Assembly: GCA_021814605.1 (NCBI GenBank)
Contig: JAKAIB010000005.1
Location: forward strand, 1 to 32,020
DNA length: 32,020 bases
Direction: 5' to 3'
Source: Pseudomonadota bacterium
Lineage (GTDB): Bacteria > Pseudomonadota > Gammaproteobacteria > Burkholderiales > Burkholderiaceae_C
Shown here one piece after another: positions 1-32,020 of the stretch. A program made the translations under genes and the position numbers. Position 1 is the stretch's first letter. The number at the start of each line of letters is the position of its first letter. A model generated the notes under the pieces. It ran no database searches. It was not told the DNA's origin and was given only the letters and a program-made list of their open reading frames with translations.

Positions 1-2
1 CC

Positions 3-260
3 AACGTCGAGGCGGCGCGGCGCGTGCTCGGCGATCGGGCCGACAAGACCATCCGCGCCTACCGGCTGTATCTGGCCGGATCGGCGATGGGGTTCGAGCA
101 GGGATGGATCTCGCTGTTCCAGATCCTGGGGTCGCGCCCCGACGGTGTGGTCGAGGACCGGTTCGACGCCCACGCCGCGCTGCGTGCCCGGCAGAGCACC
201 TATCCGTTCAACCGCCGCTATATGTATCCGGATCGCAGCTCACCGGATTCCGGCGGCTGA
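3..260 (+). CDS. C-terminal fragment of a cyclopropane-fatty-acyl-phospholipid synthase-like SAM methyltransferase
   Basis: The gene is cut by the left edge of the window, and only its last 85 codons are seen, from the first complete codon to TGA. The segment reading YRLYLAGSAMGFEQGWISLF near the end is typical of the C-terminus of the cyclopropane-fatty-acid synthase family, which uses S-adenosylmethionine to methylenate unsaturated acyl chains of membrane phospholipids. The catalytic domain is outside the window, so membership of the true Cfa group rather than a related SAM methyltransferase cannot be settled. The enolase-like gene begins 43 bases downstream on the same strand, so the two may be co-transcribed. 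Confidence 0.72.
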   Translation, partial: NVEAARRVLGDRADKTIRAYRLYLAGSAMGFEQGWISLFQILGSRPDGVVEDRFDAHAALRARQSTYPFNRRYMYPDRSSPDSGG

Positions 261-303
261 TTCTTCTGGCTTCACAGTCAATTGCCTTGCGTGGGGGAAC
301 TCG

Positions 304-1599
304 ATGATGACTTCGGCTTCACGTCGTTCGATAGCGTTTATCGATGCCATGGAGATCCTCGACTCCAGAGGCAGGCCCACGATCCGGGTCAACGTCATGC
401 TGGATTCCGGCGTGACAGGCTCGGCCGCGGTGCCCAGCGGTGCGTCCCGGGGCAGGCTCGAGGCTCACGAACTGCGCGATGGCGATCTGAAGCGCTACCT
501 TGGTCAAGGCGTACTCAAGGCAGTCGACCATGTGCGCAACGAGATCGCCGTCGATCTGATCGGGCGCGATGCTCGGGAGCAGCCGGCGATCGACCAGCGC
601 CTCATCGAACTCGACGGCACGCCGGACAAGTCGAGGCTTGGCGCCAACGCCATTCTCGGTGTCAGCATGGCGGTCGCACGCGCGGCCGCAGTGGAGTCCG
701 GCGTGCCCCTGTACCGCAATCTGGCGAGCAGCAGCCGGCGCATCATTCCCATGCCCATGTTCAACGTGCTCAACGGCGGGCTGCATGCGCGCAGCAGTGC
801 ATTCGATTTCCAGGAATTCATGCTGGTGCCGGTCGGAGCCCCGAATTTCGCCGAGGCGTTGCGCTACGCTGCGGAGACGTTCCAGGCGTTGGGCAATCTG
901 CTCGCCGCCCTGGGACACTCGACAGCCGTCGGCGACGAAGGCGGATTTGCGCCGCGGATGATGGGTGGGAACGAAGCGGCCTGCGAAACGATCGTCCGTG
1001 CCATCGAGAAGGCAGGCTATCGTCCGGGGGTCGATCTGGCTATCGCGCTCGACCCGGCTGCATCGGGCTTCAGGGTGGACGGCCACTATCGGCTGCACCG
1101 CAGTGGCGATCGCCTGCTCGATACCGCCGGCATGATCGAACTGTTCGAGCGCTGGATTCAGCGATTCCCCATCGTGTCGATTGAAGACGGACTGGCCGAG
1201 GACGATTGGGACGGCTTTGCCGCCATGACGCGCAGGCTCGGCGATCGCATCCAGATCGTCGGCGATGACAATTTCGTGACCAATCCGAGCCTCATCCAGC
1301 GCGGCATCGACCAGAAGAGCGCGAACGCGGCGCTGATCAAGCTGAACCAGATCGGCACGGTCACCGAAACGATCGACGCGGTGCGGCTGTGTCAAAGCGC
1401 CGGATGGCGGACCGTCGTGTCGCACCGCAGCGGCGAAACGGAGGATGCGTTCATCGCAGACTTTGCGGTCGGGGTCGCCGCCGGGCAGATCAAGTCCGGG
1501 GCCTTGTCGCGCAGCGAGCGACTGGCGAAGTACAACCGTCTTCTCGAGATCGAACGGGAGCTCGGCGACGCGGCCGAATTTGTCAATCCTTACCGGTGA
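304..1599 (+). CDS. Divergent enolase (phosphopyruvate hydratase) paralogue
   Basis: This encodes 431 residues, the normal enolase length. Enolase interconverts 2-phosphoglycerate and phosphoenolpyruvate in the cytoplasm. The start is the first of two adjacent ATGs behind a GGGGAA ribosome-binding site. Core residues are kept: GGLHA with the active-site His, QEFM, GDEGG, the metal-binding Asp in ALDPAAS, SIEDG, VGDD, the Lys in LIKLNQIG, SHRSGETED and GQIKSG. Normally conserved positions differ: the N-terminal signature reads SRGRPTIRV instead of SRGNPTVEV, the mobile loop reads GASRG instead of GASTG, and HADN reads HARS. In beta- and gammaproteobacteria the housekeeping eno usually lies by pyrG and ftsB. 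Here it heads an operon with two MutS-like ATPases, so I infer a second, specialised enolase. Catalysis seems possible but is not assured. Confidence 0.9.
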   Translation: MMTSASRRSIAFIDAMEILDSRGRPTIRVNVMLDSGVTGSAAVPSGASRGRLEAHELRDGDLKRYLGQGVLKAVDHVRNEIAVDLIGRDAREQPAIDQRLIELDGTPDKSRLGANAILGVSMAVARAAAVESGVPLYRNLASSSRRIIPMPMFNVLNGGLHARSSAFDFQEFMLVPVGAPNFAEALRYAAETFQALGNLLAALGHSTAVGDEGGFAPRMMGGNEAACETIVRAIEKAGYRPGVDLAIALDPAASGFRVDGHYRLHRSGDRLLDTAGMIELFERWIQRFPIVSIEDGLAEDDWDGFAAMTRRLGDRIQIVGDDNFVTNPSLIQRGIDQKSANAALIKLNQIGTVTETIDAVRLCQSAGWRTVVSHRSGETEDAFIADFAVGVAAGQIKSGALSRSERLAKYNRLLEIERELGDAAEFVNPYR

Positions 1600-1607
1600 C
1601 CGGCGAC

Positions 1608-3242
1608 ATGGAAGCGGATCGACCGTCCAGCCCCGTCCCGGGACGCTTCCACAGCGTCCTGTTCACCTCGCCCGCGATCGAAGCGGCCCAGCAGCGTCCT
1701 GACACGAGCGAGCTGTTCCACGATCTGTTCCTCGACCGGGTTTTCGATGCGGCATACGGTGCGCTGGCGCCGCGCAAACGCTCGCCTTTCGACTACGGCC
1801 GGCAGGACGCCGACGCCGACTGGCGCGACGAGGTCTGGGCCAAGATGCGGGAATTCTTCGCCATGCCGGCGGCCGACGCGGAACTCGCGCGCCAGCGCCA
1901 GGCGGTAGCGCGCGACCTCCGACGCGAGGAGGTCGCGCGCCCCCTGCGCGATTTCCAGACCGAGATGGCCGCGATGCGCGAGAACCTGCGCCGTGTCAAG
2001 CGGGCTTCCGGCCCGATCGAGGGGCAGGGCTGGCTGCTCGGCGCGGCGCGAATCTACTGCGATGCGCTGGAGAAACTGCAGGCGGGACTCGACGCGGCGG
2101 CGCCGCAATCGGACATCCTGCGCATGCTGCGCGCCGATCTCGCCGCCGATCGCGCCGGCCCGGCGCACCAGGCGTTGCGGCAGCGGGTCGCCGAATTGCA
2201 GCGCGATCTCGCTCTGGTGCGGTATGCCGTGCGCATCGAAGGTGACCAGGTCACGGTGCTGCACGATCCGGCCGCAGAGGACTACAGCGCCACCGTCGCC
2301 CGCACCTTTTCCCGCTTCCGCCAGGGCGAGGTCCGCGACTACCGTGTCCAGTTCCCGAGCAAGACGTCGATGAACCACATCGAGGCGCAGATCGTCGACC
2401 GCGTTGCGCTGCTGTATCCCGAGCTGTTTGCCAGGCTCGACCAGTTCGGCCGGCAGGATGCGGAATTTGCCGATGCGCGGTGGCTGCGGCTCGATCGCGA
2501 GCTGCCGTTCTACCTGTCATGGTGGGATTCTCTGCGACGCCTCGCGTCTGCCGGTGTGCAATGCTGTCTTCCCGACCTCGTCGCCGAAGGCGGCTCCATC
2601 GATGTTGCCGATGCCGTCGACCTGGCTCTGGCCGAACAGTCCGCGCGGGCTTCGCAGACGGTGGTGGCCAACGACTTCGCGCTGCGCGGCGCCGAGCGCA
2701 TGATCGTCGTCACCGGACCGAATCACGGGGGCAAGACGACGCTGGCGCGCGTCTTCGGACAGATCCACTACGTCGGCAGTCTCGGCCTCCCCGTTGCCGC
2801 GGCGCGGGCACAACTGCTCCTGCCCGACCGCATCCTCACCCACTTCGAGCGTGCCGAGGACATCACGACCCAGCGCGGAAAGCTGCAGGACGACCTGGTC
2901 CGGATGCATCGCATCCTGGATGCGGCGAGCGCGCGCAGCGTCGTCGTGATGAACGAAGTGTTTTCGTCGACGTCGCTCGACGATGCGCTCTGGCTCGGTC
3001 GGCGGATGATGGAGAAACTCAGGGCGGTGGGCTGCGCCTGCCTCTTCGTGACCTTTCTGGACGAGCTGGCGACCTTCGATGCGAACACCGTGAGCATGGT
3101 CGCGCTGGTGGACCCCGCCGACCCCACGATCCGCACGTACAAGGTCGCCCGCAAGGCCGCCGACGGCAAGGCCTACGCGCAGGCCCTGGCCGAGAAATAC
3201 CGGGTGACGCGGTCATGGCTGGCGCGGAGGATCGACGCATGA
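1608..3242 (+). CDS. MutS-family ATPase, first of a tandem pair
   Basis: A 544-residue protein starting 8 bases after the enolase stop. The C-terminal half is a MutS domain V ATPase: Walker A GPNHGGKTT at about residues 370-378, a Q/signature region around EDITTQRGKLQDDLVRMH, and a Walker B-like strand VVVMNEVFSSTS at about 445-456. The N-terminal half is mostly helical and resembles the lever/clamp part of MutS. There is no recognisable mismatch-binding domain I and no C-terminal Smr nuclease, so canonical mismatch repair is unlikely. The Walker B Asp of MutS (usually DE) is Asn449 here, with the Glu retained. The gene overlaps the next MutS-like gene by ATGA, so they are translationally coupled and the proteins may form a heterodimer (inference). 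Function unknown. Confidence 0.88.
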   Translation: MEADRPSSPVPGRFHSVLFTSPAIEAAQQRPDTSELFHDLFLDRVFDAAYGALAPRKRSPFDYGRQDADADWRDEVWAKMREFFAMPAADAELARQRQAVARDLRREEVARPLRDFQTEMAAMRENLRRVKRASGPIEGQGWLLGAARIYCDALEKLQAGLDAAAPQSDILRMLRADLAADRAGPAHQALRQRVAELQRDLALVRYAVRIEGDQVTVLHDPAAEDYSATVARTFSRFRQGEVRDYRVQFPSKTSMNHIEAQIVDRVALLYPELFARLDQFGRQDAEFADARWLRLDRELPFYLSWWDSLRRLASAGVQCCLPDLVAEGGSIDVADAVDLALAEQSARASQTVVANDFALRGAERMIVVTGPNHGGKTTLARVFGQIHYVGSLGLPVAAARAQLLLPDRILTHFERAEDITTQRGKLQDDLVRMHRILDAASARSVVVMNEVFSSTSLDDALWLGRRMMEKLRAVGCACLFVTFLDELATFDANTVSMVALVDPADPTIRTYKVARKAADGKAYAQALAEKYRVTRSWLARRIDA

Positions 3243-4756
3243 AGCCGCACCTGCTCGCCCCGGCCGACCACGGTGAATCGACCGCGCCGGCGCAATGGGC
3301 CGAGGTGTCGAGCGATCTGGAACTCGACACCTTGTTCGATGCCATGGCCGGAGGCGACGACTACGTGCGCGCGGTCGTCGCACGCGTCATACCACCCGCC
3401 GCCGGCGCCGGCGACGCAACCATCGTCGCCTATCGGCAGGCGGCGCTGCGCGACGCGCTGGCGCATCCGCAGGAACTGCACGACCTGTACGGACTCGTCG
3501 TCGAGGCCATCGAAACCCGCAAGCAGCACTTCTTCGGCTTGGACATGCTCGGCCGGTATGCCAGCTGGACGCTGCGTGCCGCCATCGAGATCCTGCAGGC
3601 GCTGATGACCCATCTGCGGCGCTTGCGCGACCGCGCGGCAGAGGTCGAACCGGCGTTCGCCTCCGAGGCGTTCCGCGATCTGTTCGCGCAGCTGCGGACC
3701 GAACTGGCCGAGGACTGGCTGGCCGAAGCACAGAGCCACTTGGCGACGCTGCGGTTTCGCAACGGCATGGTGTTCGGTGCCGAACTCGGGCCGGGCAACA
3801 GCCCGGTGCGACAAGTCCTGTACGCCGGCGGCGGCGACCGTTCCGGCTGGCTGGCGCGGCTGTTGCACAAGGCGCCGTCCGAGTATTCGTTCCGGCTGCA
3901 CCCGCGCGACGAGGCAGGCGCCCGTGCGCTGTCGGAACTGAGCGACCGCGCCATCAACGAGGTGGCCAATTCGGTCGCGCAGGCTGCCGAGCATGTGTTC
4001 GCCTTCCTCGAAGCACTGCGGACCGAACTGGCGTTCCATCTTGGCTGCGTGCGCCTGCGCGATCGGCTCCAGGCGCTCGGGGTGGCGGTTTGCCTGCCCG
4101 AATTCTCGGCCTCGAACGTGCCGCGCCTGCGTGCTACGGCGCTGCGCGATCCGACATTGGCGCTGACCCTCGGGCGGACGCCCGCCGCCAACGACTTCGA
4201 CGCCAGACATCATCGGCTGCTCGTCGTCACCGGCGCCAATCAGGGCGGCAAGTCGACTTTCCTGCGCTCGCTCGGGCTGGCGCAGATCATGTTGCAGGCC
4301 GGGATGTTCGTTGCGGCGACCACCTACGTCGGCACCCTGTCCACCGGGGTGTTCACGCATTACAAGCGCGAGGAGGATGCCGCCATGCAGGGCGGGAAGC
4401 TGGACGAGGAACTGGTGCGGATGAGCGCCATCGCCGACCACATCCGCCCGGGGGCCGTCTGGCTGTCGAACGAGTCGTTCTCGTCGACCAACGAGCGCGA
4501 GGGGTCACAGCTGCTGCTCGATGTCGTCGAGGCGCTGGGCGAGCGCGGCATCAGCGTCTGGATGGTGACCCATCTGTTCGATGCCGCGCACCGCTTGGCC
4601 GCGACGCGGCGCGACGACGCGCTGTTCCTGCGCGCGCCGCGCGCCGAGGACGGTGCACGCACCTTCCGGCTGGAGACCGGAGAACCGCTGCAGACGAGCT
4701 TCGGCGCCGACCTTTATGCCGACGTGTTCGGCGCCGACACACTGGAACAGGATTGA
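3239..4756 (+). CDS. MutS-family ATPase, second of a tandem pair
   Basis: A 505-residue protein whose ATG overlaps the preceding stop (ATGA). Walker A is GANQGGKST at about residues 332-340 and the Walker B-like strand is VWLSNESFSSTN with Asn411-Glu412. As in its partner, Asn replaces the usual Asp and the same NE-x-FSST pattern follows. The signature-like stretch EEDAAMQGGKLDEELVRM also parallels the upstream gene. Residues 1-330 are helical and Ala/Arg/Leu rich, with no mismatch-recognition domain and no nuclease domain. The two proteins are clearly related but diverged, which argues for an old duplication and a two-subunit ATPase rather than a recent copy. DNA binding is inherited from the family as a hypothesis only. 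Confidence 0.88.
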   Translation: MKPHLLAPADHGESTAPAQWAEVSSDLELDTLFDAMAGGDDYVRAVVARVIPPAAGAGDATIVAYRQAALRDALAHPQELHDLYGLVVEAIETRKQHFFGLDMLGRYASWTLRAAIEILQALMTHLRRLRDRAAEVEPAFASEAFRDLFAQLRTELAEDWLAEAQSHLATLRFRNGMVFGAELGPGNSPVRQVLYAGGGDRSGWLARLLHKAPSEYSFRLHPRDEAGARALSELSDRAINEVANSVAQAAEHVFAFLEALRTELAFHLGCVRLRDRLQALGVAVCLPEFSASNVPRLRATALRDPTLALTLGRTPAANDFDARHHRLLVVTGANQGGKSTFLRSLGLAQIMLQAGMFVAATTYVGTLSTGVFTHYKREEDAAMQGGKLDEELVRMSAIADHIRPGAVWLSNESFSSTNEREGSQLLLDVVEALGERGISVWMVTHLFDAAHRLAATRRDDALFLRAPRAEDGARTFRLETGEPLQTSFGADLYADVFGADTLEQD

Positions 4757-4758
4757 TC

Positions 4759-5598
4759 ATGGACCGCTTTCCAGAGTCCGGCATCGTCGTCGCCGCCCTG
4801 CAGCGGGCGGCGGACTACCTCGTCGCCCGTCAGACGCCCTCCGGGGGGTTCTGCTTCTACCGCTGGGGCGGCATCGAGGAGCCGAACCTGGCCGACACCG
4901 ACCACGCGCTGAGCGCGCTGCAGCGCCTGGATTTGCCGGTGCCGAACGCCGACCGCGTGGCCGCGTTCGCCGATCGATTCCGCGGTTCCGCCCAGCCCGA
5001 CGCGCTGCTGCACCTCGTCGGGATCGACCGCGCGCTGGGTCGCAACCCGGCGGCGGACGCGGCCCTGTGCGGCGTCGTCGCGGCGCTGAGTCCGCCAGCC
5101 TCTCCGCAGGTCGACGGTGGGCCGGTCGACGTGTGGCTGCGGCGCGTCCGGCTGTTTGTCGACCTGCGGCGGCGAGTTGGCGTCGCGTGCGATGGCGAAC
5201 GGCTCCTGGCCGACCTGGAGCGACTGCTGCACGGCGGCGGCTTCGGAACGCCGCCGAATCTGATCGACACCCGTACGGCGCTCGAGATCGCCGACTGCTG
5301 CGGTCGCCCGCTGCGGCGCGACGACATCCGTCAGTTCGTCGACGCCCTCCAGGTGCCGGTGCTGGCGTTCACGTCCACGCTCACGTCGCGCATGGGACGG
5401 CTTGACCTGATCGCCAGCGGTGTCGCGAGCTGCGCGTTGCTCGGTCTCCCGCTTCGTCATCGCGGTGATGCGCTGCGTTTCATTCTCGACTGCCAGTCCG
5501 ACAGCGGCGGGTTCGCCAACGCGCCGGGCGCGCTGCCCGACATCGAGCGGACCGCCGCGGCCATCGACATTGTTCTGGAGTTGACCGCGAACGCCTGA
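4759..5598 (+). CDS. Prenyltransferase/squalene-cyclase-like alpha-toroid protein
   Basis: A 279-residue protein starting 2 bases after the second MutS-like gene and ending the operon. It contains repeats of the terpenoid-cyclase / protein-prenyltransferase alpha-alpha toroid type: an N-terminal QTPSGGFCFYRWGG followed by a DTDHALSALQRL helix, and a C-terminal CQSDSGGFANAPGALPDIE followed by a TAAAIDIVLEL helix. GGF turns followed by a D-x-x-x-T/A-A-x-x-A helix are the hallmark of these repeats. I see no DxDD or DxDDTA cyclase motif and no clear prenyltransferase zinc-ligand set, so an enzymatic role is uncertain and a binding role is as likely. There is no signal peptide. Its tight coupling to the enolase and MutS-like genes suggests a shared pathway. 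Confidence 0.75.
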   Translation: MDRFPESGIVVAALQRAADYLVARQTPSGGFCFYRWGGIEEPNLADTDHALSALQRLDLPVPNADRVAAFADRFRGSAQPDALLHLVGIDRALGRNPAADAALCGVVAALSPPASPQVDGGPVDVWLRRVRLFVDLRRRVGVACDGERLLADLERLLHGGGFGTPPNLIDTRTALEIADCCGRPLRRDDIRQFVDALQVPVLAFTSTLTSRMGRLDLIASGVASCALLGLPLRHRGDALRFILDCQSDSGGFANAPGALPDIERTAAAIDIVLELTANA

Positions 5599-5629
5599 GC
5601 CCATGTCGGGCGTCGCGCCGCTGCAGGGT

Positions 5630-5647
5630 GCCCGGCCGTGGCCGGGC
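5630..5647. terminator. Palindromic hairpin between convergent genes
   Basis: An 8-bp GC-only stem (GCCCGGCC / GGCCGGGC) with a two-base centre lies between the stop of the toroid protein and the stop of the TauE-like gene, which converge here. There is no T-run on either side, so it is a terminator-like hairpin serving both directions rather than a textbook intrinsic terminator. Confidence 0.5.
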
Positions 5648-5661
5648 AATACCGCGCGTCC

Positions 5662-6507
5662 TCAGCGAGCATGCTGGAAGATCTTGATCGCGGACACCAG
5701 CAGGATCAATCCGAGAAGCCCCATGAGCCACTGCGTGGGCAGCAGGCCGACCAGCAATCCGCCGAGGGCTGCCCCGACGACGGAGCCCACGGCCATCCAT
5801 CGGAGCAGACACGATTCTCGGCGCAGCACCGCAAACGCGCTGGATCGGCTGTAGCGCGCAAAGCCCACGATCATGGTGGGCAGGCTGATTGCCAGCGAGA
5901 GGCTTCCGGCGATCTTCACGTCCGGGCCGTAGAGCAAGACGATCGTCGGGATCAGCAATTCACCTCCGGCGACGCCGAGCAGCGCGGCAACGATGCCGAT
6001 CGCGAATCCGGCGATCACTCCGACTGCCACGCGCGTCGCCCCGGCGCCCAGGATTGCTGCACGCGCGCCATGGACGCCGATGATCGCATCGCAGACGATC
6101 AGCAGCGACAATAGGACCAGCAGGGTCATGATGATGCGGTCCAGCCAGACACGCGGCATCTTGATGGCGTGACCTGCCCCCCACCAGGCACCCAGCAAGC
6201 TGCCCGCCAGAAGATTCGCCGCGACATCCCAGTGGACCGCGAGTTGCGTGATGGGAATGGACTTGGTGCGAAACACCAGGGCGGCCATGACCACGGTCAG
6301 ACTCATCGCCTTGTTGAGGACCACGGCATCGAGGGTCGGGAGGCCGAAGACTCCCACCAACACGGGCAGGCGGAATTCCGCTCCGCCCAGGCCGACCAGT
6401 CCGCCGACGGCGCCGATCAGCGCTCCGGCGCTTGCACCGCGGATGCGACAAAGATCCCTGGCCGGCTGTGTGGCCTGACCGGCTACGCGTTGACTCCCGG
6501 TCTCCAT
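5662..6507 (-). CDS. TauE/SafE-family membrane exporter
   Basis: A 281-residue polytopic membrane protein with about eight hydrophobic segments arranged as two halves. The first half contains GALIGAVGGLVGLGGAEFRL and the second GIVAALLGVAGGELLIP, the duplicated glycine-rich motif of the TauE/SafE (DUF81) family, whose members export sulfite, sulfoacetate or related anions across the inner membrane. The ATG is preceded by GAGGA at a suitable distance. It is a single-gene transcription unit with an AT-rich promoter region upstream and a convergent neighbour downstream. The substrate cannot be told from sequence. Confidence 0.88.
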   Translation of the reverse strand: METGSQRVAGQATQPARDLCRIRGASAGALIGAVGGLVGLGGAEFRLPVLVGVFGLPTLDAVVLNKAMSLTVVMAALVFRTKSIPITQLAVHWDVAANLLAGSLLGAWWGAGHAIKMPRVWLDRIIMTLLVLLSLLIVCDAIIGVHGARAAILGAGATRVAVGVIAGFAIGIVAALLGVAGGELLIPTIVLLYGPDVKIAGSLSLAISLPTMIVGFARYSRSSAFAVLRRESCLLRWMAVGSVVGAALGGLLVGLLPTQWLMGLLGLILLVSAIKIFQHAR

Positions 6508-6568
6508 CGCATGTCCTCGATTGTCCCGATGCGGATCTGCCGAATGCCGCGGCGATTTGTGTGCGTCC

Positions 6569-6597
6569 GTTATATTTAATTTACCATATCGATCGGA
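6569..6597 (-). promoter_or_regulatory. AT-rich promoter/operator region of the TauE-like gene
   Basis: A sharply AT-rich island in GC-rich surroundings. Read on the minus strand it contains TATAAC (6574-6569), a good -10 element, about 60 bases before the ATG. No convincing -35 is present at 16-18 bases, which fits an activator-dependent promoter. An imperfect inverted arrangement ATAT...ATAT spans the element and could be an operator. Confidence 0.45.
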
Positions 6598-6672
6598 TGG
6601 TGCGTCGGCAGATGAACCGCATCGGTTCGGAGGTGACGCAATCCTGCTCGAAGCGACGTCCCTCGGGTTGCC

Positions 6673-8640
6673 TCAGACGCTGTCGAGCCTGCGGATGTCC
6701 GCGGCGATGCGGGATACGGAGTCGGCCGGGCACAGCCCGCCTGCGGCGATCGCATGTCGTCTCGCGACGAACGCGGCACCAAGCGCCTGCAGCGCCGCCT
6801 GCCGCCATGCGTCCAGCCGACGTTCGTAGTCGCGCAGCAGCCGTGCGACGCGTTGGTCCAGTCCGCGCTCGCGCATCTCGTGCCGCATGGAGCGAGCCAG
6901 CGCGCCATTGCCCGCGAACGCGACAAGCGGACGGTGCATCCGGAACGGCGGCACTGTGCCGGACGTGTCGATCACCGGGGCGGCCGACGGCAGCGGCAGA
7001 TCATCCGGTATCGTTCCGCCAATGTCCGCCAACGCTGCCCGGACCATTGCGCGCAGATCGCCGAGTTGGCGCGTCGCGGCGACGACAGCCACTCCGGCAC
7101 GCGACCGGACCGAGGCCTCGACCAGGGTCGTGGCGTCGAACTCGTGCGCACGGTTCTCGTTCCAGATCACGGCCGCATTGCGGGCGGATTCCTCGAGCGC
7201 GACGTCCGCCATGTCCGGCAGCTCGGCGAGTTCGGCCGGCGACGCCTGTCGCGCCTGCTCCAGCCGGGCCGACACTTCGGCCGACCGACGTGCCGCTTCG
7301 ATGCGGCGTGGCTCGACGGTCGCCGACTCCCCTTCCGAGGCCGCCAACCGGCGGAGCAACGCCGCCCGCACCGCGTCGCGCAGCAGCGCAACCTTGCGTG
7401 CCAGCGATTCCTCCCCCACCTTCGCCGCGCTGGACAGCAGAGGGCGCAGTTCCCGGTCCATCCACCGTCCGGTCCACTCGCTGCCTGCTGGACGGCTGCT
7501 CACTGGATGGACGGGAAGATCCAGACCGAGCCGATCCACCAGGCGGCGCCGGATGAACTCGAGCGCGTGCGCCCGATCGGCCTCATCCAGCAGATCGGCC
7601 TTGGCAAGCAGCACCTGGACTTTGGCGCCGGTATGCAGCAGCGCATCGATCGCGGCGATGTCGGCGTCGGTCAACGTCGCGGCCGCGTCGATCAGCATCA
7701 GCCCGACGTCGCACCGCGCAATGCATGCCCAGGTTTCGGATGCGGTGGCGGCATCGTCCAGGCCGAGGCCGGGCGTATCCACCAGCGCGATGCCCTCGGC
7801 GAGCAGATCCGCAGGCAGCCGGATCTCCAGATTGCGCACGTGGCGCGCATTGCCGGGGTTCTGCTGGGCGCTGACGAATTCGGCCAGTCGTCCGAGATCG
7901 AACACCTCGGCGATGGCGTCGACGAACTCGACCCGACCGAGCGGCGCCGCGCCGTGGACGATGCGGATGGGCACCTCCGTGACGGGCGTGATCCCGGCGG
8001 GAAGAGGCGTTCCGTCGAGCATTCGGTTGAGCAGCGACGACTTGCCGGCATTGACGCGCCCGAACACGGCGACTTCCAGCCGGGGATCGGCCAGCCGTGC
8101 TTGCAGCACATCGGTCATGCCGCGCAGTCCGGCCAGATCATGAGCCTCGACGATGCGCCGGATCTCGGCCAGCCGGCCCGGCGTATCGCCGACGGGGCCG
8201 ACCGGCAGCGGCCGCGCGGCAAGGAAGGAGTTGGCGCCCTGTGCAAGGTAGGCATCCAGTCGGTCCAGGCACGCCGACAGATCGCTGCTCAACGCGCGCA
8301 GTTCGCGTGCTTCCTCGACGCTCACGTCGTCGTGACGCGCGGGATCGATGTCCGCCACCGCGAGTTGCGCCGCAGTCAACCTCCGGCGGGCAGACAAGAT
8401 CGCACTGACCGTGGCTGGCGCAACGGAGACTCCCAGTCGGTCCAGCGACGTCCGCATGGTGGCGCGCAGATCCCGGACTGCATCCGCAGCCTGGCGTGCC
8501 TGGATCGGCGCCGCGTCGGCGGCGCAGGAGGGGAACAGTCGCTCCCTCGCGTCCGGCCCCAGTCTGTCGATCGCTTCGGTCAGCAGCGCATCGATTCGTT
8601 CCAGCGCGGACAGCAGACGGTGCTGCTGATCGACGTTCAC
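6673..8640 (-). CDS. Dynamin-like GTPase
   Basis: A 655-residue protein. The start chosen is the GTG that overlaps the stop of the MFS gene (GTGA). A helical region of about 185 residues precedes a GTPase domain: G1 GRVNAGKSS at about 194-202, G2 Thr within ITPVTEVP, G3 DTPG at about 287-290, and G4-like AKAD at about 345-348. A long helical region rich in Arg and Ala follows to the C-terminus, as in bacterial dynamin-family proteins, which bind and remodel membranes on GTP hydrolysis. I see no convincing transmembrane helix, so membrane association would be peripheral. G4 is AKAD rather than N/TKxD, a mild deviation that could affect guanine selectivity. It is the last gene of the crcB run. 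Confidence 0.85.
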   Translation of the reverse strand: MNVDQQHRLLSALERIDALLTEAIDRLGPDARERLFPSCAADAAPIQARQAADAVRDLRATMRTSLDRLGVSVAPATVSAILSARRRLTAAQLAVADIDPARHDDVSVEEARELRALSSDLSACLDRLDAYLAQGANSFLAARPLPVGPVGDTPGRLAEIRRIVEAHDLAGLRGMTDVLQARLADPRLEVAVFGRVNAGKSSLLNRMLDGTPLPAGITPVTEVPIRIVHGAAPLGRVEFVDAIAEVFDLGRLAEFVSAQQNPGNARHVRNLEIRLPADLLAEGIALVDTPGLGLDDAATASETWACIARCDVGLMLIDAAATLTDADIAAIDALLHTGAKVQVLLAKADLLDEADRAHALEFIRRRLVDRLGLDLPVHPVSSRPAGSEWTGRWMDRELRPLLSSAAKVGEESLARKVALLRDAVRAALLRRLAASEGESATVEPRRIEAARRSAEVSARLEQARQASPAELAELPDMADVALEESARNAAVIWNENRAHEFDATTLVEASVRSRAGVAVVAATRQLGDLRAMVRAALADIGGTIPDDLPLPSAAPVIDTSGTVPPFRMHRPLVAFAGNGALARSMRHEMRERGLDQRVARLLRDYERRLDAWRQAALQALGAAFVARRHAIAAGGLCPADSVSRIAADIRRLDSV

Positions 8641-9818
8641 GCGGAAGTCCCTTCTGCGCGCGCCACCCGGGAAAACAGCGGCAGCGCGGCGAGCTGGCAG
8701 AGCATGCAGAACGCCACCATCGCCAGGATCGACCACTGGTAGAGTGCGCCAATCACCACGCTGCCGGCGAACCAGGCAATGCCGTAACCGGCAGTGAACA
8801 GGCCATAGGCCGAGGCCCGGCGCGTCGCTGGCACGCGGTGTGCCAGTGCAGCGGGGATCACCGATTCGTGCACGCCCATTCCCAGACCCCAGACGGCGGC
8901 GCCGGCCAGCGCAACGCCGAAGCTGCCGTAGAACACCAGGGGCGCGAACAGGGCGCTGGCCAGCGTGAGGGGAATGAGCACCTTCAGGCCGTGGCGGTCA
9001 TACAGCCGCCCGAACACGACCGATCCGGTTCCCGATACGGCCATCGCGATGGCATAGAGGATCGGAACCCATTCGACTCCAACCGCGCCGTCGCGGTGCC
9101 AGTGGAAGGCGATCAGCGGGTAGTCGGCGAAGCCGGCCGCGACCAGCGCGGCACCGGCGAGGTAGATCCAGAAATCCGAACGCAGACCACGGCCGGCAAG
9201 ATCGACGGGTTCGCCCTCGAGCTCCTGCGGCCGCGGGTAGGTCAGTCGCGCCACGAGCACCAGCGTCAGGTTGAGCGCCGCGGGCACGCCCAGCGCGGCG
9301 TATGCCATGCGGTAGTCGCCCTTGGATGCCAGCACGGCGGCCACCAGCAGTGGACCGAACAGCGCGCCGGTCTGGTCGAGCGCCTCGTGCAATCCGAACG
9401 CCCAGCCGTAGCCACCCAACCGGCGCCCCGCATGCGCCAGCAGGGCGTCGCGCGGTGGGTTGCGCAATGCCTTGCCGACCCGTTCGGCAACCAGCAGCGC
9501 GGCCGCCTGCGGCCAGGTGTGCACCAGCGCCATCGCCGGCACCGACAGCATCTGGATGACGTAGCCGGTAATGATGATCGGCCAGAACGCGCCGGTACGG
9601 TCCGCGGCCGGCCCTGACAGGAGGCGCAGCGCGTAGCCTGCCAGCTCGCCGGCGCCGGTCGTGGCGCTGATCGCGAATGCCGAAGCGCCGAGCACGCCGA
9701 GCCATGGGCCGAGGACGCTGCGCGATCCTTCGTAGGTGAAATCGGCGAAAAAGCTGAGTGCGCCGATGGTGAGGATGAAGGCCAGTGCGCGGCGCTTGAT
9801 CTGGGTGGATTCGGTCAC
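8637..9818 (-). CDS. Major facilitator superfamily transporter
   Basis: A 393-residue inner-membrane protein with about 12 hydrophobic segments. The start is a GTG 5 bases after the upstream phosphatase stop, because the coding pattern begins MTESTQIKRRALAFILTIG and longer frames would run into that gene. The loop after transmembrane segment 2, with SGPAADRTG, and the counterpart GRLYDRHGLKVL in the second half are the paired MFS motif-A-like loops. The sequence AERVGKALRNPPRDALLAHA is characteristic of a subgroup of uncharacterised proteobacterial MFS permeases. The substrate is unknown. It overlaps the GTPase gene by four bases, so the two are translationally coupled. Confidence 0.88.
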   Translation of the reverse strand: MTESTQIKRRALAFILTIGALSFFADFTYEGSRSVLGPWLGVLGASAFAISATTGAGELAGYALRLLSGPAADRTGAFWPIIITGYVIQMLSVPAMALVHTWPQAAALLVAERVGKALRNPPRDALLAHAGRRLGGYGWAFGLHEALDQTGALFGPLLVAAVLASKGDYRMAYAALGVPAALNLTLVLVARLTYPRPQELEGEPVDLAGRGLRSDFWIYLAGAALVAAGFADYPLIAFHWHRDGAVGVEWVPILYAIAMAVSGTGSVVFGRLYDRHGLKVLIPLTLASALFAPLVFYGSFGVALAGAAVWGLGMGVHESVIPAALAHRVPATRRASAYGLFTAGYGIAWFAGSVVIGALYQWSILAMVAFCMLCQLAALPLFSRVARAEGTSA

Positions 9819-9823
9819 GCCGG

Positions 9824-10432
9824 TCAGCGCAGGTGCGCGATATCGTTGACGCTCAGCACCTTCACGGCGCCATCGTCGCCGATGAACAGCTCGTTGATGC
9901 AGCATGGCTCCTGCTCGATGCGCCAGTAGGCCGACAGCGGCATGTCCAGCGCCTGCAGCAGGACGATCCGATTGACGCTGTCATGCGCGACGAGCACGAT
10001 GGTTTCGCCGCGGTGCTGGTCCCGCAGGCCGCGCAGCGCGTCGGCGGTGCGCGAAGCCACGTCCTGCAGAGATTCGCCGCCCGGGAAGCGCATCCATTGC
10101 GGCGCGCTCTTCCAGAGCGCGAATTCCCTGGGGAACTCGGCCAGCGCCTCGGCATGGGTCTTCCATTGCCATTGGCCGTAGTCGAAGTCGTCGATGCCCG
10201 GAAGCACCGTACCGGTGACACCGCAAGCTTCGGCAATGGCGGCGCCGGTGTCGCGGCAGCGCTGCATCGGGCTGGTCAGCACCGCGTCCACCTTGAACCG
10301 ACGCGCGACCGCCGCCGCAAGTGCCTTTGCCTGCCGCCGCCCGGTGTCGGTGAGCGCCAGTTCCATGCGGCCGCGAAAGCGCGGAGGATCGATACCCTCC
10401 ACCTGGCCGTGCCGTGTCAGGACGATGTGCAT
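9824..10432 (-). CDS. Histidine phosphatase family protein (phosphoglycerate mutase-like)
   Basis: A 202-residue cytoplasmic enzyme of the branch that forms a phosphohistidine intermediate. The catalytic RHG box is TRHGQ at residues 6-10 with nucleophile His8, the second active-site His is in VAHDS at about 150, and arginines are present in the expected places (SPMQRCR and others). A GGGGAGA ribosome-binding site precedes the ATG. The family includes cofactor-dependent phosphoglycerate mutases, alpha-ribazole phosphatase and many broad-specificity phosphatases. No cobalamin genes are nearby, so a CobC role has no support and the substrate stays open. It lies 21 bases after the DUF190 gene. 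Confidence 0.88.
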   Translation of the reverse strand: MHIVLTRHGQVEGIDPPRFRGRMELALTDTGRRQAKALAAAVARRFKVDAVLTSPMQRCRDTGAAIAEACGVTGTVLPGIDDFDYGQWQWKTHAEALAEFPREFALWKSAPQWMRFPGGESLQDVASRTADALRGLRDQHRGETIVLVAHDSVNRIVLLQALDMPLSAYWRIEQEPCCINELFIGDDGAVKVLSVNDIAHLR

Positions 10433-10453
10433 TCGATGTCTCCCCGGTCCGTC

Positions 10454-10768
10454 TCAGGAGCCGCACTGCGCCTGCCAGGAAACGATGTGCCCCCCCGGGA
10501 CCATCTGCCCGATGCGCGGCAGGACGGCCTCGACGACTTCGGGGTCGTCGTAGAACTCGATGACCAGCGGCAGGTGCACATTGAGCCGCAGCAGGTCGTC
10601 GGCATGCACTTCGCCCTTGCTGCCGAAACCGGCGACGCCGCGGAAAACGGTCACGCCGTGGACCTTCTGCTCGCTGTGCAGCAGCCGGAAGATTTCCTGC
10701 ATCAGGTTGTGGCCCTGCACCTTGTCACCTTCCTTGATGTAGATGCGGGCGATCGTCACGGTTTTCAT
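10454..10768 (-). CDS. DUF190 family protein
   Basis: A small soluble protein of 104 residues. It matches the DUF190 pattern: an N-terminal KTVTIARIYIKEGDK strand, GVTVFRGVAGFGSKGEVHADD in the middle, and LPLVIEFYDDPEVVEAVLP near the end, giving a ferredoxin-like fold related to PII-type trimers. Genes of this family often neighbour crcB, and here the ATG overlaps the crcB stop (ATGA). I infer a regulatory or accessory role in fluoride or ion handling; no biochemical function is established that I know of. Confidence 0.88.
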   Translation of the reverse strand: MKTVTIARIYIKEGDKVQGHNLMQEIFRLLHSEQKVHGVTVFRGVAGFGSKGEVHADDLLRLNVHLPLVIEFYDDPEVVEAVLPRIGQMVPGGHIVSWQAQCGS

Positions 10769-11148
10769 GCTGAGACTCCCAGGTTGCGTGACAGGAATGC
10801 ACCGAAGATCGCCGCCGCGATCGACAGCACGACGGACGCAGCCACGTAGAGGGCTGCCTTGGTCAATTCGCCGCCTTCGATGAGATTGAGCGATTCCAGT
10901 GAGAACGTCGAGAACGTGGTGTAGGCCCCGAGTCCGCCAGTGAGCAATCCGGTCCGCAACTCGGGGCTGAGATTGATGCGTTCGAGAGTTTCGAAAAACA
11001 GGAAGCCCATCAAGAACGATCCCAGGATGTTGATGGACAGCGTTGCAAAGGGAAAGTCGCGCCCCAGGAAGCCCTGGACTGCGAGGGTCTGCCCGTATCG
11101 GGCGAAGGCGCCGACGATGGCGAAGATCGCGATGTAGACGTAGGTCAT
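10765..11148 (-). CDS. crcB: CrcB/Fluc fluoride channel
   Basis: A 127-residue protein with four transmembrane segments, the usual size of the dual-topology fluoride channel that exports F- and protects cytoplasmic enolase and pyrophosphatase. Diagnostic motifs are present: GAFARY near the N-terminus, the pore Asn in TLSINILGSFLMGF, and GGLGAYTTFSTFSLE with the two phenylalanines that line the fluoride path. No strong ribosome-binding site is visible and only about 20 bases separate the ATG from an upstream hairpin, so expression may depend on read-through from the Ehr operon or on a promoter inside that region. Confidence 0.93.
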   Translation of the reverse strand: MTYVYIAIFAIVGAFARYGQTLAVQGFLGRDFPFATLSINILGSFLMGFLFFETLERINLSPELRTGLLTGGLGAYTTFSTFSLESLNLIEGGELTKAALYVAASVVLSIAAAIFGAFLSRNLGVSA

Positions 11149-11171
11149 GGTTCGGAAATTCCGGATGAATG

Positions 11172-11199
11172 AAAACGGGCTGCGCCTCGCGGGCAGCCC
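11172..11199 (-). terminator. Rho-independent terminator after the Ehr operon
   Basis: On the minus strand a perfect 7-bp stem GGGCTGC / GCAGCCC with a 9-base loop is followed by GTTTTC. It lies about 60 bases past the stop of the hyfB-like gene and just before crcB. It probably ends the Ehr operon transcript; partial read-through would feed crcB. Confidence 0.65.
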
Positions 11200-11258
11200 C
11201 AAGCCGCATGCAAAGTCCTTGTTGTTCTTGTCTCCTCGCTCCAGGATGACGCCGACGC

Positions 11259-13262
11259 TCAGGACGGCGGCGTCCAAGCCAGCGCCACGGCGAAAATGAT
11301 CAGCAGCAGTACGCCGACATAGGCCAGGTAGGCGTTCATCAGACCGTTCTGCAGGAACCGCAGGCGTTCGCTCAACCAGCGCACCGTGCGCACCGCCGGC
11401 TCGAACACCAGGGGACCGAACACCGGCGCCTGCGTGTAGTCGAACTGCAGTTCCTTGAGGAAGTAGGGCTTGCCCTCGAACTGGCGTGCCACTGCGTTGC
11501 GCGGCCGGTACACGAAGCTGTAGAACACGCGCAGCGCGTTGGAGAAGGCCAGCGCGGTGGTCGCCCCGGAATGCGCGGCATAGTCTTCGCCGCCGCACCA
11601 GATCGGCGCTCGGCGCACCGGGAGCCTGCGTCGCGCCCAGAGCAGGACGACGGGGATGACCGCCAGCAGCGGCGTAGCGATCACCAGTTTGGCCGGCGAG
11701 ATGAACGCAAACCCGGCCGACAGCGGCACCAACAGCCAATCATGGATCATGGTTGCCGGTACGCCAGGTTGCGGCCAGGCGGCCGCGTGCATGAGTGGCA
11801 GCCAGGCCACCATGCTGACGGCCATCACCGGGACCGCCAGCCCCGTCACCAGGATCGCCACGCGGGGCAGTCCTCCGAGGTGGGTGGCATGCTTCTGATG
11901 ATGCGCGCCGTGCGGCTCGTTCTGTCCCAGGAGGCCCACGCCGAACAGCTTGACCATGGTCGCCAGCGCGGCTGCGGCGGTGAGCGCGAGTCCCGCGCCC
12001 GCCAGCGCGAGCGCGATACGCGAGCCGTCGCCAGCGAGCCTGAAGTCATGGAACAGGCTCTGGAACAGGTACCACTCGCTGACGAAGCCCGCGGTCGGCG
12101 GCATCGCAGCGAGACTCATCGCGCCGAACACCGCGCCCAGGCCCAGTGTGAACGGAGCGTGGCGCAGGATGGCATTCTGGCGCAGATGATGGCTGCCCTG
12201 TAGCGCCGCAGCGGCGTCGGCCGTGAAGAACAGCGTGCCCTTGGCCAGGCTATGCCCCATCAGGTGCAGCAGCCCGACGATCCACGCCATCGCCGCCAGT
12301 GCGTCCAAGCCGCCGGCGCGGAACACCATCGCCGCGCCCAGCGCGGTGACTGCGACGGCGGCATTCTCCGCCGAAGAGAACGCCAGCAGCCGCCGCCAGT
12401 CGTTCTGCTGAAAGGCGTAGAGGATGGCGAGGATCGCGGTGAATACACCCGCCGCGAGCACGACCACGCCGATCCCGGCCAGCCAGGGTGGCGTTCCCAG
12501 CCATTGCAGCAGCGCGCGACCCAGCGCGAAATAGGCGGCATTCATCACGATCCCCGACATCAGCGCACCGCTCGCTCCGCTGCCGCTGCCATAGGCGCCG
12601 GGATACCACTCGTAGAACGGCAGCAGGCCGAGCTTGGCGCCGAATCCCGCCAGCCAGAGCAGGCCGAGGAAGAACGCGGCAGCCGTGCCGTACCCGCTCC
12701 ATTGCAATGCATAGGAGCCAAAGTCCAGACTCTGGCCCAGCATGATCACCGCCAGCAGCAGCGCCACGCCGCCCACTTCGAGCAGCGCGAGCATGAACAG
12801 GTTGTCGTGTCCGGACTGGGTATTGCGATGCTCGGACAGCAGCATGACGGCCCCGCCGAATCCCATCAGCTCCCAGGCGATCAGGAAGCTCGCCCCGTCC
12901 TGCAGACCGTACACCCCCAGTGCACCGAGGAGCGATAGCGCCGCGCCCGCGGCCCAGCCACGTGGCCGCCCGGCACCGCCGATCAGCACGGCGAAGAGCG
13001 CCGGCAGCAGCGCGGGAAGCATCAGCCAGAGCGCTGCCGCATCCGCGTGGAACTGGACCGGCCAGTTGCCGAACTGCAGTACCGCCACCTGTGCCGTACC
13101 GTCGGGCAAACCCCACAACGCGCCGAGCGCCGCCAGCGCGCAGCCGAGCGCCAGCAGCAGCCGAGGCAGATGCGACCCGGTGAACAGATCGATCGCCAGC
13201 GCCAGCAGCCAGGCCAGCGCGGCGAGCGCGAACGCGCCCAGGCCGATGGTGTCAGCCGGCAT
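11259..13262 (-). CDS. HyfB/HycC-like antiporter-type membrane subunit of an Ehr complex
   Basis: A 667-residue polytopic protein with about 14 or more hydrophobic segments, of the NuoL/MrpA family found in group 4 hydrogenases and complex I. Key charged residues inside membrane segments are kept: the Glu in WELMGFGG, the Lys in GFGAKLGLLPFYEWYP, and the Lys in MGHSLAKGTLFF. The C-terminal part after WCGGEDY resembles the HyfB/HycC tail. It would take part in ion translocation across the inner membrane. It is the last gene of the operon and its start overlaps the preceding gene by 11 bases. Confidence 0.9.
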   Translation of the reverse strand: MPADTIGLGAFALAALAWLLALAIDLFTGSHLPRLLLALGCALAALGALWGLPDGTAQVAVLQFGNWPVQFHADAAALWLMLPALLPALFAVLIGGAGRPRGWAAGAALSLLGALGVYGLQDGASFLIAWELMGFGGAVMLLSEHRNTQSGHDNLFMLALLEVGGVALLLAVIMLGQSLDFGSYALQWSGYGTAAAFFLGLLWLAGFGAKLGLLPFYEWYPGAYGSGSGASGALMSGIVMNAAYFALGRALLQWLGTPPWLAGIGVVVLAAGVFTAILAILYAFQQNDWRRLLAFSSAENAAVAVTALGAAMVFRAGGLDALAAMAWIVGLLHLMGHSLAKGTLFFTADAAAALQGSHHLRQNAILRHAPFTLGLGAVFGAMSLAAMPPTAGFVSEWYLFQSLFHDFRLAGDGSRIALALAGAGLALTAAAALATMVKLFGVGLLGQNEPHGAHHQKHATHLGGLPRVAILVTGLAVPVMAVSMVAWLPLMHAAAWPQPGVPATMIHDWLLVPLSAGFAFISPAKLVIATPLLAVIPVVLLWARRRLPVRRAPIWCGGEDYAAHSGATTALAFSNALRVFYSFVYRPRNAVARQFEGKPYFLKELQFDYTQAPVFGPLVFEPAVRTVRWLSERLRFLQNGLMNAYLAYVGVLLLIIFAVALAWTPPS

Positions 13263-14085
13263 GTTGACCTCCCTGGACCCGCTGCGGCCGGCGGCGCAGC
13301 AGCACCAGCAAACCGTCGATGATCGCAGCCGGGTTGGGCGGACAGCCTGGCAGCCACAGGTCGACGGGCAGGAGTCCGTCCAGTCCTTGATGGCAGGCGT
13401 AGCCGCCGCCGTTGGTTCCGCCGCCGGTGGCGCAGGTGCCCAGCGCCATCACCCAGCGCGGCTGCGGCATCGCTTCCCAGGTGCGCAGCAGGGGCTCGCG
13501 CATGGCCTCGGTCACCGGACCGGTGACCAGCAGCAGATCGGCGAAGCGCGGTGACGGGGTGAAGAAGATGCCCAGCCGGTGCAGGTTGTAGAACGGATTG
13601 AGCAGGGCTTGCAGTTCGCTTTCGCAGCCGTTGCACGAACCGGCATCGACATGGCGGATGTGCAGACTCCGGCCGAAGGCTTTCATCTGTGCGGCGAGCT
13701 CGGCCTCGTCGGCTGCGGCACCGCCGGGCTGCGTCGGCGCCACGCTATTGTGCGTCAGTCCGTCTGCCAACAGATCGGCTCTGTCACGCACGCCGAACGC
13801 CCAGTCGCCGCTGACGGTGAACGCGCCCTGCGGACAGACTTCGGTGCAGATCTGACAGCCGACGCAGCGCGAATAGTCGAGCAGCGGACGGCCTCCTCGG
13901 ACGGCGATCGCCTCGGCCGGGCACGCCGCGGCGCAATCGGTGCAGCTGCCCGTCGTGCCGACGCAGCGCGCCGCGTCCAGCCGCGGCAGGCCGCGCACGT
14001 CATCCTGCCCGTCAGGGCCGGGACGTTGCGGCCAGGGCGTCGTACCGCGGCCTTCGCGCAATCCGAACCAGGTCCATACCGGCAT
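13252..14085 (-). CDS. Fused 2[4Fe-4S] ferredoxin and NuoB/HyfI-like small subunit of an Ehr complex
   Basis: A 277-residue protein with a GAGGAGA ribosome-binding site. Residues 40-90 form a ferredoxin domain with eight Cys: Cys41, 48, 51, 55 (CxxxxxxC-xx-C-xxx-CP, with a widened first spacing) and Cys74, 77, 80, 84 (CVGCQICTEVCP). Residues 140-265 are the 20-kDa complex I / hydrogenase small-subunit domain with all four ligands of the proximal cluster: Cys151 and Cys154 in SCNGCE, Cys218 in GTCA and Cys248 in PGCPP. In classical Hyf and Hyc systems these are separate proteins (HyfH and HyfI), so this is a gene fusion. Electron transfer through three Fe-S clusters looks intact even though the large subunit lacks a Ni-Fe site. 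Confidence 0.9.
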   Translation of the reverse strand: MPVWTWFGLREGRGTTPWPQRPGPDGQDDVRGLPRLDAARCVGTTGSCTDCAAACPAEAIAVRGGRPLLDYSRCVGCQICTEVCPQGAFTVSGDWAFGVRDRADLLADGLTHNSVAPTQPGGAAADEAELAAQMKAFGRSLHIRHVDAGSCNGCESELQALLNPFYNLHRLGIFFTPSPRFADLLLVTGPVTEAMREPLLRTWEAMPQPRWVMALGTCATGGGTNGGGYACHQGLDGLLPVDLWLPGCPPNPAAIIDGLLVLLRRRPQRVQGGQHAG

Positions 14086-14099
14086 CGTCGATCTCCTCG

Positions 14100-15608
14100 T
14101 CAGCGGTCCGCCCCGGCGACGGACAGGCCGAAGCTCGCTTCGTTGATCGCGTAATCCATCATGTTGCTGTCCTGCACCGTGAACGGGAAGACGCGCCAGT
14201 TGGAAAACGACGGATCCTTGATCTTCACCCGCAGCAGCCGCTCGCGCGAGACTTCGAGGTGCACGGCGTAAAGCAGCCCGCCGCGCACGCCCTCGGCCCA
14301 ACCCAGTCCTTCGCCGGCTGTGTCGACGTCCTCGAGCACGTCCCTGCGCAGCACGGGGCCGGGTTTGATGCGCCCCAGGGTCTGGCGAACGATGGCGAGC
14401 GATTCGCGGATCTCCTCCATCCGTACCCGGCTTCGCGCGTGGGCATCGCCGGCGGCCTCGACCGGCACGGAAAACCGCACCTTCCCGTAGTTGGCGTACG
14501 GGTGGTCGCGACGCAGATCGCGGTCGAGGTTGCTGGCTCGCTCGATCGGGCCGGTGGCGCCCTGGTCGAATGCCACCTGGCGCGGCAGCAGGCCGGTGGT
14601 CATCAGCCGGTCAAGGTGACTCCGTGTGGCTTCGAGACGTTGAAGATAGTCGTCGATATCGTGATCGAAGGCGTCGAGCTGGCCGGTGTCGAGGTCTCGG
14701 CGCAGTCCGCCGGGGACGATGAGGCCGCGCAGAAGGCGGCTTCCCGTCAGTCTGGCATTGACCTGCTTGACCCGTTCCTCCAGCCACAGCCCCTGCGCCT
14801 CGCCGACCTTGAGGGTGGTCGTCTTCGACAGATGACCGAGGTAGTGCAGGTGGTTGTACAGTCGTTCGAGTTCGGCGAGGATCACGCGGAGGTATCGTGC
14901 CCGTGGCGGTGCGCGCCAGCCCAGCGCCGCCTCGACCGCCTGCGCATAGGCCAGCGCATGTGCAACAGAATCGATTCCGGACACCCGCTCGGCCAATACG
15001 CTGCCGGCGCGCAGGTCGACGCCCTCGAAGCGCGCCTCCATGCCGCGGTGTTTGTAGAACAGCCGCGGGTGGTAGTGCAGGATGCCTTCGCCGATGTAGA
15101 AGAACAGGAACTGCGCGGACTCGACGATGTCGGCCCGGACCGGCCCGAAAGGCAATCGCTGGATGTCGGGCCCGATCACCTTGGGCACCGCCGGCGGCAT
15201 GGCCTCGCCGCTGCGCGGCACGGCGGCACGATCGAAGTCGTGACGCAGCGGGGGCTGCGCCGGCGCCAGCCCTTCGTGCAGCACAAGCGGATGGGACTCG
15301 GGATGTCCGTCGAAACGGATGCCGTAGAGGTCGTTGATCTCGCGTTCGTACCAGCCCAGCAGTGGCAGTTTGCCGGCGAGGCTGGGCAGCGCGCCGCCTT
15401 GCGGCTTGACACGCCAGAGCGCATAGGGCTGACTCGCGCCCTGGCTGAGGACGTAGCGCACTTCGAGATCCCCACGCGCACCGTGGCATGCATATGCGAA
15501 CTGCATGCGCCCGTGGGCGCTGGACTGCTCGCCCAATGCGGTCAGGAGCGCATCGGCTGCGCCGGGAAGCTCGGCGGCGGCCAGTTCGCGGGTCAGGCAG
15601 TGGCGCAT
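14100..15608 (-). CDS. HyfG/HycE-like large subunit lacking all Ni-Fe ligands (Ehr complex)
   Basis: A 502-residue protein. Residues 1-125 are a NuoC-type 30-kDa domain (GWYEREINDLYGI, residues 85-97, and GHPESHPLV). Residues 140-502 are the NuoD/hydrogenase large-subunit domain. In hydrogenases the first metal motif is RxCGxC-xxx-H. Here it reads RVSGIDSVAH, with Ser210 and Asp213 in place of Cys and His217 kept. The second motif DPCxxC reads DPSFSN at 465-470, with Ser467 and Asn470. All four Ni-Fe cysteines are gone, so H2 chemistry is excluded. The fold, including YKHRGME and GWAEGVRGGLLY, is otherwise well conserved, which argues for selection rather than decay. This is the defining feature of energy-converting-hydrogenase-related (Ehr) complexes, whose substrate is unknown. 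Confidence 0.92.
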   Translation of the reverse strand: MRHCLTRELAAAELPGAADALLTALGEQSSAHGRMQFAYACHGARGDLEVRYVLSQGASQPYALWRVKPQGGALPSLAGKLPLLGWYEREINDLYGIRFDGHPESHPLVLHEGLAPAQPPLRHDFDRAAVPRSGEAMPPAVPKVIGPDIQRLPFGPVRADIVESAQFLFFYIGEGILHYHPRLFYKHRGMEARFEGVDLRAGSVLAERVSGIDSVAHALAYAQAVEAALGWRAPPRARYLRVILAELERLYNHLHYLGHLSKTTTLKVGEAQGLWLEERVKQVNARLTGSRLLRGLIVPGGLRRDLDTGQLDAFDHDIDDYLQRLEATRSHLDRLMTTGLLPRQVAFDQGATGPIERASNLDRDLRRDHPYANYGKVRFSVPVEAAGDAHARSRVRMEEIRESLAIVRQTLGRIKPGPVLRRDVLEDVDTAGEGLGWAEGVRGGLLYAVHLEVSRERLLRVKIKDPSFSNWRVFPFTVQDSNMMDYAINEASFGLSVAGADR

Positions 15609-15609
15609 C

Positions 15610-17067
15610 TCACACGCCTCCCAGCTGCGCTGCAATGCCGGCGAGATGCTGCCAGATTGGCGGCAGCCACCACAGCCCGAGGAGCAGGATCGCCGCAAGC
15701 GCCAAGCCCATCGGCAACACATGGAATGTGCGCAGCCGCAAGTGCGGCGGATGGTCGGGTCTCGGCCCGAAGAACATGGCGCGGAACTTCGAGAGAAATC
15801 CGATGAAGATGATGATCAGCAGGGCCCCCATCCACCAGACCGCCCAGGCATTGCGGCTCGCCATGCCGCCGCGCAGGATCGTCAACTCAGACAGGAACAG
15901 CCCGAACGGCGGCGCCCCGGTGATGGCGATCGCGCCGGCCAGCCAGATCGCACCCGAGCGTGGGAAGAAGCGCAGCACGCGGCGAATGCGGTCCATGTCC
16001 TTGCTCTCGAAGGCATGCATCATGTTGCCGGCACCGAAGAACACCAGGGATTTGGTGAGCGAGTGGTTGAGCATGTGGTAAAGCGCGCCGATCACCCCCA
16101 GCGGCCCGCCGAATCCGAAGCCGAGTGCGATGACTCCCATATGTTCGACGCTGGAATACGCCGCCAGCCGCTTGACGATGGTCTGCCGCGTGATGAACAG
16201 CGCCGCCACCAGCAACGAGAAGGCGCCGAGCACGACCAGCGCGGTGGAGGCAGTGGCCTCGATCGTCGTGCTGCGCAGCACCACGAGGTAGCGCACGATG
16301 CCCAGCATTGCGCAATTGAGCAGCGCACCCGAAAGCATCGCCGACACAGGTGCCGGACCTTCGCTGTGGGCGTCGGGTAGCCAGGTGTGCATCGGTGCCA
16401 GCCCCACCTTGGTGCCGTACCCGACCAGCACCAGCAGAAAGCTGAGCAGCAGCAGCACCGGTTCGGCCTTGGGGGTGATCGCGCCGAAGCTGGCCCAGGT
16501 CATGTCGTATACCGGACCGAGAATGAAGGTGCCGGCCCAGTAGAACAGCACCGTGCCGAGCAGCGCGAGCCCGAGCCCTGCCGAGACGATGACGATGTAT
16601 TTCCACGCCGCCTCGATGCTCTCGGGGGCGCGCTGGAAACCGACCAGGAAAGCACTGACGATGGTCGTGAGGTCGATTGCGATCCAGTACAGCCCCGGAT
16701 TGTTCTGCGCCGGAGCGAGGAACATGGTCAGCGCAAACGCTGCAAACAGCGCGTAGAAGCGGTGCAGGCGCGCCTGCTCGCCATGCATCCAGCGCATGTA
16801 GCCGATGGCGTAGATCGACGCCAGCAGATAGACGATCGCCAGGCAGAACATCACCCATACGCCGAAGCCGTCGAGCAGCAGGTAGCCCTGCAGTGCGGTC
16901 GTACCTTGGGCCGGCGTTGCGGCGAGCAGCACGCAGACCAGCACGAAGTCGACCGCCGCCGCGACGAGGTTCAACGCCTCGGCCACACGCGCGCGGCGCG
17001 ACACCCACGACCCGGCCAGCGCCATGAAGGTGACCACCCAGATCGCGTAGAGCACGGTCCAGATCAT
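15610..17067 (-). CDS. HyfF-like antiporter-type membrane subunit of an Ehr complex
   Basis: A 485-residue polytopic membrane protein of the NuoL/M/N - HyfF family. It contains VGYGTKVGLAPMHTWLPDAH with the conserved transmembrane Lys and the HTWLPDAH signature, then GPAPVSAMLSG and MLNHSLTKSLVFFGAGN with a second membrane Lys. The early-helix acidic residue is Asp within WIAIDLTTIVSA rather than Glu, which I also associate with HyfF. It begins 4 bases after the hyfE-like stop and ends 1 base before the large-subunit start, so the genes are tightly co-transcribed. It is presumably one of two ion-translocating subunits of the complex. Confidence 0.92.
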   Translation of the reverse strand: MIWTVLYAIWVVTFMALAGSWVSRRARVAEALNLVAAAVDFVLVCVLLAATPAQGTTALQGYLLLDGFGVWVMFCLAIVYLLASIYAIGYMRWMHGEQARLHRFYALFAAFALTMFLAPAQNNPGLYWIAIDLTTIVSAFLVGFQRAPESIEAAWKYIVIVSAGLGLALLGTVLFYWAGTFILGPVYDMTWASFGAITPKAEPVLLLLSFLLVLVGYGTKVGLAPMHTWLPDAHSEGPAPVSAMLSGALLNCAMLGIVRYLVVLRSTTIEATASTALVVLGAFSLLVAALFITRQTIVKRLAAYSSVEHMGVIALGFGFGGPLGVIGALYHMLNHSLTKSLVFFGAGNMMHAFESKDMDRIRRVLRFFPRSGAIWLAGAIAITGAPPFGLFLSELTILRGGMASRNAWAVWWMGALLIIIFIGFLSKFRAMFFGPRPDHPPHLRLRTFHVLPMGLALAAILLLGLWWLPPIWQHLAGIAAQLGGV

Positions 17068-17071
17068 CGTC

Positions 17072-17752
17072 TCATCCCACCAGGCGCGTCAGTTCGCGGC
17101 TGCTGGTCGTGCCGACCTCCTTGTGCAGGAAGCGAATCAGCATGCCGAAGGTCGAGACAATGATCAGTAGATCGAACAGGATCACCATCTCCAGCAGCAG
17201 CGGCATGCCGGGCACCAGGATCTGCGATCCGAGGAAGATGCCGTTCTCGATGACCAGCAGCCCCAGGATGGAACTCACCGCCTCGGCGCGCAGAACCAGC
17301 ATCAGGAAGCCGATGAGTTTGAGCGCGAACATGGCCGTCAGCGCCAGCACCGCGATGTTGTCCGCCAGTTGCATGCGCAAACCCAGCCGATGCGCCAGAG
17401 CGTAGGAAAAAACCACCAGCATGGCGCCAAGCACCATGCTGCTCGAGGGCTGCAGCAACGGCGTGAACTCGCGGTTCTGCTTCAGGTCGTTCACGATACG
17501 GATCAGCAGGTAGGGCAGCAGCGTGCCACGGAACAGCACGGTGAGGGCAGCGATGAACACCAGCTCCGGATAATGGCCGTAGATGCCCACAGCCGCGGAC
17601 AAGGCTGCGATCGCCCACGATTCCGCGGCGAAGGCATAGATGTGGTTCTTGATCCAGTGCGAACCGAGCATCACGAACGACAGGATCAGCGCCACGATGA
17701 CCAGCAAGCTGAACAGTGCCTGCGCGATCGGATCGAGATGGAAGATGAGCAT
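17072..17752 (-). CDS. HyfE-like membrane subunit of an Ehr complex
   Basis: A 226-residue membrane protein with about six to seven hydrophobic segments. Length and pattern match HyfE, a small subunit related to NuoK/MrpC: it has an internal RGTLLPYLLIRIVNDL loop, and its C-terminal part, SSILGLLVIENGIFLGSQ, carries the conserved membrane Glu (E-N-G). It sits between the hyfC-like and hyfF-like genes with gaps of 12 and 4 bases. This is the same relative order as in hyf operons. Confidence 0.9.
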   Translation of the reverse strand: MLIFHLDPIAQALFSLLVIVALILSFVMLGSHWIKNHIYAFAAESWAIAALSAAVGIYGHYPELVFIAALTVLFRGTLLPYLLIRIVNDLKQNREFTPLLQPSSSMVLGAMLVVFSYALAHRLGLRMQLADNIAVLALTAMFALKLIGFLMLVLRAEAVSSILGLLVIENGIFLGSQILVPGMPLLLEMVILFDLLIIVSTFGMLIRFLHKEVGTTSSRELTRLVG

Positions 17753-17764
17753 GGCCGGGCCCGT

Positions 17765-18709
17765 TCAGATCTGGCGTGCGATCACGGCAAGGATGGCCAT
17801 CAGGAATGACAGCGCCAGCGGCTCCTGGTAGCGGTAGAAGCGCAGCCGCGACTGCGCCGTGTCGACGACGACCATCACCAGGCCCAACACCAGCCACTTC
17901 GCCAGCAGCGCGACCAGCGCCCCGACGATACCGATCGCGCTACCCAGGTGCGACAGCCCCCACGGCAGGGTCAGCACGTTGAGGAAGATGGTGTAGAGGA
18001 TGGCCTGCTTCATCCACGAGGCCCACTTCAGCAGCGCCAGCAGCGGCCCAGAGTACTCGAGGATGCGCGCCTCGCCGATCATGTAGATCTCGTAATGGAT
18101 CGAGGAATGGATCGGCAGGCGCTCGGTCTCGACGGTCAGCAGGATGAAGAATGCAGCAACGAGGAACAGGTGCGCCGGGCTCCAGAACACCGCCGGCTGG
18201 GCGACCAGCAGGTGGTTGACGACAAATGGAAGCATGGCCTGCGCCAGGAGCGTGATGCCGACGAACACCATGATCAGCGTCGGCTCGGCGAGGATGGCGA
18301 GCATCGCCTCGCGGCTCGAACCCAGGCCGCCGTAGGGATGGCCGCTGTCCAGCCCGGCGAGCAGGATGGCGAAGCCGCCAAGGGTCAGGATCAGCCCGCC
18401 GCCGAGAATATCTCCCATGTCCGACAGCGGCAGCGGGTAGTCTGTGAGCACCGGGATCAGAATGGGCACGGTCAGCATGGCTGTGCAAGCTACCACCGGT
18501 GCCATCCAGAACACCCAGGACGCGGTCGCCGGAACAACGATTTCCTTGCCGGCGAGTTTGTACAGGTCGCGGTACGGCTGCCAGATAGACGGGCCGGTGC
18601 CGCGCTGGACACGCTCCTCGAGGGTTGCGATCACCCCGTGCAGCAACGGCGCAAACAGCGCGATGGTCAGAACCTGCGCGATTTGCTGAAGGACAACATG
18701 ACCTTCCAT
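17765..18709 (-). CDS. HyfC/NuoH-like membrane anchor subunit of an Ehr complex
   Basis: A 314-residue polytopic protein of the complex I ND1 (NuoH) / HycD / HyfC family, which anchors the soluble Fe-S arm to the membrane. Motifs include EERVQRGTGPSIWQPYRDLYKL, split as EERVQRGTGPSIW and QPYRDLYKLAGKE, plus LGSSREAMLAILAEPTLI and VETERLPIHSSIHYEIYMIG, all equivalent to conserved quinone-cavity loops in NuoH. The ATG was chosen because a GGGGGG run sits just upstream; a longer frame begins 18 codons earlier without a clear site. It is the first gene of the Ehr operon. Confidence 0.9.
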   Translation of the reverse strand: MEGHVVLQQIAQVLTIALFAPLLHGVIATLEERVQRGTGPSIWQPYRDLYKLAGKEIVVPATASWVFWMAPVVACTAMLTVPILIPVLTDYPLPLSDMGDILGGGLILTLGGFAILLAGLDSGHPYGGLGSSREAMLAILAEPTLIMVFVGITLLAQAMLPFVVNHLLVAQPAVFWSPAHLFLVAAFFILLTVETERLPIHSSIHYEIYMIGEARILEYSGPLLALLKWASWMKQAILYTIFLNVLTLPWGLSHLGSAIGIVGALVALLAKWLVLGLVMVVVDTAQSRLRFYRYQEPLALSFLMAILAVIARQI

Positions 18710-18825
18710 CGACCCCCCCATGGCACAAGCACGCCGCGCGCGGCGGCACCGGGTAGGAGTCATCAGCCGCAGGCGCGGTGCCGACGGCAGTTATGGCGAA
18801 CTCCATCGCCATCGATCTGCGGCAA

Positions 18826-18855
18826 AGTCTAAAAGGACGATGGCAATCTAGTCAA
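18826..18855 (-). promoter_or_regulatory. Candidate sigma70-type promoter of the Ehr operon
   Basis: On the minus strand, TTGACT (18855-18850) and TAGACT (18831-18826) are separated by 18 bases, in an AT-richer patch about 118 bases before the hyfC-like ATG. No FNR-type or NtrC-type site is seen nearby. The prediction is by eye only. Confidence 0.45.
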
Positions 18856-18859
18856 TTTC

Positions 18860-19044
18860 GCCATGTTGGATATTTTTCTGCCCAAGACGATTGGAGCGTG
18901 GGTAAGGGACAGCATCTCGGCCGAAGCCGTCGCTCCAACCTAGCTGCCGAAGGACCGGTTCAGACTGATTGCGGACGGCTAGCTTCGGCAGACCAATGGC
19001 TGCTTCCTGCGAGAGCGGTCACTCGAGGGGACACTGGGCGGGCG
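18860..19044. other. Non-coding stretch at the left edge of the accessory region
   Basis: No credible gene is seen between the Ehr promoter region and the decayed coding fragments. Composition becomes less GC-rich from here rightward. No tRNA and no integrase are visible. Confidence 0.4.
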
Positions 19045-19364
19045 ATGAAGACGCACTGGAATTACATCGACATCCATGGCGACTCGCTGCGCCGCTTGTA
19101 GACAGAGTTCCCTGAGCAACGCGAGGCAATGGCTAGGGGAATGGAAATGTTCGAGACGACGCGCGCCTACGTCGCGAAGACGCGCGCAGAGCTGTTCCCG
19201 GCCAGTCGCTGGCCTTCGCGCAGTGTTACAGCCGAACGCTGGTGGAGGGCTGGTAAGTGGACAAGGAACGCATGCAAGGCATCCTGCCAGCGGCGGTTGC
19301 AGCGGAGGGTCTAAAGTGGGAGCAGGACGGGAGAGCGTACTGGCTAGCCATTAAATCGAAGTAG
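19045..19364 (+). pseudogene. Fragmented coding remnant, origin unknown
   Basis: Three stretches read like protein but are broken. The first begins at ATG 19045 (KTHWNYIDIHGDSLRRL) and meets TAG at 19099. The same frame continues as TEFPEQREAMARGMEMFET and on to about 19200. The coding pattern then seems to shift frame (SLAFAQCYSRTLVEGW, stop TAA at 19254). Immediately after comes a 35-codon frame from GTG 19257 to TAG 19364 (DKERMQGILPAAVAAEGLKW...). I do not recognise the parent protein. Two short real genes, the last one being genuine, are an alternative reading. Confidence 0.35.
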
Positions 19365-19412
19365 CAGTGATAGAAAGAGCGAACAAGGTCAGAGGATCTT
19401 TGGGAGAAGCAA

Positions 19413-20378
19413 GTGGGCTGGAATGACGACATGGACGATGGCGATGACATCTCGAACTTGCCGCCGGAGGCGACCGGGAATATCTTCGACGTGGAGGGCC
19501 CGTTTGACCCCAACGATCACTGGCTTCGAACTGCGGAGGAAGAGCATCAGTTGATCGCCATGCGGGCGTGGTTCCACGCTCGATACTGCGACCCGGCGAA
19601 TGAGACCCCGTACAACGGTCGTGAGGGTGGTTACCTGTTCATCCACGGCGGGCCCTACAGCCCATCCGAGGAGTTGCATGAGCGATTCGGCAGCATCGTT
19701 GAAGACGCCCTGATCGAGCAGGTCGCTGAAGAGATGTTCGACGAGGTCGGAGATCAGTGGGCGCCAATCAGGCGCGACTACCTGGACGACTATGACGAGC
19801 GATTCGATCTTGAGCTTGTCGATGCCGATGAACCACTTCGAAGAGTTCGCAAGCGCTTGGTCGAGTGCCGACAGGTTCTTGACCTTCAGGGCAGAGCAGA
19901 GGCTGTGACCCTTGCACGCCGCCTCGTCTTTGGCGCCGTGATCGGAATCCTCGAATCATTCCTCTGGGAGTTGTCCCAACACTGGATCGAATCGAGTGAC
20001 GAAGCCCTGGAAGGCTGCGTGACGAAGCTTCCTGCAATCCGTGATGAACAGATCAAACTGGGCGATGTCTTCGAACGTCACGCGAGCATTCGCGCACACG
20101 TCAAGGGGCATCTGCAGAATTCGGTCTGGCACCGATGGGACAAGGTGGGCGCGATCTACAAGAGCGGTCTCGGGATCACCCTTCCGAGCGTGAAAGTGTT
20201 CGACGATGCCCTCGTCAAGCGACATGACATCGTGCATCGAAGCGGTCGCACCAAGGATGGCGAGGAAATTGATGTGACGAACTTGGAGATCGAGACCCTG
20301 AGCCGAGCGGTTGAGCAGTTCGCTGAAGTGGTTTCGGAACTGGCGAAGAAGCGATTCCTCCGGCGTCTGGACTTCTAG
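19413..20378 (+). CDS. HEPN-motif protein, putative RNase of a defence module
   Basis: A 321-residue soluble protein with a GTG start behind GGGAG. Near the C-terminus it carries KRHDIVHRSGRTKDG, where Arg270 and His275 form the R-x4-H catalytic motif of HEPN nucleases, in a helical domain of about residues 165-310. An N-terminal region contains GGYLFIHGGPYSPSEELHERF, a motif I have seen only in uncharacterised proteins. HEPN proteins are typically metal-independent RNases acting in toxin-antitoxin, abortive infection and CRISPR systems. There is no adjacent nucleotidyltransferase antitoxin. It is convergent with the neighbouring TcmP-like gene and its composition is lower in GC than the flanking core genes. 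Confidence 0.65.
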   Translation: MGWNDDMDDGDDISNLPPEATGNIFDVEGPFDPNDHWLRTAEEEHQLIAMRAWFHARYCDPANETPYNGREGGYLFIHGGPYSPSEELHERFGSIVEDALIEQVAEEMFDEVGDQWAPIRRDYLDDYDERFDLELVDADEPLRRVRKRLVECRQVLDLQGRAEAVTLARRLVFGAVIGILESFLWELSQHWIESSDEALEGCVTKLPAIRDEQIKLGDVFERHASIRAHVKGHLQNSVWHRWDKVGAIYKSGLGITLPSVKVFDDALVKRHDIVHRSGRTKDGEEIDVTNLEIETLSRAVEQFAEVVSELAKKRFLRRLDF

Positions 20379-20414
20379 TCCGCTAGGTAATTCGTGCACA
20401 GGAGATCGTGTGCC

Positions 20415-21620
20415 TCAGCTTGATCCATCGCCAGAGATCGGAACCATGCGGAGGGTTTCACCAGAACCTTCGAAGTGCAATGGTCTGGCGGTGCGTTTTT
20501 TGCCGACGGCGTCGAGGTTGACTACGGCGCCACGCTGGATCAGGCGAGCAAGCGACGCCTGAAGCTCACGGGGAAGCCAGTTGGTCGCCTCAAGGATGTC
20601 GGCAAACGCGGCCTGATCGACCTTTCGTTCACCCTTGCTGAGGTAACTGATCCAGAAGCTGTCAACCTCTTCAGGAGAGCTGCGCGAGCCATCGGCTTCA
20701 GCCAGGGCGTGGTCGATAAACATGTCCATCGTCCCAGACTTCGCGGCCTGCTCCGCAAGCTGTGAAGCCAGCCGGACTCGCGCCTGGACGATGTCGACTT
20801 CCTGCGAAATTTTCATGAACTCGACGATGCCCTTTGGATGACATGAGAGGTAGACGAGGTGGTACTTCGTCCGCTGCTTCTCAGGATGCATCACCGTCAC
20901 GTAGGCTGTTCTTGCGTTGAAGGGCTTTCCTCCTGATGGAACCACCGTCTTGAGCGTTTCCCGATAGGCGCCAACCAAGGCAAGTTCGCGTTCTTCGGGT
21001 GTCTTTCCTTCGACAGCGACTTCCTTGCCAAGCAACCGTCGCATGGCATCCCTGAACTGGGACATCGATGCCGTTCGGTTGATGAATTCGTAGATGAAGT
21101 TGATCAGGAACTCGGATCGTCGTCGCTTCAAAAGCGGCGTCAGCACGTCAATCATGATCGGAGACCACCCTTTCGGATCGATAAAGAAGAAGGTGAAAGC
21201 ATCCTTCCCAGTCCAATCCAGAATCTCCGACCGCAGTGCAACGAAGTCTCCCTTCATGGAGCGGGCTTCAACTGACTTCGGCGCATCGTTGCGTAGGTAC
21301 GTCGTGAGCCTCTCATACGCATCTGGCTCTTGTTCGATGAAAAGCGCGCGCATACGAGCATCGACGCCCAACGATGCCAACTTCTCCTTGCAAGCCGCAA
21401 GTGTCTTCAGGGACAGGGATATCGACGTGCCTTCCAGCTTCTCATCATCTGACCCCCAAGGGCCAGCGAAGCAGTCCACGTAGCAAATCTCGGCATTGCC
21501 TTTCGAGCGGCCGTTCATGCCGATGATGAGGACGAGCTTTTCCAGGTAGCTCTTCAGGAGCGCGTGCTTGACCATCGCCGGCATGCGGCCCTCGTACACA
21601 TCTGGCACTTGGTTCGACAC
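20415..21620 (-). CDS. tcmP: TcmP-like protein (three-Cys-motif partner), copy 1
   Basis: A 401-residue protein with GTG start chosen because GAGGAGG stands at the right distance upstream; longer frames to 21785 lack a site. The pattern KHALLKSYLEKLV... followed by CYVDCFAGPWGS, with a C-terminal acidic FFFIDPKGWSP strand, matches the TcmP family, named because its genes neighbour Gp37/Gp68 proteins with a three-Cys motif. The FAGPxG strand resembles a Rossmann SAM-binding motif, so methyltransferase-like activity is an inference. Function is unknown. It is only distantly similar to the second copy upstream, so this is not a recent duplication. It may belong to the island as a separately acquired unit. 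Confidence 0.75.
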   Translation of the reverse strand: MSNQVPDVYEGRMPAMVKHALLKSYLEKLVLIIGMNGRSKGNAEICYVDCFAGPWGSDDEKLEGTSISLSLKTLAACKEKLASLGVDARMRALFIEQEPDAYERLTTYLRNDAPKSVEARSMKGDFVALRSEILDWTGKDAFTFFFIDPKGWSPIMIDVLTPLLKRRRSEFLINFIYEFINRTASMSQFRDAMRRLLGKEVAVEGKTPEERELALVGAYRETLKTVVPSGGKPFNARTAYVTVMHPEKQRTKYHLVYLSCHPKGIVEFMKISQEVDIVQARVRLASQLAEQAAKSGTMDMFIDHALAEADGSRSSPEEVDSFWISYLSKGERKVDQAAFADILEATNWLPRELQASLARLIQRGAVVNLDAVGKKRTARPLHFEGSGETLRMVPISGDGSS

Positions 21621-21660
21621 AGATGCCTCCTCAACGGTGTGCTGTCGATACGACGGCCAT

Positions 21661-21768
21661 CTAAATTTCCACCCGGCTAGCTGGGCGAGTTTGAGCCCCT
21701 GCACGCTCGTTGATCGTGTAGGCCGGGCCTTCGGCACGCCATTTGTCGATGAGTTCTTGTGCAGGCAT
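21661..21768 (-). pseudogene. Truncated 5' end of a large class I DNA methyltransferase-like gene
   Basis: A 35-codon frame starts 9 bases after the copy-2 TcmP stop. Its first 26 residues, MPAQELIDKWRAEGPAYTIN then ERAGAQ, resemble the N-terminus of large SAM-dependent DNA methyltransferases of restriction or BREX/Type IIG kind, where F-I-x-K-W ... ERA-x-AQ-HFIDLC is common. After ERAGAQT similarity stops and a TAG follows nine codons later. I infer that the rest of the gene was removed by a deletion or recombination joining it to the copy-1 module. Family assignment is from memory and rests on a short match. Confidence 0.4.
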
Positions 21769-21777
21769 ATTGGTTGT

Positions 21778-23049
21778 CTAGACAAACTGGATAGCGCGCT
21801 GCCGCGGTGCCATCAATTGGTCCGTGGCTTTGATCTGGGCTGCCGACCTGCGGGTGCCTCCATCAGCGGGTACGACCTCGATGACGCGTTCGGCGATGAG
21901 CTGGCCCACAGATTCTCGGTAGATTTGCGCCGAAGCCGGAGAACTGTTGCAAGTGGTGGCGAACAACTCGCCGAAGCTGATGCCGGTGTCGTCGGCGTAT
22001 ACCCGGCGCGGGATGTGCTCGTTGAGGGCCGCGATGCTCGCGTTCTTAGCCACGTCGTCGAACTCGAAGCCCAGAGCCGACTGCTTGCGGTACTGCGCGT
22101 CGTGCGCCGGGTCGTATCCGACCATCTGGAACATGTCGAGGCCGGCGCCGCCGTAGTGGATGAAGTAGTTGTTGTTGGCCCAGTGCACTTCGGTCATCAC
22201 GTCACGAGCGCGATGGTGCTGCGACATGTGGATGAGCCAGTAGTCGCCGTGGCCGCCGCTATTGCGGATGAAGAACGGCGTGAAATGCCGGGCACCGCAG
22301 TTCTCCACCAGCCGGCGGTACAGCGTACTTTGAAGGAATAGCCGCCAATCGCGGTCTGAGGTCTTGATCTCTTCGATGGACCTGCCCGCGAAGATGTCGG
22401 GCAGTCCGAGCCCGTCTAACAGGTCCTTGACCTGGTCGCCATCGTTGGCGAAATTCATGAACGAGTCGACACCGAAGGTGAGGATCACCTCCGCGCTGGG
22501 CAGCGCCTCGAAAATCTTGCGCATAAGGTGCGTCGGCACCTCTTTGTAGCCGTACTGGTCCAGCGCGAAAATCGATCGGCCGTTCCTCGGGCTCTTCTTT
22601 TTGATGAAGTCGATGATGGCGTCAGCCTTGTCCTGGAATCTCGCGTGTTCCAGATAGATGCCGTTTCCAATGCGGTCGCCGTAACCGGCCTCGCGCAGCA
22701 CCATATCGAGGTGCTTGTGGGCGTACGAGTCGGCCTCGGTGAAGAAGTAATCGACGAGCAGTTGGACCGGCTTGTGCCGGTCCTTGTTGATCAGGTACTC
22801 GGCCTCGCGGGTCGCTTCTAGAAAAATGAAGGGCGATCCCTTGACCAACTCGCGAGTGTCCTGGTGGACGTAGAGGCCACCGCCCGCGAACCCGTCTACG
22901 AGGGTCAGCTTGAGGGTGTCGCGATTGGGCGAGCTAACGAGGGTTCGGAAGTAGGCGGCGAGGTAGGCCCGAAGGATGCGGTGTTTGGCAACGCTGTGCT
23001 GCTGGATGAAGTCAGCTCCGTCCTTCCAGTTGTATTGCTTCAGCGTCAT
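21778..23049 (-). CDS. tcmP: TcmP-like protein (three-Cys-motif partner), copy 2
   Basis: A 423-residue protein starting 8 bases after the Gp37/Gp68-like stop, with GAAGGA upstream of its ATG. It shows the family layout: SVAKHRILRAYLAAYFRTL, then LTLVDGFAGGGLY, a Rossmann-like strand similar to class I SAM enzymes, then ALDQYGYKEVP and VILTFGVDSFMNF. TIGRFAM-style definitions place TcmP beside Gp37/Gp68 proteins, and that pairing is seen here. The reaction is unknown; modification of a nucleic acid or peptide has been suggested by context only (inference). Confidence 0.82.
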   Translation of the reverse strand: MTLKQYNWKDGADFIQQHSVAKHRILRAYLAAYFRTLVSSPNRDTLKLTLVDGFAGGGLYVHQDTRELVKGSPFIFLEATREAEYLINKDRHKPVQLLVDYFFTEADSYAHKHLDMVLREAGYGDRIGNGIYLEHARFQDKADAIIDFIKKKSPRNGRSIFALDQYGYKEVPTHLMRKIFEALPSAEVILTFGVDSFMNFANDGDQVKDLLDGLGLPDIFAGRSIEEIKTSDRDWRLFLQSTLYRRLVENCGARHFTPFFIRNSGGHGDYWLIHMSQHHRARDVMTEVHWANNNYFIHYGGAGLDMFQMVGYDPAHDAQYRKQSALGFEFDDVAKNASIAALNEHIPRRVYADDTGISFGELFATTCNSSPASAQIYRESVGQLIAERVIEVVPADGGTRRSAAQIKATDQLMAPRQRAIQFV

Positions 23050-23057
23050 GCGTTCCT

Positions 23058-23804
23058 TCAGACGTGGGCAGACAGTGCCGGCATGTCGTCCCAGGTGCGC
23101 CCTTGAAGCAGCCGGCCGTTGGCCTTCTTGGAGCGGCGCTTGCCGTCGGCTCCCCAGCCGCCCCACTGCTTGAAGAAGAACTGCACTCCCTGGTCCTCGC
23201 ATTGCTGACGGACATTCTCGACCCAATCGAGCTGCATCGGACGGGCCTTGGGTCCAGATTCTCCGCCAACGATCACCCAATGAATATCCGTTAGGTCGAG
23301 AACGCCAACGTCGGAAAGCAGCGGCTCGACTGATAGGAAGCGAATGCGAGCATCGACCCGGCGGAGTGCGGAGATTCGAGGGACTCCATAGCGACGATCT
23401 TCCACGGACACGCCGAGCCAAGCGTTATCCGGCACCTCGCGGTTCCTGAAGAACGAGGCCATGCGATCCGCGCGCTTCGTCAGAACCTGGAACGTGTGTT
23501 GCGGGCAACGGCGGATCACGTCGAAGACCTGCGCGATGTAGCCGTCATCCACCCCTTTGTGGAAGAGATCGGACATTGAGTTGACGAAGTAGACCGTGGG
23601 CTTCTTGCGCGCGAGTGGCTCTGCGAGGCGATCAGAAAGGATCGTCAACTTGAAACCGTTCTCGTAGCCAGGCGTGCCCATGGCCTGTAGTCGCTTGGCC
23701 ATCGTCTCGGCGTAGCAGTGCTTGCACCCCGGTGAAATCTTGGTGCAACCCACGGTCGGATTCCAAGTCGCCTCGGTCCATTCGATTCGGCTTGCTTGAG
23801 ACAT
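23058..23804 (-). CDS. Phage Gp37/Gp68-family (DUF5131) three-Cys-motif protein
   Basis: A 248-residue protein with a strong AGGAGG site before ATG. The N-terminus reads IEWTEATWNPTVGC followed by TKISPGCKHCYAE, giving Cys20, Cys27 and Cys30 (C-x6-C-x2-C), the three-Cys motif of the Gp37/Gp68 family. Further family segments are FVNSMSDLFHKGV, FQVLTKRADR, WLGVSVEDRRY, RFLSVEPLL and WVIVGGESGPKARPM, and VQFFFKQWGGW near the end. The cysteines may bind a metal or an Fe-S cluster; a radical-SAM-like fold has been supposed, but no reaction is established that I know of. It is 39 bases downstream of the UmuD-like gene and upstream of TcmP. Confidence 0.9.
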   Translation of the reverse strand: MSQASRIEWTEATWNPTVGCTKISPGCKHCYAETMAKRLQAMGTPGYENGFKLTILSDRLAEPLARKKPTVYFVNSMSDLFHKGVDDGYIAQVFDVIRRCPQHTFQVLTKRADRMASFFRNREVPDNAWLGVSVEDRRYGVPRISALRRVDARIRFLSVEPLLSDVGVLDLTDIHWVIVGGESGPKARPMQLDWVENVRQQCEDQGVQFFFKQWGGWGADGKRRSKKANGRLLQGRTWDDMPALSAHV

Positions 23805-23843
23805 GATGAGGCCCTCCTAGTCCTTCAAAGTCAGTGCAGGCGT

Positions 23844-24434
23844 CTAGACGGCGCGGAGCACGCGCGTCACGACGCCCCAGATGTTCAATTCGCTCTTGTC
23901 GCCCACAGGGATGTCGGCGAAGTCCGGGTTCGCGGCCTGCAGCAGCCAGCCGGAGGCAGTGCGCTTCAAGCGCTTGACGGTCAGTTCGCCGTCGATATCG
24001 GCGACAACGATGCGACCGTCGTCGGGCGCCACGCCCCGATCGACGACCAGCTCATCGCCATCGTAGATGCCGGCGTCGCGCATGGACCAGCCAGCCACCT
24101 TCATGACGAAGGTGCAGCTTGGATCGCGAACCAAGTGCTTGCCGAGATCGACCGCGTCCTCTTGGAAGTCGTCGCCTGAAGTGGGTTTGCCAGCGCGGAC
24201 GCTACGGCCGAGGGCTGGCACGGAGGTCGGCGCACGCCGCACCGAGATTGGCCTCAGGACGGTGACATCACCAAGCACTTGTGACGAGCGCTTCAACTCG
24301 TCCAGATAGCAAACCACCACGGGGACGGCACTCTGCGGCACCCTGAGCGTCTTGGTGGGCTCCCCGTAGGCGGGCTTGCGCCCAGCACCCTGTCGAGTGC
24401 CTCCGTGGCGAGGTTTGGTAGTTTCGGCGCGCAT
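23844..24434 (-). CDS. UmuD-like S24 autoprotease / LexA-type protein without a UmuC partner
   Basis: A 196-residue protein. The C-terminal serine-lysine protease domain has nucleophile Ser117 in AGWSMRD, general base Lys154 in LTVKRL and a cleavage site Ala81-Gly82. Spacing from Gly82 to Ser117 (35) and Ser117 to Lys154 (37) equals that of E. coli UmuD (25, 60, 97). The region before the cleavage site is about 80 residues, far longer than in UmuD, and begins with a basic GGTRQGAGRK segment that could contact DNA. No umuC follows; the next gene is the Gp37/Gp68-like protein. I infer that it acts as a SOS-responsive switch for the island, not as a polymerase V subunit. Confidence 0.85.
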   Translation of the reverse strand: MRAETTKPRHGGTRQGAGRKPAYGEPTKTLRVPQSAVPVVVCYLDELKRSSQVLGDVTVLRPISVRRAPTSVPALGRSVRAGKPTSGDDFQEDAVDLGKHLVRDPSCTFVMKVAGWSMRDAGIYDGDELVVDRGVAPDDGRIVVADIDGELTVKRLKRTASGWLLQAANPDFADIPVGDKSELNIWGVVTRVLRAV

Positions 24435-24476
24435 GATTTCGTGACAAAATCAAGCCTAGCACGCGTCGTTCGTCAA
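24435..24476 (-). promoter_or_regulatory. Promoter with overlapping palindromic operator upstream of the UmuD-like gene
   Basis: On the minus strand TTGACG (24476-24471) and TTGATT (24453-24448) are spaced by 17 bases. The imperfect palindrome GATTTTGTCACGAAATC (24451-24435) overlaps the -10 and ends directly at the ATG. A repressor bound there would block transcription, as expected for autoregulation by a LexA-like protein. It is not the E. coli-type LexA box. The very short leader is unusual. Confidence 0.45.
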
Positions 24477-24715
24477 AGATAGGAGAACGTGAACTGCCCC
24501 ACTGGCGTGCCACTGATCGGCAACCTGAGCGGCAGAAAACTGCCCGTGACTGGCCGTTCGGTGTGCGAGCGCAAACGGCCGCCATCGCTGCAATGCAGAC
24601 CCCGGGCTCGGTCCGCCCAATGACTGCAAAGGCCGACCAGCACACATTGGCCAACCGGCATCCGTTTGCATGGCCGTCGATGCCACGCCATCGAAAGCAG
24701 CGATGCGCCCCAAGG
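24477..24715. other. Intergenic region with two small inverted repeats
   Basis: No gene is visible. GGCAG-AAAA-CTGCC (24531-24544) is a perfect 5-bp hairpin. GGCCGTT (24552-24558) and AACGGCC (24574-24580) are 7-bp inverted arms. Neither has a T-run. They may end the transcript of the unrecognised minus-strand gene that stops at 24716. Confidence 0.35.
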
Positions 24716-26299
24716 TTAGCGACTGGCGGTATCACCACCAATCACCTTCAGGACGTCGTTGACACTCTGCGAGCCCCTCAACCGAAGGATTTCTGGTCTG
24801 TCCAATGCGAACTCGATCACAGCGATCGTTGCCTCACGGGAACCTGCGACCAAGGCAAAGATGGCAAGGCGGCGGATCCGTTGGTCCGTCCCGGCACCAA
24901 CAAAAAGGTCATGCGAGATCTCGCCATTCTCATCAGGCTGGAACGGCATCGGCACGGTCCAGCCATCCTCGACGCTCGCGGTGAGCAGCGTCGCCGTGAC
25001 ACGCTTCGCGCGCGCAAGGCGCTCAATGACGGAAAGCAAGAACTCCGGCACGGCAAAAGACTGCCTCATGGCCTCGACGAGCGCGATAGGACGCACGCGA
25101 TCAGTCGAACCAGGGGTACCTACCGCCACATCGGCGACGGGTGGTGCCGCGCCCAAGCTCGCCGACGCCGCCTGGGGCTCGAGCTTGGCCTCGCTCCATA
25201 TCCGCTTTTTCAGCAAATCCGGAAAGCGGTACTCGCGGAAGAAGCTTCGCGCCCTGGGCGCCAGCTTGCCCGATCCATCGCGCTCGCGCACCGTCGCGTC
25301 CCGGGCATCCCGCGCGCCGCGGCGCGGTCGCTGCGAATTGAGTGCAGATTCGGCGTGCGGAGTCACCTTGGCACGTCGCGTCACCCCCGATTCTCGAACA
25401 CGCAGGGTATTGAACGGGAACGGATGCGCGCACGACCGCACGCGATAGACCAGAAACGTCGCGCGCGGCTCCGTGCCGAGCGGCAGCCACTTCCCCGACG
25501 CGATCAAAGTCGTCTCGCCGTCGAACGGGAAGAAGCACTGCGGGTAGGGGTCGACGCCTTCCTGCCGCTGTTTGAGCAGCGAGGTGCCTATCGCACCGGC
25601 AGCCTGTCGCGCGCGGTCGCTGGTCGCGATTCTCGCGACGTCGTGCGCCGACTCTTTGCGCATGCCGTCTGCGAGGTCGAGGTCGATATGTTCGCCGAAC
25701 AGGTCCAACGTGGCCTTGGAATAGAGCTTCGCGACGTCGAACGGTCCGAACAGCCGAGACAGCAACTCGCTGGATGAACCGAAGTAGAACAACGCCAGTT
25801 CCATGCACGGCACCACTAGGCTGCGGCCGTCCGGCAGCGCGACTCGCACGCAGTACGAATGGGTATTGCCCAGGTGCCAGGGATGCTCCGAAATCGGCAG
25901 CAGGAAGCGGCCCTGCTCGTCGCTGTGGCCGGCCTTGAGCAGTTGCGTCGTGCTGCGATTGATCTGCAGGTTCTCGAAGGTCTCGACCTCGTGATCGGGC
26001 GAGCAAACGAAGCGCTTTCCAGACCAGACATCGCCGACGCTCAGCAGGGTCGTCGATCCGACCGAGACCCAGCGCTTGGCCTGGCGCGCGACCGGCAGGG
26101 TGGAGCTCGGAGCGACAGGCCGCATCGGATCCGCGATGACCTGCGGGTCGATGATCTTGGAGAGGTGAACGAAAACCGACGGCTGCGTGCGCCGGAGCAG
26201 GCGGTCCGGGAAGGCCACGCCGCCGAACCAGTCGATGCGCCAGAGGTCCTCACCAGGAGGGAAAGCGCCGATCTGAAGGTCACGCGCGCTTGCGGCCAT
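24716..26299 (-). CDS. Uncharacterised 527-residue accessory-region protein
   Basis: I do not recognise this protein. It begins MAASARDLQIGAFPPGEDLW and has no signal peptide or membrane segment. Its middle includes LVVPCMELALFYFGSSSELL, a motif I have a vague memory of from uncharacterised island-borne proteins, and SRLFGPFDVAKLYSK. A low-complexity Arg/Ala-rich linker spans about residues 310-400. The C-terminal 110 residues (ERLARAKRVTATLL, then REATIAVIEFALDRPEIL) look like a compact alpha/beta domain. A domain layout of large N-terminal part, linker and small C-terminal domain reminded me of Tn7 TnsE, but no other Tn7 genes are present and I could not confirm any motif. It lies directly downstream of lipA. 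Confidence 0.7.
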   Translation of the reverse strand: MAASARDLQIGAFPPGEDLWRIDWFGGVAFPDRLLRRTQPSVFVHLSKIIDPQVIADPMRPVAPSSTLPVARQAKRWVSVGSTTLLSVGDVWSGKRFVCSPDHEVETFENLQINRSTTQLLKAGHSDEQGRFLLPISEHPWHLGNTHSYCVRVALPDGRSLVVPCMELALFYFGSSSELLSRLFGPFDVAKLYSKATLDLFGEHIDLDLADGMRKESAHDVARIATSDRARQAAGAIGTSLLKQRQEGVDPYPQCFFPFDGETTLIASGKWLPLGTEPRATFLVYRVRSCAHPFPFNTLRVRESGVTRRAKVTPHAESALNSQRPRRGARDARDATVRERDGSGKLAPRARSFFREYRFPDLLKKRIWSEAKLEPQAASASLGAAPPVADVAVGTPGSTDRVRPIALVEAMRQSFAVPEFLLSVIERLARAKRVTATLLTASVEDGWTVPMPFQPDENGEISHDLFVGAGTDQRIRRLAIFALVAGSREATIAVIEFALDRPEILRLRGSQSVNDVLKVIGGDTASR

Positions 26300-26342
26300 G
26301 CGGTTCAGGTCGGCGGAAACCCTGGTGTGGTTCGTGGGTTGA

Positions 26343-26386
26343 TCGCTAATTTCGCATCAATAGCGATAATTTCGCACTAATTACGC
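26343..26386. promoter_or_regulatory. Phased AT-rich repeats between lipA and the uncharacterised gene
   Basis: TAATTTCGCA occurs at 26347-26356 and again at 26367-26376, exactly 20 bases apart, and a partial third copy TAATTACGC overlaps the lipA stop at 26378-26386. The second copy sits in an inverted repeat GCGA-TAATT-TCGC (26363-26375), and TCGCTA/TAGCGA arms frame the first (26343-26366). The two-helical-turn phasing suggests cooperative protein binding, either an operator for the gene transcribed leftward from here or a recombination site. Confidence 0.5.
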
Positions 26387-27358
26387 TTCATCGACAGCAA
26401 CCCCCGCCGCGTGCGCCTGCTGGTCGGCGTGGTAGCTCGATCGGACCAGCGCACCGACGGCGGCGTGCGAGAAGCCCATCGCCGCGGCTTCGCGCTCGAA
26501 CATCGCGAAGGTGTCGGGATGGACGTAGCGCGTGACCGGCAGATGGTGGCCGGTGGGGGCGAGGTACTGGCCGATGGTCAGCATGTCGATGCCGTGGGCG
26601 CGCATGTCGCGCATCACGTCGAGGATCTCGTCGTCGGTCTCGCCCAGACCGACCATCAGCCCGCTCTTGGTCGGGATGTCGGGATGGCGCGCCTTGAAGT
26701 CGGCGAGCAGCTTGAGCGAATGCGCGTAGTCGGCACCCGGGCGGGCCTGCTTGTAGAGGCGGGGGACGGTCTCGAGGTTGTGGTTCATCACGTCGGGCAG
26801 GCCGGCGCCGAAGAGGTCGAGCGCCTTGTCGAGCCGGCCGCGGAAGTCGGGCACGAGCACCTCGATGCGCGTGCCGGGCGACAGCTCGCGCACCGCCTCG
26901 ATGCAGTCGACGAAGTGCTGCGCACCGCCGTCGCGCAGATCGTCACGGTCGACGCTGGTGATGACGACATAGCGCAGCTTCATCGCCGCGATCGCCCGCG
27001 CGAGGTTGCGCGGCTCCTCGGCGTCGAGCGGATCGGGGCGGCCGTGGCCGACGTCGCAGAACGGGCAGCGCCGGGTGCACTTGTCGCCCATGATCATGAA
27101 CGTCGCGGTGCCCTTGCCGAAGCATTCGCCGATGTTGGGGCAGGACGCCTCCTCGCACACCGTCGCCAGGTGATGCTCGCGCAGCAGGTTCTTGATGTCG
27201 TAGAAACGCGAGGTCGGCGCCGCCGCCTTGACCCGGATCCAGTCCGGCTTGCGCAGCGGGGCGTGCTCCGCGACGATCTTGATCGGAATCCGGGCGGTCT
27301 TGGCCTGCCCTTTCTGCTTGACGGTCGGATCGGCCGCCGGGGGTTGGGTGTTGGTCAT
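26381..27358 (-). CDS. lipA: Lipoyl synthase
   Basis: A 325-residue radical SAM enzyme that inserts two sulfurs into octanoyl groups on lipoyl-dependent proteins. Both Fe-S sites are complete: the auxiliary cluster Cys68, Cys73, Cys79 ([12 protein letters not shown]) and the radical SAM cluster Cys94, Cys98, Cys101 (CTRRCPFC). The C-terminal RSSY serine ligand is present. Family motifs [26 protein letters not shown] and [10 protein letters not shown] are all visible. Its ATG overlaps the lipB stop (ATGA), so lipB-lipA are translationally coupled. The stop lies in the repeat region bordering the accessory island. Confidence 0.97.
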
Positions 27359-28227
27359 GTGAACGGAGTCGGTGTGCGCCCTGCGCCGGGCGCCAGCAGC
27401 ATGTTAGGCGCCGCGGCATCGTCCCGCCAAAGCGCCGCGAATTCCTCGGCGAACGCCCGGGCGACCACCTCCACGCGCTCGTGCACGCCCAGGCTCGCCA
27501 TGTCGGCGGTGCGCAGTCCCGGATAACCGCAGGGGTTGATCCAGTCGAACGGCTGCAGGTCCATGTCCACGTTGATCGCAACGCCGTGGTATGTGCAGCC
27601 GTTGCGCACCTTCAGGCCGAGGGCGGAGATCTTGGCGCCGGCCGGAGGGTGGGCCCCCACGCTGCGCAGCCCCCCGAGGGGGCTCACCCCGCCTTGGGAC
27701 GGCTCGGCGGCGGGGTGGGCGGCCCCCACGCTGCGCTGCCCCCCGAGGGGGCTCACCTCGCCTTGGGACGGTCCGGCGGCGGGGTGGGCGGCGCCGGCCG
27801 GCGCTGCCGCCGCGCCGAGGTAGATGCCGGGCGCGCCCGGCCGGCGTTCGCCGACGATGGCCCAGCGCGCCAGGGTGCGGATCACCGCCTCCTCGATGCG
27901 ATGCACCGTCTCGCGCACCATCCAGCGGTGGCGGCGGATGTCGAGCAGCAGGTACACCACCGCCTGCCCCGGCCCGTGATAGGTCACCTGGCCGCCCCGG
28001 TCGGTCCGCACCACCGGCACGTCGTGCGGGGCGAGGAGGTGCTCGGGCTTTCCCGCCTGCCCGAAAGTGAACACCGGCGGGTGCTCGACGCCCCAGAGGG
28101 CGTCTGCGGTCGCCGCGGTGCGGCTCTCGGTGAACGCCCGCATCGCCTCCCAGGCGGGAACGTAGTCGACGGCCCCCAGCCAGTGGAATTCGGGGCTGCC
28201 GGCGGAATCGGGATCGGCGGGAAGCAT
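27355..28227 (-). CDS. lipB: Octanoyltransferase with a repeat-derived in-frame insertion
   Basis: A 290-residue protein, against about 210-230 usual for LipB, which transfers octanoate from acyl carrier protein to lipoyl domains. Active-site segments are intact: [14 protein letters not shown], then [19 protein letters not shown] with Lys199, and NPCGYPGL with Cys233. The Lys-Cys spacing of 34 equals E. coli Lys135-Cys169. Between GAPGIYLG and GAKI, residues about 139-196 are an Ala/Pro/Gly-rich insert encoded by a tandem 69-bp repeat (23 codons per unit), which keeps frame. The insert sits on the loop just before the catalytic lysine. I infer a functional enzyme tolerating the insertion, since lipA is coupled and intact. 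Confidence 0.93.
27654..27791. repeat. Tandem 69-bp palindromic repeat inside lipB
   Basis: Two copies begin at 27654 and 27723, with part of the unit's end also preceding the first copy. Each carries a CCCCC-CGA-GGGGG stem; in copy 1 the perfect 7-bp arms are at 27668-27674 and 27678-27684. Around it lie CCCCCACGCTGCG and CCTTGGGACGG. Copies differ at a few positions, so this is not an assembly stutter. The element resembles an intergenic REP-like repeat that I associate with Burkholderiales genomes. Confidence 0.85.
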
Positions 28228-28292
28228 TCGCTGTCGTCGCGGCGCAGCCGGCCTCGCGCCAGCCGTCGAGCCGGTTGCGGGGGTCGGGTCGG

Positions 28293-28811
28293 TCAGCAGT
28301 TCACCAGGATGGCGCGCCGCAGGTCGCGCGCCAGCCGCTCGCGGGCTTCGGGCCGGACATAGCGGCCGACGAAGGCGCGCCGCCCGGATTCGGACACCTC
28401 GACCAGGCCGCGATCGTCGGGCACGCTGATCCGCACCCACCGCGGGTTGAATTCGGCGCGCTCGAGCCGGCCGGCACTCTCCCATTCGATCACCATCGCG
28501 CCGGGCGCCAGGCTGATGCGCTCGCGGTCCGCGGCGTGGCGCGCGTAGACCAGCAGCGCGGCACCGACGGCCAGCACCTCCAGCCCGGAGAACGGCATCA
28601 CCAGCGTCGCGCCGACCATCCAGCAGTACAGGCCGACGAGCAGCGAGAACAGCGCCAGCGCGATATAGAAGTGGAGCAGCTGGCGCGGGCTGATCGAGCA
28701 GTTGCGGTTGAAGCGCCAGACCACGGCGCCGGCGGGCACGTCGGACGGTTCGCCCCCGCCGGGAGGCGAACCGTCGCCCGGATCTTTCCGTACGGGAGCC
28801 GCATTGTCCAT
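28293..28811 (-). CDS. DUF2244 membrane protein
   Basis: A 172-residue protein. It has a Pro/Gly-rich N-terminus, then the family start [18 protein letters not shown], two adjacent transmembrane helices (about residues 45-65 and 70-95) and a soluble C-terminal beta domain with [10 protein letters not shown] and [18 protein letters not shown]2244 proteins are common in alpha- and betaproteobacteria, often near cytochrome oxidase genes; the role is unknown. The ATG at 28811 was preferred over one 11 codons upstream. lipB starts 65 bases downstream on the same strand. Confidence 0.85.
28744..28775. repeat. Inverted repeat in the 5' coding part of the DUF2244 gene
   Basis: ACGGTTCGCC (28745-28754) and GGCGAACCGT (28765-28774) are perfect 10-bp arms around a 10-base GC-rich loop, extendable by one base pair. 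It encodes the Gly/Pro/Ser-rich N-terminus. Its position inside a coding start is unusual and the RNA hairpin could lower translation. Confidence 0.7.
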
Positions 28812-28899
28812 GCCGCGCATTTTGCCGCAGCGACAATGCCCCATGGGGCATCATGCATTCCCGGCCGTCGTGCGATGGCGTGCGTCCGCGGCGGCCGGG

Positions 28900-29583
28900 T
28901 CAGCCGCCCGCCAGGCCCTCGATCGCCGCGCGGTCGAGGACTTCGATGCGGTCGACCGGGCCGCGGATCCAGCCGCTGCGGCGAAAGTCCGACAGCACCC
29001 GGCTCACCGTCTCGGCGCGCATGTGAAGGTACCCGGCGATGTCGGTCCGGGATACGGCGGGCAGGCGCTGCGGCCCGCGGCTGCCATTGGCGGGCATCGT
29101 CCGCATCACCTTGGCCAGATAGTGGGCGACGCGCGGACGCGCCCCGGCACGGATCATCTGCCGGTAGCGGTAGGTCGAACGGATGCGCTCGGCCAGTTCG
29201 GCGCTGAGCTCGTCGCAGAAGCGCCGCGAGGAACGCCTGGCGGCGTCGGCGTCGAACGGAATGCGGCACACCGAGGTCAGCGGCACCGCCGCCCGGAACT
29301 CGACCGCGTCCGATCCCGGCTCGGCCACCGATTCCAGCCCGATGACATCCCCCGGGAAGCGCAGGTCGATGATGCCGCCGAGGCCGGTCCCCGCGGTGCA
29401 GAGGCTCTTCACCGCGCCCGACCGCACCGCGGTCAGCCGGCCGGGCTGGAGGACGACCGGCGCGTCGGCACGGATGTCCTCGATCTCGATCGCGTCCTGC
29501 GCCCCATGCTCCCCGGCCAGTTCAAGCAGCCCGCAGCGCCCCCGCAGGACGCAATCGCTGCAGGTGCGGTGTTCTCGATCCAT
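28900..29583 (-). CDS. FNR-type oxygen-responsive transcription regulator
   Basis: A 227-residue CRP/FNR-family protein. The N-terminal CSDCVLRGRC gives Cys8, Cys11 and Cys17, and Cys106 in SVCRIPF matches E. coli FNR Cys122, so all four ligands of the oxygen-labile [4Fe-4S] cluster are present. The helix-turn-helix VSRTDIAGYLHMRAETVSRV carries Glu191, Ser194 and Arg195 in the spacing of FNR Glu209, Ser212 and Arg213, predicting recognition of TTGAT-N4-ATCAA. A near-consensus site lies about 100 bases upstream, so autoregulation is likely. It would control the shift to low-oxygen respiration. The gene has its own promoter region. Confidence 0.93.
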   Translation of the reverse strand: MDREHRTCSDCVLRGRCGLLELAGEHGAQDAIEIEDIRADAPVVLQPGRLTAVRSGAVKSLCTAGTGLGGIIDLRFPGDVIGLESVAEPGSDAVEFRAAVPLTSVCRIPFDADAARRSSRRFCDELSAELAERIRSTYRYRQMIRAGARPRVAHYLAKVMRTMPANGSRGPQRLPAVSRTDIAGYLHMRAETVSRVLSDFRRSGWIRGPVDRIEVLDRAAIEGLAGG

Positions 29584-29685
29584 GTGGAATTCCTCGTAGG
29601 GTCGTTTCGCCGCTGGCGGAACGCCGTCAGCGGCGATTTTGTCCCGCCGCACCGCCACATGTTCCCGGGGTTACTGCGAACCCGC

Positions 29686-29699
29686 GTGATCGAGATCAA
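29686..29699 (-). promoter_or_regulatory. FNR-binding site upstream of the FNR-type gene
   Basis: On the minus strand TTGATCTCGATCAC matches TTGAT-N4-ATCAA at 9 of 10 positions. It is centred about 109 bases before the regulator's ATG. The neighbouring DUF3443 gene ends on the other side, so the site most likely belongs to the regulator's own promoter. Confidence 0.75.
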
Positions 29700-29757
29700 G
29701 CCGTTGCGGAATTTCGCCGTCGCCTGCGGCAATTCCGGCCAGCCGACCGCCGGTGAC

Positions 29758-29791
29758 CCTGGTGTCCGGTGCAGGGCGCACGGACACCAGG
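29758..29791 (-). terminator. Long hairpin after the DUF3443 gene
   Basis: CCTGGTGTCCG and CGGACACCAGG form an 11-bp perfect stem with a 12-base loop, starting 8 bases after the DUF3443 stop on the minus strand. There is no T-run. It is a probable transcript 3' end or stability element. Confidence 0.55.
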
Positions 29792-29798
29792 AGCCGCT

Positions 29799-31067
29799 CT
29801 AGAACGCCCAGAACGGCCCGCTGCCGTACGGCGTGGCCACGCCGTCGATCGCCGTCATGACCGTTCGCCCGTAGAAGAACGGCAGGCCGAGGATGCTGTA
29901 GTCCGAACTGACCGGCGGCGTCGCGAACCCGGGGATCACCGCGAGCTGCTGCTGCAGCGCCGCCGTCGGATCGGACACCGTGAGAGTCGTCGTGATGTGC
30001 GGATTGCCGCTGGCCGGCGCGGCGAGAATCGTGGTCAGGTCGACCGGCGACGACGGGCAATAGACCGAGACACCGCAGGCCGATGCGGCCGACCCCAGCG
30101 GGAGCGTCTCCGGCCCCAGCGTCCCGATCAGTGGCGGCGTTCCCGGCAAGGTGATCGACAGCTGGTTGGTACCGCTGTCGAGGAAGGCGAAGGTCGACGT
30201 CCCGGCGATGTCGGCCGATATGGCTGGCAGGAAACCCACGTTCATCAGCATCGGATACACCTGCCGCGCCCCCAGCTGGTTGTCCGGTTGCGTGCCGATG
30301 CCGAACGTCAGCGTCGCCGTGAGGCTCTGCTCGGCGCCCGAAACCGCCGGAAAGTCGAGGACCGTGCCGTTGTTGTCCGACGCGAAGCGGATCACCGGGT
30401 TGGGCGTCTGGTCGGCCACCGCAAGTGTCGTCGCGGTGCAACTGCCCGAGGTGCCGCCGGTGCAGGCGAAATAGACATCGCCCGCTGCGGTTTGCGCGCA
30501 ATAGGTGCCGCAGTCCTGCGGCGTCACGCCGATCCCGAGGATGCCGTTGAACGCGCCGCCGAAATTCTGCGCCACGCTCGGTCCGGTCGCAGCGCAACCC
30601 GCCGGCGCCGACGCCGGGACCGCGGCATCGCCGGCGACAGTGACGGGAACGCCGCTGGCCACCTCGCCCGCCATCTTCACCGTCGCCAGCCGCTGCGCGC
30701 CCCAGACGTAGCCCGAACCGTACTGCGCACACTCGGCGACCTGCGCCCCGGACGACGTCGTTTGCGCCGGCAGGTTCAGGTTGAGCACGCCGGGCATCAG
30801 CCGCAATCCCGACGATCCGGTGTCGAGGAGCACATGATCGATGGCCTGACAGTTGCCCGACGCATCGCAGACCGTCACCGTGACGAACGGCGCGTTCGGA
30901 TACGCCATGGTCCTGCTGTACTGCTCGACCGTGACGGGAACCTGATTCGCGACCAGGGCGACGGGCGTGCTGGCAGTTGCCACAGGCGCGCTGCCACCTC
31001 CGCCGCAGGCAGTGGCGAGCAGGGACGCGGCGGCGACGATGAGGAGGAGCTGGATGCGTGAGCGCAT
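29799..31067 (-). CDS. DUF3443 lipoprotein with two aspartic-protease-like motifs
   Basis: A 422-residue exported protein. A hydrophobic N-terminus ends in LLATAC-GGGG, a probable lipobox with Cys21, so it is likely lipid-anchored. LLDTGSSGLRL at about residues 80-90 and FAFLDSGTNQLSI at roughly 300 resemble the paired DTG motifs of pepsin-like proteases. Many Cys pairs (CDASGNC, GYPxxC-like segments, CGTYC) suggest disulfides outside the cytoplasm. The family is described by domain number only. The ATG was chosen because it places the lipobox at normal distance; 15 further upstream codons are open but less likely. It is 138 bases downstream of the DUF2844 gene, the usual partner. Confidence 0.85.
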   Translation of the reverse strand: MRSRIQLLLIVAAASLLATACGGGGSAPVATASTPVALVANQVPVTVEQYSRTMAYPNAPFVTVTVCDASGNCQAIDHVLLDTGSSGLRLMPGVLNLNLPAQTTSSGAQVAECAQYGSGYVWGAQRLATVKMAGEVASGVPVTVAGDAAVPASAPAGCAATGPSVAQNFGGAFNGILGIGVTPQDCGTYCAQTAAGDVYFACTGGTSGSCTATTLAVADQTPNPVIRFASDNNGTVLDFPAVSGAEQSLTATLTFGIGTQPDNQLGARQVYPMLMNVGFLPAISADIAGTSTFAFLDSGTNQLSITLPGTPPLIGTLGPETLPLGSAASACGVSVYCPSSPVDLTTILAAPASGNPHITTTLTVSDPTAALQQQLAVIPGFATPPVSSDYSILGLPFFYGRTVMTAIDGVATPYGSGPFWAF

Positions 31068-31205
31068 GGCGTGGACGGTATGGTTGTGTTCGAAGACGGC
31101 CGGGCGATTCACCGCGCGACCCCGATCACGGCGCGCCGGGAACGTTCGCGGCGTCGTTCGGCAGGGCGACGGACCGGGCGGACATGACTGGAGCCCGTGG
31201 CGACG

Positions 31206-31700
31206 TCAGGGCCGAAGCTGCGCGACGGAAAACCCGGCGGGCACGAGGCTCGGCACGTAGGCCGTGCCGACGAATCCCTGCATGCTGCCCGCGCTGCGCA
31301 CGACCAGGTCGTTGCCGACGGTCTGCGCCGAGGCCAGCCCGCCGCTGCCGGCCGCCGCCGACGCGAGATAGCGGGAGAAATAGCCGCCGAGGAGTTGGCG
31401 AAGGTCCGGTTTGACCGGACCATGCCAGGCCAGCCCGAAGACCGTCCCGGACGCGTCCAGATACTCGGTGACGGTGACCCCCTGGGGAGTCCGCACCACC
31501 TGGGTGGTGACCGTCGCCGCGGCAGATGCCGCGCTCGCCGCGCTGCCCTGCACCAGCGCCAGACGCTGCGGCGCGCCGAGCAACTGTCCATCAGCGCTGA
31601 TCGACTGCGCGCCCTGCCCCAGCGCCGCCAGCGCCGGACCCGCAAAGGCGAGCCAGGCGAACGCCACGACCGGCAGCCTCGTTTTCGAAGCAAGCGACAT
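31206..31700 (-). CDS. DUF2844 exported protein
   Basis: A 164-residue protein with a GGGGGA ribosome-binding site before ATG. It has a signal peptide (KTRLPVVAFAWLAFAGPALA, cleavage after ALA). The mature part contains VTEYLDASGTVFGLAWHGP and LRQLLGGYF, typical of DUF2844, a family that usually accompanies DUF3443 in Burkholderiales. The pair is likely co-transcribed and acts in the periplasm or outer membrane. Function unknown. Confidence 0.85.
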   Translation of the reverse strand: MSLASKTRLPVVAFAWLAFAGPALAALGQGAQSISADGQLLGAPQRLALVQGSAASAASAAATVTTQVVRTPQGVTVTEYLDASGTVFGLAWHGPVKPDLRQLLGGYFSRYLASAAAGSGGLASAQTVGNDLVVRSAGSMQGFVGTAYVPSLVPAGFSVAQLRP

Positions 31701-31974
31701 CGGAATCCCCCATTCGCTGCCGCGCCCGCATCGTTCGCGCGGCGAGTTGTTGTAGCAGCCGCACCGGCAGCCCGGCACGGAACCCGGGCCGCGCGGACCG
31801 ACTCGGGTCTGCCGCAAGCCTATCGGCTGTGCCGGCGGGGCGCAACGTTCGACGGCCGCAGTGTTGCAATCATGCTGCCGCAGCGGGATCCCACGCAATG
31901 TCCGCCAGCATCTACCGCGATGCTGCGGTCGAATGTTCGACGCCGGCAGGACGCGCCGTGCACCCGGCCCCGGC
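31701..31974. other. Intergenic region upstream of the DUF2844 gene
   Basis: No gene is visible. It should hold the promoter of the DUF2844-DUF3443 pair, but no hexamer pair stands out. A perfect 14-base palindrome GTCGAATGTTCGAC (31928-31941, 6-bp arms) could be an operator. Confidence 0.4.
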
Positions 31975-32019
31975 TCAGCCGCGCAACCGGTTGACCGACT
32001 GCAGTTCGTAGATCAACCG
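31975..32019 (-). CDS. Possible C-terminal end of a minus-strand gene
   Basis: Fourteen codons, reading RLIYELQSVNRLRG before TGA, enter from the right edge. The codon pattern and the amphipathic ending look plausible, but this is too short to identify and could be chance. Confidence 0.35.
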   Translation of the reverse strand, partial: RLIYELQSVNRLRG

Positions 32020-32020
32020 G

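Follow-up and report, generated by a model that had tools for sequence, protein, structure and literature searches.

What would a membrane complex built like a hydrogenase do for its host once its large subunit has lost the ligands of the NiFe centre, and under which conditions would it be called upon? The question is raised by an operon in the window (the whole 32,020-nucleotide stretch of DNA analysed here), which the first-pass annotation had described as hydrogenase-4-like at 11259-18709. Six open reading frames on the minus strand do fill this span exactly:

17765-18709, minus strand: HyfC/NuoH-like membrane subunit, 314 aa (PF00146, 109 bits; best solved match FHL subunit 4, E 1.7e-33)
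17072-17752, minus strand: HyfE-like membrane subunit, 226 aa (NF008556, 53.8 bits, under its cut-off of 136; no Pfam match)
15610-17067, minus strand: HyfF-like antiporter-type subunit, 485 aa (PF00361, 162.8 bits; conserved Lys/Glu/His in common with E. coli HyfF)
14100-15608, minus strand: NuoCD/HycE-like large subunit, 502 aa, without NiFe cysteines (PF00346, 136 bits; PF00329, 53 bits)
13252-14085, minus strand: small subunit, 277 aa, a two-cluster ferredoxin domain fused to a NuoB/HycG-like proximal-cluster domain (PF01058 and Fer4 families)
11259-13262, minus strand: HyfB-like antiporter-type subunit, 667 aa (PF00361, 83 bits; NF005086, 269.8 bits, under its cut-off of 667)

The Pfam and NCBIfam matches of the six are to NuoH/HyfC, HyfE, HyfF, NuoCD/HycE, a ferredoxin-NuoB fusion and HyfB. 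As most NCBIfam matches lie under the curated equivalog cut-offs, we treat the subunits as kin of these families and not as certified members.

The site of the NiFe centre is vacated. RVCGICG of E. coli HyfG and HycE has its counterpart in the segment RVSGIDS (14987-14967, residues 208-214), in agreement with the earlier placement of motif 1 in RVSGIDSVAH. Motif 2 had been placed at DPSFSN, which was incorrect: this segment (residue 465) aligns with RAATYAN of HyfG, and the true site is GLSVAG (14129-14112, residues 494-499), which aligns with the DPCYSC site of HyfG/HycE. NEASFG, also tried as the second motif, was rejected on the same alignment. The positions of the four NiFe cysteines are Ser210, Asp213, Ser496 and Gly499. 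The claim that all four had been lost thus holds, and it holds throughout a set of relatives that we call clade A: the cysteines are absent from motif 1 in 80/80 readable rows and from motif 2 in 81/81. An identical loss across 81 loci is neither a sequencing error nor the mark of a pseudogene. Judged from sequence, none of the known ligands is left by which the complex could bind a NiFe centre. The warning that automatic annotation would mislead was also justified, one relative being labelled 'nickel-dependent hydrogenase large subunit'. The best solved-structure match of the large subunit is FHL subunit 5 (E 7.4e-47), and its fold matches 7z0s_E (Z 38.0, rmsd 3.1 over 477). Its predicted structure has a mean pLDDT of 82.6 but falls under 50 over residues 481-502, where the vacated second motif lies, and the cavity is therefore unreadable from the model.

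The remainder of the complex is well preserved, as the first-pass annotation had stated for the Fe-S subunit and the two antiporter-type subunits. Twelve Fe-S cluster cysteines of the small subunit, the ligands of three [4Fe-4S] clusters, are invariant in 81/81 clade-A loci at large-subunit identities down to about 53%; the proximal [4Fe-4S] subunit is retained, with four cysteines aligning with E. coli HyfI in 81/81 loci. HyfB and HyfF, both matched by PF00361, are present at every locus where the contig permits, and their charged Lys/Glu/His are retained in the clade-A alignment (rows of sufficient length: 74 for HyfB, 76 for HyfF and 68 for HyfC). From these conserved residues we infer that the complex may pump ions.

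The condition under which it would do so is suggested by what lies upstream of the first gene:

18747-18819, minus strand: fluoride riboswitch aptamer RF01734 (Rfam 56.2 bits, gathering score 34, E 3.5e-13, full length, 1-64 of 64)
18826-18855, minus strand: promoter-like site TTGACT, 18 nt, TAGACT, directly before the aptamer (consensus scan, 9/12 matches)

The aptamer ends 37 bases before the ATG of the first gene (18709). One promoter-like site was found versus 0.2 in shuffles, which is no evidence of function, and the fold of the leader RNA is no better than that of shuffles. Weak chrB-a and aceE-II matches were also obtained, under their gathering scores. The surroundings point in the same direction:

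10765-11148, minus strand: crcB, Fluc fluoride channel (PF02537, 92.6 bits)
10454-10768, minus strand: DUF190 protein (PF02641, 93.7 bits)
9824-10432, minus strand: histidine phosphatase (PF00300; family in 11/81 clade-A and 2/28 clade-B loci)
8637-9905, minus strand: MFS transporter (PF07690; family in 23/81 clade-A loci)
145-1599, plus strand: enolase (PF00113, 359.5 bits)
1389-4756, plus strand: two overlapping MutS-domain-V ORFs, 1389-3242 and 2480-4756 (PF00488, 60.9 and 41.1 bits)

CrcB, CLC, enolase or PPase is found nearby at 60/81 loci of clade A, 3/5 of clade A2 and 0/28 of the sister clade B. The first-pass annotation was right about the Ehr-type kinship, but it ended at the question of the substrate and missed both the riboswitch and the fluoride-gene neighbourhood. 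These are the informative fact, as they give the branch what reads as a physiological signal.

The link to fluoride extends across the relatives. The clade-A loci were collected by a pattern scan, of which the best 80 of 83 were kept. RF01734 precedes the operon in 7/7 further loci searched with Rfam, and with model R1 a riboswitch is found at the same place in 66 of the 67 clade-A loci with sufficient upstream DNA (81 in all). Since one genome contributes two contigs (L103 and L104) and some of the other loci are close kin, we also give the de-replicated count, 40/41 clusters at 80% identity; Fisher values computed for the association take no account of relatedness. In clade B, likewise Cys-less, R1 gave no match of at least 25 bits at 25/25 loci and two weak ones of 20.1 and 18.1 bits. 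R1 is insensitive to divergent aptamers (locus L171 scores 20.2 bits by R1 and 47 bits by Rfam), so the clade-B control rests also on Rfam searches of whole genomes, in which weak matches are lost to stricter filtering. Across 369 genomes surveyed class-wide, 10 of the 27 fluoride riboswitches over the cut-off precede such a large subunit; sorted by group, a riboswitch stands at 7/7 clade-A places, at 3/5 with 38-39% identity and at 0/62 others. The large subunits from the 'other' genomes of both surveys that were put in the tree belong to clade B.

In the tree, the fluoride-linked large subunits, one of them actinobacterial, form a single branch (support 99/99) with one change of label, which spans Pseudomonadota, Acidobacteriota and Actinomycetota. 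Nesting among active hydrogenases, proposed earlier as a test, is rejected for the five HyfG/HycE-type rows used, from which the large subunit is separated by well-supported branches. Some branches are long: those of NuoCD and of the junction between A and A2 in one tree, and that of M. branderi in the tree of the fluoride branch. Clade B also differs in gene order (B-C-E-F-LS-SS versus C-E-F-LS-SS-B here), and in clade A the ferredoxin domain is fused to the small subunit. The host genome itself carries a second Cys-less complex (G000:C243) that belongs to clade B and lies outside fluoride control; its reading as NuoD of complex I was rejected.

With the riboswitch upstream and fluoride-resistance genes around it, the probable role of the complex is that of an energy-driven ion pump aiding survival under fluoride. 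On balance, and with modest confidence, we favour a fluoride-induced, redox-driven H+ pump that would compensate for the protons brought in as HF enters and F- is exported. Cytosolic fluoride would turn the operon on through the riboswitch. HF diffusing inwards would give off H+ and F-, and the F- would exit via Fluc (crcB) or CLC-F; since HF enters and F- leaves, the sum would be an inward transfer of protons at a cost to the proton motive force. Electrons might enter at the ferredoxin domain, perhaps from reduced ferredoxin, and, after the proximal cluster, reach an acceptor in the cavity left by the NiFe centre. The redox energy would then expel H+ (or Na+) by way of the HyfC/E/F/B arm, so that cytosolic pH would recover together with the membrane potential on which fluoride export depends. 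Against this model, no gene for a donor or an acceptor accompanies the operon in the 81 loci, and the quinone-holding residues of complex I are replaced. Ferredoxin input cannot be general, because the A2 small subunits give no ferredoxin-domain match and that of M. branderi has 6 Cys only. Pumping alone also leaves the need for a separate clade unexplained, given the clade-B complex of the same genome. If the pump model is true, fluoride resistance has an energy-supply arm beside export and enzyme replacement, with a bearing on acid-living and defluorinating bacteria.

Alternatively, the complex might be a redox valve that relieves ferredoxin-like carriers of surplus electrons, handing these to an acceptor, when fluoride blocks enolase and other steps, pumping being secondary. 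We regard this as possible, if unlikely. The Fe-S chain is intact in clade A, and enolase, a fluoride-sensitive step, accompanies the operon in 32/81 loci. Glycolysis and TCA intermediates are lost under fluoride according to the available portion of PMC11139923. Against a pure valve stands the constant retention of HyfB and HyfF with their charged residues, since a valve would not need antiporter-type subunits. We are more doubtful of a redox-free, Mrp-like Na+/H+ or H+ antiporter in which the Fe-S part is structural only. HyfB and HyfF share a Pfam family with Mrp subunits, the NiFe site is lost, A2 and M. branderi have fewer ferredoxin ligands or none, and genes for Na+/H+ antiporters are often riboswitch-linked (section 13 of PMC11139923); the twelve cluster cysteines, invariant in clade A, speak against this reading. 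We judge it very improbable that the complex exports fluoride itself, as a primary redox-driven exporter, or couples electron transfer directly to F-/H+ exchange; if it did, electron transport would here power an active fluoride pump for the first time. The idea that the operon is a passenger, merely lying between the riboswitch and the crcB it serves, draws on crcB and DUF190 coming next on the same strand in the window, but is hardly credible and was rejected: the riboswitch precedes the complex in nearly every testable locus, yet CrcB is found in only 40/81 clade-A stretches, and the same association recurs in the A2 clade and on an M. branderi plasmid.

Finally, a true formate hydrogenlyase, oxidising formate with release of H2 under fluoride, can be practically dismissed despite the kinship to HycE/HyfG and the FHL structure matches, as the NiFe ligands are absent, the large subunit sits on its own branch, FdhF, HycI, HyfR, FocB and HypB (E. 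coli queries) are unmatched in the 81 loci (E 1e-6, flanks of up to 10 kb, where distant FDHs could escape and the lack of fdhF is weak evidence because it lies apart in E. coli itself), and HypD was not found in 20/30 host genomes (drawn from the 80 fetched loci, their completeness not being told). It is nevertheless 'formate hydrogen lyase' that is given as a gene behind crcB motifs and fluoride riboswitches in the accessible parts of PMC2864571 and PMC11139923. Genes like this operon have probably been mistaken for it, if, as we infer, they are those on the published lists: the riboswitch-linked complexes read here are not formate hydrogenlyases, since the NiFe ligands are lacking in 13/13 large subunits from two genome surveys. 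This casts doubt on a view repeated since 2010, which includes formate hydrogenlyase and fermentation within the fluoride response.

How, then, does the complex compare with known systems? With E. coli Hyf/Hyc it shares the subunit set HyfB, C, E, F, G and I and the large-subunit fold; it differs in the loss of all four NiFe cysteines and, judged from gene order only, in having no HyfD-type third antiporter in the loci examined. With complex I it shares the common core of NuoCD, B, H and antiporter folds, but no homologue of the NADH module NuoEFG occurs in the 81 loci, and the positions that we take to be the quinone His/His/Tyr are R, V/L/M and G/A in clade A (20 clade-A rows versus one NuoCD row). 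For Mbs/Mbx, archaeal Cys-less relatives, the large subunit matched 6u8y_L at E 3.4e-24, less strongly than FHL subunit 5. The fluoride riboswitch regulon has the same RF01734 aptamer with CrcB, CLC, enolase, PPase, MutS-like and DUF190 neighbours; what differs is that its riboswitch-linked hydrogenase-like genes here are one Cys-less clade. With the Ehr complexes, as defined in the available text of PMC6349859 and PMC10284858, it shares a group 4-like large subunit without NiFe ligands, a proximal-cluster subunit and antiporter-like (Mrp/Nuo) subunits. These features support the Ehr-type assignment already made in the first-pass annotation, a placement by features. Title-level searches, confined to papers outside subscription, yielded none that we recognised as linking Ehr with fluoride riboswitches. 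Within the complex I superfamily, Ehr-type complexes form a widespread orphan branch, without a confirmed function in the portions of the literature covered. The fluoride riboswitch and the company of fluoride genes set this locus apart from Ehr, as do its gene order and the fused ferredoxin domain of clade A, and the riboswitch supplies one whole Ehr-type branch with an inducer, a testable phenotype and a physiological frame.

The first-pass annotation saw a hydrogenase-4-like complex without NiFe cysteines at 11259-18709. This finding is real, with six genes present and all four cysteines replaced, but its main point, the link to fluoride, was overlooked. A fluoride riboswitch stands before the operon, with 37 bases separating the aptamer from the first start codon:

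ending at 18826, minus strand: promoter-like site (sequence resemblance only)
18819-18747, minus strand: full-length fluoride aptamer (Rfam, 56.2 bits; gathering score 34)
18709 to 11259, minus strand: six adjoining genes, in the order HyfC/NuoH-like, HyfE-like, HyfF-like, NuoCD/HycE-like large subunit, ferredoxin-NuoB fusion, HyfB-like

We consider the operon to encode, almost certainly, a fluoride-regulated Cys-less complex. A pattern scan of one genome per species over 84,980 species supplied relatives, and the best 80 of 83 related loci together with the window form clade A (81 loci), whose hosts include Thiomonas, Halothiobacillus, Paraburkholderia, Caballeronia, Mesorhizobium, Sphingobium, Pollutimonas, Acidobacteria and many MAGs. 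Rfam placed an aptamer before the operon in 7/7 clade A loci that were scanned with it. When a model built from 19 clade A fluoride aptamers was run over all 81 loci, a same-strand aptamer lay 2.4-4.6 kb upstream of the large subunit in 66 of the 67 loci having at least 3.6 kb of upstream DNA, the other 14 being cut by contig ends. At the single exception (locus L102), the match, about 3.2 kb upstream, reaches just 22.7 bits. De-replication left the aptamer in 40 of the 41 clusters that could be tested at 80% identity and in 18 of 19 at 70%.

Clade B, a sister clade common in the same taxonomic order, is Cys-less too (identity 30-40%; RISGDST and NLSYSG are examples of its motifs). In 25 of its loci, each about 12-20 kb long, no aptamer match reached 25 bits, the two weak ones scoring 20.1 and 18.1. 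Across 200 genomes of the order, Rfam riboswitch places were overlaid on large-subunit places: the aptamer was present at the three untruncated clade A places and at G010:C40, and twelve genomes with an over-cut-off fluoride riboswitch elsewhere had none at their large-subunit place. Three more genomes, namely G000 (the window's own), G010 and G045, carry it at an A or A2 operon and lack it at a second, B-type operon. The class survey (369 genomes) yielded 27 over-cut-off riboswitch places in 21 genomes and 74 large-subunit-like places; large subunits stood behind an aptamer in 7/7 cases at 57% identity or above, 3/5 at 38-39% and 0/62 others. These three 38-39% places, G010:C40 and G346:C53 (sub-gathering aptamer, 24.5 bits) make up clade A2, and the fifth place at this identity, G354:C30, falls in clade B in the tree. 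Both surveys together gave 13 riboswitch-linked large subunits, ten from the class and G190, G045:C69 and G010:C40 from the order; all were read, and in every one the four NiFe positions are free of cysteine. Judged by sequence, no riboswitch-linked complex of the two surveys is predicted to be a hydrogenase. The window's own genome also holds, at a contig end, a second, clade B Cys-less large subunit (G000:C243:14776-15855; L045, L179), so two Ehr-type complexes coexist there.

In the window large subunit, motif 1 is RVSGIDS, as first proposed, aligned to RVCGICG of E. coli HyfG and HycE. The proposed motif 2, DPSFSN, did not hold: that segment aligns to RAATYAN of HyfG, and the true site, opposite DPCYSC of HyfG/HycE, is GLSVAG (14129-14112, minus strand). 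Ser, Asp, Ser and Gly occupy the four cysteine positions. Throughout clade A, NiFe cysteines number 0/80 at motif 1 (readable rows) and 0/81 at motif 2, and all 12 small-subunit Fe-S ligands (8 ferredoxin, 4 proximal) are kept in 81/81 loci. In HyfB, HyfF and HyfC, the Lys, Glu and His residues shared with E. coli Hyf hardly vary (74, 76 and 68 rows of sufficient length). HycE is the closest fold match of the predicted large subunit (Z 38.0; 477 residues aligned at rmsd 3.1), with the C-terminal site poorly modelled. HypD is required for making the NiFe centre. In the suggested check for hyp maturation genes, HypD had no match in 20 of the 30 clade A host genomes searched, and occurs at two places in the window's own genome, which has two strong NiFe hydrogenase large subunits away from the operon.

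A maximum-likelihood tree of 61 rows, including 20 A, 5 A2, 30 B and 5 HyfG/HycE types, joined A and A2 in one branch (100/98), with B (100/100) and the HyfG/HycE types (100/99) in two others; the large subunit does not nest among these group 4 hydrogenases. Such nesting had been named as a refutation. In a second tree (34 rows, without NuoCD, plasmid relatives added), A, A2 and a Mycobacterium branderi homologue (itself on a long branch) came together (99/99), and one change explains the fluoride label. The order C-E-F-LS-SS-B (HyfC-, E-, F-like, large and small subunit, HyfB-like) is found in A2 and in 69 of the 81 clade A loci, and the remaining 12 show truncated parts of that order; B-C-E-F-LS-SS is found in 23 of 28 clade B stretches, with five variants. 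Among A, A2 and B, the ferredoxin domain was matched in clade A only. The lack of a ferredoxin match in A2 and the M. branderi small subunit, with just 6 Cys, are against a simple picture.

The M. branderi plasmid shares the gene order of clade A. A fluoride aptamer precedes its operon, separated from it by a single NUDIX gene, and the operon is followed by enolase, DUF190 and MFS genes. A DUF190 protein beside this complex (L193 14668-15747, 360 aa) is about three times the usual length and, by eye, seems to consist of repeated DUF190-like units. Burkholderia has plasmid-borne copies, one on a plasmid predicted to be conjugative. The aptamer precedes the operon at 3/3 Burkholderia/Caballeronia plasmid loci examined and was found at neither of two other plasmid relatives (Rhodococcus, Allomeiothermus). 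On a predicted conjugative plasmid, L189 (NZ_CP073671.1 93094-112503) is a fluoride island with seven fluoride riboswitches in 19 kb and genes for pyrophosphatase, HAD hydrolase, DUF190, the Cys-less complex, crcB, histidine phosphatase and a CLC-family protein.

Downstream of the window operon lie crcB, DUF190, histidine phosphatase and MFS genes, and at the left end enolase and MutS-like genes.

Neighbours near the operon, sought by tblastn (81 A, 5 A2 and 28 B stretches)
CrcB: A 40, A2 3, B 0
Enolase: A 32, A2 0, B 0
MutS-like: A 27, A2 0, B 0
MFS: A 23, A2 1, B 0
CLC: A 15, A2 0, B 0
Histidine phosphatase: A 11, A2 0, B 2
PPase: A 7, A2 0, B 0
Any of CrcB, CLC, enolase, PPase: A 60, A2 3, B 0

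A dynamin-family GTPase gene (PF00350; 6673-8736, minus strand) also lies inside the island, and such genes adjoin pyrophosphatase within fluoride islands of two Burkholderia plasmids. Overlapping ORFs at 21778-24434 (minus strand; GMT-like wHTH protein, DUF5131 protein, S24 peptidase) are likely mobile or defence-type genes. At 26381-28854 (minus strand), a radical-SAM lipoyl synthase-like gene adjoins one whose product has a lipoate ligase domain in its C-terminal half only, an unusual pair.

How might such a complex serve under fluoride? HF would enter the cell and F- would exit via Fluc or CLC-F, giving a net proton influx; according to a review, the cytosol turns more acid as fluoride enters, and export draws on the proton motive force (PMC11139923). 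A co-induced redox-driven pump would offset this proton cost, and we lean, with some reserve, towards this mechanism. The ferredoxin domain would take up the electrons, and the vacated cavity would hold their final acceptor. At the quinone positions of complex I, clade A has other residues (R, V/L/M, G/A), so we do not claim quinone as acceptor. HF stress is greatest in acid habitats, and host names alone suggest such habitats for many hosts.

Weinberg 2010 (PMC2864571) reported genes for mutS, ion transport and 'formate hydrogen lyase' downstream of the crcB motif, an association restated in a 2021 paper (PMC8004769); we infer that these 'formate hydrogen lyase' genes belong to the riboswitch-linked Cys-less clade. 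Ehr complexes are described in two papers as defined by absent NiFe ligands and without confirmed function (PMC6349859, PMC10284858), and in our literature searches we recognised no paper linking Ehr and fluoride riboswitches. On its sequence features, we assign the operon to the Ehr-type complexes and tie it to fluoride stress.
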